Source of the DNA: Bacillus sp. NP157
Lineage (GTDB): Bacteria > Pseudomonadota > Gammaproteobacteria > Xanthomonadales > Rhodanobacteraceae
DNA: 64,000 nt
NCBI GenBank assembly: GCA_018889975.1
Contig: CP076546.1
Location: 3,658,001-3,722,000, forward strand
Direction: 5' to 3'
Positions 1 through 64,000 of this stretch are shown here, in pieces. A program made the position numbers and the translations under genes. Below the pieces are notes generated by a model. That model did not search any database. It saw only the letters and a program-made list of their open reading frames with translations, and was not told the DNA's origin. The first letter of the stretch is position 1; each line of letters begins with the position of its first letter.

Positions 1-554
1 AGCGGCAGGTTGCTCGGCCCGGGGATCCACAGGGCGAGCAGCAGCGACACCGTCGACATCGCCGGCAGGGCCAGGGTCCGCCGCCGCATCATGGCCACGT
101 CGTCGGCCGTGATGTCCTCGCGCAGATAGGGCGCCTGAAGCACGGTGCGGACCAGTCGCCACTGCAACAGGCCGGCGACCAGCAGGTTCAGCGCGTAGAA
201 GACCTCGGGTACGCGCTCGGTCGAATGGGCGCTCATCAGGGCCGAGGAGAACGGCATGAAGGCCACCGACATCAGCAGGGCGAGGTTTCGCCAGACGAGC
301 GCCGGGTCGTAGCCGCGGACCATGCCGAAGACGCGGTGGTGGGCTGCCCATAGCGCGCCCACGACGATGAAGCTGAGCAGGAAGCCGAAGAAGTTCGGCA
401 ACAGGTTGGCCAGGGCCTGCAGCCAGGCCATGTCGCCCGCCCCCTCGGGATGCGGCACGTGGATCTCGATGACCAGCAAGGTGATCGCGATGGCGAACAC
501 GGCGTCCGAAAAAAACGTCAGCCGCTCCAGCTGCTGATCCTGCCCCTGCGACAT
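1..554 (-). CDS. TMEM175-family (DUF1211) potassium channel, 3' end cut by window
   Basis: The reverse strand from the ATG at 554 encodes 184 visible residues and runs off the window edge, so the C-terminus is missing. The first helix carries RLTFFSDAVFAIAITLLV at about residues 10-27, which contains the R...FSD signature of bacterial TMEM175 (DUF1211) proteins. These form potassium-selective channels without a classical TVGYG filter. Further hydrophobic segments lie near residues 44-68, 88-105, 119-137 and 165-178, as expected for this six-helix family. The following minus-strand gene (639-2033) lies upstream of it, about 85 bp away. Family assignment is firm; ion selectivity is inferred from the family. 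Confidence 0.85.
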   Translation of the reverse strand, partial: MSQGQDQQLERLTFFSDAVFAIAITLLVIEIHVPHPEGAGDMAWLQALANLLPNFFGFLLSFIVVGALWAAHHRVFGMVRGYDPALVWRNLALLMSVAFMPFSSALMSAHSTERVPEVFYALNLLVAGLLQWRLVRTVLQAPYLREDITADDVAMMRRRTLALPAMSTVSLLLALWIPGPSNLP

Positions 555-638
555 GCGCGATCCCCCGATCGTGGTTGTTCCCCGATCATCGCCTTGCCGG
601 CGGTGCCGAAGCAACCGCCGGCGGGGCTAAGGCCTTGT

Positions 639-2033
639 TTAGCGGCCGATCTCGCGCAGCTTCTTGCCAGCCATCAGGTTGCGCTCGATCTGCTCGAGGG
701 TCACGCCCTTCGTCTCGGGGATCAGCCAGAAGGTCAGGCCGATGAAGACCGCGTTGAGCGCAGCGTAGAGCCAGAAGGTCTGCGCATTGCCGATGCCCGA
801 CATCAGGCTGAGGAAGGTCACGCCGACCACGAAGTTGGTCGACCAGTTCATGCAGGTGGACGCGGCGATACCGAAATCACGGCCCTTCAGCGGCTGCACT
901 TCCGAGCACAGGGTCCAGATCAGCGGACCGGCCGACATCGCGAAGCCGACGATGAAGAACAGCAACATGCCGACGGTGAACAGCTGTTCGGTGCGGCCAT
1001 GGATGCCGAGGAACATCATCGTGCCGACGACGCCGAGACCGATCGCCATCATGCTGAAACCCGCATAAAGGATCGGCTTGCGACCCAGCCGGTCGACCAG
1101 GCCGAACGCGATCAGGGTGGCGAGGACGTTGGTGAGGCCGACTGCCGCGGTGAACCACATCTGTGCTTTCGGGTCGTAACCCATTTCCTGGAAGATGCGC
1201 GGCGCGTAGTACATCACCACGTTCATGCCGGTGAACTGCTGCATCGCCTGCAGCAGCATGCCGAGGCCCACGGAACGACGGAAGTTGCGGTTCTCGCGGA
1301 ACATGCTCCAGCCGTGCTGCTTGGTCTTAAGCGACTCTTCGATGTCGGCGATTTCCTTGTCGACCAGCTTCTCGTCGCCACGCAGCCTGGCCAGGACGAT
1401 CTGCGCGTCCTCGCGGCGACCGCGCAGCAGGAGCCAGCGCGGGCTATCGGGCAGGAAGAACAGGCCGACGAGGAACAGGGCACCCGGGATGGCGATGATG
1501 CCGAGCATCCAGCGCCAGTTGCCGCTGCTGCTGAACGCCGTATCGGAGAGGAAGGCGACCAGGATGCCCGTGGTGATCATCAACTGGTAGGTCGAGATCA
1601 TGGCGCCACGGATACGCTCCGGCGCGACTTCGGCGAGGTACAGCGGTGCGGTAAAGGTGGCCACGCCGATGGCCAGGCCGAGCACGAAGCGGGCGGCGAC
1701 GAGGCTGCCGGTGCTCCACGCCATGGCGCAGAACAGCGAGCCGATCACGAACAGCACGCCGCCGAGCATCAGCGAGCGCTTGCGGCCGAGGGTGGCGGAC
1801 ATCCAGCCGGCGCCGAGCGCGCCAGCCGCGGCACCGAGGGTCATGACGCTGACGATCCATTCGATCGTCTTGTCCGTGGCCTGGAATTCCTTCTGGATGA
1901 ACTGCTGGGCACCCGAAATGACGCCGATGTCCAGGCCGAACATCAGGCCCGCGAGCGCGGCGAGGATACAGGTGGTGACGATGGCTGCCTTGGGATGGGC
2001 AGCCTCTATCTCTTGTTTGACGGCAACGTCCAT
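639..2033 (-). CDS. Sugar porter family MFS transporter (GalP/XylE-like sugar:H+ symporter)
   Basis: The 464-residue protein shows the sugar porter (MFS) signatures in order: GLMFGLDIGVISGA in helix 1, GRKRSLMLGG after helix 2, a DSPRWLL motif (PESPRWLL type) near mid-protein, QQFTGMNVVMYYAP in helix 7, DRLGRKPIL after helix 8, and PETKGVTLEQIE at the C-terminus. I chose the ATG at 2033 because AGGAAGG lies 7 bases upstream; an in-frame ATG at 2087 would add 18 residues without a good ribosome site. It is an inner-membrane proton symporter, probably for a pentose or hexose. The SDR gene just upstream (2141-2905), which resembles xylose dehydrogenases, suggests a pentose substrate. That substrate is inferred. 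Confidence 0.88.
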   Translation of the reverse strand: MDVAVKQEIEAAHPKAAIVTTCILAALAGLMFGLDIGVISGAQQFIQKEFQATDKTIEWIVSVMTLGAAAGALGAGWMSATLGRKRSLMLGGVLFVIGSLFCAMAWSTGSLVAARFVLGLAIGVATFTAPLYLAEVAPERIRGAMISTYQLMITTGILVAFLSDTAFSSSGNWRWMLGIIAIPGALFLVGLFFLPDSPRWLLLRGRREDAQIVLARLRGDEKLVDKEIADIEESLKTKQHGWSMFRENRNFRRSVGLGMLLQAMQQFTGMNVVMYYAPRIFQEMGYDPKAQMWFTAAVGLTNVLATLIAFGLVDRLGRKPILYAGFSMMAIGLGVVGTMMFLGIHGRTEQLFTVGMLLFFIVGFAMSAGPLIWTLCSEVQPLKGRDFGIAASTCMNWSTNFVVGVTFLSLMSGIGNAQTFWLYAALNAVFIGLTFWLIPETKGVTLEQIERNLMAGKKLREIGR

Positions 2034-2140
2034 GGGTAAGCCTTCCTGCACGAATACGGTAATGACCGGCATTGGATGCCGTGACATGTATGCGTGCTGT
2101 CAGCCATGTGTCTGCCGCGCGTGACGCTGGGGTGACCCGT

Positions 2141-2905
2141 TCAGGCCCAGCCACCGTCGACGAGGAAGTTCTGCCCGGTGCACATCTTGCTGTCGTCGGC
2201 GGCAAGGAACAGCGCGGCGCGGGCCAGGTCGTCGGCCATCAGGTGCCCCGGCATGCATTGCACCCGGCGGATCTGCGCCTCGCCCTCCTCGTCCAGCCAC
2301 AGCTCCCGCTGCTTCTCGGTGATCACCCAGCCGGGCACGAGGCAGTTGATGCGGATGTTGTGCTGGCCGAGCTCCCGCGCCATGCCATAGACGAAACCCT
2401 GCACGGCCGCTTTCGCGGTCGCGTACATGGGGTAGCCGGCGTTCCTCAACATCCACCCGGTGGAGCCCAGGCAGATGACCGAGCCGCCGCCCAGGTTACG
2501 CATATCCGGCAAAATGGCCTGCGTCGCGAAGTAGTGGTGGCGCAGGTTGGTCGCCAGGCTGGCGTCGAATGCCTCCTGCGTCGTCTCTTCGAAAGCGTGG
2601 CGGACGTCGTTCGCGGCATTGTTGATCAGCACGCTGACCGGCCCGAACATGGCGCGGGCCTGGTCGATCGCCCGGTGCAGCGCATCCACGTCGGACAGAT
2701 CGCAATGGACGAAGAGGGGCCGGTGCCGGGCCCCGGAAAGACCAGCCGCCAGCGAGCTCCCGGCTTCGTCGTTGATGTCGAAAAAGGCCACTTTTGCGCC
2801 CTGTGCCGCGAAATGTTCGACGAAGGCCTCGCCGATGCCACTGGCGCCGCCGGTGATGATCACGGTGCGGTCGACGAGGCTTGGGTACGTTGCGAATGCG
2901 GTCAC
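2141..2905 (-). CDS. SDR-family sugar 1-dehydrogenase (Caulobacter XylB-like)
   Basis: This 254-residue short-chain dehydrogenase has the NAD(P)-binding TGGASGIG (18-25), NNAA (95-98), catalytic Ser148 and the YxxxK pair Tyr161/Lys165. The N-terminal YPSL, the NLRHHYFATQA segment, the EGEAQIRRVQC stretch and the C-terminal CTGQNFLVDGGW closely resemble, from memory, Caulobacter D-xylose 1-dehydrogenase (XylB), which oxidises xylose to xylonolactone in the Weimberg pathway. The start is a GTG with GGAG about 7 bases upstream. It precedes the sugar porter by about 107 bp on the same strand, so the two may form a small uptake/oxidation unit. No lactonase or dehydratase gene is nearby, so pathway membership is inferred. 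Confidence 0.85.
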   Translation of the reverse strand: MTAFATYPSLVDRTVIITGGASGIGEAFVEHFAAQGAKVAFFDINDEAGSSLAAGLSGARHRPLFVHCDLSDVDALHRAIDQARAMFGPVSVLINNAANDVRHAFEETTQEAFDASLATNLRHHYFATQAILPDMRNLGGGSVICLGSTGWMLRNAGYPMYATAKAAVQGFVYGMARELGQHNIRINCLVPGWVITEKQRELWLDEEGEAQIRRVQCMPGHLMADDLARAALFLAADDSKMCTGQNFLVDGGWA

Positions 2906-3106
2906 GGGCGGACTCCGTCAGGCGAAATGGCGAGGCCGTTCGTATACCAGACGCAGGGCGGGCGCAGTGTAGTGGGCGCCGCAACAGGGAAGATCGAAAG
3001 CCCCGCCACCGAAAAGCGTAAGCCTCGCCAAGCGCTTCGCGGGGACGGCTGTGGTAGCGTCCGACGGCTCACTTTCGTTTACTTTCCATTCGCGTCGTAC
3101 ACCGCC

Positions 3107-3868
3107 TTGATCAACGAGTTCGTTCCCCCTCCCACCGATGACCCCACGCTGACGACGCGCGATGCCGCGCGCCTTCTCGGTATCTCCGTGAGCACGGCCC
3201 AGAAATGGATTGAGAGCGGGGCCCTGGAGTCGTGGAAAACCCCCGGTGGCCATCGGCGCATGCGCCGTAGCGCGGTGATCGCCCTGCTGGAAGAGCGCAC
3301 CGCGCTTGCCGCGGATCCCTTGCACGCGATGTCGCCCGAGCTGCGTGCCGAGCGCAACCCGGCTTACCTGGTTCCCGAGAACGAAGCCGCGCGTCTGCGC
3401 GCCGTGGCCCGCACGGGCTTGCTCGACTCGCCCCCCGAGGCGACGTTCGACCGCCTGACCTGGCTCGCCTGCCTGGTCACCGGCACGCCGGTCTCGCTGA
3501 TCTCCCTGTTGACGTCGCGCCGGCAGTGGTTCAAGTCGCGCCGCGGCACCGAAACCGCGGAAACCCCGCGCGAGTGGGCCTTCTGCGGCCACGCCATCCT
3601 CGGCGGCGATTTCATGATGGTGGAAGACGCGCGCATCGACGAACGCTTCCGCGACAATCCGCTGGTAACGGGCGACGAGCACATCGTCTTCTACGCGGGC
3701 TGCCCCTTGCGCAGTCCCGACGGCCAGCCGCTGGGCACGCTGTGCGTGATCGACTCCGTGCCGCGCCAGCTCGACGAGCTGCAGAAACAGGGGCTGCGCG
3801 CGCTGGCGGACATCGTCGAAGACGAAATCCGCCTGTACATGGCCGAACACGGCCGCCGCTGGACCTGA
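3107..3868 (+). CDS. Excisionase/MerR-type HTH fused to GAF domain
   Basis: The protein (about 253 residues) opens with a DNA-binding domain of the excisionase/MerR-like HTH_17 type (LTTRDAARLLGISVSTAQKWIESG, continuing to PGGHRRMRRSAV; residues about 15-62). A GAF domain follows (about 100-245) with the usual landmarks: RAVARTGLLDSPPEATFDRL, SLISLLTSRRQWFKSR and AFCGHAI. GAF domains bind small ligands or sense redox, so this could be a one-component regulator. No ATG or GTG exists in frame before the HTH. The TTG at 3107 is the best start, but it has no clear ribosome site. The 200 bases before it (2906-3106) hold no gene I can support. Confidence 0.75.
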   Translation: MINEFVPPPTDDPTLTTRDAARLLGISVSTAQKWIESGALESWKTPGGHRRMRRSAVIALLEERTALAADPLHAMSPELRAERNPAYLVPENEAARLRAVARTGLLDSPPEATFDRLTWLACLVTGTPVSLISLLTSRRQWFKSRRGTETAETPREWAFCGHAILGGDFMMVEDARIDERFRDNPLVTGDEHIVFYAGCPLRSPDGQPLGTLCVIDSVPRQLDELQKQGLRALADIVEDEIRLYMAEHGRRWT

Positions 3869-3893
3869 TCGCCTCCCGGGGCGGCTCGCGCCG

Positions 3894-4316
3894 CTAGCCC
3901 GGCGTCGCCCAGGGGTCGTAGTCGCCGAAGTACCAGAGCCGTCCTTCCAGGTCGCGTGCCGAGTAGCCGGCACCGCCGTAGTCCTTCTCTTCGTACTCGT
4001 CGATGATGGTCGCGCCGGCGGCTTTCGCGTGCGTGTAGTGGGCGCGCAGGTCGGCCACGACGACATACGGGCACTGCGTCTCACGGCCGCCGATCTGGTC
4101 GGGCTGGACGATGTGCTCGGCGAAGCCTTCCGCCGGGCGTACCGAGCCAAGCATCACCATGCCCTCGCCATAGGTCAGCTGGGCGTGGAGGACGATGTTG
4201 GGGTCGGTGTCGTCGCGATGGACGGCGTGTTCGCGGAAGCCGAAGGCCTCGCAGAGGAAGCGGATGGCGGCTGGGGCGTCCCGGTAACGCAGGCCGGGGA
4301 TGATGGTGCTGGGCAT
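3894..4316 (-). CDS. VOC-family (glyoxalase/bleomycin-resistance fold) protein
   Basis: The 140-residue protein has the two beta-alpha-beta-beta-beta modules of the vicinal oxygen chelate superfamily. It begins IIPGLRYRDAPAAIRFLCEAFGF and ends YSARDLEGRLWYFGDYDPW, a pattern typical of PhnB-like VOC proteins. The ATG at 4316 is preceded by a perfect AGGAGG seven bases upstream. It ends tail-to-tail with the HTH-GAF gene, 25 bp away. Substrate cannot be told from sequence: VOC members include glyoxalases, dioxygenases and antibiotic-binding proteins. Confidence 0.85.
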   Translation of the reverse strand: MPSTIIPGLRYRDAPAAIRFLCEAFGFREHAVHRDDTDPNIVLHAQLTYGEGMVMLGSVRPAEGFAEHIVQPDQIGGRETQCPYVVVADLRAHYTHAKAAGATIIDEYEEKDYGGAGYSARDLEGRLWYFGDYDPWATPG

Positions 4317-4364
4317 GGCGCACCTCCTGGTGGGAGGAACTACGTTAGCGCGTCTGCGGGGTGG

Positions 4365-5687
4365 TCAGGCAAGTTCGGCGACGGCGCGGCGGACGTTGTC
4401 GATGCCGCCAGCCTGGGTGTGGGTCGCCTGGGCCACGTCGGAGACACGGTCCAGCAGGGTCGAGACCGAGCCGAGGATGTTGCGCATGGCTTCGCCCGCT
4501 TCGCCGCTGCGCTCGCTACCTTCGCGGACCCGCTCCAGCGTGCTTTCGATCAGGTTGCGGATGTCACGCGCGGAATGCGCGCTGCGCTGGGAGAGGCTAC
4601 GCACCTCCTGGGCGACCACGGCGAAGCCCTTGCCATGCACGCCAGAGCGCGCGGCCTCGATCGAGGCGTTGAGGGCGAGGATGTTGGTCTGGAAGGCGAT
4701 GGAATCGATCAGGCTGACGATCTCGGCAATGTCGCGGGCACCGTCCTGAATCGCACTCATGGTCGCGATCACGGCGTCGACCATGGCACCGCCGTCGGCG
4801 GCGGAACGGCTGGCCTGGGTGGCCAGCGCGTTGGTGACACGTGCCTGTTCGGCAATCGCCGGCACGGTGTCGGCAAGCTCGGTGAGCGATGCATGCAGCG
4901 TCCGCGCCGCGCGGGTCTGGCAGGTGACGTCGGTCGCGTACTTGACGACCTTGAACGGTCGCCCGGCCATGTCGAGGATCGGGTTGTAGCTGCCCTGGAT
5001 CCACACTTCGCGGCCGCGCCGGTCCACCCGGTGGTACAGGCCCGAGTCGTATTCGCCCCGGCCGAGCTTTTGCCAGAACGCGCAGTACTCGGGACCCTCG
5101 CGTTCGGCGCGGTCGACGAACATGCGGTGGTGTTGCCCGACCACTTCGTCGCGCGAGTACCCCATGGTGTCGAGGAAATTGTCGTTGGCGTCGAGGATGT
5201 GGCCATCCAGGGTGAAGCTGATCACGGCCTGTGCCTTGTCGATGGCGGCCAGGCGGCCTTCCATGTCGGCGGCGCGCAGCCGCTGCTCGGTCACGTCGGT
5301 GGCGAACTTCACCACGCGCACGGGGCGGCCGCGGCGGTCGAGCACAGGGTTGTAGCTGGCCTGGATCCAGACCTCGCGACCGCCGGCGCCGAGGCGTCGA
5401 TACAGGCCGACGTCGGGTTCACCCGCGCCAAGGCGTTGCCAGAACGCGGCGTACTCGGCGGATTCGGCATCGGCCGGGTCGACGAAAAGGCGGTGGTGCT
5501 TGCCGGCGATGTCGCGCAGCGAGTAACCCATGGCGTCGAGGAAGTTCTGGTTCGCCGAAAGGATGGTGCCGTCGAGGGCGAACTCGATCACGGCCTGGGT
5601 CCGGTTGAGGGCGTCCATCCTGCCGCGCACATCCGAACGCCCTGCGCCGGCCAGGGTGCGCAGCCCAGCGAAAATGTCGAATGCCAT
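4365..5687 (-). CDS. Soluble PAS-PAS methyl-accepting chemotaxis transducer (BdlA-like)
   Basis: The 440 residues contain two near-duplicate PAS domains (about 25-135 and 147-255), each ending in a VVK-ATDVT motif, followed by a methyl-accepting signalling domain (about 275-435). The conserved hairpin tip, [20 protein letters not shown], spans 327-346. No membrane segment is present, so it is cytoplasmic. Architecture and length match Pseudomonas BdlA, a PAS-PAS-MCP protein that controls biofilm dispersal, and Aer-like redox sensors. The start ATG at 5687 has GAGGGG seven bases upstream. No che genes are nearby. A role in aerotaxis or biofilm dispersal is inferred from architecture. Confidence 0.88.
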
Positions 5688-5840
5688 GGTTGTCCCCTCG
5701 ATTGGATCCTCAGGGGATATTTATCGTCGCGGATGCGGGGCGCTGAATGGTGGGTGCCGAATACGCCCAGCGATGGGCGCGTGGGGGCGTGGATTTGCCT
5801 AAATTGTGGGAGGGGTTTGGGAGGTGGGAGTTGGGGGTGA

Positions 5841-5863
5841 TCGCGCGCGGGCGCGCTCCTACA
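5841..5863. repeat. REP-like palindromic element
   Basis: A short GC palindrome ending gcgcgctcctaca lies in the gap between the chemotaxis gene and pbpC. It matches, with one or two changes, the elements at 55011, 62697 and 62822. Such elements are typical intergenic REP sequences of this group. The rest of the 207-bp gap (5688-5894) is G-rich and holds no gene I can support. Confidence 0.6.
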
Positions 5864-5894
5864 GGGGTAGGGGGATGGTGGGTCGGGCGGGATT

Positions 5895-8264
5895 TTACGG
5901 GAGTGGGGCGATGGCGAGCGGGCGGGCGTCTGAGGCGCCGCGGTCGTCGACGACGCGGACGAGCACGCGGCCGGCGCGCTCGGGTTTCCACATCAGCGGC
6001 TGGCCGGCGGCCACGTTGCCGACGTAGGCGTCGTCGACGAACCAGTACAGCGTGTGCACGCTGGCATCGGTGGTGGCGGTGAAGGCGATCTGCTCGGTGC
6101 CCAGCCGGGCGACGCGCACCTGGTAGGTGCTGCCCTTCAGTGGCGAGGTGATCTGCGGTGCATCCCCGGCCGGCTGGCCACCGCCCTGGCAGTCAGGCAA
6201 CGGCGGCGGCGCGCGCCGTGGCATGCCTGCCTGGGCAAACACCCGCGCGAGGTCGGACGGCCAGTACTCGTACACCTGCACGTGCGTCGTCGCGCTGTCG
6301 TAGGGCGGACACGCCGGCTTGCCGCTGCGGTTGTCGATCACCACCGGCCGGTGCACGGTGCTGACCCGGATCGGCGACTTGCCGGGGATGAACCACGTGC
6401 GACCGACCTGGGGGCACCACGCGTTGGGCAGGTCGCCGCTGGCCAGGCAGATCGGCACCCGGCGCAGGTTCGGCGGGTTGCGGTGGATCGGCTCGACCAT
6501 GCCCGGCCGCTCCGCGCGCAAGGCGTCGGCGATGCGGAAGAACAGCGGTGCCGCCGCGTCGACGCCGACGAACGCCGGGTTGCCTGCGCCGTCGAAATTA
6601 CCGATCCAGACGACCAGCACGTACGGGCCGAACGCACCAGCCGTCCACGCATCGCGGAAACCCCACGACGTTCCCGTCTTCCAGTACACCGGCAGCCGCG
6701 AGGGCTGCGCCGCGACAACATCGTCCGGGCGTGGGTTCTGCCGCAGCATGTCCATCACCATGAAGCTGGCTTCTTCGCTTAGCAGGCGCGTGCCCTGCGT
6801 GCGTGGCTGCGTTGCCAGCGTGCGCAGGGGGCGCAGTTCGCCACGGTTCGCCAGCATGGCGTAGAGCCCGGCCAGCTCCTGCATCGTGACTTCACCCCCG
6901 CCCAGCACGAGGGCCAGGCCGTAGTGTTGCTCGGTCTGCATGCGCGAAATGCCGGCATCGCGCAGGAACTGGTAGAGGCTTGGGCTGGACAGGCGCGAGG
7001 CCACCTGCACGGCGGGGATGTTGCGGCTGCGCACGAGCGCCTGCGTCGCCGTCACCGGCCCAAGGAAGCGACCGTCGAAGTTCTCCGGCGTGTACGGGCC
7101 GAACGCCGATGGCACGTCGCGCAGCACGGTCTCGGGATGCAGCACGCCCTGGTCGAAGCCGAGCGCGTAGATGAAGGGCTTCAGGGTCGAGCCCGGCGAT
7201 CGTTTGGCCTGGGTACCGTTGACCTGGCCAAGGATCGACGCGTCGAAATAGTCGGCGGAGCCCACCATCGCCTTGACGCCCATGTCGCGGGTATCGATCA
7301 ACACGGCGGCGGCGTTGCGAATGCCGCGGGCGCTGGCATGGGTGATGTACCGGCGCACCTGTCGCTCGAGGCTATGCTGCAGACCGAGGTCGAGCGTCGT
7401 GGTGACGCGCATCTCGTCATTGCCGTCCAGCCGCCTCTCGGCGAGCACCTGTTCGACGAAGTGCGGCGCTTCGAACGGCAGGCGCGATAGCGGGCGCAGC
7501 CGCAGCGGAAGGTCGAACAGTGCATGCGAGGCGCTGTCCGCCGGATGCCGTGCCACCCAACGTTCGTACAGGCGGTCGCGCGACGCCTTCAGCGCCTTGT
7601 CGATCACGCCCACGCCGTTCGCATTGCCCGGCAGGCCGCGCGCCGGCTCCTGCGGGATCACTGCAAGGGTCAATGCCTCGGGCAGGCTGAGCCGCGCGGG
7701 TGGCTTGCCGAAGTAGGCGAGGCTCGCCGCACCGGCGCCCTCCACGTTGCGGCCATATGGCGCCGCGTTGAGGTAGGCCTCGAGGATGTCGTGCTTGGAG
7801 TACTGCAACTCGAGCTGGACGGCGCGCAGCACCTGGACAACCTTGCCACGCGGGCTACGCGTGTCCAGGTGCCAGAGCAGGCGCGCGAGCTGCATGGTCA
7901 GCGTGGAACCACCCTGCGGGTTGCCGCCGCGCACGTAGGTCACCCACGCGCCACGCGCCAGTCCCCATGCCGAGACACCCGGGTGCCAGCGGAACCAGCG
8001 GTCTTCGTGGAGCAGCACGCCATCGACCAGCGCGGGCGAAATGTCTTCCAGCGGCACCCACAGGCGGTAGCGGTCGTCGCTGGCCAGGGTCAGCCGGAGC
8101 AGTTGCCCGCGCGCGTCGTACACGGCGGTCGACGACGGCAACGACGCACGCAGCGGATCATGCGGCCACCACCGGCAAGCCACCGGCACGGCCGCGACCA
8201 GCAACAACGCCACAAGGGCGTTGTGCCAGCGCGGCCAGCGGAGACGCGCAAGCCATCGCCTCAC
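5895..8264 (-). CDS. pbpC: Penicillin-binding protein 1C
   Basis: The protein (about 789 residues) is a class A PBP of the 1C type. An N-terminal membrane anchor (WHNALVALLLVAAVPVACRW) is followed by a GT51 transglycosylase (LHEDRWFRWHPGVS with the catalytic Glu; QGGSTLTMQLARLL), then a transpeptidase with SPGSTLKPF (SxxK), SRN and KTGTSWGFRDAW. The C-terminal roughly 90 residues form the BiPBP_C beta-domain. I chose the GTG at 8264, one base after the yfhM stop, because no in-frame ATG is available; a GTG at 8324 would add 20 basic residues and overlap yfhM. The adjacency to the alpha-2-macroglobulin gene is the conserved pbpC-yfhM pair thought to act in wall repair and protease defence. Confidence 0.92.
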   Translation of the reverse strand: MRRWLARLRWPRWHNALVALLLVAAVPVACRWWPHDPLRASLPSSTAVYDARGQLLRLTLASDDRYRLWVPLEDISPALVDGVLLHEDRWFRWHPGVSAWGLARGAWVTYVRGGNPQGGSTLTMQLARLLWHLDTRSPRGKVVQVLRAVQLELQYSKHDILEAYLNAAPYGRNVEGAGAASLAYFGKPPARLSLPEALTLAVIPQEPARGLPGNANGVGVIDKALKASRDRLYERWVARHPADSASHALFDLPLRLRPLSRLPFEAPHFVEQVLAERRLDGNDEMRVTTTLDLGLQHSLERQVRRYITHASARGIRNAAAVLIDTRDMGVKAMVGSADYFDASILGQVNGTQAKRSPGSTLKPFIYALGFDQGVLHPETVLRDVPSAFGPYTPENFDGRFLGPVTATQALVRSRNIPAVQVASRLSSPSLYQFLRDAGISRMQTEQHYGLALVLGGGEVTMQELAGLYAMLANRGELRPLRTLATQPRTQGTRLLSEEASFMVMDMLRQNPRPDDVVAAQPSRLPVYWKTGTSWGFRDAWTAGAFGPYVLVVWIGNFDGAGNPAFVGVDAAAPLFFRIADALRAERPGMVEPIHRNPPNLRRVPICLASGDLPNAWCPQVGRTWFIPGKSPIRVSTVHRPVVIDNRSGKPACPPYDSATTHVQVYEYWPSDLARVFAQAGMPRRAPPPLPDCQGGGQPAGDAPQITSPLKGSTYQVRVARLGTEQIAFTATTDASVHTLYWFVDDAYVGNVAAGQPLMWKPERAGRVLVRVVDDRGASDARPLAIAPLP

Positions 8265-8265
8265 G

Positions 8266-11200
8266 TCACGGCTTCGCTTCCACCGTGATGGAACCGCCAC
8301 CCGGTGCGGTGGCCTGCTTGCCACGGTCGTACAGCGACTCCACCTGCGCCGGCGGGATCATGAACTTGCCGGCGTTGGTGGCCTTGATCCGGTAGATGAA
8401 TTCCTGCACGTCGCTGGAGGCGAAGCCGTAGACGACCACGCGATCCTCGCGAACGTCGGCGTACTCAGGCTTCCAGGTCGACTCGGGGTTACCGATCGGC
8501 GAGTGCCAGGCCGGCGTAGCGTCGGCATCGGCGTCCCCGTCAGCAGCGTCGGCACCGTCGCCGTTCGCGTCGCCTTCCGTGCCTTCGTCCGACTCGTTCG
8601 CGTCGGAATCCGAGGTTGCTTCGTCCGTCGAGGCGGCGGCCTGGTCGTCTGGCGTAGCCGGTGCCGAGGTATCCAGCGCGGGTTCGAAGCCACCCGGCAG
8701 CAGGTCGGTGATGGCAATGTCCGGCACGCCGTCGCCCGTCGTCGCGCGGATGCGTACATGGACGTCCACCTCGTCGCCCACGCCGACCGTCGTGACCGGG
8801 TTGCCCTTGGTGTCGGTGTAGCTGCGAGTGATTTCCAGTCCATCCTTGCGCACCTGCGCGGAAGGCACGCGGTCGAAGCCGGCCTGGGCCACGCCATACC
8901 AGGCGGTGGCGTCACTGTCGTTGACCAGGCGCAGGCGCTGCGCGGTGGCCGGGAAGGTCGCCGACAGCAGCACGCCGTGCGCGGCACCGATCGATGTCAC
9001 CGCACCGTCCTTCGCCACCGAACCGATCGAAAGCTTCGACGGGGTGCCGCCGTCCTTCGCCCACGCATCCAGCGCAAGGATGACCATGCTGGACGACAGG
9101 GTGTTGTAGTGGCCCTTGCCCAGCGGGCGCACCAGGGTATCGACTACCGACGGGGGCAGGTCCTTCGCCATCTCCGGGAAGTGCTTCGCCAACAGGTACA
9201 GCACGGTGGCATCGCGGATGCCCGGATCGTAGTAGTCCGCGTACTCGTACGCCTCGTCCGCCGGCTTGCGCGTCAGCAGCTTGCGCGGGCCGGCCATCAG
9301 GTCGCTGGCGACCTTGTCCTGGTGCAGCAGGCGATACGACGATGCCAGCCACGCCGCGGCGACGTCGTTCTTCCACGTGGTCGCGTAGGTGTCCTGCAGG
9401 CGACGCTGCAGCGAGGCCAGGTCGTTGGTGGTGACGGTGCCCTGGCGGGTCAGCAGGTAGATCGCGTAGGCGCGCTCGCGCATGTCGGCGATGCCGTCAC
9501 CGCTGTCGTCCGCGGCGATCTGGCGCAACGCCTTGTTCGCCGCGTCGAGCATGTCGCGTGGCACGGCCACCCCGCGGTCGCCCGCTTCGAGCAGGTAATG
9601 CACGGCATAGTCGGTGGCGAACGCACTGGTATCCGGCGTCGCCGTCCACAGGCCGAAACCGCCCTGCCCGTTCTGCCGGGCGCGCAGCGTGTCGAACAGC
9701 GCGGCCACCGGATCCGCCGGCGCCGCGGCGTCGCCCGGCATGCGTGCGGGCTTCACGTCGCCGAACTCCGGGCGCGAGCCAAGGATCAGCGCCGGCATCG
9801 CGGCACTGATCACCTGCTCGGTGCAGTAGTGCGGGAAATCCACCAGGTAGGCGGCAAGGCCACGCGCCAGCACGACCGGCACGCTGGAGAACGCGGCATC
9901 CCGGCGCGCGTAGGCGTCGTGCATGTCGCGCAGGCCCTGCACGTCGCTGCGTGCGTGTGCGTCAACATGGCCGAACGCGAGCTCGGTGCGGAACGGCGAG
10001 GCCGGGCGGACGGAGAGATCCAGGCCCTGCTTCGCCGACTTGCCGTTCGCCCCCGCGCTGAAGGCAAGATGGGCCGAGCCCAGCTTGTCGGTGGCGCGCA
10101 CGCGGAAGGTCACGGCACCTTCGCGCATCTCGCCGAGGTCGAGCGTCTTCGTCGCCTCGCCGACCACCTGCAGCTGCGGCCCCACCTTCAGGGTCACCGC
10201 GACCGGCACGGTCTTGCCACCGAGACCGGTGAGGTTGTTGGCGACGCCCACGCTCACCTCGGCCTCGTCACCCGGCGCCAGCGTGGTCGGCACGTTCGGC
10301 GACAGCACGAAGTCACCACGGACGGTGGTCGCGCCTTCGTAGGTACCGACGCGCTCGGACGATACCGCGACCGCCATCACCCGCAGCTTGCCGTTGAAGT
10401 AGTCCGGTACCTTCCAGCTGAGATCGCGCGAGCCGTCGATGTCGACGATGCCCGACCAGTAGGCCACGGGCTTGTCCTGCTTGCGCCGGAACGGATTCAG
10501 CTGCCGACCGATCGCACCTTCCGCATCGCCGCCCGGCGCCGACAGCGCCGTCAGCTTGGTGAAGTCGGGAATGATCAGGTCGAGGATCTGCGCCGTGGAG
10601 ACCTCCAGCATGCGCTTGCGGAAGAAGTACTCGAGTGGATCGCCCAGTTTGTAGCGGGCGACCTGCAGGATGCCTTCGTCCACCGCGAACACCACCGCAC
10701 GCGTCGGTGCGGTCGAGGTGACATGGAACGTGACCTCGTCGCCCGGCTTGACCAGCGCAGGCGCCTCGACCTTCAGGCTGGCACGGCGCGCGTCCATGTT
10801 CACCGAGAACGGCACGACGCCGAACGACAGCGGGCTCATGAAGATCTCGTCCGACGACGGATCGCGTACGTATTGCACGTTGATGTAGCCGTTGCCTTCG
10901 AAGCCCGCCGGCACGGTGATGTGCTGCACGGAGCTGGTGGTGTCGGCATGGAACCAGGCGTGCGCGTATACCTTGTCACGCTCGATGGTGATGAGGCCGC
11001 TACCGGCGTAGGGCGCGCGGATCGCGATGTCGACGGCCTCGCCCGGGGCGTAGTCCTTCTTCGACAGGGTCAGCTGCAGCTCGGCATTGCGCTCCAGCGA
11101 GCGCGACACGTTGCCTTCGCCGGCAACGGACCAGGCTACGCGGTTCACTTCCTTGCCATCCGCGTTCTTCACCACGAGGGCGAAGTTACCCGGCTTGTCC

Positions 11201-14200
11201 GTGGGCAGCGCCACGTCGACGCCAGCCGCCGGGATCGTCAGCGGCGTTTCGGACAGGGTCGTCTCGCGCGCCTTGGATTCGTATTTGTAGACGCCTGAGT
11301 CCTGTTTGGTCAGGACCGAGACATAGCGCGTCTCGACGACCGCCTGCTTCAGGCCGGGCAGGTCGATGCGCTTCGCTTCGGGGTTGATGGCGACCAGGTT
11401 GACCTTGCGCTCGGCGTCGCGCGACACGTAGTCGAGGTTATCCGGCGCCCGGTAGCCGACCAGCCAGTCGTTCGACGAGACCATGCCCTGCGTCGCGGCG
11501 GCGACGCTGCGGCCACCTTCGGCCTCATAGGCCTTGGCCAGGAAATACAGCTGGTAGGTCGCATCGGCATAACGCGACAGGTCGAGCGCGAACTCGGCGT
11601 GGCCCTTGTCGTCGGTCTTGCCGTCGGCGAGCTTCTCTTCGAACCCGTCCTTGGCGCGGCGGATGTCGTAGAAGTGGTAGTCCTTGTAACTGGGGAACGA
11701 CGGGAAGGCCGGGCGAAGGGTCAAAGAGCCCTCCACGCGGCGACCGGCGGCCGGCGTGCCGAACAGGTTCTGCACGTCGACGACGGCCTTCAGCTGCGCG
11801 GGCTTCACCCAGCCTTCCGCCACCGCGGTCGACAGCTTCGCCGATACCTTCATGCGGTCGGGCTGGAATTCCTTGACCTGCACCGTGGTGTCGCCAATCT
11901 GCGAGTACGGCTTGCCGTCCTTCGCGATGTACAGGTTCACCGTCCAGTTGCCGGTGGGCGATGTCTCCGCCGTGGTGTAGTCCAGCTCGGCGAACCCGGC
12001 CGCATCCATCGATACCGCTTGCTGGCGAACCGTCGTGCCGCGCGGATCGACGATCTGTGCGACCAGCGGTATGCCGGCCACGCTGCGCGTCCAGCTGCTG
12101 GCGCGCACGATGATGCCGATGTGGAACAGGTCGCCGGGACGGTAGATGCCACGGTCGGAGAACAGGTAGCCGGACAGCCGGCCTTCGCTCTGCGGATTGG
12201 CATCGCCGCCGACGTCGAAGCGGGAGAAGTCCAGCTCGCGGTCGTGCGCCGCCACGGGCAGGAACGAGAGGTCGTCACCCTGCCGGACGACGAACATCGC
12301 TGGCTGCTTGTCCTGGGTAAAGCCATCCAGGCCCGCGAAATGCGCGCGACCGTCCGCGCCCGTGGCCTGCGTGAGCAGGGTCGTGCCGTTCTTCGCGATC
12401 ACCGCGACCGACGCGCCGGATACCGGCTGGCCGCCATGGATCGACTGCACGAAGACGTCGCGACTGCCATCCGCCGAGCGCTTCGAGATGACGCCCAGGT
12501 CGGTGATGACGACCAGGCGCTCGTCGCTGGGCCAGTCGTACGGCAAGGACGGCGTGCTGCGGTCGAAACGCTCACCCGCCTGCGCGGCGGCCGCATCCGG
12601 GTCGCCGCCGGCCTCGCGCTGCGCCGCTTCGCGAGCGGCCTGCATCGCCTGCTCGCGCAGTTCCTTCTCGTGTTGCGGATCGTAGCCGGCCAGCTTGAGC
12701 AGGAACACGCCGCGCTTGCCGCTGGCGAGGTACTGGCCAAGGTCGAAGCCTTCGTAGTGGGCCTTGCCCGGGCCTTCGTCGGCGATCGGCAGCTTCTTCA
12801 CGAAGCGCTCGGCGATGTCGTCGGTCGACAGGCCATACATCTGCGGCTTCGCGAACGTGCCTTCGTTCATCGACACCAGGTGCTGCAGCTGTTCCGGCAG
12901 CACGCGGCCGACTTCGACGCGCATGCCCGGCATGTTGCGCGAGACCACCGACACGCGGCGGTCACCGGTCAGCGACAGCAGCGAGCCTTCCGACATGAAG
13001 CGAAGCAGGCGCGGGTAGTCAGGCACGGTCAACAGGTCGGCACGCGCGGTCGGCATGACGTAACCGCCGAACGACGCCATGCCCTTGTCGACGCGAACGT
13101 ACAGGCGGTCGCCCGGCTGCGCGTGGTACTTGAAGCTTTGCGACTCGGCCCAGTCGTTTTCCGTCGGCACCACCTCGGGCTTGATCGCCTTCAGCGTGCG
13201 CAGCTCGGCGTCGCCGATCTGGTCCACCGCATCCAGTTTCGAATCCTTCGGCACCACCCAGACGTGCACGCGCTTCGCCAGGTCGTTGTCGCTGACCGCG
13301 CCGCTGAACTGCATCACCACGACCTGCTCGGGCTCGAAGCGTGCGTTGTCGACGAGCGTCGCCTGCACGTCGTCGAGCTTGAGGCTGTAGAGGCCCGGCA
13401 CGCGCACCGTGGTTTCCAACGCCTTGTCGGTGCCGTCGCCACCGCGGCTGCTGTGCACGCCGTCGGCCAGCTTCAGGCCTACCGAGCCATCGTCGCGCGG
13501 CAATTGCAGCGGCTGCGAATGGACGAAGGCATTCAGGCGGTGCTCGTCGTAGGTCACGCTGAACTTCAGGTCGTCGCCATGCTTCGCATCGCGTTCGCGC
13601 AGGTCCAGCGCGATGCGCTTTTCGAAGTCCGCCGCATCGACCGGATAATTGAAACCGACCTGGATGATGGTCTTCTTGCGGGTCGGATCCTGCGGGTCCT
13701 GGTAGAACTCGCCATTGACGACGCGCGCCGTGAACGGCGCCGTCTCGAAGGCGACATGGTCGTCGGCGAGCCGCGCCTGCGGCGCGAACACCTTCGCCTT
13801 GTCGAAGCGCACGTCGACCTTGCGCCCGACCGGCCAGTCCGAGGCTGGCGTAAACACCAGGGTGTGGTCGCCGCTCCACTTCCACTGGCCACCCAGCTTC
13901 GGTTCCATCGCGATGCCGTCGGTCACCGGCTTGCCCAGCGCTTCGATCCGCGCGGCCGACCCCGAGAAACGGACGAGCAGCGGATGGATCTCGGCCGGCA
14001 CCGTTGTGTAATCGGTTACGGAAGGCGCGACCACCGACAGGGTGATCAGGTTGGGCTCCACGGCCTTCGGTCGATTCACCCACCAGTGCCAGCCGAACCA
14101 GCCTGCGGCGACCAGCGCGAGCGCGCCAGCGATGCTGCCGGTGAACTTCAGCGGATGCTGGCGTGCCGCCCGGCCCGTGGCGGGAACCCACGCCGGAGCC

Positions 14201-14307
14201 GACCAGGCTACGTTGCCGAACAGCGGGCGCAGCAGGAAGCCGAGCAACCAGCCCAGGCCGCGCAGCAGGCGCACGGGAAGCATCGCGATGAAGCGCAGGA
14301 GATCCAT
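8266..14307 (-). CDS. yfhM: Bacterial alpha-2-macroglobulin with CTEQ thioester motif
   Basis: The 2013-residue protein belongs to the large bacterial alpha-2-macroglobulins, protease traps anchored in the periplasm. The thioester motif CTEQ is intact (in HYCTEQVISAAMPAL, about residue 1480), and a LFHIGIIVRASSW macroglobulin segment and an alpha/alpha toroid with QNGQGGFGLW are recognisable. The N-terminus is unusual: two hydrophobic stretches (about 8-30 and 57-72) and no lipobox, so it is probably a membrane-anchored protein rather than a lipoprotein. Near the C-terminus an acidic, low-complexity linker of roughly 55 residues (about 1875-1930, rich in Asp, Ala, Glu, Ser) interrupts the last domain. 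It overlaps the alternative upstream start of pbpC and is likely co-transcribed with it. Confidence 0.92.
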   Translation of the reverse strand: MDLLRFIAMLPVRLLRGLGWLLGFLLRPLFGNVAWSAPAWVPATGRAARQHPLKFTGSIAGALALVAAGWFGWHWWVNRPKAVEPNLITLSVVAPSVTDYTTVPAEIHPLLVRFSGSAARIEALGKPVTDGIAMEPKLGGQWKWSGDHTLVFTPASDWPVGRKVDVRFDKAKVFAPQARLADDHVAFETAPFTARVVNGEFYQDPQDPTRKKTIIQVGFNYPVDAADFEKRIALDLRERDAKHGDDLKFSVTYDEHRLNAFVHSQPLQLPRDDGSVGLKLADGVHSSRGGDGTDKALETTVRVPGLYSLKLDDVQATLVDNARFEPEQVVVMQFSGAVSDNDLAKRVHVWVVPKDSKLDAVDQIGDAELRTLKAIKPEVVPTENDWAESQSFKYHAQPGDRLYVRVDKGMASFGGYVMPTARADLLTVPDYPRLLRFMSEGSLLSLTGDRRVSVVSRNMPGMRVEVGRVLPEQLQHLVSMNEGTFAKPQMYGLSTDDIAERFVKKLPIADEGPGKAHYEGFDLGQYLASGKRGVFLLKLAGYDPQHEKELREQAMQAAREAAQREAGGDPDAAAAQAGERFDRSTPSLPYDWPSDERLVVITDLGVISKRSADGSRDVFVQSIHGGQPVSGASVAVIAKNGTTLLTQATGADGRAHFAGLDGFTQDKQPAMFVVRQGDDLSFLPVAAHDRELDFSRFDVGGDANPQSEGRLSGYLFSDRGIYRPGDLFHIGIIVRASSWTRSVAGIPLVAQIVDPRGTTVRQQAVSMDAAGFAELDYTTAETSPTGNWTVNLYIAKDGKPYSQIGDTTVQVKEFQPDRMKVSAKLSTAVAEGWVKPAQLKAVVDVQNLFGTPAAGRRVEGSLTLRPAFPSFPSYKDYHFYDIRRAKDGFEEKLADGKTDDKGHAEFALDLSRYADATYQLYFLAKAYEAEGGRSVAAATQGMVSSNDWLVGYRAPDNLDYVSRDAERKVNLVAINPEAKRIDLPGLKQAVVETRYVSVLTKQDSGVYKYESKARETTLSETPLTIPAAGVDVALPTDKPGNFALVVKNADGKEVNRVAWSVAGEGNVSRSLERNAELQLTLSKKDYAPGEAVDIAIRAPYAGSGLITIERDKVYAHAWFHADTTSSVQHITVPAGFEGNGYINVQYVRDPSSDEIFMSPLSFGVVPFSVNMDARRASLKVEAPALVKPGDEVTFHVTSTAPTRAVVFAVDEGILQVARYKLGDPLEYFFRKRMLEVSTAQILDLIIPDFTKLTALSAPGGDAEGAIGRQLNPFRRKQDKPVAYWSGIVDIDGSRDLSWKVPDYFNGKLRVMAVAVSSERVGTYEGATTVRGDFVLSPNVPTTLAPGDEAEVSVGVANNLTGLGGKTVPVAVTLKVGPQLQVVGEATKTLDLGEMREGAVTFRVRATDKLGSAHLAFSAGANGKSAKQGLDLSVRPASPFRTELAFGHVDAHARSDVQGLRDMHDAYARRDAAFSSVPVVLARGLAAYLVDFPHYCTEQVISAAMPALILGSRPEFGDVKPARMPGDAAAPADPVAALFDTLRARQNGQGGFGLWTATPDTSAFATDYAVHYLLEAGDRGVAVPRDMLDAANKALRQIAADDSGDGIADMRERAYAIYLLTRQGTVTTNDLASLQRRLQDTYATTWKNDVAAAWLASSYRLLHQDKVASDLMAGPRKLLTRKPADEAYEYADYYDPGIRDATVLYLLAKHFPEMAKDLPPSVVDTLVRPLGKGHYNTLSSSMVILALDAWAKDGGTPSKLSIGSVAKDGAVTSIGAAHGVLLSATFPATAQRLRLVNDSDATAWYGVAQAGFDRVPSAQVRKDGLEITRSYTDTKGNPVTTVGVGDEVDVHVRIRATTGDGVPDIAITDLLPGGFEPALDTSAPATPDDQAAASTDEATSDSDANESDEGTEGDANGDGADAADGDADADATPAWHSPIGNPESTWKPEYADVREDRVVVYGFASSDVQEFIYRIKATNAGKFMIPPAQVESLYDRGKQATAPGGGSITVEAKP

Positions 14308-14630
14308 GTTCCGTTCCGTTCCTTTGCCAGGGTGGCGGTGGCCGCCGGGATCCGTGGGCGCACGCTGGCTCCGCGCAGGAAGCGCGGCGTGGCTAGCGGA
14401 TGGCCCCGGACATAGCCTGCGCGCGACCCCTGTCGCGCTGGCGGCTGGATTCTGACATATCCGCGACCGATGTCGGGCGGCCTGCAGGCAGATGGCGGAA
14501 TCAATACGAAGAATCTGAAAACGCTTACGTCATGACCGACTCGTGACGGGCCTCACGACCCGGCGCGATGGCATGCCGTGGCGCCGTGGGTTGGGGTATC
14601 GTGAGCCGGCTTCTTGCAGGGTGACCAACG
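14308..14630. other. Intergenic region between yfhM and the HWE kinase
   Basis: This 323-base gap separates two divergent genes and must hold both promoters, but I find no convincing -35/-10 pair. The only structure is an imperfect inverted repeat around 14539-14556 (tcgtga ... tcacga). On the yfhM side aaaggaacggaac precedes the ATG and can serve as ribosome site. Confidence 0.4.
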
Positions 14631-15671
14631 ATGAGCGAACACGCCGCGAGTCCTTTTGAACGGGCCGTCGCCACGTCCGACCGCGAGTTCCGCGAACTGG
14701 CGGAGTTCGCGCCGGCCATGATCTGGCGCGCCGGCACGGACAAGCGCAGCGACTGGTTCAACCCGGCGTGGCTGGCCTTCACCGGGCGTGGCATGCAGGA
14801 AGAAGTCGACGAGGGCTGGGTCAGTGGCGTCCACCGCGAAGATCGCGAGGCCTGCGTGGCTGTCTGGCTCGACGCCTTCGAAGCGCGCAAGCCCTATTCG
14901 ATGGAGTATCGCCTGCGCCGCCACGACGGCGAATATCGCTGGATCCTCGAGCAGGGCACGCCGTTCCACCGCGAGGGCAGGTTCGCCGGCTACTGGGGCA
15001 GTTGCGTCGACGTCACCATCCATCGCGATGCCCAGCGCGCCCAGCGGATCCTGATCAACGAGCTGAACCACCGGGTGAAAAACACCCTGGCGGTGGTCCA
15101 GGCCATGGCGGTGCAGAGCTTCCGCGAGGAGCGACCGGCGTCGGAATCGCTGGCCCTGTTCCAGAGCCGGCTGGTTGCGCTCGGTGGCGCCCACGATCTG
15201 TTGCTGGGCCGCGGCTGGGAAGACGTGCCGCTGCGCAGCGTCGTCGATACCACGGTCGCACCCCACGATCCCGATGGCAGCCGGGTCAGCCTCGCCGGCC
15301 CCGCCCTGATGCTCACGCCGGAAAGCGCCGTGTCGGTGGCCATGGCCCTGCACGAGCTGCTGACCAATGCGATCAAGTACGGCGCCTTGTCCGTTCCCGC
15401 GGGCCGCGTGCGCCTGCACTGGTCATACGTGGCCACGCGCAAGGCGCTGCGGATCGAATGGAAGGAGACCGGGGGACCGGCCGTGGCCACGCCCGCGGTG
15501 CGTGGCTTCGGTACCCGCTTCATCGAGCGCGTGCTGGCCACCCAGGCCGGCGGCACCGCACAGGTGGTTTTTGCCGAAGACGGCGTCTTCTGCTTCTTCG
15601 AGGCGGCAGCCCGTCCGATTCCGCAAACCGACCGTGTCGATTTCCGCGAACGCCATTCGACGTCCCCCTGA
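14631..15671 (+). CDS. PAS-containing HWE-family histidine kinase
   Basis: The 346-residue protein is soluble. A PAS domain (about 18-140) contains SDWFNPAWLAFTGR and ends with SCVDVTIHRDAQ. The dimerisation box is LINELNHRVKNTLAVVQAMA (phospho-acceptor His in NHRVKN, about residue 148), the form found in HWE/HisKA_2 kinases. The ATPase domain has ALHELLTNAIKYGALS (N-box) and IEWKETGGP, which supplies the diagnostic Trp-Glu. These kinases often answer to light, redox or general stress in partner with orphan receivers. No response regulator is adjacent. The candidate ECF42 promoter of the next operon lies inside its 3' end. Confidence 0.87.
   Translation: MSEHAASPFERAVATSDREFRELAEFAPAMIWRAGTDKRSDWFNPAWLAFTGRGMQEEVDEGWVSGVHREDREACVAVWLDAFEARKPYSMEYRLRRHDGEYRWILEQGTPFHREGRFAGYWGSCVDVTIHRDAQRAQRILINELNHRVKNTLAVVQAMAVQSFREERPASESLALFQSRLVALGGAHDLLLGRGWEDVPLRSVVDTTVAPHDPDGSRVSLAGPALMLTPESAVSVAMALHELLTNAIKYGALSVPAGRVRLHWSYVATRKALRIEWKETGGPAVATPAVRGFGTRFIERVLATQAGGTAQVVFAEDGVFCFFEAAARPIPQTDRVDFRERHSTSP
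15635..15661 (+). promoter_or_regulatory. Candidate ECF42-type promoter
   Basis: TGTCGA (15635-15640), 17 bases, then CGAC (15658-15661), about 50 bases before the ATG of the YCII gene. From memory, ECF42 sigma factors recognise TGTCGA at -35 and CGA/TC at -10. The match sits just ahead of an operon that ends in an ECF42-type sigma gene, so autoregulation is plausible. It overlaps the kinase coding sequence. A short motif in GC-rich DNA can occur by chance. Confidence 0.45.
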
Positions 15672-15711
15672 AAGCCGGGAATCGTCCCGGCCACCTGCGA
15701 GGAGACGAGAC

Positions 15712-16140
15712 ATGCGATTCATGGTGATGGTCAGGGCGACCGCGGCCTCCGAGGCCGGCGAGATGCCCTCCGAGGCCCTGCTGACGGCGATGGGCAACTA
15801 CAACGAAGAGCTGGTCAGGGCGGGCGTCATGCTCGCCGGCGAGGGCTTGCATCCGAGCCGCAACGGCGCGAGGGTGCGCTTCTCGGGCGACCGCCGCGAA
15901 GTCATCGATGGCCCCTTCACGGAAACCCGCGAACTGATCGCCGGCTTCTGGCTTTTCCAGGTGCGCTCGCTGGACGAGGCCATCGAATGGGTGAAGCGGG
16001 CACCCAATCCGTTCGAGGGCGGCACCTCGGAGATCGAGATCCGCCAGGTCTTCGACATGGAAGACTTCGGTGCCGAGCTGACGCCCGAAGCCCGTGAGCA
16101 GGAAGAACGCCTTCGCGCCGACATGGCCAGCCGAGCCTGA
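15712..16140 (+). CDS. YCII-related (DGPF) domain protein
   Basis: The 142-residue protein begins MRFMVMVRATAASEAG and carries the DGPF hallmark within REVIDGPFTETRELIAGFWL, placing it in the YCII-related family. The reaction is unknown; family members are small dimeric alpha-beta barrels with a conserved His/Asp pair in some. I chose the ATG at 15712 because GAGGAG lies upstream; a longer reading from 15367 overlaps the kinase gene. It is the first gene of a run (YCII, VOC, double YCII, ECF42 sigma factor), an arrangement repeatedly seen for ECF42 regulons. Confidence 0.88.
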   Translation: MRFMVMVRATAASEAGEMPSEALLTAMGNYNEELVRAGVMLAGEGLHPSRNGARVRFSGDRREVIDGPFTETRELIAGFWLFQVRSLDEAIEWVKRAPNPFEGGTSEIEIRQVFDMEDFGAELTPEAREQEERLRADMASRA

Positions 16141-16199
16141 GCGCCTCGCTCCATCCCGGAAAGCGATCACCCACCCCATCCGCAACGAAGGACGCCACG

Positions 16200-16664
16200 A
16201 TGAAGATCCAGCCCTACCTGCATTTCAAGGACAACTGCGAAGAAGCCTTCAATTTCTATGCGAAGGCGCTCGGCGGCAAGATCATCATGATCAGCCGCTA
16301 CAAGGACATGCCGCCGCAGCCCGAGGGCAGCGCGCCGCCGGAAGGTTGCGAGAGCCCGACGCCGGCCGATATGGTCGCGCTGGCCGACAAGATCATGCAC
16401 GCCCGCCTCGACGTGAACGGCGAGATCCTGATGGGCTCGGACACGCCGCCCAGCTTCGCTCACCCCGGCATGCACGGCTTTTCGGTGGCGCTGGGCTTCG
16501 ACACCGGCGCGGAAGCCGAGAAGGCGTTCCATGCCCTGGCCGAAGGCGCCCGGGAAATCGGCATGCCGATCGGCGAGACCTTCTGGGCCGAGCGCTTCGG
16601 CATGCTGGTCGACAGGTATGGCGTGAACTGGATGTTCAACGGCGGCGAAAAAAAGGGCCCGTGA
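16200..16664 (+). CDS. PhnB-like VOC-family protein
   Basis: The 154-residue protein starts MKIQPYLHFKDNCEEAFNFYAKALGGKI, the typical opening of PhnB/DUF1338-neighbour VOC proteins (also named 3-demethylubiquinone methyltransferase-like). It contains HARLDVNGEILMGSD and ends ERFGMLVDRYGVNWMFNGG, with an Asp/His/Glu-rich pocket typical of the fold. AAGGA precedes the ATG. Function is unknown; it sits between two YCII-type genes in the presumed ECF42 operon (59-bp gap upstream, 10-bp gap downstream). Confidence 0.88.
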   Translation: MKIQPYLHFKDNCEEAFNFYAKALGGKIIMISRYKDMPPQPEGSAPPEGCESPTPADMVALADKIMHARLDVNGEILMGSDTPPSFAHPGMHGFSVALGFDTGAEAEKAFHALAEGAREIGMPIGETFWAERFGMLVDRYGVNWMFNGGEKKGP

Positions 16665-16674
16665 GGAGGCACGC

Positions 16675-17445
16675 ATGCGATTCCTGATCGTCCGCAAGGC
16701 GGATAGCGACACCGAGGCCGGCGCACCGGTCACCCGCGAACTGGTCGACGCCATGGCCGAGTACTGCGACGAACTGGCCGCGGAGGGCCGGTTCCTCGCG
16801 GGCGAAGGTCTCAAGCCGAGCCGCGACGGCGTGCGGGTGAGTTTCACGGCGGGACGCGAGCCGGTGGTGGTCGACGGTCCGTTTGCCGAGGCGAAAGAGC
16901 TGGTAGCCGGCTTCAGCATCATCGAAGCCGAATCGATGGACGATGCGGTCGACTGGGTAAAGCGCTGGCCAGCCATCGATGCCGATGGGCATGCGGAGAT
17001 CGAAATCCGCCCGATCGGTTGCCCGGGTGGACTGACCAACTTCGGCGACCCGGCCGAGGACGACTCGCAACGCCCGCGCTACATCGTGATGCTGAAGGCC
17101 AATGCACGCAGCGAAACGGACTGGAATCCCGGCCCGGACATCCTCGGCAGGATGGCCGAGGCCAACCGTGCCGGGCACGAGGCGGGCTACCTCATCGCGG
17201 GCAATGGCCTGTCCTCCAGCCAGCACGCACGGCGGGTGCGTTTTACCAGGGGCCATCCCCATGTGTTCGACGGACCGTTCGCCGAGATCAAAGAGATGGT
17301 CGCCGGATTCTGGGTGCTGCGCGTGGACAGCATCGCGGACGTGATCGCGTGGGCGCGTACCTATCCCTTCCCGGATGGCGACGAGGCGCGGCTCGAAATC
17401 CGTCCGCTGTACGGCATGCAGGAACTGCTCACGCCGCTGGGCTGA
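16675..17445 (+). CDS. Tandem YCII/DGPF two-domain protein
   Basis: The 256 residues are two YCII-related domains fused head to tail. The first (about 1-120) has VVDGPFAEAKELVAGFSI and the second (about 134-250) has HVFDGPFAEIKEMVAGFWVL. Each half opens with a short beta strand (MRFLIV; RYIVMLKA). The start has a strong GAGGAGG site 6 bases upstream. The neighbouring single-domain YCII gene suggests duplication and fusion within the operon. Activity is unknown; a role in detoxifying a small reactive compound is speculation from VOC/YCII company. Confidence 0.87.
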   Translation: MRFLIVRKADSDTEAGAPVTRELVDAMAEYCDELAAEGRFLAGEGLKPSRDGVRVSFTAGREPVVVDGPFAEAKELVAGFSIIEAESMDDAVDWVKRWPAIDADGHAEIEIRPIGCPGGLTNFGDPAEDDSQRPRYIVMLKANARSETDWNPGPDILGRMAEANRAGHEAGYLIAGNGLSSSQHARRVRFTRGHPHVFDGPFAEIKEMVAGFWVLRVDSIADVIAWARTYPFPDGDEARLEIRPLYGMQELLTPLG

Positions 17446-17478
17446 TGCGGCGGCGCGCCTTGCACGGCATGGTGGCGG

Positions 17479-18756
17479 ATGCTGTCATCCGTCACCATGA
17501 CCGACCCCACCCATCGCGCCATCGATGCGATCTGGAAGATCGAATCGCCCCGGATCATCGCGACCATCGCGCGCATGGTCCGCGACCTCGACCTTGCCGA
17601 AGAGCTCGCCCAGGACGCACTCGTCTCGGCACTGGAGCAGTGGCCCGCCGAAGGCGTACCGCGTAACCCAGGGGCCTGGCTGACCCAGGCGGCGAAGCAC
17701 CGGGCGGTGGATCGCATCCGCCGGGAACGCATGGCCGGACGCAAGCTGGAAGCGCTGGGCAAGGACATGGAAGGCCTGCTCGAATCCGCCGACGACGCCC
17801 TGGTCGACCTGCTCGACGACGATATCGGCGACGACGTGCTCCGCCTGATCTTCACCGCCTGCCATCCGGCGCTCTCGGTCGAAGCCCAGGTGGCGCTGAC
17901 CCTGCGCCTGCTCGGCGGCCTGTCGACGGACGAGATCGCCCGCGCCTTCCTCGTGCCCGAGGCCACCGTTGCCCAACGCATCGTCCGTGCGAAACGTACG
18001 CTGGCGGCCGAGACGGTGGTTTACGAGGTGCCGCGCGGCGATGCCCTCAGGGAGCGCCTCGCGGCGGTGCTGCGCGTGGTCTACCTGGTCTTCAACGAAG
18101 GCTATGCCGCCACCGCCGGCACCGACTGGATGCGTCCCGCGCTGTGCGACGAAGCCTTGCGGCTGGGCCGCATCCTCGCCGAGCTGATGCCGCGCGAGGC
18201 CGAAGTCCACGGCCTGGTCGCCCTGATGGAAATCCAGGCATCGCGGGCCGGCGCGCGCACACGGCCGGATGGCGAACCGATCCTGCTGATGGACCAGGAC
18301 CGCGGCCGCTGGGACCGCCTGCTGATCGGGCGTGGGCTGAAGGCGCTGGAGCGTGCCGGGCGGCTGGGCGGAACGCACGGCCCCTATGCGCTGCAAGCCG
18401 CCATCGCCGCCTGCCACGCCCGCGCGCCACGCGGTGCGGAAACCGACTGGGCACGTATCGCGGCCCTGTACGCCGAGCTGGTGGAAGTGATGCCGTCGCC
18501 GGTGGTCGAGCTCAATCGCGCCGTGGCGGTATCGATGGCCGAAGGGCCGGCGCCCGCCCTTGCCATCGTCGATGCGCTGGCCGACGAGCCGACGCTGAAG
18601 GATTACCACCTGCTACCCAGCGTGCGCGGCGACCTGCTGTTCCGCCTGGGCCGCATGGAACCCGCGCGCGCAGCCTTCCTGCTGGCCGCCGGGATGACCC
18701 GCAATGAACGGGAGCGTGTCCTGCTCCAGGCACGGGCGGCGGCCTGCACGCCCTGA
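17479..18756 (+). CDS. ECF42-type RNA polymerase sigma factor with TPR-like C-terminal extension
   Basis: The 425-residue protein begins with sigma-70 region 2 (ELAQDALVSALEQWP; PGAWLTQAAKHRAVDRIRRE) and region 4 (LRLLGGLSTDEIARAFLVPEATVAQRIVRAKRTL). A helical extension of about 230 residues follows, with YLVFNEGYAAT, DRGRWDRLLIGRGL, GPYALQAAIAACHA and ELNRAVAVSMAEG, which is the TPR-like domain of ECF42 sigma factors. This group lacks an anti-sigma partner and uses the extension for control. It lies 33 bp after the double YCII gene. I kept the ATG at 17479 because ggtgg lies just upstream; an in-frame ATG at 17497 has no ribosome site. Confidence 0.9.
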   Translation: MLSSVTMTDPTHRAIDAIWKIESPRIIATIARMVRDLDLAEELAQDALVSALEQWPAEGVPRNPGAWLTQAAKHRAVDRIRRERMAGRKLEALGKDMEGLLESADDALVDLLDDDIGDDVLRLIFTACHPALSVEAQVALTLRLLGGLSTDEIARAFLVPEATVAQRIVRAKRTLAAETVVYEVPRGDALRERLAAVLRVVYLVFNEGYAATAGTDWMRPALCDEALRLGRILAELMPREAEVHGLVALMEIQASRAGARTRPDGEPILLMDQDRGRWDRLLIGRGLKALERAGRLGGTHGPYALQAAIAACHARAPRGAETDWARIAALYAELVEVMPSPVVELNRAVAVSMAEGPAPALAIVDALADEPTLKDYHLLPSVRGDLLFRLGRMEPARAAFLLAAGMTRNERERVLLQARAAACTP

Positions 18757-18768
18757 GCCTGGCAGGGC

Positions 18769-19245
18769 TCAGTGGGTGATGTCGATGTTGACGTTGGTGC
18801 CGTCGGGCAGGTCCTGCAATTGCTGCAGCATCGCGCCGGTGAGCTCGAAGTGTTCGCGCGCGGGCACCGGGTTGAAGTTCTCGACGGTGTATTCGCCTTC
18901 GGCGAACACCGGCAGCGTGACGTAGGTGTAGCACTCGCCCGCGCGGCATACCTTTCCCGCGTCGACCAGCGCTTCGACCAGCGGCGGCAGCAGCCACTCG
19001 TCGGCGATCTCTTCGCGCAACAGCTGGTTGAAGCCCTCGACGTTGTCGGCCACGCGCTCCACTTCGCCCGTGCCGGTGTTCAGCCAGAACACGCCGCCTT
19101 CGTCGGCCTCGTAGAACATGTCGCCCAGCGCGGTGAACAACAGCGGCGTGAACGCGTCGCCGATGCACCAGCGCCACGATTCGGCGAGTGCATCGATGGC
19201 TTCTTGGTCAGGCGTGCAGGTCAGTTCGTTCCAGGATAAGGGCAT
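18769..19245 (-). CDS. DUF1851 (Tdi1-type immunity) domain protein
   Basis: The 158-residue acidic protein contains LFTALGDMFYEADEGGVFWLNTGTGEVERVADNVEGF and later CYTYVTLPVFAEGEYTVENFNPVPAREHFELTG (both quoted in pieces of the same frame: key residues GDMFY, FWLN, NTGTGE, PVFAEGEY), matching the DUF1851/Tdi1 immunity-type fold found in T6SS immunity genes and orphan housekeeping copies. No toxin or T6SS gene is near, so it looks like an orphan. ATG at 19245 is preferred to a TTG at 19275; neither has a strong ribosome site. It ends tail-to-tail with the ECF42 gene. Confidence 0.72.
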   Translation of the reverse strand: MPLSWNELTCTPDQEAIDALAESWRWCIGDAFTPLLFTALGDMFYEADEGGVFWLNTGTGEVERVADNVEGFNQLLREEIADEWLLPPLVEALVDAGKVCRAGECYTYVTLPVFAEGEYTVENFNPVPAREHFELTGAMLQQLQDLPDGTNVNIDITH

Positions 19246-19288
19246 GGCGGGGAAGCCGGAGGTGGGGGTGGCCAAATTCTAGCGCCAT

Positions 19289-19311
19289 CGGCGCGCAGGC
19301 GCGCTCGCCCC
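19289..19311. repeat. Degenerate REP-like palindrome
   Basis: The sequence cggcgcgcaggcgcgctcgc lies between the DUF1851 start and the serine hydrolase stop. It keeps the core palindrome of the elements at 55011 and 62822 but has lost the ctcctaca end. Confidence 0.4.
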
Positions 19312-19320
19312 ACGAGCGCC

Positions 19321-20475
19321 TCACGGCGTTTCGTCCACCGCCCGTTCCACGGCGCGCACGAAGTCGCCGCGGGCCTTCGCCTGCGCATCGTCCGTCGCCA
19401 CCGGCCAGGCCGCGAGCTGCACGATGACCAGGTGCCGTTTCGGATCGACGTGCAGCAACTGGCCGAAGATGCCCAGCCCGGCGTAGGAGCCGTCGGCCCA
19501 CGTCCACCACTGGTAGCCGTAACCGCGTCCCGGCACGCCGATGTCGGCCTGCGTGCGCGTCGCTTCCGCGAGCCATCCATCGGCCAGCACCGGCTTGCCA
19601 CCAGCGATGCCGCCGTCGAGCAGGAACTGGCCCAGCCGGGCGTAGTCGCCCAGCGTGGCGGACACGCCCGAGCCACCGGCCTCGGTGCCATCGACCTCGT
19701 CCTTCAGCCACAGCGCATCATCCGCCATGCCGTAGGGCCGCCAGATTTTCTCGGACAGATAGGCGGCCAGCGTCTTGCCCGTCGCCCGCGTGACGAGGAT
19801 GCCGATCAGGTCGGTTTCGCCGGTCTTGTAGACCCAGCGTTCGCCCGGCGGGAACTCGCGCGGCAAGGGCGCCATGTAGGTCACCAGCAGGGGCACGCCC
19901 GCTTCGCGACGGCCCTCGTACATCCGTGCGACATCCGATCGTGGATCGACGTAGTCCTCGTTCCAGCGCACGCCCGAGGTCATCGACAGCAGCTGTCGCA
20001 CGGTGACGTCGCGGTACGCTCCCGCCGCCAGTTCCGGGATGTAGCGCGTGACCCTGTCGTCCAGCGAGTGGATCGCGCCGTCGCGCAGCGCCGCGCCCAC
20101 CAGCGTCGACGTGAACGACTTGGCTACCGAGAACGACGTCCAGCGCGTGTGTGCATCGGTGCCCAGGCCATGCCGTTCCAGGCGCAGCTTGCCATCCTGC
20201 AGCACCATGATCCCCGCCACGTGGTGTGCGGCCATGTAGGCGTCGAGCGTGCTCCCATCGGCGAAGCGCGGCTCCAGCGGCGCGCCCTGCGGCAGCGCAT
20301 GGGCCACGCCATGGCGCACGACGTTGCTCGCGTACTGCGCATCCATGTGGCGGAAATTCACTTCGCGCTGCGCCTGGTTCCAGAACAGCACGTCGGTGCG
20401 ACGCGCATGCGGGGACGCACAGCCCGCGATGGCCACGACGGCCACTGCGACGAAACAGAAGAGGCGCGGCCTCAT
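19321..20475 (-). CDS. Serine hydrolase lipoprotein, class C beta-lactamase family
   Basis: The 384-residue protein begins with a lipoprotein signal (FVAVAVVAIAGC, lipid on Cys19). The penicillin-recognising fold follows, with SVAKSF (SxxK nucleophile), SMTSGVRWNEDY, YKTGETDLIGILV and a late GYQWWTW/HVDPKRHLVIVQLAAWP. It belongs to the class C beta-lactamase/esterase family (PF00144), whose members are lipases, esterases or peptidases more often than beta-lactamases. The ATG at 20475 overlaps the stop of the previous gene as ATGA, so it is translationally coupled to the LPG-synthase-like gene. A longer reading to 20841 is a shadow. Substrate unknown; an envelope lipid or peptidoglycan ester is a guess from context. 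Confidence 0.87.
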   Translation of the reverse strand: MRPRLFCFVAVAVVAIAGCASPHARRTDVLFWNQAQREVNFRHMDAQYASNVVRHGVAHALPQGAPLEPRFADGSTLDAYMAAHHVAGIMVLQDGKLRLERHGLGTDAHTRWTSFSVAKSFTSTLVGAALRDGAIHSLDDRVTRYIPELAAGAYRDVTVRQLLSMTSGVRWNEDYVDPRSDVARMYEGRREAGVPLLVTYMAPLPREFPPGERWVYKTGETDLIGILVTRATGKTLAAYLSEKIWRPYGMADDALWLKDEVDGTEAGGSGVSATLGDYARLGQFLLDGGIAGGKPVLADGWLAEATRTQADIGVPGRGYGYQWWTWADGSYAGLGIFGQLLHVDPKRHLVIVQLAAWPVATDDAQAKARGDFVRAVERAVDETP

Positions 20476-21491
20476 CGTGCCACCTTGCGTACGCGATGGC
20501 GGATCTCGAAGATGCCCAGCGCGATCGACGCGAGGATGAACGGCCCGAAGCCGTAGATGACCCGGTAGGCGAGCAGCGCCGCAAGCACCTGCGCTCGTTG
20601 TTCCTGCGGAAACGCGGCGAGGGTGAGCGCTTCGAAGGCGCCGATGCCACCGGGAGTGTTGCTGACGATGCCGGCGAGGATCGCACCGACGTAGATCGGC
20701 GCAAAGTCGAGGAAGCTCCCGGCGATGTCGGTGGGCAACAGCAGGTACATCGTTGCGATCGCGGCGATCATCTCGACGATGCCGATGGCAATCTGCGCGC
20801 CGGCCGAGCGTGCCGAGGGCACCGGCGTCGTGAACTTCCACACCTTCAGCTCATCGTGTTTGCCCGCGAGCCAGCGCAGCAGCAGGACAAAGGCCACCAC
20901 CAGCGCAGCACCGACCCAGCGGCCCCAGCCGTTGGCGATCGATGGCTCGAGCATAAGCGCGATGGCGGTGACCGCGGCAAAACCCATCGCCACGGCAAAG
21001 CCGACCAGGCCGACCACGCGCGCCACGTCGGGCGCGCCCACGCCCTGCCGCGACAGCATGCGGTAACGGATCGCCGTGCCGGTGATGGCGTGGAAACCGA
21101 GGGCATTGCAGATGGCGTGCGTCGTGGCACCGGAGAAGATCTTCATCTTCATCGACACCTTGCCGGGTACGACAGTCTCCACCGCGAACACGTCGTACGC
21201 CGTGAGGCATGCCCAGCTGACCATCGCGGCACCGATCGAGCCGATGACATGCCAGTGCGGAATGCGGCCAAGCGCATCGCGCACGTCGTGCCACGCCATC
21301 TTCGCGATATAGCGATGCAACAGGAACGCCGCCGCGCCGATGATGGCCAGCGTGATGGCGTATTTCAGGGCGCGGATGGCCAGGGCCTTGCCCTTGCCGG
21401 TCGGGCGGGTGTCGCGCAAGGGAACGTCCGTGCGGTCTCGGGGGGAGGTGGATGATAGCGGACGACCGGGCCGGGTTCGTTGCACGCTCAT
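20472..21491 (-). CDS. Lysylphosphatidylglycerol synthetase-type membrane protein (UPF0104/YbhN-like)
   Basis: The 339 residues hold about eight hydrophobic segments from residue 40 on and the family pattern ICNALGFHAITGTAIRYRML together with SNTPGGIGAFEALTL near the C-terminus. This is the flippase-like transmembrane domain of lysylphosphatidylglycerol synthases (PF03706), without the C-terminal transferase domain, so it is not a full MprF. Standalone members may move lipids. It starts at the ATG at 21491, overlapping the modC stop (ATGA), and ends overlapping the serine hydrolase start. The coupling to mod genes is unexpected and probably reflects operon extension rather than function. Confidence 0.86.
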   Translation of the reverse strand: MSVQRTRPGRPLSSTSPRDRTDVPLRDTRPTGKGKALAIRALKYAITLAIIGAAAFLLHRYIAKMAWHDVRDALGRIPHWHVIGSIGAAMVSWACLTAYDVFAVETVVPGKVSMKMKIFSGATTHAICNALGFHAITGTAIRYRMLSRQGVGAPDVARVVGLVGFAVAMGFAAVTAIALMLEPSIANGWGRWVGAALVVAFVLLLRWLAGKHDELKVWKFTTPVPSARSAGAQIAIGIVEMIAAIATMYLLLPTDIAGSFLDFAPIYVGAILAGIVSNTPGGIGAFEALTLAAFPQEQRAQVLAALLAYRVIYGFGPFILASIALGIFEIRHRVRKVAR

Positions 21492-22153
21492 GCCACCACG
21501 CGCCCGTCGCGAATCTCGATGGTGTGGCCTTGCAGGGCGTCGACGTCGGCGGGGTCGTGGGTGATCAGGAGCAGTTGCAGGTCCAGGCGTTGCTGCAGGG
21601 CCAGCAGTTCCGCGCGCATGCGCGTGCGCAGGGCCGGGTCCAGCGCGGCGAAGGGCTCGTCGAGCAGGAGCAGGCGCGGCTCCGCGACCAGGGCGCGGGC
21701 CAGTGCCACGCGCTGGCGCTGCCCACCGGAAATGCGCGCGGGATAACTGTCGGCGACGCCACCCAGCTCGAACAGGTCCAGCCACTGCGAAACGCGCGAG
21801 TCGCGCTGGCGGCGGCGCGGGTTGAGCCAGCCGCGGGCCAGGCCGAAGCCGACGTTCTGCGCGACCGTGAGGTGCGGGAACAGCGCGTAGTCCTGGAAGA
21901 CGTAGGCGACGCCACGCTCGCGCGGTGGCAAGGCCACGCCGGCCGCCGAGTCGTAAAGCCGATCGCCATCGACGCGGACATGACCCGCGTCGGGCACGAG
22001 CAACCCGGCCATCGCGCGCAGGGTGAGGCTCTTGCCGGCACCCGAGGCGCCGAACAGGACGATCCGCCGCGCGTCGGAGGCGAACGCCACGTCGAGCTCG
22101 AACTGGCGCTGGTCGTCGCGCAGCGATTTGCGGATGGCGACGTCGACGCTCAC
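21488..22153 (-). CDS. modC: Molybdate ABC transporter ATP-binding protein (short form)
   Basis: The 221-residue ATPase has Walker A GASGAGKS (35-42), a Q-loop in VFQDYALFPHLT, signature ISGGQRQR, Walker B LLLLDEPF and a switch His in LLITHDPADV. It matches ModC but stops after the ATPase core: the C-terminal molybdate-binding TOBE/MOP domain of E. coli ModC (about 352 residues) is absent. It overlaps modB by 4 bp upstream and the LPG-type gene by 4 bp downstream. Role: energises high-affinity molybdate (or tungstate) uptake at the inner membrane. Confidence 0.9.
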   Translation of the reverse strand: MSVDVAIRKSLRDDQRQFELDVAFASDARRIVLFGASGAGKSLTLRAMAGLLVPDAGHVRVDGDRLYDSAAGVALPPRERGVAYVFQDYALFPHLTVAQNVGFGLARGWLNPRRRQRDSRVSQWLDLFELGGVADSYPARISGGQRQRVALARALVAEPRLLLLDEPFAALDPALRTRMRAELLALQQRLDLQLLLITHDPADVDALQGHTIEIRDGRVVA

Positions 22154-22824
22154 GGGCGACTCCGGCGCAGGTGGTCCGGCGCCAGCCAGCCGGCGAGCAG
22201 CAGGGCGAGCACGCAGGTCACCGAGACGACCCCGACCATCACGGCGGCAGTGCGGTCATCGCCGGCCTGGACCGCGGCGTAGATCGCGACGGAAAGGGTC
22301 TGGGTGCGCCCGGGCAGGTTGCCCGCGATCATCAGCGTGGCGCCGAACTCACCCATCGCCCGGGCGAAGGCGAGCAACGCCCCTGCCGTGATGCCGCGTG
22401 CGGCCAGCGGCAACGAGACGCGGAAGAACACGGCCGCCTCGCGCAGGCCGAGCACGCGCGCCGCGGATTCATAGTGCGGGTCGACCGCCTCGAAGGCCGC
22501 ACGCGCCGCCTTCTGCACCAGCGGGAAGGCGACCAGGGTGGAAGCGATCACCGCGCCCTGCCAGGTGAAGACCAGCTCGATGCCGAGCCGGTCCAGCCAC
22601 CCGCCGAAGACGCCGCGACGGCCCAGCAGGACCAGCAGGTAGTAACCGAGCACGGTGGGTGGCAGCACCAGCGGCAGGGTCAGGATCGAGTCGACCACCT
22701 CGCGGGCATGCGAGCGCCAGCGCGACAGCCCGTAGGCCACGGCCACGCCCAGCACGAGGTTGATCGCGGTCGCCCACAGGGCAACCTTCAGCGTAAGCAG
22801 CAGCGGGATCCAGGCAGCATCCAC
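22150..22824 (-). CDS. modB: Molybdate ABC transporter permease
   Basis: The 224-residue membrane protein has five or six hydrophobic helices and the binding-protein-dependent permease signature EAAVFFRVSLPLAARGITAGALLAFARAMGEFGATLMIAG (key residues EAA---G---------P). The MGEFGATLMIAGNLPGRTQTL stretch is diagnostic of ModB. It starts 7 bp after modA and its stop overlaps modC, so the three form one translation-coupled unit. Confidence 0.92.
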   Translation of the reverse strand: MDAAWIPLLLTLKVALWATAINLVLGVAVAYGLSRWRSHAREVVDSILTLPLVLPPTVLGYYLLVLLGRRGVFGGWLDRLGIELVFTWQGAVIASTLVAFPLVQKAARAAFEAVDPHYESAARVLGLREAAVFFRVSLPLAARGITAGALLAFARAMGEFGATLMIAGNLPGRTQTLSVAIYAAVQAGDDRTAAVMVGVVSVTCVLALLLAGWLAPDHLRRSRP

Positions 22825-22831
22825 GCGGCGC

Positions 22832-23578
22832 TCAGGGTGCTTCGAAACCGAAACCGGCGAGGATCGCGCGCCCTTCGCCCGACTGCACGAATGCCTCGAA
22901 CGCGGCGGCCTCGGCGGGCTGCTTCGAGCCCGCCACCACGGCCATCGGGTAGGTGATCGGTTTCGGCGTCGCGACGGTGGCGGCGACCTTCACCTTGTCC
23001 TTCATCACCGCGGCGTCGGTGGCGAATACGAAGCCGGCATCGACCTCGCCCCGCGCGACGTAATCGAGGCCCTGGCGCACGTTCTGCGCCAGCACGCCCT
23101 TGGCCGACACGGCGTCCCACAGGCCCTGCTGTTCCAGTGCGGCTTTCGTGTAGCGGCCGACCGGCACCGAGGCCGGATCGCCGTAGGCGACGCGCTTCAC
23201 GCTGGCCGCCTTCAGGTCGGCGGCGCTGGCGATGGCGGCCTTGCTGTCCGCCGGCACCACCAGCACCAGCCGGTTTGCCGCGAAATCCCTGCGCGTGGCC
23301 GGATCGATCGCCTTAGCCGCGACCGCCTTGTCCATGGCCGTTTCGTCGGCGGACGCGAACACATCGGCGGGTGCGCCGCTTGCGATCTGGCGCAGCAAAA
23401 CGTCCGAAGCGGCGAAGTTCAGCACGACATGGGTACCGGGGTGTTTCGCTTCGTAAGCCTTGCCCACGGCCTGGAAGGCATCGGTCAGGCTGGAGGCTGC
23501 CGAAACCACCAGGTCGGCGGCCGAGGCACCGGTGGCGCCGGCGAGCAGCAGCGTCGCGACGAGCAGGCGAAAGCGCAT
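22832..23578 (-). CDS. modA: Molybdate ABC transporter periplasmic binding protein
   Basis: The 248-residue protein begins with a Sec signal peptide (MRFRLLVATLLLAGATGASA, cleaved after ASA near 20). The mature part starts ADLVVSAASSLTDAFQAVGKAYEAKHPG, with SAASSL binding the oxyanion as in ModA, and later has VYGDPASVPVGRY-like YGDPASVPVGRYTKAALEQQGLW. It captures molybdate or tungstate in the periplasm for ModBC. A -10-like TATAGT lies about 33 bases upstream on the minus strand. It is transcribed divergently from the efflux operon. Confidence 0.93.
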   Translation of the reverse strand: MRFRLLVATLLLAGATGASAADLVVSAASSLTDAFQAVGKAYEAKHPGTHVVLNFAASDVLLRQIASGAPADVFASADETAMDKAVAAKAIDPATRRDFAANRLVLVVPADSKAAIASAADLKAASVKRVAYGDPASVPVGRYTKAALEQQGLWDAVSAKGVLAQNVRQGLDYVARGEVDAGFVFATDAAVMKDKVKVAATVATPKPITYPMAVVAGSKQPAEAAAFEAFVQSGEGRAILAGFGFEAP

Positions 23579-23725
23579 GGGGGTCGTTTCCGGCAGGAGG
23601 GTCGAAAGCGACTATACGCGGCGGCGACAGGGCACGGAAACCGCGGCGTGGATGCGGTCAAGGATCGCCAATCCAGCCCACCCCGGCAGTGGCAGCTTGG
23701 CCGGACCGAACCTGGGACAGCTTCC
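23579..23725. promoter_or_regulatory. Divergent intergenic region modA / hlyD
   Basis: These 147 bases separate two divergent operons. On the minus strand TATAGT (23611-23616) is a fair -10 for modA, without a recognisable -35 at 17 bases. I see no ModE-like inverted repeat. Nothing clear drives the plus-strand efflux genes. Confidence 0.35.
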
Positions 23726-24712
23726 ATGAAACACGCCTTGCGCATCATCGGCGGCCTGCTGGTCCTGGGCACCCTGGCGGTGTTGCTGTTCGCCTGGCTC
23801 GACCGCACCGAGGTGACCACCGACGCCTATGTCACCGGACGCATCCATCCCGTGGCGCCGCGCGTCACCGGCACCGTGGTCGCCCTGTACGTCAACGACA
23901 ACCAGCACGTGAAGGCCGGCGAGGTGCTGCTGGAGCTCGACACCCGCGATTTCGACGTGCGCGTGGAACAGGCGAAGGCGGAGATCGATCGCGCACAGAG
24001 CCAGGTCGCCAGCGCGAAGGCCTCGATCGCCGAGGCGAACGCGGCGATCGTCGCCGCCGACGCGAACGTAAGGAAGACCGGGTTCGACCTCACCCGCGCC
24101 AGCGAGCTGGTCAACGAAACCCCGCGCGGCATCTCGAAGCAGGAATACGACGCCGCCCGGGCCGCCTCGGATTCCGCGAAGGCGAACAAGGCCAGCGCGG
24201 AGGCGCGCAAGGTCGCGGCGGAGTCGTCCGTGGTGGCGGCCGAGGCCCAGGTGGCTACCGGCCAGGCGGCGCTGCACGATGCGCAACTGGCGTACGGCTA
24301 CACCAAAGTGCTGGCGCCGGTCGGTGGCTACGTGGGCCGGCGTACGGTGGAAGTGGGCGCAAGGGTCACCGCCGGGCAGACCCTGCTCTCGGTCGTGTCC
24401 GACGAGGTCTGGGTGGTGGCCAACTTCAAGGAGACCCAACTGCACGGGATGACCCGCGGCACGCGTGCACGGCTCACCGTCGATGCGCTTCCCGACATCA
24501 CCTTCATCGGCCACGTCGACAGCATTTCGCCGGCCTCCGGTTCGCAGTTCGCCCTGCTGCCGCCCGACAACGCCACGGGTAACTTCACCAAGGTGGTCCA
24601 GCGGGTGCCGGTGAAGATCCTGTTCGACGCCGACGACCTGCATCGCTATCGCGATCGCTTGCCGCCGGGCCTGTCGACGATCGTGAAGATCCGTGCGGAG
24701 CCAGGCAAGTGA
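23726..24712 (+). CDS. HlyD/EmrA-family membrane fusion protein
   Basis: The 328-residue adaptor has one N-terminal membrane helix (LRIIGGLLVLGTLAVLLFAWL), then RTEVTTDAYVTGRIHPVAPRVTGTVVALYVNDNQHVKAGEVLLELD (biotinyl-lipoyl half; key residues DAYV, P-V-G-V), a long coiled-coil hairpin rich in Ala and Glu (about 80-180), and the returning GYVGRRTVEVGARVTAGQTLLSVV and VVANFKETQL segments. This is the EmrA/HlyD pattern that links an inner-membrane MFS pump to a TolC-type channel. I chose the ATG at 23726, the only one directly before the helix. It overlaps the next gene by 4 bp. Substrate: toxic amphipathic compounds, by family. Confidence 0.92.
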   Translation: MKHALRIIGGLLVLGTLAVLLFAWLDRTEVTTDAYVTGRIHPVAPRVTGTVVALYVNDNQHVKAGEVLLELDTRDFDVRVEQAKAEIDRAQSQVASAKASIAEANAAIVAADANVRKTGFDLTRASELVNETPRGISKQEYDAARAASDSAKANKASAEARKVAAESSVVAAEAQVATGQAALHDAQLAYGYTKVLAPVGGYVGRRTVEVGARVTAGQTLLSVVSDEVWVVANFKETQLHGMTRGTRARLTVDALPDITFIGHVDSISPASGSQFALLPPDNATGNFTKVVQRVPVKILFDADDLHRYRDRLPPGLSTIVKIRAEPGK

Positions 24713-26163
24713 GCCTTGCGCGCGCCGCTGTCGCGCTCGGCCTGCTCGCAGCTACCGCGCTGGCGCTGGGCGGCTGCGTGCTCGGGGCCGACTACCAGCG
24801 CCCTGCCCGACCGGCGCCACCGGCCTGGCAGCACGCCGACGCGGGCACGGGCACCGGCACTACGACCCTTCCCGACGCGTGGTGGACGCTGTTCGGCGAC
24901 GATGAACTCGACCGGCATGTGCAGGCCACGCTCGCCGCGAACCAGGACCTTGCCGGGGCCCTTGCCCGCTACGACCAGAGTCGCGCGCTGCTTGGCGTGG
25001 CGCGCGCCGCCGAATTCCCCCAGGTGTCGCTCGACCCGGCGTACGCGCGTGCGCGCACTCCCGGCACCGTGTCGAACGCGTTGCCGGTGCTCGAGACCAC
25101 GCTCTACAACGTGCCGGTGGACGTGGCATACGAAGTCGACCTGTGGGGTCGCGTACGACGCAGCGTGGAGGCCGCCCGTGCCGACGTGGAAAGCAATGCG
25201 GACACGATCGCGGCACTGCGCCTGAGCCTCGCGGCTGCGACGGCATCGACCTACCTGTCGTTGCGCAGCACCGACCGCGACATCGACGTACTGGCACGCA
25301 CCGTCGCGCTGCGCGAAGACGCGCTATCGCTGGCCGACCGCCGCGCCCATGCGGGCGTCGTCGGTGACCTCGACGTGCTGCGCGCCCGCGCCGACCTTGC
25401 CCAGACCCGCGCCGATCTCGCCGATGCGCACCGCCACCGCGACAACCTGGAAAATGCACTGGCCGTGCTCGAGGCGCGCGACGCACCCGACTTCCATATT
25501 GCCGCGGAGGCGTGGGCACCGACCGTGCCCGAGGTACCGCCGGGCCTTCCTTCCAGCCTGCTCACCCGGCGCCCGGACGTCGCCGCCGACGAGCGCGCGC
25601 TGGCGGCGGCGAGCGCACGCATCGGCGTCGCCCGCACCGCGTTCTTCCCGTCCGTGCAGCTGACCGCGGCCGGCGGCTTCGCCAGCAACGGGCTGGGCGA
25701 CCTCACCTCCCGTAACAGCCGGCTCTGGTCGATCGGCCCGTCGGTCCACCTGCCGATCTTCGAAGGCGGTCGCAACCAGGCCAACCTGGAGGCGGCGCAG
25801 GCGGCCTATCGCGGCGCCGAGGCACGCTGGCGCCAGGACGGCATCGTCGCGTTCCGCGAAGTGCAGGACGCGCTCGGCGACGGCGCATGGCTGCGCGAAC
25901 GCGGCGCGGCGCTGGATGCCACGGTCGATGCGGCCACGGCGGCGGCAAAGGTTTCCCGCTCACGATACGACCGCGGCCTTGCCGGCTATTTCGAAGTCGT
26001 CGACTCGGACCGCCAGGCGCTCGCGAGCCAGCGTGCGGCGATCGCCAACGACCAGCAACGCCTGCTCACCGCGATTTCGTTGATCAAGACGCTGGGTGGC
26101 GGCTGGAAAGAAGGCGACCCGGTTCCACGCCCGGTCGGTACGAACGCATCGGTGGGTCCATGA
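24709..26163 (+). CDS. NodT/OprM-family outer-membrane efflux lipoprotein
   Basis: The 484-residue protein starts at a GTG overlapping the previous stop (GTGA). Its signal ends in the lipobox LGGC (lipid on Cys22), followed by VLGADYQRP. Two repeated outer-membrane-efflux domains follow, with EFPQVSLDPAYARAR, DVAYEVDLWGRVRRSVEAARADVES and the second-repeat RTAFFPSVQLTAAGGF and GPSVHLPIFEGGRNQANLEAA. It forms the trimeric channel of the tripartite pump. It overlaps the next gene's start (ATGA). Confidence 0.93.
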   Translation: MSLARAAVALGLLAATALALGGCVLGADYQRPARPAPPAWQHADAGTGTGTTTLPDAWWTLFGDDELDRHVQATLAANQDLAGALARYDQSRALLGVARAAEFPQVSLDPAYARARTPGTVSNALPVLETTLYNVPVDVAYEVDLWGRVRRSVEAARADVESNADTIAALRLSLAAATASTYLSLRSTDRDIDVLARTVALREDALSLADRRAHAGVVGDLDVLRARADLAQTRADLADAHRHRDNLENALAVLEARDAPDFHIAAEAWAPTVPEVPPGLPSSLLTRRPDVAADERALAAASARIGVARTAFFPSVQLTAAGGFASNGLGDLTSRNSRLWSIGPSVHLPIFEGGRNQANLEAAQAAYRGAEARWRQDGIVAFREVQDALGDGAWLRERGAALDATVDAATAAAKVSRSRYDRGLAGYFEVVDSDRQALASQRAAIANDQQRLLTAISLIKTLGGGWKEGDPVPRPVGTNASVGP

Positions 26164-27776
26164 ACGCGGTGGCCAGCCCAGCCGCAACGGCCGCGCCAGC
26201 GCCGCCTGCCAGCCTGCCGTGGCTGGGCATCGTCGCCGTGCTGGTCGGTGCCGTCGCCACCACCCTCACCTCGCGGCTCACCTCCATCGGGCTGGCCGAC
26301 GTGCGTGGCGCGGTCAGCGCAGGCTTTGACGAGGGGGCATGGATCCCCACGGCGTTCTCGGCGTCGCAGATGTTCATCGGGCCCCTCGCGATCTTCCTCG
26401 GCCGGGCATTCAGCCCGCGCCGCGTGCTGCTGGTGGGTTGCGTCGTCTACGGCCTGGCCGAGCTGCTCATCCCCTTCGCGCCGGACCTGCGTTCGCTGGT
26501 CGTGCTGCAGTGCCTGGCCGGCCTCGGCTCGGGGACGTTCATCCCACTCACCGCATCGTTCATCCTGCTCAGCCTGCCGCGCAACCTCTGGCCATGGGGC
26601 CTGGGGGCGTACGCGATGAACATCATCCTCGGCCTCAACGTCGCCAGTTCGCTCGAAGGCTGGTACGTCGAGCACGCGACATGGCACTGGATCTTCTGGC
26701 AGAACACGCTGGTGGCGATGCCGTTGTTCGTCCTCTACTGGTTCGGCCTGCGGCGTATCCCGATCGACCACGAATACCTGCGTGGCGGCGATTTCCGCGG
26801 CATGCTGGTCGGCGGCATCGCCTTTACCCTGGTCTTCGTCGCGCTGGACCAGGGCGACCGGCTCGACTGGTTCTCGTCGCACCTGGTCATCGGCCTGCTC
26901 GCCGCCGGCTTCATCCTGCTGGGCCTGTTCCTGCTGCATGAAACGACGCTGCCCGCACCCAGCGTGGATTTCGGCCTGTTGATCCGGCGCAATGTGTTCC
27001 TGTGCATCGTGCTGATCACCGCCACGCGCTTCCTGGTGACATCGAGCAACACGCTGGTCGCCAATTTCCTGATCCAGGTACGTGGGCTGCGCCCGCTCGA
27101 CGTCGGCAACGCCTTGCTCTGGGTGGCGCTGCCGCAGCTGGTCATCGCACCGACCGTGGCGTGGTTGCTCAACCGGATCGATGCGCGGTTTGCGATCGGG
27201 GTGGGCTTCGCCGTCGCATCGGCGGGATTCCTGCTTTCCACCGGGATCACCTCGGAGTGGGCGGAGGGCGACTTCCGCTTCGCCCTGCTGCTGCAGGCCA
27301 TTGGCGAAACACTGGAGCTGACAGCGGTGATTTATTTTTTCGCCCACCACGTAGGCCCGGCCGACGGCATCACCTTCGGTGCGCTGATCCAGACCGCGCG
27401 ACTGTTCGGCGGCGAGCTGGGCACCTCGTTGCTGATCATGTTCACGCGCAAGGCCGAGCAATGGCATTCCAACCTGATCGGCCAGCACGTACAGGCCGGC
27501 TCGCCGGAGACGAGTGCGCGCATCGCCGACTATGCCGGCGTGGTCGGTAACCTCAGCCAGGGCGCCGGCACCGCCGAGGCGCGTGGCGCGGGGCTGCTGA
27601 CCGCGGCCGTCCGCGGCCAGGCGTACACGCTGTCGATCCTCGATGGGTTCCTGCTGGCCGCCTGCATCGGCACGGCCGCGGTGCTGGTCGTGCTCTGCCT
27701 GCGCGAGCCGCCCGTGCTCGACAACCCGGCCGCCGTGCCGCCGCTTCCCGACCCGGTCCGCGCCGAGCGGGCGTGA
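26160..27776 (+). CDS. DHA2-family MFS efflux permease (EmrB-like)
   Basis: The 538-residue permease has about 14 membrane helices. An N-terminal Ala/Pro-rich tail is followed by LPWLGIVAVLVGAVATTLTSRL, GFDEGAWIPTAFSASQMFIGPLAIFLGRAFSPRRVLL (DHA2 motif A region) and EHATWHWIFWQNTLVAMPLF, the WHWIFWQN form of the DHA2 motif. A last helix lies near the C-terminus. It uses the proton gradient to push drugs through the HlyD-OMF conduit encoded just upstream. The ATG at 26160 overlaps the OMF stop, so the three genes form one unit. No regulator gene adjoins it. Confidence 0.92.
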   Translation: MNAVASPAATAAPAPPASLPWLGIVAVLVGAVATTLTSRLTSIGLADVRGAVSAGFDEGAWIPTAFSASQMFIGPLAIFLGRAFSPRRVLLVGCVVYGLAELLIPFAPDLRSLVVLQCLAGLGSGTFIPLTASFILLSLPRNLWPWGLGAYAMNIILGLNVASSLEGWYVEHATWHWIFWQNTLVAMPLFVLYWFGLRRIPIDHEYLRGGDFRGMLVGGIAFTLVFVALDQGDRLDWFSSHLVIGLLAAGFILLGLFLLHETTLPAPSVDFGLLIRRNVFLCIVLITATRFLVTSSNTLVANFLIQVRGLRPLDVGNALLWVALPQLVIAPTVAWLLNRIDARFAIGVGFAVASAGFLLSTGITSEWAEGDFRFALLLQAIGETLELTAVIYFFAHHVGPADGITFGALIQTARLFGGELGTSLLIMFTRKAEQWHSNLIGQHVQAGSPETSARIADYAGVVGNLSQGAGTAEARGAGLLTAAVRGQAYTLSILDGFLLAACIGTAAVLVVLCLREPPVLDNPAAVPPLPDPVRAERA

Positions 27777-27876
27777 GCGCGCAGGCCGGGGCGACACCGT
27801 GCCGCATCCCGCCCGGCGCACGTCGTGCCATGATGTCTGGACCCGGGTCCGGGGTTTTCATCAAGGGGACGCGCGC

Positions 27877-28236
27877 GTGCGTCGTGGGCTGGTTTCACAG
27901 CGGTGGTTGGGATGGATGGCGCTGGTCGCCGTCTGGCTCGCCGTGCTTGCGCCGACGGTCTCGCGCGTCACCGCCTTCGCCTTCCCCGACCTCGGTGCAT
28001 GGTGCGCTCCCGCCGAAGGCCATCCCCATGGCACGGCGATGCAGGGCGACGACGATGCCTGCGGCTACTGCACGCTGTACGCCCAGCTGCCCGGCCTCGC
28101 CGCCAGCTTCCATGTGGGCCACGTGCCCTGGCCCGGCGATGCCCTCGCCTCTCGGCCGGCCGGCGATCGCACCTTCGTCCCGGGCACCACGATCCACGTC
28201 CATCCCCGAGGTCCACCGGTCCTGGCAGACGCCTGA
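27877..28236 (+). CDS. DUF2946-family small membrane/secreted protein
   Basis: The 119-residue protein begins with a hydrophobic helix (LGWMALVAVWLAVLAPTVSRV, about residues 10-30) and has the DUF2946 core DDACGYCTLYAQLP (a Cys-x2-Cys pair) preceded by a GHPHG cluster and followed by HVGHVPWP. The family often lies beside copper-linked TonB receptors, and the next gene here is a TonB-dependent receptor. I chose the GTG at 27877 with AAGGGGA seven bases upstream; the ATG at 27901 region would remove part of the signal. Metal binding by the Cys/His residues is inferred. Confidence 0.78.
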   Translation: MRRGLVSQRWLGWMALVAVWLAVLAPTVSRVTAFAFPDLGAWCAPAEGHPHGTAMQGDDDACGYCTLYAQLPGLAASFHVGHVPWPGDALASRPAGDRTFVPGTTIHVHPRGPPVLADA

Positions 28237-28262
28237 TCGCCCGTCGAATACGACGCAAGACC

Positions 28263-30575
28263 ATGACCTCCGGAATCCTGCCCATGCCTTTCCTTGCCAT
28301 CGAGGGACGCGTGCTCGCGCGCGCCATCGCCTGCACCCTGGCCGCATGCGCGTGCCGCGCGCATGCCGACGACCAGCCGCCGCCGCGCACCACCGACCTG
28401 CGCGAAGTGCGCGTCTCCGCCACCAGCCACGGCACCGCCGTCGACCCGGACATGCCCGCCGCCGTGGAAACGATCACCCCGGCGAAGCTCGCCCGTCTCA
28501 ACATCGTCAATACCGAGGATGCGCTGAAGTACCTGCCAGCCTTCGGCATCCGCAAGCGATTCGTCGGCGACGAAAACGCCACCTTCTCCGTGCGTGGCAC
28601 CAGCAACCAGCAAAGCGCGCGCGGGCTGGTCTACCTCGATGGCCTGCTGCTCTCCAACCTGCTCGGCAACAACTGGGCCAACCCGCCGCGCTGGTCCATG
28701 GCCTTCGCCGACAACCTGGATCGCATCGACGTCGTCTACGGCGCCTATTCCGCGCTCTACCCGGGCAACAGCATTGGCGCCACGGTGCTCATGACCACGC
28801 GGATGCCGGACAAGCTCGAAGCCACGGCCGACGTGCAAGCGTTCACCCAGCACGTGCATACCTACGGCGTGGATCGCGATTACGGTGGCAGCAAGCAGAC
28901 CGCGACCTTGGGCGACCGCCGCGGCAGGTTCGCCTTCCTCATCGGGATCTCGCACCTGCAATCGAATGGGCAGCCGCTGGTCTACGGGGTGCAGAATCGC
29001 TCGGCCACGCCGGGTGTTAACCGGCCCGTGACCGGGGCGATCGGCGATACCGGCACCACCGGCCTGCCGCGAGAGGTGCTGGGCATCAACAGCGAAGGCC
29101 AGGAGGCGACCCGCCAGGACGAGGCGCACGCGCGCTTCACCTATGACTTCACGCCCGAACTCACGGCCGCGGCCACCATCGGTTACTGGAAGCAGGACCT
29201 GGTCCATCGCACCGACACTTTCCTGCGCGACGCCGGCGGTAACCCGATATGGTCCGGCCCCGTCAGCATCGAAGGTCGCCAGTACACCTTGCCCGCCAAC
29301 TTCTTCGCACCCAGCAGCCGACAGAGCCGCAACTATCTCTACGGCCTTTCGCTCGGCACGCATCGCGCCAGCGGATGGAACGTCGAAGGCAATGTGTCGT
29401 ACTTCGACATGGACAGGAACCGCGACCGCACCGCCAACGCGGTGAGCTACGACGGCCCCGGCCTGCTTACCGCAGGCGACGGCAGCCGCTGGCGCACGTT
29501 CGACCTGCGCGCCAGCCACACGCCCGAGGTGACGGCGGCCGGTACGCATGCGCTCAGCCTTGGCTACCACTACGACGGCTACCGCCTCGATAACGCGTCC
29601 TACGCGCTGGCGGGATGGCGTAACGGCGACGCCGGCGCGCTCACGGCGGCCAATGGCGGCAGCACCCAGACCCAGGCCGTGTACGTGCAGGATGCGTGGC
29701 AGCTCGACGACCGCTGGCGGTTGACCACGGGCGCGCGTTACGAGCAGTGGCGTGCGTTCAATGGCTCGCGCGCGACGGCGACGGCCACCACCGGTTACGC
29801 CGAGCGCGAGGAAACCCACACGTCGCCGAAAGCGTCGCTGTCCTACGCCGCGTCGGATTCACTGCTGCTGCGCCTGTCCGCGGCGCGAGCCTACCGGTTC
29901 CCGACCGTCAACGAACTGTTCCAGGGCACCTTCAACGGGATCAGCCTGGTCAACAACGATCCGAACCTGAAACCGGAAAACGACCTCTCGCGCGAGCTCT
30001 CCGCGGAGTGGTATCGGGACAACGGGGTCACCCGGTTCACCGTGTTTCGCAGCGACACGCGCAACACGCTGTTCAGCCAGACCGATACCACCGTGTTCCC
30101 CAACGTGACCAACGTGCAGAACGTCGACCTGGTGCGCACGCGCGGCGCGGAGGCCAGTTATGACGGCGCGGGCGTTTTCTCGCCCTGGCTCGACCTGTCG
30201 GCCAACCTCGCCTACACGCAGGCGACGACGGTGCATAACCATCGCAACCCGTCGTCCGAGGGCAAGCAGTTCTACCGGATCCCGCGCTGGCGGACGAACG
30301 TCGTCGCTACCGCGCACGCCAGCGACCGGCTCGCCTTCACGCTCGCCGGTCGCTACTCGGGCCGCCAGTACAACACCCTCGACCACAGCGACATCGATCC
30401 GGATACCTTCGGCGGTGCGAGCGACTTCGTGGTGTTCGATGCAAAGGTGGGCTGGGAATGGAACGAGCACGTCACGCTGAGCGTCGGCGTCGACAACCTC
30501 ACCAATCGCCGCTACTACGTGTACTACCCCTATCCCTCGCGCACGTGGCTGGCCGAGGCGAAGTTCCGGCTATAG
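28263..30575 (+). CDS. TonB-dependent outer-membrane receptor
   Basis: The 770-residue receptor has a signal region (ARAIACTLAACACRAHA), then the plug domain with DLREVRVSATS, VNTEDALKYLPAFGIRKR and FSVRGTSNQQSARGLVYLDG, and a 22-strand barrel. The C-terminus NLTNRRYYVYYPYPSRTWLAEAKFRL ends in Phe-x-Leu, as OMPs do. The DUF2946 gene 26 bp before it suggests a metal, perhaps copper, as ligand, but the plug does not clearly match OprC, so the substrate is open. Starts at 28263 or 28284 are both possible. It ends 3 bp before the convergent lanKC gene. Confidence 0.9.
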   Translation: MTSGILPMPFLAIEGRVLARAIACTLAACACRAHADDQPPPRTTDLREVRVSATSHGTAVDPDMPAAVETITPAKLARLNIVNTEDALKYLPAFGIRKRFVGDENATFSVRGTSNQQSARGLVYLDGLLLSNLLGNNWANPPRWSMAFADNLDRIDVVYGAYSALYPGNSIGATVLMTTRMPDKLEATADVQAFTQHVHTYGVDRDYGGSKQTATLGDRRGRFAFLIGISHLQSNGQPLVYGVQNRSATPGVNRPVTGAIGDTGTTGLPREVLGINSEGQEATRQDEAHARFTYDFTPELTAAATIGYWKQDLVHRTDTFLRDAGGNPIWSGPVSIEGRQYTLPANFFAPSSRQSRNYLYGLSLGTHRASGWNVEGNVSYFDMDRNRDRTANAVSYDGPGLLTAGDGSRWRTFDLRASHTPEVTAAGTHALSLGYHYDGYRLDNASYALAGWRNGDAGALTAANGGSTQTQAVYVQDAWQLDDRWRLTTGARYEQWRAFNGSRATATATTGYAEREETHTSPKASLSYAASDSLLLRLSAARAYRFPTVNELFQGTFNGISLVNNDPNLKPENDLSRELSAEWYRDNGVTRFTVFRSDTRNTLFSQTDTTVFPNVTNVQNVDLVRTRGAEASYDGAGVFSPWLDLSANLAYTQATTVHNHRNPSSEGKQFYRIPRWRTNVVATAHASDRLAFTLAGRYSGRQYNTLDHSDIDPDTFGGASDFVVFDAKVGWEWNEHVTLSVGVDNLTNRRYYVYYPYPSRTWLAEAKFRL

Positions 30576-30578
30576 CCA

Positions 30579-33257
30579 CTAGGCCACCGCCACGCAGCGT
30601 CGTTGCGTGGCGGCGGGCAACGCTTCGTCGAGCATGAACGAAGCGCGTCCGCCCTGGGTGAGCCGTTCCAGGAACATGCCGACACCGGCGTTCCCCGTGG
30701 CGAGGTCGCAACTGATCCGGACCAGCTCGGTACCAGGCACGGCCAGGCAGTCGTCGCGGGGCAGCAGGAACAACTCGACGCCGGACGCGACCCGCATCGC
30801 GTGGTCGCGATACAGCGCGGCGCGGTCGGGCAGGAAGGTGGCGAGGTCGAGCAGGGTTTCGCCGATGCCGGCGAGGCCGTCGAACAGGCCGGGGCTGATC
30901 GCATGCCGGCGGAAGAGGTCGCTTTCCGAGGCCAGGATCGCATCGCGGAAACGGGCGTATCCGGACACCGCGTGTACCCGCGCGGCCACGGCGAGGACGC
31001 CCGCCGTGCCCTGGCGCAGGTACGGCAACAGGGTCGGCGCGCCGACATATGCGGGCCACGATGGCGAACCGTGCGGATCGGCGACCGCACGGGACAGGTC
31101 GAAATCGAGAGCGCTGCACGCCGCGTCAAGATAGCGCGCTGCATGCGTAGCCAGGTGCAGGTGCAACAGGAAAAGCGCCACGCCGCTGGCACCCTGCGCG
31201 AGGCCGAGCGGCTGGCGCGCGACATCGGGCCAGCACAGCGTCCCATCGACGGCCATGGCGTTCGCCAACAACCGGTCGCCCGCCAGCGAGGCGGCCAATA
31301 GGAATGCGTCGTCCGCTGTCGCGTGCCAGGCCTTCAGCCGCGCGAGGCCCCAGCCAGCGATGCCTTCGTGCAGGCCGGCGCGCTCCTGCACGGCACCCTC
31401 GAGTGGCGTGGCCTGCAGCAGGGCGCGTGCATGCGCGTCATCGCCCGCGTCGAACAAGGTCCAGGCGATGCCTGCGTCGCCGCCGACCAGGCCCGCTCCA
31501 CGCTCGCGGCTCCTGTCCAGGCCTTCGCAGAGCCACGGCAGCAGGTTCGACGGGGGCTTGCGCTGGCTGCGCAGGTAGGCGTGCAGGATACCGGCCGCGC
31601 CGTGTGCCACGCCGTAGGGATGCGACTCGAAGGCAGGCGGCCCGGCGGGTACATAGCGGTCGTCGCGTGGCTGGCGCGCATGGCGATCGATGTAACCGAA
31701 CAATCGCTCGGCGGTGCCCGTCGACGGCTCCAGCCTGGCACGACGATGCGGCACGGGCTCGGCGTCACGCGGCATGCCATCGATGGCCCGGCGCAGGCCT
31801 GCCATCGCCACCAGGGGATCGGGACGCGCGGAAGGGTCGTCGGCCATCAGGCTTGCCACGGTGTCGGCATACGCCCTCGGGTAACCCATCTCGTCGACGA
31901 AGCGCCGCACGATCCGCGGCATCACAGCCGGATCGAGCGGCAACAGGGCATTGGCCGGCAGGCAGGCGGCGAACAGGTTGGCGCCAAAGGCGTAACGATC
32001 CGCGGCAACGGCCTCCCGATGCGAGCCACGCGACGCCGTCGGGCTCGCGAAGCCGGGCGTCCAGGCATCGGCCACGTGGTCCAGGCCGTCCTCGACCGCG
32101 GTTTCCAGGTCAACCAGCCGCACCTGGCCGGAAGGGTCGACGATGCAATTGTGGAACGAGAGGTCGCCCACCGAGATGCCCGCCGCGTGCACGCGTTGCA
32201 GCGTATGCGCGAACGAGGTGAATACCGTGCACGCCTCATCGAAGTATTCCGCGACATCGGCGCGCGTCGCTCTCGGGCGCAGCCATGGATAGCGCCGGGC
32301 CAGCCAGCCGCGCAAGGTATCGCCTTCGAGCCATTCCTCGGCGAGAAACCGGTGCTCCCACTCGGCGAAGAAGGCGACCGGCCGCGGCGCCACCATGAGC
32401 GGCGCCAGCCGGCCAAGCAGGCGGAATTCCTTGCGCAGGCTGTCGGTAGCCAGCTCCGCGGCGCCGATGCATGGCCGCGCTTCCTTGATCACCACGCGGC
32501 GTCCTTCCAACAGGTCGTCCGCCAGGTACACGCCACCGGCCGCGGAAAAGGCCAGCGCCCTGGTGGGGCGAAAACGCCCGGCACAGAGCAGCGGCGGTTC
32601 ATCCACGACGGGCGTCTGTTCGCCCAGCGGATCGTTGAGCCACGCGGGCACGGCGTAGCGCGGCTGGCGGTCGTCCGGCTGCACCCCGCCATCGGGCCGG
32701 CGCAACAGCCATTCACGGTGCCCGCTCGCGTCGACGCGATAGTCGCTGAGGATGCCGCCGTAGCGATACGACACGATGGCGCAGTCCGGATGCCGGCGAT
32801 CGGTGAGGATGTGCGGCCCGTGGTATCCGGCGAGTGCCGCGGCGAGGTCGTCGAGCACGCGACGGAACACACGCAGGTCTTCCGGGTACACGGTGATGAA
32901 CTTGCCGGAGCCCCCGCGCGACCAGCGCTTGCCGTTGATGGCCGCCAGCAGGCGAAGATCCCCGGCGAATTTGAACGCCACGCCGCTGGCCACGAAGATC
33001 GCGCTGGCGATGGCAAGTACGATCCGGGCACTCGATGCGATCGACGACACGTGGATTTTCCATCCTTGAATGGGCAGGCGTGCCCTGGGTGGCCTGGCAT
33101 GCAGCCACACGCCCGAGCGATGCAGCGCCCAGTCGGCCGGTAGTTGCCGACGCACCACCGACTCGAAATGGCTCGGGTCGATCACGTGGCGAGCGAAGGG
33201 TTCGAAGAATTCACGATCCACTGCGGTATACGGCAACAGTTCCCGGTATCGCTCCAT
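30579..33257 (-). CDS. Class III lanthionine synthetase (LanKC): lyase-kinase-cyclase
   Basis: The 892-residue enzyme has the three domains of class III synthetases. The lyase (about 1-220) shows LPIQGWKIHVSS (61-72), GKFITVYPEDLRVF (118-131) and GPHILTDRRHPD (147-158). The Ser/Thr-type kinase (about 225-500) has a glycine-rich SAAGGVYLADD, VVIK with Lys258, SVGDLSFHN with Asp365 and Asn370, and VDLE with Asp383 in place of DFG. The LanC-like cyclase (about 540-890) has repeated GxxHGxxG-type helices, but no Cys-His pair for zinc, which separates class III from class IV. It would phosphorylate and dehydrate Ser/Thr of the upstream peptide and close thioether rings. The ATG at 33257 has GGAG upstream. 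It is the last gene of a minus-strand run. Confidence 0.92.
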   Translation of the reverse strand: MERYRELLPYTAVDREFFEPFARHVIDPSHFESVVRRQLPADWALHRSGVWLHARPPRARLPIQGWKIHVSSIASSARIVLAIASAIFVASGVAFKFAGDLRLLAAINGKRWSRGGSGKFITVYPEDLRVFRRVLDDLAAALAGYHGPHILTDRRHPDCAIVSYRYGGILSDYRVDASGHREWLLRRPDGGVQPDDRQPRYAVPAWLNDPLGEQTPVVDEPPLLCAGRFRPTRALAFSAAGGVYLADDLLEGRRVVIKEARPCIGAAELATDSLRKEFRLLGRLAPLMVAPRPVAFFAEWEHRFLAEEWLEGDTLRGWLARRYPWLRPRATRADVAEYFDEACTVFTSFAHTLQRVHAAGISVGDLSFHNCIVDPSGQVRLVDLETAVEDGLDHVADAWTPGFASPTASRGSHREAVAADRYAFGANLFAACLPANALLPLDPAVMPRIVRRFVDEMGYPRAYADTVASLMADDPSARPDPLVAMAGLRRAIDGMPRDAEPVPHRRARLEPSTGTAERLFGYIDRHARQPRDDRYVPAGPPAFESHPYGVAHGAAGILHAYLRSQRKPPSNLLPWLCEGLDRSRERGAGLVGGDAGIAWTLFDAGDDAHARALLQATPLEGAVQERAGLHEGIAGWGLARLKAWHATADDAFLLAASLAGDRLLANAMAVDGTLCWPDVARQPLGLAQGASGVALFLLHLHLATHAARYLDAACSALDFDLSRAVADPHGSPSWPAYVGAPTLLPYLRQGTAGVLAVAARVHAVSGYARFRDAILASESDLFRRHAISPGLFDGLAGIGETLLDLATFLPDRAALYRDHAMRVASGVELFLLPRDDCLAVPGTELVRISCDLATGNAGVGMFLERLTQGGRASFMLDEALPAATQRRCVAVA

Positions 33258-33288
33258 GCCCCAGCTCCGTGGACGGTTATGCAGGCCC

Positions 33289-33324
33289 GGTCTCCTCGCC
33301 AACCCGGACGTTGGCCAGGAGACC
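33289..33324 (-). promoter_or_regulatory. Intercistronic stem-loop between precursor gene and lanKC
   Basis: A strong hairpin (arms ggtctcct / aggagacc, extended by gccaa / ttggc after one mismatch) lies in the 118 bases between the peptide stop and the synthetase start. It is not followed by a T-run on the minus strand, so it is not a classical terminator. Lanthipeptide operons often carry such a hairpin after the precursor gene to give more peptide than enzyme; I infer that role. Confidence 0.55.
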
Positions 33325-33375
33325 TTCGCCTCCCTTTGTTTCCACACCGTTAGCGGTGCGCGTGCGCCGCGTGCT

Positions 33376-33510
33376 TCATGCGTCGCCGATATCGGCGAGC
33401 TGGTCGATGCAGCCGGTGTAGCTGGCCGAACTCTGGCTCAGCGTGGTCTCGGTTTCCGGCCCGTGTTGCAGTTCGGGCTGTAGGTTCTGAAGTGCGAGGA
33501 TCGGATGCAT
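33376..33510 (-). CDS. Class III lanthipeptide precursor peptide (labyrinthopeptin-like)
   Basis: A 44-residue peptide starts at the ATG at 33510 with AGGGAGA 8 bases upstream. The leader begins MHPILALQNLQPELQ; its I-L-x-L-Q-x-L motif is the recognition motif of class III leaders such as labyrinthopeptin. The C-terminal half, from about Thr22, is rich in Ser/Thr and has the single Cys34. Ser27, Ser30 and Cys34 form Ser-x2-Ser-x3-Cys, the spacing that yields a labionin in labyrinthopeptins; Ser25, Ser28, Thr22, Thr23 and Thr32 could also be dehydrated. It lies 118 bp before lanKC on the same strand. A longer reading to 33696 has no support. The bridge type (labionin or lanthionine) and cleavage site are predictions. 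Confidence 0.82.
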   Translation of the reverse strand: MHPILALQNLQPELQHGPETETTLSQSSASYTGCIDQLADIGDA

Positions 33511-33568
33511 GGCGGCGTTCTCCCTGAACGGTGGGTGCGCCCCGCGGGAAGTGCGAAGGCGCGTCGCG

Positions 33569-33598
33569 AATCTAGGTTCGCGGCTGCGACGCACACAA
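33569..33598 (-). promoter_or_regulatory. Possible -35/-10 promoter of the precursor gene
   Basis: On the minus strand TTGTGT (33593-33598), 18 bases, then TAGATT (33569-33574) resemble a weak sigma-70 promoter about 60 bases before the peptide ATG. A perfect inverted repeat, cgcgaa-tctagg-ttcgcg (33565-33582), overlaps the -10 and could be an operator. Match quality is modest. Confidence 0.3.
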
Positions 33599-33678
33599 GC
33601 ATGGAAGGCGCCTTCAGTCGCCCCATGTGCGTTGATTTGAGGTTTCCGTGGCCGCGTGCCCGGATTCGGCCGCGACGG

Positions 33679-33696
33679 ATGTCCGGAATCGGACAT
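33679..33696. promoter_or_regulatory. Perfect inverted repeat upstream of the precursor gene
   Basis: ATGTCCG-gaat-CGGACAT is a perfect 7-bp inverted repeat with a 4-bp spacer, in the 192-bp gap between the kinase gene and the peptide gene. The dyad size suits a dimeric Fis-type helix-turn-helix, such as the one in the adjacent response regulator. It lies about 90 bases upstream of the possible -35, an activator-like position. Confidence 0.5.
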
Positions 33697-33702
33697 GGCG
33701 CC

Positions 33703-35055
33703 CTATTTCGTACGCGCCACCCGACCACCCGTGAGGCGCACCGTCGCTATCGCGCCCATGCCATCGGTGCGATCCGCCAGTGCGACTGATCCGCCATGTG
33801 CCTCGACGATGAGCCGCGCCAGCCCCAGGCCGATACCCGAGCCGTCCGGCTTGGTGGTGAAAAACGGGACGAACAGCGAGTCGGAGCTGGGCAGCCCTAC
33901 GCCTTCGTCGACGATGCGCACACATGCCTCGCCGTGTTCGACGCTCCAGTCGATGCGCACGCCCCCGCCAGTGAGCAACGCGGACTCCGCGGCGTTGCGC
34001 AGCAGATTTACGAAAACCTGGCCGAGCTGGTCCTCGTCGCCGTCGATCATCAGCGCCAGCGTGCCGTCAACCTGCACGGGTACTCGCTGTTCCAGCGCGG
34101 ACACGCGCGCCAGCAGGCGATCCAGGCGAAGCGGCTGGACCGCCAGCGGCGGCAGGTGCGCAAGCCGTCCGTAGCCACCGATGAAGCGTGCCAGCGAAGC
34201 CGAGCGCCTTGCGATCGCTTCGAGGCCAATCCGCAATTCGTCCTGCGGCGTGGCGGCGCCGTGCCGTGAGAGCAACCGGCCGAGCGTATCGGCCAGCGAG
34301 CCGATCGGGGTGAGCGAATTATTCAGCTCGTGGCCGAGCACGCGGATCAGTCGTTGCCAGGCCCGGCGCTCTTCCTCACTCAGGGCGGCGCTCAGGTCAT
34401 GCAGCATCACCATCGTGTTGCCACGTCCTTCGCTGTACCAGACCGCGCGACGTACCGCCCAGCGACCGCCCGCGCAGGCGAACCGGTGGGTAAGGATGCT
34501 GCCATCGGGCACGTCCAGCGCTTCGGCGAGGCCCACCTGTGCCGGCGTGCGGCCAACCACGGGCTGCCGCTCCGCGCCGACCAGGCGACGGGCAGCCGGG
34601 TTGATCAGCCGGATCGCACCCGCTTCGTCGACCACGATCACCGGGCTATGCAGGGCGACAAGGGTCTTGCCGAGGAAACGCGAGGCCTCCACCCGCGTAC
34701 GCCGCACGGTGCGCAGTTCATCCGAGAGCTGGTTGACCCCGTCGATCAGGCCCTGCAGGGGATCGTGCCCCGGCCGCACGTGCCCGCGCATGCCGTAGTC
34801 ACCTTCACGCAGGGCTGCGAGCAGGTCGGACACGGTGCGGAGGGAGGAAAGGATCCGACGCCCCCCGATCGCGCCAATGAGCGTCGAACCGGCGAGGCCG
34901 GCCGCGAGCAGGGCGAGTCGATGCGCCAGCGACGCGACCTCACCCAGCGCCAGCATGCTGGCCGCCGCGGCCAGTGGTGCCACGAACCCGGCACTCCACA
35001 GAAGCGCGCCAACGGCCGGAGAATCCGTGGCTCGCCACGACCAGCCTGGGCGCAT
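33703..35055 (-). CDS. Membrane PAS histidine kinase (NtrY-like)
   Basis: The 450-residue kinase has two adjacent membrane helices (about 17-38 and 45-64) with almost no periplasmic loop, so it probably senses the membrane itself or a partner transporter. A PAS domain (about 130-225, LVALHSPVIVVDEAGAIRLIN) precedes the H-box VLGHELNNSLTP with His242, the N-box NLLRNAAESALL and G-boxes DEGVGL and SGIGLGLARLIVEAHGG. The layout is NtrY-like. It starts 13 bp after its response regulator gene. I prefer the ATG at 35055; a GTG at 35064 is possible. Its partner is the next gene upstream. Confidence 0.88.
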   Translation of the reverse strand: MRPGWSWRATDSPAVGALLWSAGFVAPLAAAASMLALGEVASLAHRLALLAAGLAGSTLIGAIGGRRILSSLRTVSDLLAALREGDYGMRGHVRPGHDPLQGLIDGVNQLSDELRTVRRTRVEASRFLGKTLVALHSPVIVVDEAGAIRLINPAARRLVGAERQPVVGRTPAQVGLAEALDVPDGSILTHRFACAGGRWAVRRAVWYSEGRGNTMVMLHDLSAALSEEERRAWQRLIRVLGHELNNSLTPIGSLADTLGRLLSRHGAATPQDELRIGLEAIARRSASLARFIGGYGRLAHLPPLAVQPLRLDRLLARVSALEQRVPVQVDGTLALMIDGDEDQLGQVFVNLLRNAAESALLTGGGVRIDWSVEHGEACVRIVDEGVGLPSSDSLFVPFFTTKPDGSGIGLGLARLIVEAHGGSVALADRTDGMGAIATVRLTGGRVARTK

Positions 35056-35068
35056 GCCCGCCACGGTG

Positions 35069-36442
35069 TCAGTCGACCGGCTCGGCGGTGGCGCGGCCCC
35101 GTTGTTTCTCCAGGCGGCGATACAGCGCTTGCCGCGAGATGCCGAGGGTGTCCGCCGCACGCTGCAGATGGTTTTCGCTGCGTTCCATGGCGTGGCGGAT
35201 CAGCAGTTGCTCGGCCTCGGGCAGGGTCAGGGAGTCCAGCACCAGTGGCGCGTCCATCGCGCGACGCAGGGCCAGTGCGTCGGTATCGATCTCGCTGCCG
35301 GTGTTCGTCAACACGGCACGTTCGATCGCGTGCTCCAGTTCGCGCACGTTGCCTGGCCAGTCATGCGCGCGCAGCGCGCGTTCGGCCGATGGCGAGAACC
35401 GCGGCAGGGCGCGACCGAGCCGCCGGCATTCGCGCAACAGGAAATGGCGTGCCAACGGCATGACGTCTTCACTACGGTCACGCAACGCCGGCAGGCGCAC
35501 CTGCATGGCGTTGAGCCGATACAGCAGGTCGGGACGGAAACGGCTCGCCCGCGTCGCGGCTTCCACATCGGCGTTGCTGGTGGAGATGACGCGCACGTCG
35601 ACGCGACGTGTCTGGCGCGAGCCGGCGCGTTCGAGCTCGCCGTGCTCGAGCACGCGCAACAGCTTGGCCTGGTGCGGCAGGGGAATGCTCGATACTTCTT
35701 CAAGGACCAGGCTGCCCCGGTGGGCAAGTTCGAAACGCCCGGGTGCACCCGCAGCTTCCTCGCCGAACATGTCATCCACGAATCGCGCCTCGGGCAGGCT
35801 ACCCATGTCGGCACGGATCAACGGGAACGCGGCGCGGGACGAGCGCACGTGGACATCCCTGGCCAGCAGCGATTTGCCGGTGCCGTTTTCACCGAGCACC
35901 AGCACGTTCGCGTCGCCTTGCGCGATCCGTTCGACCAGCTCGTTCACCCGTCGCATGGCCGAGGATTCGGTGGCGCATAGTGCACCGGCCACTTCGCGAT
36001 TCAACGCGCTCTCCGCGCGCAGGCGGCGATTTTCTTCGCGCATGCCATGCAGCGCTACCTGGTTGCGCAGGCTGTTGAGAAGGCGCGTGCGATTCCAAGG
36101 CTTCTCGATGAAGTCCTCCGCCCCACGCCGCATCGCCTCCACGGCAAGCTCCACGCTGCCCCACGCGGTGATCACCAGGATCGGCATGTCGGGCGCAAGC
36201 TCGCGCAGGCGACTCACCAGCTGTAGTCCTTCGCGTCCGGAGGTGGTATCCGTGGCGTAGTTGAGATCGACCACGGCGCATGCAATCACCTGGCGCGCGA
36301 CGACGTCGCATGCTGCCTGGGGCGACGCTGCCTCGATGGCGTCCATGCCCTCGCTGCGCACTAGCATGCACAGGGCCAGGCGAATGTCGACGTTGTCGTC
36401 CACGACAAGCACGGGCGGGATGTTCGACGGATGGGTATTCAT
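35069..36442 (-). CDS. NtrC-family response regulator lacking the GAFTGA loop
   Basis: The 457-residue regulator has a receiver (Asp59 in VVDLN; Thr92; Lys114 in FIEKPW), an AAA+ domain (about 155-385) with Walker A GENGTGKS (184-191) and WPGNVRELEHAIERA, and a Fis-type HTH (422-446). Where sigma-54 activators carry ERGAFTGA, this protein reads FGEEAAGAPGRFELA (226-240): the loop that touches sigma-54 is missing. Walker B reads LVLEEV instead of the usual LFLDEI. It therefore probably does not drive sigma-54 and may act on sigma-70 promoters. The ATG at 36442 has AAGGAG 8 bases upstream. It lies 13 bp after the permease gene. Confidence 0.9.
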   Translation of the reverse strand: MNTHPSNIPPVLVVDDNVDIRLALCMLVRSEGMDAIEAASPQAACDVVARQVIACAVVDLNYATDTTSGREGLQLVSRLRELAPDMPILVITAWGSVELAVEAMRRGAEDFIEKPWNRTRLLNSLRNQVALHGMREENRRLRAESALNREVAGALCATESSAMRRVNELVERIAQGDANVLVLGENGTGKSLLARDVHVRSSRAAFPLIRADMGSLPEARFVDDMFGEEAAGAPGRFELAHRGSLVLEEVSSIPLPHQAKLLRVLEHGELERAGSRQTRRVDVRVISTSNADVEAATRASRFRPDLLYRLNAMQVRLPALRDRSEDVMPLARHFLLRECRRLGRALPRFSPSAERALRAHDWPGNVRELEHAIERAVLTNTGSEIDTDALALRRAMDAPLVLDSLTLPEAEQLLIRHAMERSENHLQRAADTLGISRQALYRRLEKQRGRATAEPVD

Positions 36443-36455
36443 CGCGGTCACTCCT

Positions 36456-38852
36456 TCAGTCATGGCGCAGCACCAGTCGAGGGTCGACGGCCGCGCCGCG
36501 TAGTGCGGGAGGCAGGGCCACCGCGCCGGCCAGCAACAGCATGGCCACCGTGGCAATGAGTACCGCCTGCAGGTCGAAGATCCCGCCGTCGCCGAACGTG
36601 CCCGGCAGCCACCGGCGCCAGGCGAAGGCGACGAGCAGGCCAAGCCCAATGCCAGCAGACGAACGTGACAACCCGCTGGCAAGCGACGCTCCCGCAAGAT
36701 CCAGGGGCGTCGCACCGAGCGCGGCGCGTAGCGCAAGGTCACGGCGGCGCGACGCCACCTCGACGCGCTGGGACGAGTAGAGCCCGACCAGCCCCACCCC
36801 GAGTCCCATCACGGCGAAGGCCGCCGATAGCGAGGTGTCCCGCGCGAGGTCGGCCTGTACGCCGTGCCATGCCTCCACCAGCGCGCGCGTTCGATCCATC
36901 GCCATCCACGGCGTCGCGTCACGCACGGCCATGGCGAGGTCTACGCCCGCCAGTGGCCTGCCACCGGTGCGACGCGCGACCAGGAAATAGGAAAGCAATG
37001 GTTGGTAGCTGGCGTACTCGGCGGACGGCAGTTGCGCGAACGGCACGAAGGCAAAGGGCAACGGGTCCCGCCCCGGACCCTCGCTACGCGTATCGGCGAC
37101 TACGCCGACGATGCGCAGGTCGCGGTCGCCCAGGCTGCGCGAGGTTTTGCGCACCAGCGTGCCCACGCCCGCACCGGGCATGGCGGCGAGAAAGGCCTGG
37201 TTGACCACCACGACGGCGGGCGCAGACGCCGTGTCGGCGGCGGCGAGATCGCGCCCTGCGACCAGGCGAAGTCCCAGGGCCGCTCGCGCGCGCGGCGTAT
37301 GCAAGGCGAACCCGACCTCGACCGGGGTGCCGCGTGGCCCGCGAAAGCCGACGACGAAGCGCGTCCCTGCAGGCAACTGGGTGGCTACCCCGGCATCCGC
37401 CACGCGATCGATGCGTTCCGCCCTGTCGGCCAGTGCCTGCATCGTGCTCGTGACTGGATTCTCGCCTGTACCGGGACCGGCATAAGGCCTGAACGGCGCG
37501 TACACCGCGCCCTGTGTGTCGAAACCGGGTGGGACGCCGGCAAGTTTCCAGGCCCGGACCACCTGCACGACGCAGAAAGCCACGAGTACCGTCGCGAGTG
37601 CGAGCTGGAGCTGCACGGTGATGACCCGCATGCGTTGTGCCACGGGCGCTGCAGGCGTGGGGTGGCCTGCGCCCATGTGCTCGCGCAGAAGGGCGTCGCC
37701 GTGCTCGTGCAGGGTTCCCCCGAACTCGGCGGCGAGGGTGGCGGCAGCAGCGACGACGGCTGTCGCGGCATACACATGCCAGCCGATCGCCAGCGGCCCG
37801 GCGTTCACCAGCCAGCGGGCCGGCAGCGTCCCCGTAGCCAGTGATACCCCTCCGCGACCGATCAGGACTCCGGCCACGAACGCGACGATCCCGACCACGG
37901 CGGCGTCCACCGTAGAAGGTGTCCAGGTGTGCCGGGCGCCGCCGCCAAGGACCATGCGCAAGGCCGTTTCACGACCGCGAGCCAGCGCGCGGGCGAGCAT
38001 GAGGTTGGCGAGGTTGGCACATGCGGTGGCCAGCACGAGGGCGGAGCAGCCGAGGAAGAACCATAGGGTCGGTGCGGCGGTCGAGGTCATCGCCGTGTCG
38101 ACAGGGGTTATGCCGAGCCAGTCCACGGCGCCTGCTGGCCGGCCGGCGTCGCGCAGGCCTGCCGCCGCGCTGCGCATGCGCGCCTCCAGCGATGTGGGCG
38201 GCATGCCAGGGGTGAGTCGCGCCACCGCCATATGGTTCGCCATGCGCGCGGATGGCCCCGCAACGGCTTTCATCGGCAACCAGACGTCGACATCGTCAAA
38301 CAGGCGATAGGCCTCCGGCAGGACGCCGGCCACTGGTAACGCATCGCCGTCGACCCGGACGCGGCGGCCGACGATGTCGGGCGCGCCGCCGTACCAGTCC
38401 CTCCACAGGCGCCAGGAAATCAACGCGGCCGGGTGGCCGGCGAGCTCAGTCCTGACGTGGCCTGCGACGGGATGTACGCCGAGCGTCGGCAGGAATCCGG
38501 CATCGATCTGCTGGGTCCGCAGCAACGCCGTCCGCCCCATGGCTTCGACACCCAGGCGTTCCGGAGCCAGTGCGAGACCCCGCGAGAGCACGCCGGGGGG
38601 CAGGCCGACGGCGTCGTAGAGTTGCGTCGAGATGCCGCGCGCGGCCGCGGGGCGCGGCATCTCCCCGTACAGCACCACGTCGGCGTGGTGGTCGAAGGCG
38701 GGTGCGGTGAAACGCAGGGCGTCGAGCATCGCGAACGTGGCGAAGAACGTCGCCACGCCAAGGGCAAGCGTGCCCGCGCCCAGCAGGAGGAACAGCGGCT
38801 TGTGCAGGACACCGCGCAGGAGGCGCATCGATGCTGGCCATCTGCTCCTCAT
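36456..38852 (-). CDS. ABC transporter permease with two FtsX domains (MacB/ADOP-like)
   Basis: The 798-residue permease opens with a helix (FLLLGAGTLALGVATFFATFAML), then a MacB-type periplasmic domain with ADVVLYG, GVHPVAGHVRTELAGHPAALISWRLWRDWYGG, followed by FtsX helices near 260-370, a second helix-periplasmic unit from about 410, and three last helices (AFAVMGLGVGLVGLYSSQRVE...). This ADOP-type duplication occurs in peptide and envelope stress transporters. It overlaps the ATPase stop by 4 bp (ATGA). With the ATPase it likely exports, or gives immunity to, a peptide; the lanthipeptide cluster is the natural candidate. It has no peptidase domain. Confidence 0.88.
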   Translation of the reverse strand: MRSRWPASMRLLRGVLHKPLFLLLGAGTLALGVATFFATFAMLDALRFTAPAFDHHADVVLYGEMPRPAAARGISTQLYDAVGLPPGVLSRGLALAPERLGVEAMGRTALLRTQQIDAGFLPTLGVHPVAGHVRTELAGHPAALISWRLWRDWYGGAPDIVGRRVRVDGDALPVAGVLPEAYRLFDDVDVWLPMKAVAGPSARMANHMAVARLTPGMPPTSLEARMRSAAAGLRDAGRPAGAVDWLGITPVDTAMTSTAAPTLWFFLGCSALVLATACANLANLMLARALARGRETALRMVLGGGARHTWTPSTVDAAVVGIVAFVAGVLIGRGGVSLATGTLPARWLVNAGPLAIGWHVYAATAVVAAAATLAAEFGGTLHEHGDALLREHMGAGHPTPAAPVAQRMRVITVQLQLALATVLVAFCVVQVVRAWKLAGVPPGFDTQGAVYAPFRPYAGPGTGENPVTSTMQALADRAERIDRVADAGVATQLPAGTRFVVGFRGPRGTPVEVGFALHTPRARAALGLRLVAGRDLAAADTASAPAVVVVNQAFLAAMPGAGVGTLVRKTSRSLGDRDLRIVGVVADTRSEGPGRDPLPFAFVPFAQLPSAEYASYQPLLSYFLVARRTGGRPLAGVDLAMAVRDATPWMAMDRTRALVEAWHGVQADLARDTSLSAAFAVMGLGVGLVGLYSSQRVEVASRRRDLALRAALGATPLDLAGASLASGLSRSSAGIGLGLLVAFAWRRWLPGTFGDGGIFDLQAVLIATVAMLLLAGAVALPPALRGAAVDPRLVLRHD

Positions 38853-39613
38853 GGAAACGCCTCCAGCGTACGCGTAGCATCCAGTCCGCTTTCGGCTTCG
38901 CTTTGCAGCTGCCGGTAGGTCGCTTCGTCGACGATTCGCCCGTCCAGCAGCCGTACCGTGCGGTCGACGGCGGCGCCAAAGCGATCGTCGTGCGTGACCA
39001 TGCAGATGGTCGTGCCGGCCGCATGCAGCCGGCTGAGCAGGGCCATGACCTGCTCGCCGTTGCGCAGGTCGAGGTTGCCCGTGGGCTCATCGGCAAGAAG
39101 GATCGCCGGCTTGCCGACCACCGCCCTGGCCACGGCCACGCGCTGTTGCTGGCCGCCGGACAACTGGCCCGGGTAATGACGCATGCGGTGGGCCATGCCG
39201 ACGCTGGCGAGCGCCTCGGCGGCGCGTTCGATGCGCTCGCGGCGGCCGATGCCGGGTCGGAAGGTCAGCGGCAACGCCACGTTTTCGGCGACGGTGAGCT
39301 CGCCGATGAGGTTGAACGCCTGGAAGACGAAGCCGACGTGCGCATTGCGCAGCAGCGCACGCTGGCGCCGACTGGCCTGTTCGACGGGCTCGCCAAGGAA
39401 ATGCATCGCGCCGGCACTGGGCAGGTCGAGCAGGCCCATCAGGGACAGCAGGGTGGTCTTACCGCACCCCGAGGGGCCCGCGATCGCAATGAATTCGCCG
39501 CGGCCCACGCCCAGGTGGATATCGGCCAGCACGTGGTTCTCGATCGCCCCGGCCACGAAGACCTTGGCGACACCGCGCATCTCGATGACGGGAGGGGCCG
39601 TAGGGGAGCGCAT
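38849..39613 (-). CDS. ABC transporter ATPase (MacB/LolD family)
   Basis: The 254-residue ATPase has Walker A GPSGCGKT, Q-loop VFQAFNLIGELT, signature LSGGQQQR, Walker B ILLADEPTGNLD and switch His in MVTHDD. LADEPTGNLD and FNLI are diagnostic of the MacB/LolD/YtrE branch that pairs with FtsX permeases. It is the first gene of the minus-strand run, overlapping the permease start. Upstream (39614-39847) is a divergent gap toward the hybrid kinase; an AT-richer patch at about 39750-39770 may hold promoters, but I see no clear motif. Confidence 0.92.
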   Translation of the reverse strand: MRSPTAPPVIEMRGVAKVFVAGAIENHVLADIHLGVGRGEFIAIAGPSGCGKTTLLSLMGLLDLPSAGAMHFLGEPVEQASRRQRALLRNAHVGFVFQAFNLIGELTVAENVALPLTFRPGIGRRERIERAAEALASVGMAHRMRHYPGQLSGGQQQRVAVARAVVGKPAILLADEPTGNLDLRNGEQVMALLSRLHAAGTTICMVTHDDRFGAAVDRTVRLLDGRIVDEATYRQLQSEAESGLDATRTLEAFP

Positions 39614-39847
39614 GCGTGACCTCGACGCAACGCGACCGGGGAGGTCAGCCTAGCGCCGGATACCGTGCATGTCGTCGATCCGCGAAGGCATGGCGAACGT
39701 CATCGCGATCTTTTGCCGATTCCACACAGCGAAACTGCAAACAGGCGTTTTAATTGAAGAAATTGATCGTCCGGCATGACCACCGCTCGCTGATGCGCCG
39801 CAACGGGTACCATCGCGGCTCCGTCCCGCGTTCCACAGGCTTGCCGC

Positions 39848-42055
39848 ATGAGTGACCCGTTCGATAGCGCCTGGTTTCTTCCCAGCGAAAGCGGCATGGC
39901 GCGGAAGATCCGTGGCTTCGACTGGTCCGCGACCACCCTCGGGCCGATCGACGGATGGGACCGGACCCTGCGCCACGCGCTGGCTACCATCCTCCGCTCG
40001 CCGGCGCCGATGGGCCTGTTCCATGGCGCCGAGGGCGTGCTCCTCTACAACGACGCCTATGTCGAGATCGCCGGAGAACGCCATCCCCGCGTGCTCGGCC
40101 TGCCGGTGCTGGAGGCCTGGCCGGAAGTCGCGGAGTTCAACCGCAACGTCCTCGCCGTGGTCGGCGCGGGTGGCGTGCTGAGCTATCGCGATGTGCAGGT
40201 GACCCTCGATCGCGCCGGTGCGCCCGCAGAGGCGTGGCTGCACCTGGACTTCAGCCCGCTCGCGAATGAACAGGGCGCGGTGGCGGGCGTACTGTTCGTC
40301 ATCCAGGACAGCACCCGACGCATGCAGGCCGAAGAGGCTGCACGCGCCAGCGAGCAGCGCTGGCGCGGCATGGCCGAGCAGATGCAGGTGGCCGAGGCCG
40401 CGCTGGCCCACCAGGCGGCGACGCTGCAGGAACGGGTCACCCAGCGAACGGCCGAGCTGGTCCGCGCGCAGGACGCGTTGCGGCAGAGCCAGAAAATGGA
40501 AGCGATCGGCAACCTCACCGGCGGCGTCGCGCATGACTTCAACAATTTGCTGCAAGTGATTAGTGGCAACCTGCAGCTGCTGGTCGAGGATGTCGACGGC
40601 AACGAACGCGGCGAACGACGGGTGCGCAACGCGATGGCGGGTGTCGCCCGCGGCTCCAAGCTGGCGACGCAGTTGCTGGCGTTCGGCCGGCGCCAGCCGC
40701 TCGCGCCAAAGGTGGTGAACGTGGGCCGCTTCGTGCGCAACATGGACGACCTGCTGCGCCGGACGCTCGGCGAAGGCATCGAAGTGGAAACGGTGATCGC
40801 CGGCGGCCTGTGGAATACGCTGATCGACCCGGCCAACGTGGAAAACGCCCTGCTGAACCTCGCGCTGAATGCGCGCGATGCGATGGACGGCCAGGGCCGG
40901 CTGACCATCGAAGCCGGCAATGCCTACCTCGATGCCAGCTATGTCGACACGCTCGACGACGTGGCTGCGGGCCAATACGTGCTGCTCGCCGTGACCGATA
41001 CCGGCCACGGCATCGACGCGAAGGTGCTGGAAAAGGTGTTCGAGCCGTTCTTCACCACCAAGGCCGAGGGTCGCGGCACCGGGCTGGGCCTGTCCATGGT
41101 CTACGGTTTCGTGAAGCAGTCCGGTGGACATATCAAGCTTTACAGCGAGCCCGGCCACGGCACGACCGTGAAGCTCTACCTGCCGCGGACCACGCAGTCG
41201 GAAGACCTCGTGGTGGAAGTCGATGCGGGCCCGGTCGCCGGCGGCAGCGAAACCATCCTGGTCGCCGAAGACGACGAAGCCGTGCGCGACACGGTGGTCG
41301 CGCTGCTCGCCGGGCTGGGTTATCGCGTGCTCAAGGCCCGCGACGCACAGAGCGCGCTGTCGATCATCGACAGCGGGATCCCGATCGACCTGCTGTTTAC
41401 CGACGTGGTGATGCCCGGCCCGCTGAAGAGCCCGGAGCTCGCGCGCAAGGCACGCGAACGCGTGCCCGGCATCGCCGTGCTGTTCACCTCGGGCTATACG
41501 GAAAACTCCATCGTGCACGGCGGCCGCCTCGACGAAGGCGTCGACCTGCTGAGCAAGCCGTATACGCGCGAAACCCTCGGCCGCAAGCTGCGCCAGCTGC
41601 TGGCCGGCCCCGCGCAGCCGAACCCCGGCACGCGGATGACGCCACAGGCACCGGCCACGCCGACGCCGCCGGCCATCCGCGTGCTGCGCATCCTGGTCGT
41701 GGAAGACGACTGGCTCGTGCGCACCACGGTCGTCGAGATGCTCCAGCTGCGTGGGCACGAGGTGTTCGAAGCCGGCGACGGTATGCGCGCACTGGAAATC
41801 CTCGACGCCGAGACGGTCGACGTACTGGTTACCGATGTCAGCCTGCCCGGGATGAGTGGCGTGGAACTGGTCGCCGCCGTTCGCGTCCGGTTCCCGGGTC
41901 TCGCCGCCGTCTACGCCACCGGCCACGCCGGCGCCGTCGAGGCCGACCCACGCACGCAGGTGCTGGTGAAGCCGTATGGGTCCGACGCGCTGATCGAGGC
42001 ACTCGGCACCCTGTTCCCGCCGCCGCGCACCGCTGGCAGGGGAACGGCCGGCTAA
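39848..42055 (+). CDS. Hybrid histidine kinase with two receiver domains
   Basis: The 735-residue soluble protein starts with a PAS-like domain (about 15-165), a coiled coil (about 168-210), then the H-box AIGNLTGGVAHDFNNLLQVISG, N-box LNLALNARDAMDG and FEPFFTTKAEGRGTGLGLSMVYGFVKQSGG, as in the plant-bacterium group of hybrid kinases. Receiver 1 (about 470-590) has TILVAEDDEAV and TDVVMPGPLKSPELA; receiver 2 (about 610-720) has RILVVEDDWLV and TDVSLPGMSG. Both keep the phospho-Asp. Lacking membrane helices, it senses a cytoplasmic cue. It is divergent from the ABC transporter cluster by 234 bases. Output partner unknown. Confidence 0.9.
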   Translation: MSDPFDSAWFLPSESGMARKIRGFDWSATTLGPIDGWDRTLRHALATILRSPAPMGLFHGAEGVLLYNDAYVEIAGERHPRVLGLPVLEAWPEVAEFNRNVLAVVGAGGVLSYRDVQVTLDRAGAPAEAWLHLDFSPLANEQGAVAGVLFVIQDSTRRMQAEEAARASEQRWRGMAEQMQVAEAALAHQAATLQERVTQRTAELVRAQDALRQSQKMEAIGNLTGGVAHDFNNLLQVISGNLQLLVEDVDGNERGERRVRNAMAGVARGSKLATQLLAFGRRQPLAPKVVNVGRFVRNMDDLLRRTLGEGIEVETVIAGGLWNTLIDPANVENALLNLALNARDAMDGQGRLTIEAGNAYLDASYVDTLDDVAAGQYVLLAVTDTGHGIDAKVLEKVFEPFFTTKAEGRGTGLGLSMVYGFVKQSGGHIKLYSEPGHGTTVKLYLPRTTQSEDLVVEVDAGPVAGGSETILVAEDDEAVRDTVVALLAGLGYRVLKARDAQSALSIIDSGIPIDLLFTDVVMPGPLKSPELARKARERVPGIAVLFTSGYTENSIVHGGRLDEGVDLLSKPYTRETLGRKLRQLLAGPAQPNPGTRMTPQAPATPTPPAIRVLRILVVEDDWLVRTTVVEMLQLRGHEVFEAGDGMRALEILDAETVDVLVTDVSLPGMSGVELVAAVRVRFPGLAAVYATGHAGAVEADPRTQVLVKPYGSDALIEALGTLFPPPRTAGRGTAG

Positions 42056-42119
42056 CCCCGGCCGGCCCCGCCCGCACACCGCCGGATTTCACATCCGTGA
42101 AGCCATTGGGCGCCAAGGA

Positions 42120-42133
42120 CGTAATCGTTTACA
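42120..42133. promoter_or_regulatory. LacI-type operator-like palindrome before the GH3 gene
   Basis: cgtaatcgtttaca matches, on the minus strand, 12 of 14 bases of the symmetric TGTAAACGTTTACA that many LacI-family regulators bind. It lies 98 bases before the beta-glucosidase ATG. No LacI gene is in the window. Confidence 0.35.
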
Positions 42134-42231
42134 CGTAACGTCATTTACGTGCCCACGTCCAGCCCGGATGCCAGTATCCTTCGTCGCCGTGGCATCCGCT
42201 CGATGCCAGACATCCCCCGCAAGGCAAGCCC

Positions 42232-44409
42232 ATGACCGCTGATTCCCGCATCGAAGACCTGATTGCCCGCATGACCGTGGAGGAGAAGGTAGGCCAGCTC
42301 GGCATCTTTGCCGACGCCGTCCGCCCCTTCGCGCCGGACATCAATCCCGAAGCCAACGCCCGCGACGCCGCCGAAGTGCTGGCGCAGGTGCGCGCGGGGC
42401 GGGTGGGCTCACTGTTCAACGGCGTGGGTGCCGCGGAGGGCCGCGAGGCGCAGCGCGTCGCCGTCGAGGAAAGCCGGTTGGGCATCCCGCTGATCTTCGG
42501 TTCCGACGTCATCCACGGCATGCGCACCGTGTTCCCGATCCCGCTGGGCGAAGCATCGACGTTCGAACCCAGCCTGGCCGAGCGCACCGCGCGCGCGACC
42601 GCCGTGGAAGCGACCGCCGCCGGCATCCACTGGACGTTCGCCCCCGCCGTGGACATCGCCCGCGACCAGCGCTGGGGCCGCGTGGCCGAAGGCGCCGGCG
42701 AGGACGTCGTGCTTGGCGCGGCGTTCGCCGCCGCCCGCGTGCGTGGCTTCCAGGGTAGCGATCTCACCGCCGCCGACTCGCTGCTCGCGACGCCGAAGCA
42801 CTTCGCCGCCTACGGCGCCGTGCTCGGCGGCATGGAATACAACCAGGTGGACATGGCGCCGCAGACCCTGCGCGACGTGCACCTGCCGCCGTTCAAGGCG
42901 GCGCTGGACGCGGGCGCGCTCACCTTCATGAGCGCGTTCAACGACATCAACGGCGTGCCGGCATCGGCCAACCACGAACTGATGACCGACATCCTGCGCG
43001 GCGAGTGGGGCTTCAAGGGCTTCGTCGTCTCCGACTACACCGCCGACATGGAACTCATCGCCCACGGCTTTGCCGAGGACGAGCGCGATGCCACCCGCCT
43101 GGCCTTCACCGCGGGCGTGGACATGAGCATGCAAAGCGGCTTCTACGCCACCAGCCTGCCGTCGCTCGTCGAGAGCGGCGAAGTGTCGATGGCCGTGCTC
43201 GACGAAGGCGTGCGCCGCGTGCTCTCGGTGAAGCAGGCGATCGGCCTGTTCGATAACCCGTACCGTTCGCTCGACGCGGCCGCCGAGGCCGATACGTCGA
43301 AGAACGCCGAGCACGCCGAGCTGGCCCGCGACGCGGCACGCCGCTCCATCGTGCTGCTGAAGAACGACGGCGTGCTGCCGCTGAAGAAGGCTGGCCAGAA
43401 GATCGCACTGATCGGCCCGTTCGGCGCCGACGTCGACAACCTCGAAGGCTGCTGGACGCTGTTCGGCGACAAGACCCGCCACGTCAACATCGAAACCGGC
43501 CTGCGCGATGCACTTGCCGATGCGTCGGCGCTGGAAGTCGTCGCCGGCAGCGGTTTCGAAGACGCCATCGACGGCGGCATCGAAGCGGCCGTGGCCGCGG
43601 CGAAGCGCGCCGACGTCGTGCTGCTGGCGATCGGTGAACCGCAGAACTATTCCGGCGAAGCGCAGGCCCGCACGCAGATCATCGTGCCGCCGGCGCAGCA
43701 GGCGCTTGCCGAAGCCGTCGCGGCGGCGGGCACGCCGGTCGTCGTGCTGCTGAAGAACGGCCGTGCGCTTGCGCTGAGCGGTGCCGTGCGCGAAGCGAAC
43801 GCCATCCTGGTGACGTGGTTCCTCGGCAGCCAGACCGGCCCGGCGATCGCCGACGTGGCGTTCGGCGACTACAACCCGGCCGGGCGCCTGCCGGTCAGCT
43901 TCCCGCAGGACAGCGGCCAGGAGCCGCTGTTCTACAACCACCCGCGCACCGGCCGTCCGGAACTGGCGGACCAGCCGCCGGCGTTCAAGGCGCGCTACCG
44001 CGAAGTGACCTTCGAAGCGCTGTATCCGTTCGGCCACGGCCTCAGCTACACGACGTTCGGCTACACCGCGCCGTCGGTGAAGGCGAACGTTGGCTGGGAC
44101 GAAACGATCGTGGTCAGCGCCACGGTGACCAACACCGGTGCGCTCGCGGGCGAAGAAGTGGTGCAGCTGTACATCCACGACCGTGTCGCCAGCCGCGTGC
44201 GCCCCGTGCGCGAACTGAAGGCCTTCCGCAAGATCCTCCTCGCGCCCGGTGCGTCCGAAGAGGTGGCGTTCGAACTGACCCGCAGCGACCTCGCCTTCAC
44301 CCATCGCGATGGCGTGACCTTCGAGGCGGAGCCGGGCACGTTCGATGTCTGGATCACGGGCTCGTCGAGCCAGGGCGAAGCGGCTTCGTTCGTGCTCGCG
44401 AAGGGCTGA
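42232..44409 (+). CDS. Glycoside hydrolase family 3 beta-glucosidase (BglX-like), no signal peptide
   Basis: The 725-residue enzyme has the GH3 TIM barrel (about 1-320) with [59 protein letters not shown] and TPKHFAAYG, with the nucleophile Asp in [10 protein letters not shown] (about residue 269). The C-terminal alpha-beta sandwich and fibronectin-like domain carry [21 protein letters not shown] and [16 protein letters not shown]. Unlike periplasmic E. coli BglX it starts without a signal peptide, so it probably acts on imported disaccharides in the cytoplasm. AAGG precedes the ATG. It is likely beta-1,4/1,3-glucosidase; exact substrate unknown. Confidence 0.93.
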
Positions 44410-44485
44410 GCCTCGTACCTTCGTGCAGTGCCGCCGCCCCGCGTGGCGGCGCATACTTCCCGCTTGTCCATCGCGGAGTATTTCC

Positions 44486-45262
44486 ATGCACGATCTGACA
44501 GGCAAAGTGGCGCTGGTAACCGGCGCCGCCAGTGGCATCGGGCGCGCCATCGCCGAGGCCTATGCAAAGGCAGGCGCGAAGGTCGCGGTGGCCGACATCG
44601 CCGCCGACAAGGCGGCGGACGCGGCGCGTGGCATGGGCCCGCATGCGATCGGCCTGGCCATGGACGTCACCGACGAGGCGCAGGTCGACGAGGGCTTCGC
44701 GCGTACGCAGCGCGACCTCGGCCCGGTCGACATCCTCGTGAGCAACGCCGGTGTGCAGATCATCTCGCCGCTGGTCGATTTTTCCTTCGCCGACTGGAAG
44801 CGCATGCTGGCCATCCACATGGACGGCGCGTTCCTGACCTCGCGGGCCGCCATGCGGCAGATGATCGCCAGCGGCCGGGGCGGCTCGGTGATCCTCATGG
44901 GCTCCGCGCATTCGCATGTCGCCTCGAAGTTCAAGGCGCCCTACGTCGCCGCGAAGCATGGCCTGCTCGGCCTGGCCCGGGTCATCGCCAAGGAAGGCGC
45001 CGCCGACGGCATCCGTGCCAACGTCATCTGCCCGGGGTTCGTGCGCACCCCGCTGGTTGAAAAGCAGATTCCCGAGCAGGCGAAGGAACTGGGCATCAGC
45101 GACGAAGAGGTCATCCGCAACGTGATGCTGAAGGATACCGTCGACGGCGAGTTCACCACGCTGGAAGACATCGCCGACACAGCGCTGTTCCTCGCCGGCT
45201 TTGGATCGAATGCACTGACGGGGCAGTCGCTGCTCGTAAGCCATGGCTGGCACATGCAGTAA
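44486..45262 (+). CDS. bdhA: 3-hydroxybutyrate dehydrogenase
   Basis: The 258-residue SDR has [35 protein letters not shown], catalytic Ser in MGSAHSH and the YVAAK pair. The stretch [20 protein letters not shown] followed by [19 protein letters not shown] is specific to D-3-hydroxybutyrate dehydrogenases, which interconvert 3-hydroxybutyrate and acetoacetate with NAD in polyhydroxyalkanoate and ketone-body metabolism. I chose the ATG at 44486 with GGAG upstream. It follows the GH3 gene by 76 bases on the same strand; the two need not be related. Confidence 0.92.
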
Positions 45263-45295
45263 GCGCCGCATACTGCAGGGAAAACACTACACGGA

Positions 45296-45320
45296 GGCGC
45301 GGCGAACCTGACGCCGCGCC
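45296..45320 (+). terminator. GC-rich hairpin after bdhA
   Basis: A perfect 9-bp stem (ggcgcggcg / cgccgcgcc) with a 7-base loop lies 34 bases after the bdhA stop and about 80 before the next gene. No T-run follows, so termination would be weak or Rho-assisted. Confidence 0.35.
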
Positions 45321-45398
45321 GCGTCCCCTGCCGATACATCCCGCTGACGCGCGTTCGTAACCTGCTGGTCCCTTGCCTCGCATGAAGGACCACGCGCC

Positions 45399-47132
45399 AT
45401 GCCATCGTTCCGACACCTCGCCTGCTCCGCAGGTTTCCTCGCCGCCGCACTCGCCGCACCCGCCGCCGCGGCACAAGCGACCCGTCCCTATGTCGTACCC
45501 TCCGTGGCGGTGCGCGGCATCACCTGGGGGCCGTGCACCACCCAGAGCGTGAAAGTCTATGCCCCCGTGCTCGGCGAACGCCTGCGCTGCGGCACGTTGC
45601 TCGCCCCGCGCGACCATCACCAGCCAGCGGATGGCGACATCACGGTTTCCGTCGTGCGTGTCGCCGCGCGCCTGCCCGATCGCCGCCGTGGCGTGCTGTT
45701 CGTCAATCCGGGCGGGCCGGGGGGCGATGCCGGTTTCTTTGCAGGCATGCTGGCGGCGATCTGGGCGAACGCGAAACCCGACGATGCGGTCCACGGGGAA
45801 AAGAAACGCCTCGCCGACGAGTTCGACCTGGTGGCGGTGATCCCCCGCGGCATGTCGGGCAGCGTGCCCCTGCAGTGTCCACTCACGCTCAAGGCCACGA
45901 CGCAGCCGATCCTCATCGATCGCAGCCCGCGCAACATCGCCGCGTGGGATCGCATGGCGCGCGGTTACGCGCAGGCCTGCCGCGACGATCCGTTGTATCC
46001 GTACGTCACGACCGCGCAGACCGTGTACGACCACGACCTGGTCCGGCGCGCCCTCGGCGAGGCCACGTTCAACTTCTACGGTGTGTCCTACGGTACGTGG
46101 CTCGGTGCGTGGTATGGCGCGACTTATCCCGGCGTGGTGGGTCGCATGGTGTTCGATTCGTCCATGGATTACACCCGCTCGATCGAAGCGAACTACCTGC
46201 AATCGCTTCCCGCCGCACAGGAGTCCTTCGTCCGCCTCGTGGCACGTCCCGCCGCCAACCGTCCCGCGGTGTACGGGCTTGGCTCCGATCCGGCGGCCGT
46301 CGTGGAGGTGCTGCGTGGGCTCGAGCCACGCGTCCGCGACGCCTGGACGGGCAATTTCAGCGGGCCGGAGCACCTCATGGCCGCCAGGATCGTGTCGGAC
46401 TGGTTGCTTGCCGACCCTGCGCTTGAGAAGTCCGCATTGAGCAATCGCATCGGCGCACACGCCTTCAGCGACGATGCGGGCATCAACCAGCTCGCGCGCG
46501 ATGCCGCCCTCAACGCCATTGAGGAGATCTACGCACCGCCGGTCGTGCGACAGGCACGCCTCTCCGCCATGGCCGCGATGATCGTCACCATCGGCTGCAA
46601 CGACACGGCGGCCACGGCCGATGCCGGCGCGTGGCATCGAACCATCGCCGATGCGGCTCGCGACTACCCGGCGGGACACAGTGGCGACCTCATGAACCCG
46701 TGCGTGTTCTCCCACGGCCCCAATGCCGTCAAACCTCCCATCGAGCGGCTGGCACGGGCCGGTCGAATCATGATGATCCAGTCCGAGTTCGATCGCCTCA
46801 CCCCGGTCACGGGTGCGCTGCGCACGCTCAACGAGCTACCCAACGCGAAGATGCTTATCCTGCGGGGATCGGATGCGCATACGGTTTTTACCGTTACCGA
46901 CGAGCCCTGCATCGAGCGGACCGGTGCGCGCTTCCTTCTCGATGGCCGCGCACCGAGCAGCCAGCTGACCGAGTGCATGGTCAGCCTGCCCTCGGGGCCG
47001 TCACCCGAGCACTTCACGCAGCCCGTGCAGGTTCGCGCCTGGCGATCGCAGATGGCACGGCAAGCCACCGATGGAGGCCGGCGCGCGCTGCTGGCCGCGT
47101 CCGCCACCGTCGAAGCGGAGGACGCACCATGA
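45399..47132 (+). CDS. Secreted S33-type (TAP-like) alpha/beta hydrolase, paralog 1
   Basis: The 577-residue protein has a Sec signal (LACSAGFLAAALAAPAAAAQA). It shares with the TAP-like tripeptidyl/proline peptidase branch: NPGGPGGDAG (oxyanion loop), VIPRGMSGS, the nucleophile elbow GVSYGT, the acid in SEFDRLTP and the His in SDAHTVF. These enzymes release aminoacyl or peptide groups and sometimes modify small metabolites. The ATG at 45399 has AAGGA upstream. It overlaps the next paralog by 4 bp (ATGA). Substrate unknown. Several conserved Cys suggest disulfides in the periplasm. Confidence 0.85.
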   Translation: MPSFRHLACSAGFLAAALAAPAAAAQATRPYVVPSVAVRGITWGPCTTQSVKVYAPVLGERLRCGTLLAPRDHHQPADGDITVSVVRVAARLPDRRRGVLFVNPGGPGGDAGFFAGMLAAIWANAKPDDAVHGEKKRLADEFDLVAVIPRGMSGSVPLQCPLTLKATTQPILIDRSPRNIAAWDRMARGYAQACRDDPLYPYVTTAQTVYDHDLVRRALGEATFNFYGVSYGTWLGAWYGATYPGVVGRMVFDSSMDYTRSIEANYLQSLPAAQESFVRLVARPAANRPAVYGLGSDPAAVVEVLRGLEPRVRDAWTGNFSGPEHLMAARIVSDWLLADPALEKSALSNRIGAHAFSDDAGINQLARDAALNAIEEIYAPPVVRQARLSAMAAMIVTIGCNDTAATADAGAWHRTIADAARDYPAGHSGDLMNPCVFSHGPNAVKPPIERLARAGRIMMIQSEFDRLTPVTGALRTLNELPNAKMLILRGSDAHTVFTVTDEPCIERTGARFLLDGRAPSSQLTECMVSLPSGPSPEHFTQPVQVRAWRSQMARQATDGGRRALLAASATVEAEDAP

Positions 47133-48805
47133 CGCATCGTTGGCCTTCCATCGCCTTGCTCGCCATCCTGTGTTCGATTACCACGCGCGAAGGCAGTGCG
47201 TCGACAACGCCCGACGTCATCTGGACGACCTGTCCTGAAACATGGGTTGGCACGAGTTCGGGCGTGCTCGGCGATCGCCTCCAGTGCGCCAGCGTGCGCA
47301 TGCCGCTCGACCATGCCGCGCCCGGGCACCGTGGCATCCATGTCGGTGTCGTCCGTATCCGTGCGGCGGTGCCTTCGGCGCGCGAGGGCGCCATCTTCTT
47401 CAACAAGGGTGGACCCGGTGGGCACCCCGGCCGGCTGCTGCGCTCCATGGCCGAAGGCTGGACGCGCACCGATCCAGCCGATGCCCGCGACGGTGACAAA
47501 CGCAGGCTGGCCGAGCGCTTCGACCTCGTCGCCGTGATCCCGCGTGGCCTGGTCGGCAGCGAGCGCATCCACTGCATGACCGGCATGCCACCGCGGTATC
47601 CCTTCCTCCCGACACACCTCGATGACGATACCTGGCAACTTGCGATCGATGAAGCGCAGTCCATCGTCGACGCGTGTGCCGCGCATGGCAACGCGCGTTT
47701 CGTGAACACAGAGCAGCACGTGCACGACATGGATGCCATCCGGCGTGCGCTCGGCGATGAGCGCCTGAATTTCTACGGCATCTCGTACGGCGGCACGGTC
47801 GGCGCCTGGTATGCCGCGATGTATCCCGGCCACGCCGGCCGCCTTCTGCTCGATTCCAGCATGGATTTCAGCCACGACTACCGCACGGCGTTGCGGCTGG
47901 CGATGTCGGCACGGCAAGCGGCGTTCACCCGCGATGTCGCGGGGCCGGTACTTCAGGCGCCCGGCCGCTATGGGCTGGGCGACGATGCGCGGGCTGTAAG
48001 CGATCGCATCGGTGGCATGCCGGCGCCGGCACGCGAGGCATGGGGTACGCGACTGGACAGCCCGGCGCGGCTTGCCGCTGCGCTACACCTCGCCAGCTGG
48101 CTCGGCACGGACGGCCCGCGGAACCTCGCCGCCATGCGTCGGCGTATTCGCGAGGCGACGTTCTCGACGGACGCGACCGTCGACGGGCAGATCCGCTGGC
48201 ACGCCGGTAGCCTGGCCAGCGAGTTCTATGCCACTACTCAGAGCGAGCCCGTCTTCGCCATTGGCCCGGATGGCGATTCGGTACGCATCCTCACGTCGTG
48301 CAACGACTCGCCGTGGACCCGCACGGATGCGCAAATCCGCGAGAGCATGCTGGCTGATGCCCGTCAGAACATCGCGTTCACCGGCGATGAAACCCTCGAG
48401 GAGTTGACCTGCTCCCGGTGGGGCGGCCCGAGCGCACGCCCGCCCGATCTGTCGCTGCTGGAACGCGCTTCACCGTTTCTGTTGATCCAGTCGGAAAAGG
48501 ATACGAGCACACCGCTCATGGGCGGCCAGTTCATCGTTGCGCGCTTCCCGAATGCCCGCATGCTGCTGGTGCGGGATTCGAACGTGCATGGCGTCTTCAA
48601 CTTCACCAACACGGGCTGCGTGGAGCGCACGGCATCGCGCTACCTGCTCACCGGCGCCCTCCCGGACTCGCGCTCGCGCGTGCTCGCTTGCGACGCCGTG
48701 ACCGGTGCACCGGGCGATGAACTCCCCGGCACCCCGCGGCCGCCACCCCCCGAACCGCTACCTGTCGATCTTCCGGTGCCGCCAGCCGGGCACGACGAGT
48801 TCTGA
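47129..48805 (+). CDS. Secreted S33-type (TAP-like) alpha/beta hydrolase, paralog 2
   Basis: The 558-residue protein has a signal (WPSIALLAILCSITTREGSAS) and the same motifs as paralog 1: NKGGPGGHPG, VIPRGLVGS, the elbow GISYGG, the acid in SEKDTSTP and the His in NVHGVF. The C-terminus is a Pro-rich tail (about 530-555). It is more like paralog 3 than paralog 1 in the EQHV-DMDA segment. It is translation-coupled to paralog 1 through an ATGA overlap. A longer reading to 46631 is a shadow. Confidence 0.85.
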   Translation: MTHRWPSIALLAILCSITTREGSASTTPDVIWTTCPETWVGTSSGVLGDRLQCASVRMPLDHAAPGHRGIHVGVVRIRAAVPSAREGAIFFNKGGPGGHPGRLLRSMAEGWTRTDPADARDGDKRRLAERFDLVAVIPRGLVGSERIHCMTGMPPRYPFLPTHLDDDTWQLAIDEAQSIVDACAAHGNARFVNTEQHVHDMDAIRRALGDERLNFYGISYGGTVGAWYAAMYPGHAGRLLLDSSMDFSHDYRTALRLAMSARQAAFTRDVAGPVLQAPGRYGLGDDARAVSDRIGGMPAPAREAWGTRLDSPARLAAALHLASWLGTDGPRNLAAMRRRIREATFSTDATVDGQIRWHAGSLASEFYATTQSEPVFAIGPDGDSVRILTSCNDSPWTRTDAQIRESMLADARQNIAFTGDETLEELTCSRWGGPSARPPDLSLLERASPFLLIQSEKDTSTPLMGGQFIVARFPNARMLLVRDSNVHGVFNFTNTGCVERTASRYLLTGALPDSRSRVLACDAVTGAPGDELPGTPRPPPPEPLPVDLPVPPAGHDEF

Positions 48806-48954
48806 GGCATCGCCAGCAGCTGGCCTGACACAGGTACTGGCACTTCCCCTACATCGTTTGTCGAAACGGATGCCACGCCGGCGGCCGATTCCCCGATAGG
48901 GGACCACGCCGCGGATGTCTAACGTATGCGTCCCTTCATTGCACGGACGCAGTC

Positions 48955-50646
48955 ATGCACCCCATCTGCCGCCTTGCCCGCGCCACGGGCCGGTTCGCCT
49001 CACGTTGTCTTCCGTTCGCCGTTGTCGGAGCCATCGCCGTGCCTCCCGGCACCGTAGCCGCTGCCAACGCCCGGCCACCCCTGATCCGTTGGGGGGATTG
49101 CGACCCCGCACTCGTCGGTGGGGCCTACCCCGATCTCGGCTACCGTCTGCACTGCGGCCGGGCGCATATGCCGCTGGATCATCTCAAGCCCGACGGGCGC
49201 ACCATCGAGGTCGGCATCGTGCGGATCGCCGCGGCGGATTCGATGCAGCGCGAGGGGGCCATCTTCGTCAATGTTGGCGGACCGGGCGGCCAGCCGGCGG
49301 CCTACGTCGCAGCGCTCGCATCGTATTTCGACTCGGTCGACCCGACCGATCCCGTGCATGGCGACAAGCGCCGCCTGGCCGAGCGCTTCGACTTCATCGC
49401 CGTGATCCCGCGCGGCCTGAAAGGCGGCTGGACCTACGATTGCGACCCACCGCCACTCACCCATCAGTTCCTCCCCGCGCACCGCGACGATGCCAATTGG
49501 GCGAAGGTGCTCAGCGACACCCGTGCGCGCGCAAATGCCTGCTCCCGACCGGTGGAAGCGCCGTATCTCAGCACCGAACAGCATGTGCGCGACATGGACG
49601 CCGTGCGCGCGTCGCTCGGCGATCCGCTGATTCACTTCTACGGCATCTCCTACGGCGGACGCGTGGGCGCCACCTACGCGGCATTCTTCCCACACCGCCT
49701 CGGGCGCATGCTGCTGGACTCGACGCTGGCTTTCCCGGGCAGTTATCGCAACGGCATGTACCTGACCAGCGATGCCGAGCGCGCGGTATTCGAACGCGAC
49801 GTGCTGGGCCCGGTGCAGCACGAAGCACGGCGCTTCGGCCAACCCGAGGGCGACGGGGCACTGGCGTGGGCCGTGCGCAATCTTTCGGATGTGGTGCGGC
49901 CCGCATGGCATGACGCCATGCTGGACCCGGTGTACCTCGCGGCGGTGCTCACGATGGATCGTTGGGTGAAGACCGGTGGCTGGCACGGTTGGGATGCGCT
50001 AGCCCGGAAGGTGTCGACGCAGCGTTTCAGCCCCGATCCCGATGGCGATGTCGCCATCCGCGCCGTCGCGGAAGAACTGGTCGAACACGGCCAGCGCGTG
50101 ACCACCGAGGCTGGCTGGCGCACCCGACGCGGCATGCGGACGCAGGAGTCGCTGATCGACCAGCATGGCGAGTGGCTGAACCTTGCCGTGATGTGCAACG
50201 ACGAAACCTGGGAGCCGATCGAGCAGAAGATCCGCGCGCGCGCCGACCGCGACGCTTTCGACTATCCCCTGCTCGATGGCACGCAGATCGTCGACCAGCT
50301 CACCTGTTCCGCATGGCCGCGGCGTGTTGCACGCAGCCCCGACTTCGACCTGTTGACGACGCGCGCACCGTTCCTGCTGCTGCAATCGGAGGATGACGTG
50401 GCGACGCCCCTGGCTGGCGCACGGACCGTGCTCAAGCGTTTTCCGACGAGTCGCCTGATCGTCGCCCGCGGCGTGGGAAGGCATGGCTTGCTGGGCCGTT
50501 CGTCGACGCCGTGCATCGAACAAGGTGCAATCGCCTATCTGCTGCGTGGCGAGCTTCCGGCTGGCACGCAGCGCGAAAGCTCATGCCCGTTCGTTCCGTT
50601 CCACGAAGGCGATCCGCGCGATGCGTATGCCCCTGAAGGTCAGTGA
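48955..50646 (+). CDS. Secreted S33-type (TAP-like) alpha/beta hydrolase, paralog 3
   Basis: The 563-residue protein has a signal (LPFAVVGAIAVPPGTVAAA) and NVGGPGGQPA, VIPRGLKGG, TEQHVRDMDAVRASLG, the elbow GISYGG, the acid in SEDDVATP and the His in GRHGLL. It lies 149 bp after paralog 2, whose gap shows no terminator I trust, so three paralogs may be one operon. Its tail overlaps the convergent rhamnosidase gene by 7 bp. Function is not recognised beyond family. Confidence 0.85.
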   Translation: MHPICRLARATGRFASRCLPFAVVGAIAVPPGTVAAANARPPLIRWGDCDPALVGGAYPDLGYRLHCGRAHMPLDHLKPDGRTIEVGIVRIAAADSMQREGAIFVNVGGPGGQPAAYVAALASYFDSVDPTDPVHGDKRRLAERFDFIAVIPRGLKGGWTYDCDPPPLTHQFLPAHRDDANWAKVLSDTRARANACSRPVEAPYLSTEQHVRDMDAVRASLGDPLIHFYGISYGGRVGATYAAFFPHRLGRMLLDSTLAFPGSYRNGMYLTSDAERAVFERDVLGPVQHEARRFGQPEGDGALAWAVRNLSDVVRPAWHDAMLDPVYLAAVLTMDRWVKTGGWHGWDALARKVSTQRFSPDPDGDVAIRAVAEELVEHGQRVTTEAGWRTRRGMRTQESLIDQHGEWLNLAVMCNDETWEPIEQKIRARADRDAFDYPLLDGTQIVDQLTCSAWPRRVARSPDFDLLTTRAPFLLLQSEDDVATPLAGARTVLKRFPTSRLIVARGVGRHGLLGRSSTPCIEQGAIAYLLRGELPAGTQRESSCPFVPFHEGDPRDAYAPEGQ

Positions 50647-53270
50647 GCGGCCGGCAGCTTCGCCTCCAGCGTGTAGTCACCCGACCCGACCGTGCGATGG
50701 CTGCCATCCGGCAAGGTCACCTCGGCGGTCGTGCCGACCGGGACGGTCAGGGCGAGCGAAAAGCGCTCGCCCTTGACGGTCCACGCTGTCTGGATGCGCC
50801 CATACGCGGAGTCGAAATGGCCACCGCCGTAGGTCAGGCCACCACCGGGCACGGGCGCCACGGCGAAGCGGCGATAGCCGGCCTCGAGCGGTGCGATGCC
50901 GACGATATGCCGGTACATCCAGTCACCGACGGCACCATACGCGTAGTGGTTGAAGGAGTTCATCACGACATCGCCGAACGTGCCGTCCGGCTTGAGCGAA
51001 TTCCAGCGCTCCCACATCGTGGTCGCGCCTGCCCCCACTTCGTAGCCCCACGACGGATAGTCACGGTTGAGCAGCAGGCGGTAGGCGAGATCGTTGCGCC
51101 CGATCGCCGACAGGGCGGGTAGCAGCCATGGCGTGCCGAGGAAGCCGGTGGAGAGGTGATCGTGCTTCGCCTCGATGCTCCGCACGAACGCGGCTGCGAC
51201 ACGCTTCGGTTCAACCAGGCCCATGCCGATGGCCATCGCATAGCCGGTCTGGCTGCCGCTGCCGAGCGTTCCATCCGCGTGCACGTAGCGGGCGTTGAAT
51301 GCATCGGTGGCACGCGTCGCCAGCGACGCATAGCGCGTGGCGTCGTCGGCATGTCCCGTCGCGGCGGCCATCTCGCTCATCAGGCGCGCATCGTAGGCCA
51401 GGTAAGCCGTTCCGAGCAGGTCGGCCGGCGTGGGATCGTCCAGGTGCAGCCAGTCGGCCCAGGGCCCATGCACGCGGCGCAGCTCGGGGCCGGCACGGCG
51501 CTCGATCAACGCCATGAAGCGTTGCATCGAGTCATAACCATCATCGATGACGCGCGTGTCGCCGTAGGTGTGCCACAAGGTGTACGCGACGGTGATCCCG
51601 GCATCCGACCAGCCCGCACCGCTCTCGATGCCGACCGGGTTGGGCGCGACGCCCGGGTAATCGCCTTCGGGTGTCTGTGCGTCGCGCAGGTCGCGCAGCC
51701 ACTTCGACAGGAACGCGTACGTGTCCTGGTTGAAGCTCGCCGTCGGTGCGAAGACGTTGATATCGCCCGCCCAACCCAGCCGCTCGTCGCGCGCCGGCGT
51801 GTCGGTCGGGATCGAGAAGAAGTTGCCGCGCTGCCCCCAGGTGATATTGCTCTGCAGCTGCGTGAGCATCGGGTCGCTGACCTGCATCGCACCGGTCCAG
51901 GCGAGATCGCTGCCTTCGACCAACCCGGTCACTTTGAGCGCGTCGGCCGGCGCGTCGAGGCCGGTGACCTCGACGTAGCGGAAGCCGTGGTAGGTGAACG
52001 TTGGCGTATAGGATTGTTCGCCATCCTTGGCCGCGATGTAGCGATCCGTCGCTTTCGCGCTACGCAGGTTGGCGGTGTACAGGGAGCCGTCCGGGTTGAG
52101 CATCTCGCCATAGCGCAGCTGCACCTGCTGGCCCGCGCGCGCCTTCATTTGCAGCGTGACGACACCCACCATGTTCTGGCCCAGGTCGAACAGCCGCGCA
52201 CCCCTGGTAGGCTGTCGTGCCAGCACCGTGGACTCACGCTGCCCCGTCACGCGCACGGGGGCGTCGTCCTGAGGACGCAGCAGCGCGTTGCGTGCTTCGG
52301 GGGCCGGCAGCACCGGCGCCGCCTTCCATCCCTCCGTCGATGCGCCGTCGCGCAGCCAGTCGCCCGGCAACGCGCGCGCATCGAAGGTCTCGCCCATGAT
52401 GATGTCCGCTTCGCGGAATGGCCCTGCCGAGGTGCTCCAGCTGCCATCGCTACGCACCCAGGCCTGCCTGCCATCGGCGAACTGCAGGCGCAGCTGCGCG
52501 GAGAGCGCCGGGGTCTTGCCGTATTTCGCCGGACCGAAGCTCGCGATGTGCCCCGCATACCAGCCGGGCGCGAGCATCGCGGCGATCACGTTGTTGCCGG
52601 CATGCAGCTGCGAGGTGACATCGTAGGCCTGGTAAGGAATGCGTTTGCCGTAATCGGTCCAGCCCGGCGCAAGCACGTCGCCGTCGGTGCGTTCCCCGTT
52701 GAGGAACATGCGATACGTGCCCAGCGCGGTGACATACAGGCGTGCACGCACCGGCGCCTCGGGCAGGGTGAAGCGCTTGCGGAAGACGGCACTGGTGGCG
52801 CTGGGGTCCGCCGGCCCGATCCAGTCGGCCTTCCAGTCGCCGGCGATGTCGAGGCCGGTCTCGAACCGCGCCGGCGCACTCCATGCGGAGACACGCCCGT
52901 GGTTGTCGCGGACGCGCACCTGCCACGCATACGCTGCGCCAGGGGCCAGTGCGCCCCCCTGGTAGGCCACGCCGACCTGCCTGGCGTCGCCGGTCCAGCC
53001 GGAGTCCCACAGGGGATTCGCTTCGCCATCCTTGCCCAGCCGGACCTCCCATGCCGTCTGCACGCTATCGCGCGCGCCTGCATCGATCTTCCATGAGAAG
53101 CGCGGCGCGGTCGTCGTCGACAGGGCCAGCGGGTGTTCGAGTGCGTTGGTGTGCAACCCCGTCACCGCGAGCATGGCGACTTGCGTGGTGTCCTTATCCG
53201 GCGCGGCTGCAAGCGCAAGCGGCGGGAGGAGGGTGAGGGCCAGGGCGCATGCCAGGCCGGGCCGAACCAT
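50640..53270 (-). CDS. Secreted alpha-L-rhamnosidase (GH78)
   Basis: The 876-residue protein has a Sec signal (LACALALTLLPPLALAAA). An N-terminal Fn3-like and two beta-sandwich domains (NALEHPLALSTTTAPRFSWKI; TALGTYRMFLNGERTDGDVLAPGWTDYGKRIPYQ region) precede the alpha/alpha barrel. The catalytic-region motifs are PARDERLGWAGDINVFAPTA and GATTMWERWNSLKPDG, and a small C-terminal beta domain ends it. It removes terminal rhamnose from plant or bacterial glycans. I chose the ATG at 53270 (gaagag upstream); the TTG at 53282 is less likely. The tail overlaps paralog 3. Confidence 0.92.
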   Translation of the reverse strand: MVRPGLACALALTLLPPLALAAAPDKDTTQVAMLAVTGLHTNALEHPLALSTTTAPRFSWKIDAGARDSVQTAWEVRLGKDGEANPLWDSGWTGDARQVGVAYQGGALAPGAAYAWQVRVRDNHGRVSAWSAPARFETGLDIAGDWKADWIGPADPSATSAVFRKRFTLPEAPVRARLYVTALGTYRMFLNGERTDGDVLAPGWTDYGKRIPYQAYDVTSQLHAGNNVIAAMLAPGWYAGHIASFGPAKYGKTPALSAQLRLQFADGRQAWVRSDGSWSTSAGPFREADIIMGETFDARALPGDWLRDGASTEGWKAAPVLPAPEARNALLRPQDDAPVRVTGQRESTVLARQPTRGARLFDLGQNMVGVVTLQMKARAGQQVQLRYGEMLNPDGSLYTANLRSAKATDRYIAAKDGEQSYTPTFTYHGFRYVEVTGLDAPADALKVTGLVEGSDLAWTGAMQVSDPMLTQLQSNITWGQRGNFFSIPTDTPARDERLGWAGDINVFAPTASFNQDTYAFLSKWLRDLRDAQTPEGDYPGVAPNPVGIESGAGWSDAGITVAYTLWHTYGDTRVIDDGYDSMQRFMALIERRAGPELRRVHGPWADWLHLDDPTPADLLGTAYLAYDARLMSEMAAATGHADDATRYASLATRATDAFNARYVHADGTLGSGSQTGYAMAIGMGLVEPKRVAAAFVRSIEAKHDHLSTGFLGTPWLLPALSAIGRNDLAYRLLLNRDYPSWGYEVGAGATTMWERWNSLKPDGTFGDVVMNSFNHYAYGAVGDWMYRHIVGIAPLEAGYRRFAVAPVPGGGLTYGGGHFDSAYGRIQTAWTVKGERFSLALTVPVGTTAEVTLPDGSHRTVGSGDYTLEAKLPAAH

Positions 53271-53379
53271 TGAACTCTTCAAGGCGCATCACCGAAAGGG
53301 GCATCGTCGCCTACCCTCGGGAATGTGCCGGTCGTTGTCAACGAGAACCGTCGTGCTTCGGGACCCGGTTCTCGCGGAT

Positions 53380-53406
53380 AAAAAAAGGGGAGCCCTGAGG
53401 CTCCCC
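53380..53406 (-). terminator. Intrinsic terminator of glnA
   Basis: On the minus strand GGGGAGCC-tcag-GGCTCCCC is followed by seven Ts, 29 bases after the glnA stop. It is the only clear Rho-independent terminator in the window. A second long hairpin (53342-53374, arms cgagaaccg / cggttctcg) lies just beyond. Confidence 0.85.
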
Positions 53407-53435
53407 CTTCCTTCCTCACCCCGAGAGGAATGTCC

Positions 53436-54848
53436 TCAGAGCGCGTAGTACATCTGGAACTCGAGCGGATGGGTGCTCGCGCGGTAGCGGGTCACTTCCT
53501 GCATCTTCAGCGCGATGTAGCCGTCGATGAAGTCATCGGTGAACACGCCACCGGCCTTCAGGAATTCGCGGTCCTTGTCGAGCGAGGACAGCGCTTCGTC
53601 GAGGCTGGCACACACCTGCGGGATGTTCTTCTCTTCTTCCGGCGGCAGGTCGTAGAGATCCTTGTCGGCCGGCGCACCCGGGTCGATCTTGTTCAGGATG
53701 CCGTCGAGGCCGGCCATCATCAGCACGGTGAAGGTCAGGTAGCCCGACTGCATCGGATCCGGGAAGCGGATTTCGATGCGACGGCCCTTCGGGCTCGACA
53801 CGTACGGGATGCGGCACGAGGCCGAACGGTTGCGTGCCGAGTAGGCGAGCATCACCGGGGCTTCGTAACCCGGGACCAGGCGCTTGTAGCTGTTGGTCGT
53901 CGAGTTGGCGAACGCGTTGATCGCCTTGGCGTGCTTGAAGATGCCGCCGATGTACCACAGCGCCGTCTGCGACAGGCCACCGTAGAGGTCGCCCGCGAAC
54001 AGGTTCTCGCCGTTCTTCGACAGCGACTGGTGCACGTGCATGCCCGAGCCGTTGTCGCCGACGATCGGCTTCGGCATGAAGGTCACCGTCTTGCCCTGCT
54101 GGTGGGCGACGTTCTTGATGACGTACTTCATCGTCATCAGTTCGTCGGCCTTCTTCACCAGGGTGTTGAAGCGGGTGCCGATCTCGCACTGGCCAGCGTT
54201 GGCGACTTCGTGGTGGTGCACTTCGACCACCTGGCCGAGCGACTCCAGCACCTTGCACATGTCGGCGCGCAGGTCGCCGAGGCTATCCACCGGGCTGACC
54301 GGGAAATAGCCGCCCTTCACGCCCGGGCGGTGGCCGGTGTTGGTGCCTTCGTACTTGTAGCGCGACGACCAGGCAGCTTCTTCGGAGTTGATCTCGTAGA
54401 ACACGCGGCCCATGTCGTTCTGCCAGCGGATCGAGTCGAAGATGAAGAACTCGGGTTCCGGGCCGAAGAACGCCGTGTCGGCGATGCCGGTCGACTTCAG
54501 GAAGGCTTCGGCGCGCTTGGCGATCGAGCGCGGGTCACGGCCATAGGCCTGCATGGTGCTCGGCTCGAGCACGTCGCAATGCAGGATCAGCTGCTTGTGG
54601 GCGCTAAACGGATCCAGGTGCGCGGTTTCCGGGTCCGGCATCAACACCATGTCGGACTCGTTGATGCCCTTCCAGCCGGCGATCGACGAACCGTCGAACA
54701 TCTTGCCGTCTTCGAAGGTGCCTTCGTCGATGGCGTGGGCCGGGAAGGTCACATGGTGGTGCTTGCCGAGCATGTCGGCGAAGCGCAGGTCGACGAACTC
54801 AATTTCCTCGTCCTGGATCAGGTTCAGCACTTTGGAAGCGGCGGACAT
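53436..54848 (-). CDS. glnA: Type I glutamine synthetase
   Basis: The 470-residue enzyme joins ammonia and glutamate to glutamine with ATP. It starts [28 protein letters not shown], contains the metal/ATP sites [57 protein letters not shown] and [11 protein letters not shown], and keeps LYDLPPEE with the Tyr that is adenylylated in enteric GSI-beta enzymes. The length equals E. coli GlnA. I chose the ATG at 54848 with GAGG upstream; the TTG at 54854 is unlikely. The promoter region has a sigma-54 site and NtrC box. No ntrBC genes follow. Confidence 0.98.
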
Positions 54849-54886
54849 GGGCAAACCTCGGAATAGGTATGGGGCGCAGGGCTTTT

Positions 54887-54902
54887 AGCAATCGCTATGC
54901 CA
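54887..54902 (-). promoter_or_regulatory. Sigma-54 promoter of glnA
   Basis: On the minus strand TGGCATAGCGATTGCT fits TGGCAY-N5-TTGCW, the -24/-12 consensus. It lies about 40 bases before the glnA ATG, placing the start site near 54877. Confidence 0.8.
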
Positions 54903-54975
54903 GCGGCTCCGCGGCGGCGGAACGGCCAGAAGCAAGCCCCGGCATCATAGAACGCCCAGATGACGCCTGCCCACT

Positions 54976-54992
54976 TGCACCATATTGGTGCA
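54976..54992. promoter_or_regulatory. NtrC binding site upstream of glnA
   Basis: TGCACCA-tat-TGGTGCA is a perfect palindrome matching the NtrC (NRI) enhancer consensus. It lies about 100 bases upstream of the inferred glnA start, the usual enhancer distance. A half-site-like ttgcact follows at 55005-55011. Confidence 0.82.
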
Positions 54993-55010
54993 TCACCATC
55001 CCGATTGCAC

Positions 55011-55033
55011 TGTAGGAGCGCGCCTGCGCGCGA
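55011..55033. repeat. REP-like palindromic element
   Basis: The element tgtaggagcgcgcctgcgcg plus 3 bases is identical to the copy at 62697-62719 and inverted relative to 62822-62844. It lies between the glnA control region and the YcxB-like gene. Confidence 0.75.
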
Positions 55034-55100
55034 CCACCCACCGTCACCCAACCTCCCATTGGCTATCCTCTACCCCCAAGAGCCCAAAGATCGCCCCCGC

Positions 55101-55598
55101 ATGGAAGCCCAACCACTCACCATCCACCCAAGGCCCCTAACCTTCCGCGAACTCCTGCGCGGCGCCATCGGCATCTACCGCTGGTCCCCCTTCGACGTGC
55201 TGATCATCCCCTCGGCCATCTTCATCCTGGCCACCCACGTACAGCGATCCGGTGGCGCGTTGAGCCTCGAGTGGCGCAGGCCCCTGCTCTACGTCGCCAT
55301 CGGCATGGCCTGCCTGATCGCACTCCAGCTCTGGGCCTTGCACAGCCAGTTCAAGCGCCAGGCGAAAGAGGCCACGGTGTTTACCTTCACGCCCCACGGG
55401 CTGACCCACGCCACCGCCAGCGAGACGAATACCGTCGCCTGGCACAAGGTGCGCAGCGTCTGCGTGTCCACGCAAATGACCTACATCTTCACCAGCCGCT
55501 GGAAGGCGTATTACCTGCCACGCAACGCAGACGACGCCCGCCTGCTGGCCATGGCGCGCGAGGCTGGCGTGACGCTTCGCGGGAGCGGCGTGGCATAG
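55101..55598 (+). CDS. YcxB-like small membrane protein
   Basis: The 165-residue protein has two hydrophobic helices (about 29-48, FDVLIIPSAIFILATHV, and 60-80, LYVAIGMACLIALQLWAL) and a cytoplasmic tail with VFTFTPHGLTHATASETNTVAWHKVRSVCVST, ending TSRWKAYYLPRNA. This two-helix plus beta-tail pattern matches the YcxB-like C-terminal domain family. Function unknown. I chose the ATG at 55101 though no clear ribosome site precedes it; the longer reading from 54960 runs through the REP. No neighbour explains it. Confidence 0.7.
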   Translation: MEAQPLTIHPRPLTFRELLRGAIGIYRWSPFDVLIIPSAIFILATHVQRSGGALSLEWRRPLLYVAIGMACLIALQLWALHSQFKRQAKEATVFTFTPHGLTHATASETNTVAWHKVRSVCVSTQMTYIFTSRWKAYYLPRNADDARLLAMAREAGVTLRGSGVA

Positions 55599-55687
55599 GC
55601 GAATTCGGCGCCGCACGCCGGGATGGCTGACGGACCGGTGCAGACATCGCTATGCTGCCGTCCGGACACCAGGGAAGGGGAAGCGGC

Positions 55688-57208
55688 ATGTTCACACGGA
55701 CGATCACGCGGCTCGCGCTGGCGGGCGGCATCGCATTCGCGACATCGCACGCAGAAGCGGCCCGGCTGACGCCACCGGACGACTTGAAGGCGTTCATGGC
55801 CCAGGTCGAGACGGCATCGGCCATCGCAGACCCTTACCAGCGCTGCCTGCACATGCCCGACCCCCCAGGCTCGCACTGGCACGCCGACTCGGTCGAGGCT
55901 TATTGCCGATTCGGTAACGAAAACACGCTGGACGCAAGACAGTTCCGCGCGCTGATCGCTGCCGGCCAGGGCGCAAGGGTCGACAAGGCCTTTGCCTCCT
56001 ACACCCACGCCCAGCTGCATGATCCTGCGCATCCCGCCCGGCTCGATGCCGCGATACGCCGTACCGGCCTACGCAACGCAAGCAAGGCAACGCGAAGCGT
56101 CATTGACGAGTGGATGCGACAGCGGCCGGACAGCGCATTCGCTGTCGCCGCCAGCGCGATCCAGTATGGGACGGCGTCGCTGGAAGCAAGGGGTTCGAAC
56201 GCCTCCAGCCAGACCAGCCAGCGCCAGTTCGACGCCATGCACGCGATCTCCCTGCAAGCACGGGAAGCGTTCGATCGCGCTGCAGCGATGAACCCGCGCA
56301 TCCCCACGCTGTATGCCTACATGTATGCGACGGGCGTGATCCTCGACGATCCTTCCTACGCCAATGCAGCACTTGCCAAGGGGCTGGCGTTGCAACCGAA
56401 TGGCTTCGTCCTTCGCCTGGTCCACGAAAACATGGGCGGGGCCAAGTGGGGAGGCAGCACGGCGGACGAGGTCAGGCAGGGCACCGAGGCCCAGGATCTC
56501 GCCAGCAAGACACCGTTGCTCCGCGTCGTCGCCAGCCGGGCCCTGCTTGCCGCCCTCACCGACGAGATGACCCATCCACCCGCGCACGACGAAATCAGCG
56601 TCGTTCCCGAGGTGACCCACTCGGACGACCTGAGCAACCTGGCCGAGTTCGCATGGCGCGCCGGGCACTACGATCGCGCCCTGATCCTTGCCGTCGAGGC
56701 GCTTCGCTTCGAAAGCAGCAACGACCAGGCGCTTTACCAGGTCGCGAAGATCGCCCCCTCGTATGGCTATACCCGCTGGATGCGCACGACGCTTGCCGCC
56801 GCCGCCAACGATCATCCCGAATCCGTCGACGTCGCGCGCATCGCCGGCGGGATGCTTTCGTTGTACGGCGACGTGGCAACCAGCGAGCCTTTGCTGAAAT
56901 CGGTGCTGGTGGAGCGCCCCTACGACGTCTGGGCCACGGACCAGCTCGCCGCTCTTTACGCGCACGAAGGCAAGCGCCCGGATGAAGCCCTGCGCCTGGT
57001 CGACGACCTGATCGATTATCATCCCGAGGATGGGTGGCCCCAGGTGATCCGGGCCCGGCTGCTGATCGCGGCCAATGATCCGCGCCGCTACGATGCGATC
57101 AAGCACTTCATCATCCAGTTCGCCCAGGACGAAGCGTTCCGCACCGAAGTCAACGAGCTGGCGACGTACCTCAACGAGCATCCCGCCACGCCGCGTGCCA
57201 CGGGATGA
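55688..57208 (+). CDS. Secreted TPR-like protein (DUF4034-like)
   Basis: The 506-residue protein has a signal peptide (LALAGGIAFATSHAEA, about 9-24) and then helical repeats: ARRFRALIAAGQ-type ARQFRALIAAGQGARVDKAF, REAFDRAAAMNPRIPTLYAYMYATGV (about 200-225), ALILAVEALRFESSNDQALYQVAKI and SEPLLKSVLVERPYDVWATDQLAALYAHEG. These are irregular TPRs. The AALIAAGQGARVDKA stretch resembles DUF4034 proteins, but I am not certain. The ATG at 55688 has AGGGAAGGGGA upstream. It precedes the HEAT-repeat gene by 55 bp. Function unknown. Confidence 0.7.
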   Translation: MFTRTITRLALAGGIAFATSHAEAARLTPPDDLKAFMAQVETASAIADPYQRCLHMPDPPGSHWHADSVEAYCRFGNENTLDARQFRALIAAGQGARVDKAFASYTHAQLHDPAHPARLDAAIRRTGLRNASKATRSVIDEWMRQRPDSAFAVAASAIQYGTASLEARGSNASSQTSQRQFDAMHAISLQAREAFDRAAAMNPRIPTLYAYMYATGVILDDPSYANAALAKGLALQPNGFVLRLVHENMGGAKWGGSTADEVRQGTEAQDLASKTPLLRVVASRALLAALTDEMTHPPAHDEISVVPEVTHSDDLSNLAEFAWRAGHYDRALILAVEALRFESSNDQALYQVAKIAPSYGYTRWMRTTLAAAANDHPESVDVARIAGGMLSLYGDVATSEPLLKSVLVERPYDVWATDQLAALYAHEGKRPDEALRLVDDLIDYHPEDGWPQVIRARLLIAANDPRRYDAIKHFIIQFAQDEAFRTEVNELATYLNEHPATPRATG

Positions 57209-57263
57209 TCACCCACGGGGGCGTCGATGCGTAAGGCACCCCCATCCCGATTCACGGAAACGG

Positions 57264-58322
57264 ATGATGCAGGATAAGTCGCCTCCGGTTCGTGCGACCC
57301 TCGACCAGGGCGTCATCGACGCATGGCAGCGCGCGCTTGCGGACTACAGTCGCAAGGGCGGCTGGGTGTACGCCATCGCGATGCTGCTGGTGCTGGTATG
57401 CGGCCGCGGCATGGCCAGCGAAGCGTCCGACGATGCGGTCCGGCGTTTCCAGGCATTGCCGTCGCCGACGTCTGCCGACCTCTACGGCATCGCGCGCCTG
57501 GGCGAGGCTGCGCACGACGCCGGTCCCGCCGTGATGCGCCTGCTCGATAGCGACGACCGCCGGACCCGCGCCACCGCCGCGTTCACGCTCGGCATCATCC
57601 ACTACCTCCCCGCCGAACCACGCCTGGTCCAGGCGCTCCGTGATCCGCTCGATCCGTGGCTGAACAGCAAGGCCGCCGTGGCGCTGGGAAGGCTCGGCGA
57701 TCCGCGGGCGCTGGAAGCCCTCCGCGACATCAGCGCCACGCACTGGCGCTCGAGCGTGCGGGTCGACGCCACGCAGGCGATCCGGCATATCCGCGATCGC
57801 AGTCCCTACCCGGCCATGGACCTGGACGATGTCCTGGATCGAGGCGCCATGGGCAATTCGTTGACCGAGTGCACGGATGACCCCTACGAGTACGACCGCG
57901 GACGACCCGAGGAGGTGCGCCTGGCGGTTCCGGGCGGCCATCTGGTCGGCTTCGACCATGGCGAGTTCGGCGGCAACCTCCGTTTCGATGCGAGCAGCGG
58001 CGCCGTCGATCCGATCCTGCAAAAGAACATCATCAAGCTGACGTCGCTGGGAACGCGCACGATCGCGCTTACCGGCCTGATGCACATGGGCATCGCCGAG
58101 GGCGCGGTATACGACGTGTCGCGCGACGCCGCCGGCCACTGGCAGGCAACGCTCTGGCGTGGGCTCGATGGTCCGCCGACGTGGTCCGAAAAGGACAAGG
58201 CAGGCAACCTGCACATCGGTCTTCCGACGTACACGGTGCTGCTCTCCGTCGACGGCACGATGAAGGAACTTGGCTGCGAGACGCCGGCAAGCGTTGCCGC
58301 GTCGCGCAAGCAGGGTAACTAG
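57264..58322 (+). CDS. HEAT-repeat membrane-anchored protein
   Basis: The 352-residue protein has one hydrophobic segment (WVYAIAMLLVLVCGRGMA, about 33-50) and PBS-lyase/HEAT-like repeats (about 85-180) with AVMRLLDSDDRRTRATAAFTLGII, LVQALRDPLDPWLNSKAAVALGRLGDPRALEALRDI and SSVRVDATQAIRHIRD. The C-terminal half (about 190-352) is beta-rich and unrecognised. Start at 57264 or 57267 (tandem ATGs). Its 3' end overlaps the convergent hydrolase gene by 4 bp. Function unknown; possibly co-transcribed with the preceding gene. Confidence 0.7.
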   Translation: MMQDKSPPVRATLDQGVIDAWQRALADYSRKGGWVYAIAMLLVLVCGRGMASEASDDAVRRFQALPSPTSADLYGIARLGEAAHDAGPAVMRLLDSDDRRTRATAAFTLGIIHYLPAEPRLVQALRDPLDPWLNSKAAVALGRLGDPRALEALRDISATHWRSSVRVDATQAIRHIRDRSPYPAMDLDDVLDRGAMGNSLTECTDDPYEYDRGRPEEVRLAVPGGHLVGFDHGEFGGNLRFDASSGAVDPILQKNIIKLTSLGTRTIALTGLMHMGIAEGAVYDVSRDAAGHWQATLWRGLDGPPTWSEKDKAGNLHIGLPTYTVLLSVDGTMKELGCETPASVAASRKQGN

Positions 58323-59011
58323 GCGGGTTCGAGCCCAGCGACGAATCGGGTGATGTGCCGGGCGCACATCGCGGGATTCGCCTGCAGGATGCCGTGCGGG
58401 CCCGCCACCGTTTCGAACAGGCCATCAGGCCGTGCCGTGCGCAAGGCCGCCTCGGCCCCTGGCGGCACGAGCAGATCGCGCGAGGCACGCAGGCACAGCA
58501 GTGGCACGTCGACGCTGCGCAGCGCTGCCGTTTCGTCGACGGCCAGCAGGGCGTCCAGTCGTGCCCGCAGCGTCGCGTTATCGAGGCGAGAGACGCTGTC
58601 GCGATAGGCCTCGCGCAGCGCAGGGTCGGCACGACGGCCGATAAGCCACGGTGCACTCCACCGGGCGAATAACCCATTCATCCGGACGAGCGGCAGCAAC
58701 CCGCGTGCATGGCGTGCCCAGGGTCGCGGGCAAGCGGCGAACGTCGCGGCCAGGACCAGTCCACGCATGCCTGCTGGCCGTTGCGCCGCGAGCAGGATGG
58801 CCAGCGGCCCACCGAACGATTCGCCCAGCAGCACGTACGGCGTGGTCGGCAGGCTCGCACGCATGCGCTGCGCCAGCTCGGCGTAGCTGCAGGCTCCATG
58901 CTCCGCGTACGGGATGACGTGCGTCCGGAAGCCCGCCGGCAACGCCGCGCGCAACGGATCGAACAAACGTCCGGTGCCATCCATGCCGGGGATCATCACC
59001 AGCTCGACCAT
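58319..59011 (-). CDS. Alpha/beta hydrolase
   Basis: The 230-residue protein is a compact alpha/beta hydrolase: MIPGMDGTGRLFDPL (oxyanion), the nucleophile elbow GESFGG, acid in LRASRDLLVPPG and His in AGPHGILQANP. It has no signal peptide. Related short hydrolases act on esters or acyl thioesters; substrate unknown. It is divergent from the GH43 gene with a 155-bp gap, where I saw no clear motifs. Confidence 0.82.
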   Translation of the reverse strand: MVELVMIPGMDGTGRLFDPLRAALPAGFRTHVIPYAEHGACSYAELAQRMRASLPTTPYVLLGESFGGPLAILLAAQRPAGMRGLVLAATFAACPRPWARHARGLLPLVRMNGLFARWSAPWLIGRRADPALREAYRDSVSRLDNATLRARLDALLAVDETAALRSVDVPLLCLRASRDLLVPPGAEAALRTARPDGLFETVAGPHGILQANPAMCARHITRFVAGLEPA

Positions 59012-59166
59012 CGTCAGCTTGCCGCCCCCATCCCTCGACTCGATGCCATCCCTGCAAGCTCCATGGTAGATACGCCGAGTCTAAGCGATCCGCCCATGCC
59101 CGGTCGGGTCACGATTGCTATGCTCCGGGAAGCGTATCCATCGTGCCTGGCGTCCGGAGTCTACCC

Positions 59167-60987
59167 ATGCGTATCCGCCATCTCGCGGTCGCCGTCGTGT
59201 CCTTGCTCGGTGCCGTCCATGCCCATGCGCAGACGCGCACCTTCGCCAACCCCGTCGACCTCGACTACCGCTACAACTTCGAGGTCATGAACCGGGGCAT
59301 CTCGTATCGCACAGGCGCCGACCCAGCGATCGTGCGCTACGGCGACGCGTTCTACCTGTTCCAGACCATGGCCGACGGTTACTGGATGTCGAAGGACCTG
59401 GTGCACTGGGATTTCGTCAAACCCGACCACTGGCCGTTCGATAGCGAGGTGGCTCCCGCGACGCTGGTCGCGGACGGCAAGCTGTTCCTGATGCAGTCGG
59501 CGTTCCTGCCACGGCCGCTGATGGTGTCGACGGATCCCGCGCACGGCAAATGGTCGTTCTGGACACGGCAGCTTCCATCCGTGCCGGGCGCGATCGAGTA
59601 CGACGAAGCCGGCAAGCCGCAGGCGACGGGTCCACTGCCGCCCGGTCCCTGGGATCCCGGCCTGTTCCAGGACGACGATGGCAAGGTGTACCTGTACTGG
59701 GGTTCGTCGGAGACCTATCCCCTGTATGGCGCGCAGCTGGACATGAAGCTCGGTTCCCGCGAAGGCGAAGGCAAGCGGCTCGCATTCGCCACGCCGCCGA
59801 AGGCTTTCCTCCGCCTGGATCCCGCCGACCATGGATGGGAACGTTTTGGTCCCGACCACAGCATGGGCGACAAGCCGGCGTACATCGAAGGCTCGTGGAT
59901 GAACAAGCACGACGGCCGCTACTACTTCCAGTACGGCGCGCCGGGCACCGAGTACAACGTGTACGCCACCGGCGTCTACACCGGCACGTCGCCGCTCGGG
60001 CCGTTTGAATACGCACCGTACAACCCCGTCGGCTACAAGCCCGGTGGTTTCGCGACGGGTGCCGGACATGGGTCGACCTTCGAAGACGCGCACGGCAACG
60101 CCTGGAACACGGGCACGACGTGGATCGGGATCAACTGGACCTTCGAGCGTCGCATCGCCATGTTCCCCGCAGGCTGGCACGACGATGGCCAGATGTGGAT
60201 CGACACCCGCTTCGGCGATTTCCCGCAGCGCATGCCGGATCACAAACTCGCCGACGGCGAAAGCGCGTTCACCGGCTGGATGCTGCTGTCGTACCGGAAG
60301 AAGGCCACGGTGTCCTCCACGCTCGGCGATCATCCGGCATCGACGTTGACCGATGAAAACCCGCGCACCTTCTGGGTTGCCGCGAAGAACGAGCCGGGAC
60401 AGACCGTCACGCTCGATCTCGGCGGCACGCCCACCGTCCGCGCGGTGCAGGTCAACTATGCGGATTACCAGTCGGACCGCTATGGCGACGCACCCGACCT
60501 GGTCACGCAATTCGTGTTGCAGGGCTCCACGGATGGCAAGCAGTGGACCACGCTGGCGGATCTCTCCGCCTCGGACCGCGATCGGCCCAATGCGTACATC
60601 GAACTCGAACGGCCCGCGAAGCTGCGCTGGATCCGCTACGTGCACAAACATGTCGGGGCGAAGCATCTTGCGATCTCGGACATCCGCGTGTTCGGCAACG
60701 CCGACGGCCCCGCGCCGCGCACGCCGGCCGGCCTCGGCGCAAAGCGTGGCGCGGACACGCGCGAGGCGGTGATCAACTGGCAGCCCGTGCCTGGCGCCGT
60801 TGGCTACAACGTGCGCTGGGGCCTCGCGCCCGATCGCCTGCACTCGACCTACCAGCGGTTTGCCGACCAGCCCACATCGTTTACCCTGAGGAGCTTGAAC
60901 AGGGGCGTTCGCTACGTCGTGGCCATCGAGGCCTTCGACGAGCACGGCGTCTCCGAACTTTCTCAAACCGTGGAGCTGTCCCCCTAA
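59167..60987 (+). CDS. Secreted GH43 glycosidase with F5/8C and Fn3 domains
   Basis: The 606-residue protein has a signal peptide (LAVAVVSLLGAVHAHA) and a five-bladed propeller (about 25-370) with TGADPAIVRYGDAFYLFQTM (catalytic Asp), PWDPGLFQDDDGKVYLYWG (second Asp) and YIEGSWMNKHDGRYYFQY (catalytic Glu), as in GH43 arabinofuranosidases and xylosidases. A discoidin-like carbohydrate-binding domain (about 395-530, KKATVSSTLGDHPASTLTDENPRTFWVA... to ISDIRVFG) and an Fn3 domain (about 535-605) follow. GGAG precedes the ATG. It probably trims plant arabinose/xylose polymers, in line with the GH78 and pentose genes. Confidence 0.9.
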   Translation: MRIRHLAVAVVSLLGAVHAHAQTRTFANPVDLDYRYNFEVMNRGISYRTGADPAIVRYGDAFYLFQTMADGYWMSKDLVHWDFVKPDHWPFDSEVAPATLVADGKLFLMQSAFLPRPLMVSTDPAHGKWSFWTRQLPSVPGAIEYDEAGKPQATGPLPPGPWDPGLFQDDDGKVYLYWGSSETYPLYGAQLDMKLGSREGEGKRLAFATPPKAFLRLDPADHGWERFGPDHSMGDKPAYIEGSWMNKHDGRYYFQYGAPGTEYNVYATGVYTGTSPLGPFEYAPYNPVGYKPGGFATGAGHGSTFEDAHGNAWNTGTTWIGINWTFERRIAMFPAGWHDDGQMWIDTRFGDFPQRMPDHKLADGESAFTGWMLLSYRKKATVSSTLGDHPASTLTDENPRTFWVAAKNEPGQTVTLDLGGTPTVRAVQVNYADYQSDRYGDAPDLVTQFVLQGSTDGKQWTTLADLSASDRDRPNAYIELERPAKLRWIRYVHKHVGAKHLAISDIRVFGNADGPAPRTPAGLGAKRGADTREAVINWQPVPGAVGYNVRWGLAPDRLHSTYQRFADQPTSFTLRSLNRGVRYVVAIEAFDEHGVSELSQTVELSP

Positions 60988-61011
60988 GGGCTCCACCGCA
61001 CGGCGCCCGAC

Positions 61012-62694
61012 ATGACCAAGAAGCACGACAACGACACGCCCGATGAAGGGCGTCGCCGCCTCCTCGGTGGCATGGCCACCACGGGCGCCATGCTGGCCCT
61101 GGCCGGTGGCGTGAAGGATGCCAGTGCGGCCGCCGCGAAAGCCGGCGCCGCCGCACCGACGGGCGCCGCGCTGGATGCCTTGCTCGAGAAGCACATCCAG
61201 AATGTCGTGGTGATCTACGCCGAGAACCGCAGCTTCAACAATCTTTTCGGTAATTTCCCCGGGGTGCTCGACCCGCTGAAGGACGTGCCGGCGGAACGCA
61301 GCCTGCAGCGTGACCGCGACGGCACGCCGCTGAAAACCCTGCCGCCGATCTGGGGTGGCATGGTGCCGCACGAACAGACGGTCGACCACCGCACCTACAA
61401 GATCGCCGAGAAGGACATCGCCGGCTTGCCGAACGCGCCGTGGGCGCTGCATACCGGTGACGGCACGCCGCTGCCCCACGGCGTGGTAACGCGCGACCTC
61501 GTCCACGCGTTCTACAACAACCAGCTACAGATCAACGGCGGCAAGAACGATGGCTTCGTGGCGTGGGGCGATAACGGCGCACTGACCATGGGTCACTACG
61601 CCGAGACGCCGGTGCACCTGCGCATCTGGCGCCTCGCCGAACAGTTCACGTTGTGCGACCGCTTCTTCATGGGCGCCTTCGGTGGCTCGTTCCTCAACCA
61701 CCAGTACCTGGTGGCAGCGCAGCCGCCGTTCTATCCGGATGCGGACAAGAGTCCGGCGCAGTTCGGCATCGCCGTCACTGAAAGCGGCAGCGCCACGGAT
61801 TACCGCCTGAAGATGGATGCTGCCTCGCCGAAGAGTGCGATGGACGGCAAGCCGAAGTTCGCGCACCACAACCAGCTCACGCCGGACTTCTACGCGGTGA
61901 ACACGATCGGCCCGCCGTATTCGCCGGGTTTCAACGTCGATCGCAAGAATCCGCTACTGGCCGATGCGAGCAGCGCGAACACGCTGGTGCCGCAGAAGCA
62001 CAAGCAGATCGGCGACGTGCTCTCGGACAAGGGTATCGACTGGGCGTGGTATGGCGGCGGCTTCCAGGCCGCGCTCGATGGCAAGGGTGACAGCGACGAC
62101 GGCACCTATCCGTCGACGCCGAACTTCCAGCCGCACCACCAGCCGCTGAATTACTTCGTCAGCCTGGCCCCTGGCACGGACGCGCGGGCGAAGCATCTCC
62201 GCGACGGTGGTGTAGGTGAATCACCGAAGACCAACAAGTTCCTCGCCGACGTCGCCGCCGGCAAGCTGCCTGCCGTGGCGTACTACAAGCCGCAGGGTGA
62301 CCTGAACATGCACGCCGGTTATTCCGACGTGGAAGCGGGCGACCGGCATATCGGTGCGATCGTGCATGCGCTGCGACAGAGCCCGCAGTGGAAGAACATG
62401 CTGGTCGTGATCACCTTCGACGAGAACGGCGGCTGGTGGGATCACGTCGCACCGCCCAAGGGCGATCGCTGGGGTCCGGGTACGCGCATCCCGGCTCTCG
62501 TCGTGTCGCCCTTTGCGAAGAAGGGGCATGTCGAGCATACGATCTACGATACCGGCTCTATCTCGCGCTTCCTTACCCGGCGCTTCAAGCTGGAGAAGCT
62601 GCCCGGGCTGCAGATGCGCGAGGATGCGATGGTGAAGGCAGGCGGGCCTGCGCCGGGGGATTTGACCGAGACCCTGCAATTCACCCAGGCCTGA
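61012..62694 (+). CDS. Tat-exported AcpA-type acid phosphatase/phosphoesterase
   Basis: The 560-residue protein has a Tat-like start (DEGRRRLLGGMATTGAMLALAGG, about 13-35) and the phosphoesterase core NVVVIYAENRSFNNLFGNFPG, with later GGSFLNHQYLVAA, HHNQLTPDFYAVN, VITFDENGGWWDHVAPP and RFGPGTRIP-like WGPGTRIPALVVSPF. This is the PF04185 (AcpA/phospholipase C) family; the compact form without the extra C-terminal domains fits AcpA-like acid phosphatases rather than phospholipase C. Seated in the periplasm or outer surface, it would release phosphate from organic esters. It follows the GH43 gene by 24 bp and may share its transcript. Confidence 0.85.
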   Translation: MTKKHDNDTPDEGRRRLLGGMATTGAMLALAGGVKDASAAAAKAGAAAPTGAALDALLEKHIQNVVVIYAENRSFNNLFGNFPGVLDPLKDVPAERSLQRDRDGTPLKTLPPIWGGMVPHEQTVDHRTYKIAEKDIAGLPNAPWALHTGDGTPLPHGVVTRDLVHAFYNNQLQINGGKNDGFVAWGDNGALTMGHYAETPVHLRIWRLAEQFTLCDRFFMGAFGGSFLNHQYLVAAQPPFYPDADKSPAQFGIAVTESGSATDYRLKMDAASPKSAMDGKPKFAHHNQLTPDFYAVNTIGPPYSPGFNVDRKNPLLADASSANTLVPQKHKQIGDVLSDKGIDWAWYGGGFQAALDGKGDSDDGTYPSTPNFQPHHQPLNYFVSLAPGTDARAKHLRDGGVGESPKTNKFLADVAAGKLPAVAYYKPQGDLNMHAGYSDVEAGDRHIGAIVHALRQSPQWKNMLVVITFDENGGWWDHVAPPKGDRWGPGTRIPALVVSPFAKKGHVEHTIYDTGSISRFLTRRFKLEKLPGLQMREDAMVKAGGPAPGDLTETLQFTQA

Positions 62695-62696
62695 CC

Positions 62697-62844
62697 TGTA
62701 GGAGCGCGCCTGCGCGCGAATGGGTGCTTGCGGTGATGGGTGATCTTGCTGATGGGTGATCTTGCTGATGGGTGATCTTGATGTTGGACGATCGCGAAGA
62801 TGGATATCCTCGCGATCCCATTCGCGCGCAGGCGCGCTCCTACA
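62697..62844. repeat. Inverted pair of REP-like palindromes
   Basis: tgtaggagcgcgcctgcgcg plus 3 bases (62697-62719) and its inverse (62822-62844) flank about 100 bases. Both are identical to the 55011 copy. The pair could fold into one large cruciform, like REPINs and bacterial interspersed mosaic elements, and is mobilised in other bacteria by RAYT transposases. No RAYT gene is in the window. Confidence 0.75.
62735..62782. repeat. 16-bp tandem repeat, three copies
   Basis: gatgggtgatcttgct occurs at 62735-62750 and 62751-62766; a third copy at 62767-62782 differs only in the last two bases. It sits inside the REP pair and has no coding role I can see. Confidence 0.8.
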
Positions 62845-62855
62845 TGCATTGGTGG

Positions 62856-64000
62856 CTAATGGCCCGGGGCGCCGCCTGACTTGAAGGGCGGCCTGGCGAA
62901 CCAGATCGAGATCATCGCCAGCACGAAGATCAACCCGAAGATCCAGAACACGTCGTTCACAGCCAGCGTCGCGGCCTGCATGTCGACGATGCGGTTCAGC
63001 GCCGCGTTCGCCGTCGGTCCCTGCACCCCCAGCGTCTGCAGCCGATCCAGGTATTCACCGGTGGTGCGGCTACCCTCGACGACGTTCTCCGACAGCACCG
63101 CGTGGTGATACGTCGTTCGATGCGAATACATCGTCGTACTCACCGCCGTGGCGATGCTGCCCGCCAGCGTTCGGAAGAAGTTCGACAGCCCCGACGCACT
63201 CGCGACCTCCTCGTCGGGTAGCCCGGACAGGATGATCTGGTTCACCGGCACGAAGAACAGCGCGATGCCCGCGCCCATGCACAATCGGGGTATCGCCAGC
63301 TCGCTGTACGGGGCATTGGTGCTCAACGTCGACATGTAGAACGACGCCCCGGCGAACACCGCGAAACCGATCGTGTTCAACAGGCGCAGGTCGAACTTGC
63401 TCTGGAACACGCCGACGATCGGCGATAACACGATCGCCAGGATGCCGATGGGCGCGACGACGAACCCTGCCCAGGTGGCGGTATAGCCGAGGACCTCCTG
63501 CACCCACATCGGCATCACCACGGTACCGCCGAAAAACGCGAACATGCCCAGCGACAGGCAGAGCACGCCGACGAAGAAGTTGCGCTTGCCCAGCAATCGC
63601 AGTTCGACCACCGGATGCTTGTGCATCAGCTCCCATGCAACCAGGAAGGTCAGGCAGACCAGCGAGACGATGGCCAGCACGGTGATCGTCTTCGAGGTGA
63701 ACCAGTCGTCGTCGTTGCCGTTGTCGAGCATGAACTGCAGGCAGCCGACGCCGACCGCCAGCAGGAACAGGCCAACCGCATCGATCGGCAGCTTCGACAC
63801 CTTCGATTCGCGATCGCGCAGCAGCGCGTAGGTCACCACCACGGCGAAGATGCCGACCGGGATGTTGATGAAGAAGATCCACGACCAGTGGTAGTTGTCG
63901 GTAATCCAGCCACCGAGGATCGGACCGAACACCGGTGCGACCACCACCGTCATCGCCCACAACGCCAGGGCGATCGGCCGTTTCGCCACCGGGTAGTTGT
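62856..64000 (-). CDS. DHA2-family MFS drug-efflux permease (EmrB-like), 5' end cut by window
   Basis: About 381 residues remain, truncated at the window's right edge. The visible start NYPVAKRPIALALWAMTVVVAPVFGPILGGWITDNYHWSWIFFINIPVG (in pieces: GPILGGW, NYHWSWIFFINIPVG) is the canonical DHA2 motif C, followed by a dozen hydrophobic segments. GTG at 63989 is inside the reading frame, not the start. It resembles EmrB more than the first permease (26160-27776). No adaptor gene is visible inside the window. Confidence 0.92.
   Translation of the reverse strand, partial: NYPVAKRPIALALWAMTVVVAPVFGPILGGWITDNYHWSWIFFINIPVGIFAVVVTYALLRDRESKVSKLPIDAVGLFLLAVGVGCLQFMLDNGNDDDWFTSKTITVLAIVSLVCLTFLVAWELMHKHPVVELRLLGKRNFFVGVLCLSLGMFAFFGGTVVMPMWVQEVLGYTATWAGFVVAPIGILAIVLSPIVGVFQSKFDLRLLNTIGFAVFAGASFYMSTLSTNAPYSELAIPRLCMGAGIALFFVPVNQIILSGLPDEEVASASGLSNFFRTLAGSIATAVSTTMYSHRTTYHHAVLSENVVEGSRTTGEYLDRLQTLGVQGPTANAALNRIVDMQAATLAVNDVFWIFGLIFVLAMISIWFARPPFKSGGAPGH

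Follow-up and report, generated by a model that had tools for sequence, protein, structure and literature searches.

The locus described here raises the question of whether six neighbouring genes of a Gram-negative bacterium, lying on the minus strand of a 64,000-nucleotide stretch of contig CP076546.1 (the window), form a working class III lanthipeptide system, and what the transporter and two-component system beside the synthetase would contribute to it. Labyrinthopeptin and SapB are class III lanthipeptides. The sequence-only reading had proposed a complete class III cluster of six minus-strand genes, and all six were recovered at the expected place with matching domains, in the order ABC ATPase, FtsX permease, regulator, histidine kinase, lanA, and lanKC. 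The coupling it had described, by an ATGA overlap and 13-bp gaps, was likewise confirmed: the ATPase and permease reading frames overlap at 38849-38852, and gaps of 13 bp separate the permease stop (36456) from the regulator ATG (36442) and the regulator stop (35069) from the kinase ATG (35055). Judged from its genes, the locus is an apparently intact class III lanthipeptide cluster in which no expected core gene is missing; no leader peptidase gene was seen within it. The preferred reading, given a probability of about 0.68, is that these genes would constitute a working class III lanthipeptide system that has a sensing and efflux module of its own.

The assignment to class III is carried by lanKC (30579..33257, minus strand), which encodes a lanthionine synthetase of the lyase-kinase-cyclase type. 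Its product reaches 694 bits against the class III model NF038151 (cut-off 575), whereas the class IV model gives 535.7 bits, under its cut-off of 650, and the proposed class is thus borne out by the HMM comparison. Among Pfam families, RamC_N and LANC_like score above cut-off and Pkinase below, and the PDB matches are the LanKC structures 8sao, 8sap, and 8sam. The cyclase has no zinc ligands: its ISPGLFDG aligns with ISGGLFDG of 8sao, with retention of the F-D pair that PMC10604976 names as cyclase residues F770/D771, and the lyase residues named there are also kept, as read off an alignment to ThurKC. The start codon is most likely the ATG at 33257, since most orthologues open alike (MERxxxLLxYTAVD).

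The short peptide gene of the sequence-only reading is present, but not in the form proposed: the 106-aa reading frame at 33376-33696 was replaced by a 44-codon frame at 33376-33510, which has AGGGA upstream and encodes on the minus strand the candidate precursor LanA, MHPILALQNLQPELQHGPETETTLSQSSASYTGCIDQLADIGDA. It carries an LxLQ leader and an SxxSxxxC core, both described as class III precursor motifs in PMC7268733. Its score against NF038160 is 20.8 bits (cut-off 27), below the NCBIfam cut-offs, which is a feature of the model library and not of the lanthipeptide class. A peptide gene occurs in all 18 same-genus loci, 17 of them recovered through the leader motif alone and one (L051) picked by eye with the core motif already in mind, so the relatives do not carry a conserved cluster that always lacks the peptide. 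All 18 combine the LxLQ leader with a [ST]xxSxxxC core, and 16 have the strict SxxSxxxC form, against a mean of 0.8 and a maximum of 5 in shuffled tails. In 17 of the 18, a single ring motif is followed by a C-terminal tail, while the L051 peptide stops at the Cys; the core itself varies strongly from species to species.

LanKC was found in one of 398 genomes of a phylum-wide sample, namely the window's own, but in 18 of the 19 sampled genomes of the same genus, which is probably Luteibacter (Rhodanobacteraceae); this distribution makes it probable that the peptide serves the genus in some lasting way. The six-gene block is present in the same 18/19, and its order is identical in all 17 LanKC-bearing relatives, which argues against a chance arrangement; at L041 the ATPase is in frame only in part (163 aa). 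Across seven genome pairs, dN/dS ranges from 0.05 to 0.43 for all cluster genes, with dS close to saturation in six of the pairs. The same-genus LanKCs form one clade in two trees, the first with 11 of 21 outside rows and the second with 12 of 18 own-genus rows plus 16 others. Since the ADOP-bearing loci L030 and L095 are not sisters of this clade, the pairing of LanKC with an ADOP permease may have arisen more than once. The remaining same-genus genome, G047, has neither LanKC nor permease and still possesses the TonB receptor gene; a quick TonB tree (one gene, long branch) nests it within the genus, which suggests that it lost the cluster. A recent foreign origin of the window's copy is not supported, as its GC content (0.675-0.705) resembles that of the surroundings, its LanKC falls in the genus clade, and the cluster genes diverge between loci in step with TonB (distance correlations r 0.63-0.82).

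Two neighbours were rejected as further components. The TonB-dependent receptor gene at 27903-30575 is convergent with lanKC and adjoins it in 16 of 17 relatives, but it lies about 320 kb away in G178 and persists in G047 without the cluster; it neighbours the cluster but is no obligate component of it. The pump genes at 22760-27776 travel with the TonB gene, not with the cluster, as indicated by membrane-fusion protein and MFS orthologues at L072. A DUF6229 search of the window's own genome gave no match, and its controls gave none either.

The transporter genes differ sharply in their rate of change. The ATPase (38849..39613, minus strand; ABC_tran, E 1e-31) is MacB/LolD/DarD-like, with the darobactin exporter DarD as best NCBIfam match (228.6 bits, cut-off 375), and has an orthologue in all 17 other same-genus loci, partial in L041. 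The permease (36456..38852, minus strand) contains MacB_PCD and FtsX, two stretches each, and is matched best over its whole length by the ADOP model TIGR03434, at 333 bits against a family cut-off of 622; scores of the transporter thus stay below the DarD, MacB, and ADOP cut-offs. The permease had no second match in its own genome at E 1e-5. Over the 18 loci, mean identity is 38.7% for the permease, 66.9% for the ATPase, and 80.6% for the TonB receptor (the L041 ATPase entering as a 163-aa fragment and the L040 TonB as the copy at L072), whereas a paralogous FtsX permease is 71-89% identical between the window's genome and 17 of 18 relatives. The divergence is spread along the entire protein and dS is close to saturation in most of the pairs, so the fast evolution of the permease could reflect relaxed constraint. 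No match of at least 250 aa to the L030 or L104 adaptor proteins was detected in the window or in 17 own-genus stretches of 19 kb, and no full-length ABC exporter lies near the cluster in any of the 18 own-genus loci.

The regulator (35069..36442, minus strand; Response_reg, Sigma54_activat, and HTH_8) is NtrC-like and lacks the GAFTGA loop in all 18 loci, for which reason sigma54 control of the cluster was rejected; the Luteimonas L030 regulator carries GAFTDA. The kinase (33703..35055, minus strand) shows PAS and HATPase_c above the Pfam cut-off and HAMP slightly below, and is predicted to span the membrane twice with a short loop; by a crude hydropathy method, two segments precede the H-box in 15 of the 18 kinases, with one in L043 and three in L050 and L053. 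Upstream of lanA, a promoter-like site (TTGTGT, 18 bp, TAGATT; 33569..33598, minus strand) contains the heptamer CTAGATT, found in 13 of 18 such regions against 0.14 expected, and the anchored set shows TTG at the -35 position. The ABC operon has a different -10-like sequence, TAGGCT (39647..39652, minus strand); GCGCTAGGCT recurs in 4 of the 18 upstream regions (0.05 expected) and the remaining loci differ. Farther upstream lies a conserved element, a candidate regulator site that is degenerate in the window (39713..39733, minus strand). With a consensus fixed by eye prior to counting, T[TC]CGGCA occurs at -85 to -112 in 16 of 18 loci, the window and L050 excepted (1.3 expected), and CGGCA alone in all 18 (10.4 expected), compared with 0/18 and 5/18 before lanA. 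A search of eight genomes placed the element at the ABC operon in six, with seven weaker matches elsewhere against four for the reversed pattern; the regulator appears, from these matches, to serve one locus.

Beyond TonB distances, precursor distances track those of LanKC (partial r 0.68), the regulator (0.56), and the permease (0.52), with a weak relation to the kinase (0.26) and none to the ATPase (-0.08); these values cover 17 of 18 loci with L051 left out, take the L072 copy as the L040 TonB, and concern genes that have one locus history in common.

Between lanA and lanKC, an RNA hairpin with the hexaloop GTCCGG (33289..33324, minus strand) ends 31 nt before the lanKC ATG, with a stem of 15 positions, 14 of them paired in the window. 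In 10 aligned loci, all 15 stem pairs change on both sides and 97.3% of cells are paired, a count that favours pairing because the rows were selected for stem and loop (10 of the 11 GTCCGG loci, with L054 out owing to a bulge and L051 trimmed to the inner 15 pairs). In an unselected test, at most one of 100 shuffles did as well in 15 of 18 loci (L055, 3; L045, 6; L049, 78), and folding energy sets apart 13 of the 18 intergenic gaps (z at or below -1.88; not L039, L041, L044, L046, and L049). A model of the hairpin found a single match per genome, at the lanA-lanKC gap, in 11 same-genus genomes and none in the seven other LanKC-bearing ones; other genera yielded 11 weak matches in 10 genomes, the best (E 7.1e-4) comparable with that of G161 (7.2e-4). 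Rfam, searched over 30400-40000 with E up to 1, returned one weak irrelevant match and none for the hairpin.

These features can be joined into a working model. LanKC would bind the 44-aa LanA by its LxLQ leader and phosphorylate and then eliminate Ser/Thr in TLSQSSASYTGC; the cyclase of LanKC, which is metal-free, would close one ring at S-x2-S-x3-C, either lanthionine or labionin. lanA would be driven by its own sigma70-like promoter, and the hairpin, about 50 nt before lanKC, may set the LanKC:LanA ratio through processing, stability, or translation. The ABC ATPase, permease, kinase, and GAFTGA-less regulator would form an operon with a separate promoter. Export across the inner membrane may proceed through the ABC transporter or an unlinked exporter; the permease would then encounter the presumably bioactive peptide at the periplasmic side, the two-TM kinase would read the transporter, and the regulator would raise expression of the ABC operon, allowing the producer to expel or tolerate its own product.

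Other readings of the same genes were weighed. It seems unlikely that the ABC ATPase and permease are a dedicated, DarBCD-like lanthipeptide exporter that the kinase and regulator only switch on. The pair is the sole transporter among the conserved six genes, its ATPase leans toward DarD, and a full ABC exporter accompanies LanKC in 13 of 16 further loci of the order (with the additional same-genus LanKC of L057 counted and L032-L038 left out); however, the operon holds no membrane-fusion protein, MacB is described in PMC5985334 as acting on periplasmic substrates without transport across the inner membrane, and Luteimonas L030 and G424 hold a full ABC exporter beside LanKC on top of their ADOP module. 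That the four genes work on their own, as an envelope-stress or peptide-resistance module that is merely adjacent to lanA-lanKC, would agree with the differing promoter sequences, the absence of the upstream element before lanA, a related ABC-permease-regulator-kinase cluster without LanKC at L112, and ADOP-like permeases distant from LanKC in G012. Its linkage to lanA-lanKC in 17/17 relatives, the joint absence of LanKC and permease from G047, the covariation of permease and regulator with the precursor, and the related ADOP, ATPase, regulator, and kinase genes beside LanKC in Luteimonas L030 make this quite improbable.

The product might also be a genus-wide signal or a surface-active morphogen, a role known for SapB, and not an antibiotic. 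The near-universal occurrence in the genus and the single LanKC clade speak for this; the strong variation of core and permease between species, which fits a species-specific ligand, renders it doubtful. For the hairpin, a role as a common attenuating terminator, and not as a specific regulatory RNA, is conceivable at somewhat less than even odds, given a long GC-rich stem 3' of lanA and T-runs after the stem in L043 and L045. Against it, the window and most other loci have no T-run, the hexaloop is invariant in 11 of 18 loci (missing from seven), and in 17 of 18 the loop centre lies 47-64 nt ahead of the lanKC start despite gaps of 68-159 nt.

Extending the preferred reading of a lanthipeptide system with its own sensing and efflux module, it can tentatively be proposed that this is a genus-wide class III system without a dedicated exporter, in which the ADOP transporter and two-TM kinase, together with an NtrC-like regulator independent of sigma54, would act as a private Gram-negative counterpart of a BceAB-BceRS self-sensing module and coevolve with the peptide. 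lanKC would then be under an RNA element that is single-copy in the searched genomes, absent from Rfam, and marked by a GUCCGG loop that does not vary and a stem in which every pair covaries. The locus would be a compact case of a Gram-negative cell coping with its own lanthipeptide, pairing a variable permease with a conserved ATPase and a regulator that appears to target a single operon, while the RNA element could set the enzyme-to-substrate ratio; 17 natural variants with differing cores and permeases make comparisons possible.

Contrary to the sequence-only reading, class III clusters in Gram-negative bacteria are no novelty in themselves, since they are already listed for four of five Luteibacter mycovicinus strains (PMC11165876) and, eight in number, for Lysobacter (PMC11451712); modified peptide has also been reported from a class III cluster of Myxococcus fulvus after refactoring (PMC9576775). 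The suggestion in that reading of a new variety with its own two-component system and FtsX-type transporter stands in part: no description appeared among the literature matches listed, but the Luteimonas L030 LanKC has a related module. Compared with class III clusters such as that of ThurKC, the locus shares the LanKC domain order, the metal-free cyclase pair, the LxLQ leader, and the SxxSxxxC core, and differs in its one ring motif plus tail (17/18), sub-cut-off precursor, lack of a full ABC exporter nearby, NtrC-type two-component system, and RNA hairpin before lanKC. Elsewhere in the order, class III loci (among them Luteimonas L030, Stenotrophomonas L031, G424, and G012) likewise have LanKC, in most cases close to an LxLQ-type precursor, but fall outside the genus clade, with LanKC identities of 30-37% among annotated loci, and usually have an exporter. 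As in BceAB-BceRS, an adaptor-free FtsX-type ABC transporter lies beside a two-TM short-loop kinase. A BceB-type permease has ten TM segments with one large domain, and the BceAB-BceRS regulator is OmpR-type, whereas the Gram-negative locus combines an ADOP/MacB-like permease (MacB_PCD and FtsX) with an NtrC-like regulator. MacAB-TolC and DarBCD draw on the same ATPase and MacB-like permease families, but the present operon has no adaptor gene and its scores stay below cut-off. The AAA+ loop deletion and sigma70-like promoter reported in PMC10274813 for the GAFTGA-less NtrC proteins of Caulobacter and Rhodobacter are also seen here, with a regulator that, unlike theirs, appears dedicated to one locus. 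Relative to known class III systems, the locus is thus set apart by its missing exporter, its GAFTGA-less regulator with an upstream element, its fast-evolving permease, and its RNA hairpin.

The six minus-strand genes proposed by the sequence-only reading, encoding an ABC ATPase, an ADOP/MacB-like FtsX permease, an NtrC-like regulator, a histidine kinase, the precursor LanA and the synthetase LanKC, were confirmed at their positions. The synthetase is classified by HMM as a class III LanKC (NF038151, 694 bits, cut-off 575); the class IV model gives 535.7 bits, below its cut-off of 650. Its best solved-structure matches are the LanKC structures 8sao, 8sap and 8sam. As read from the structure alignment, the lyase residues named in the available portion of PMC10604976 are kept in the window LanKC, F-D occupies the place of the zinc ligands of other classes, DLE stands in place of DFE, and the place of S726 is without Ser. 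The locus is a real, conserved class III cluster in which all core genes are present.

The precursor gene is the 44-codon ORF at 33376-33510; a 106-aa frame, an upstream extension of this ORF, was rejected as precursor gene. The ring motif [ST]xxSxxxC is found in all 18 own-genus precursors and SxxSxxxC in 16, whereas shuffled sequences give 0.8 on average and at most 5. The leader regular expression is matched by 17 of the 18; the precursor of locus L039 deviates at one position. Within the ring motif, a Cys stands at the third position in 11/18 precursors and at the seventh in that of L048; the window precursor has one at neither. NF038160 is passed by the Stenotrophomonas precursor (29.6 bits) and failed by that of the window (20.8). 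Precursors with LxLQ-type leaders lie near 14 of the 16 additional LanKC loci from the order; the regular expression found none at L096 and only a downstream match at L099. Two TAP-like alpha/beta hydrolases, possible aminopeptidases, are encoded on the plus strand (45399-47132 and 48955-50646), with several related frames at the corresponding place in some relatives; leader trimming by these hydrolases is only a guess.

LanKC was detected at E 1e-60 in 21 of 197 sampled family genomes (19 above the cut-off), including 18 of the 19 same-genus genomes listed, as well as in 30 of 348 genomes of the order sample and in 1 of 398 of the phylum sample, the window's own. The completeness claimed for the cluster was borne out by gene-order comparison in related Rhodanobacteraceae, where the order ATPase-permease-regulator-kinase-precursor-LanKC is kept, precursor included, in all 17 LanKC-positive same-genus relatives. 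In G047, the same-genus genome without LanKC, the flanking TonB-dependent receptor and glucosidase genes are separated by about 1.1 kb, which contains a single 276-aa frame but no cluster. Values of dN/dS range from 0.05 to 0.43 across all cluster genes in the seven pairs compared. The ATPase of L041 keeps a single reading frame only from around residue 111 onwards (around 15894-16298, minus strand); either the gene is disrupted or the assembly is at fault.

Several further genes of the window were also recorded. The TonB-dependent receptor gene (27903-30575, plus strand) converges on lanKC with 4 bp between the ends and is a conserved neighbour of the cluster, yet separable from it (G178, G047). 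Genes for an MFP, an outer membrane factor and an MFS transporter, by sequence reading an EmrAB-TolC-like pump, follow in a row at 22760-27776 (plus strand) and go with the TonB gene, not with the lanthipeptide cluster. On the minus strand, a bacterial alpha-2-macroglobulin of 2013 aa (8266-14307) adjoins a PBP1C-like transglycosylase/transpeptidase (5895-8324).

Of the 16 additional LanKC loci from the order, 13 are accompanied by a full-length ABC exporter (match of at least 250 aa); none was found at L057, L096 and L099. In the own genus, across 17 19-kb stretches plus the window, exporter matches of at least 250 aa hit the ATPase gene only. L057 (G143 C1:2277487-2280111) adds a further, divergent LanKC to one genome of the genus; it has a precursor to itself, and no ABC exporter turned up close by. 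In the Luteimonas locus L030, exporter, adaptor, ATPase, ADOP permease, regulator and kinase stand after LanKC; the LanKC tree places neither L030 nor genome G424 beside the genus clade. The window's own genome also holds a related adaptor-ATPase-multi-permease-regulator-kinase cluster without LanKC (L112, 233000-252900).

Among the 18 loci, mean identity is lowest for the permease (38.7%), followed by the kinase (57.1%), LanKC (60.1%), ATPase (66.9%), regulator (67.1%) and TonB receptor (80.6%). The permease also has the highest dN/dS in seven of seven pairs, with dS near saturation in six, a pattern for which relaxed constraint is an alternative explanation. An FtsX permease paralogue from a different cluster is 71-89% identical when the window genome is compared with 17 of 18 relatives; the value is 50% for G186, which apparently lacks the orthologue. 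Across 17 loci, precursor distances track those of LanKC, regulator and permease beyond the TonB distance, those of the kinase weakly and those of the ATPase not at all, which might instead stem from shared locus history. As sequence patterns, the fast permease and the precursor-linked distances would fit ligand recognition.

The own-genus regulator is without the GAFTGA loop, and that of Luteimonas has GAFTDA; some GAFTGA-less NtrC proteins act on sigma70 promoters, according to the accessible text of PMC10274813. The lanA promoter is sigma70-like (CTAGATT in 13/18 upstream regions, 0.14 expected) and differs from that of the ABC operon. Upstream of the latter, the element T[TC]CGGCA is found in 16/18 regions versus 1.3 expected, and before lanA in 0/18; the CGGCA core alone (18/18, 10.4 expected) is less telling, and the window copy is degenerate. 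Searching eight genomes for the pattern, allowing at most two mismatches, recovered the ABC-operon site in six (five exact, G152 with two mismatches) and seven scattered matches, one of them off-cluster in G000, against four for the reversed control; G047 gave no match. From this outcome, the regulator probably acts for the most part on the operon that encodes it.

An RNA hairpin with an invariant GTCCGG loop precedes lanKC at 33289-33324 (minus strand) and recurs in L042, L043, L045, L048 and L050-L055, so that the hexaloop is present in 11/18 loci. In 17/18 loci, the loop centre of the best hairpin in the lanA-lanKC gap lies 47-64 nt upstream of the lanKC ATG, even though these gaps range from 68 to 159 nt; L049, with a 40-nt gap, has no such hairpin. 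Folding energy stands out in 13/18 gaps, and for stem length at most 1 in 100 shuffles is as good in 15/18 loci. In an alignment of ten rows, each of the 15 pairs shows changes in both partners, and 97.3% of cells are paired versus 69.6% after shuffling, pairing being lost when the partner is slid. The covariance model matches once per genome, at this place, in 11 same-genus genomes and has no match in the remaining eight (seven with LanKC, plus G047); weak matches in ten other-genus genomes have E 7e-4 or worse, the best equalling the weakest true one, G161. Across 37 sequence sources, the 11 expected places rank first, five matches fall on the complementary strand of those hairpins, as expected from symmetry, and seven weak ones lie elsewhere (E 0.018-0.69). 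Rfam holds no such family at this place at E up to 1, and no literature on such an element appeared among the matches listed.

LanKCs and LanLs come mostly from Actinobacteria and Firmicutes, as stated in the available part of PMC7268733. The excerpts obtained of three further papers describe class III clusters detected by antiSMASH in four of five Luteibacter mycovicinus strains (PMC11165876), eight class III clusters with three precursors in Lysobacter (PMC11451712), and a refactored class III cluster of Myxococcus fulvus that gave a modified peptide (PMC9576775). The proposal of a new Gram-negative variety thus holds in part: the enzyme class and its Gram-negative occurrence were already known from these three papers. 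Searches combining lanthipeptide with FtsX or two-component terms, and class III with xanthomonad names, found the arrangement undescribed among the top open-access matches listed. What is new relative to these known systems is a sensing-type module that lacks an exporter, together with the fast-evolving permease and the RNA element.
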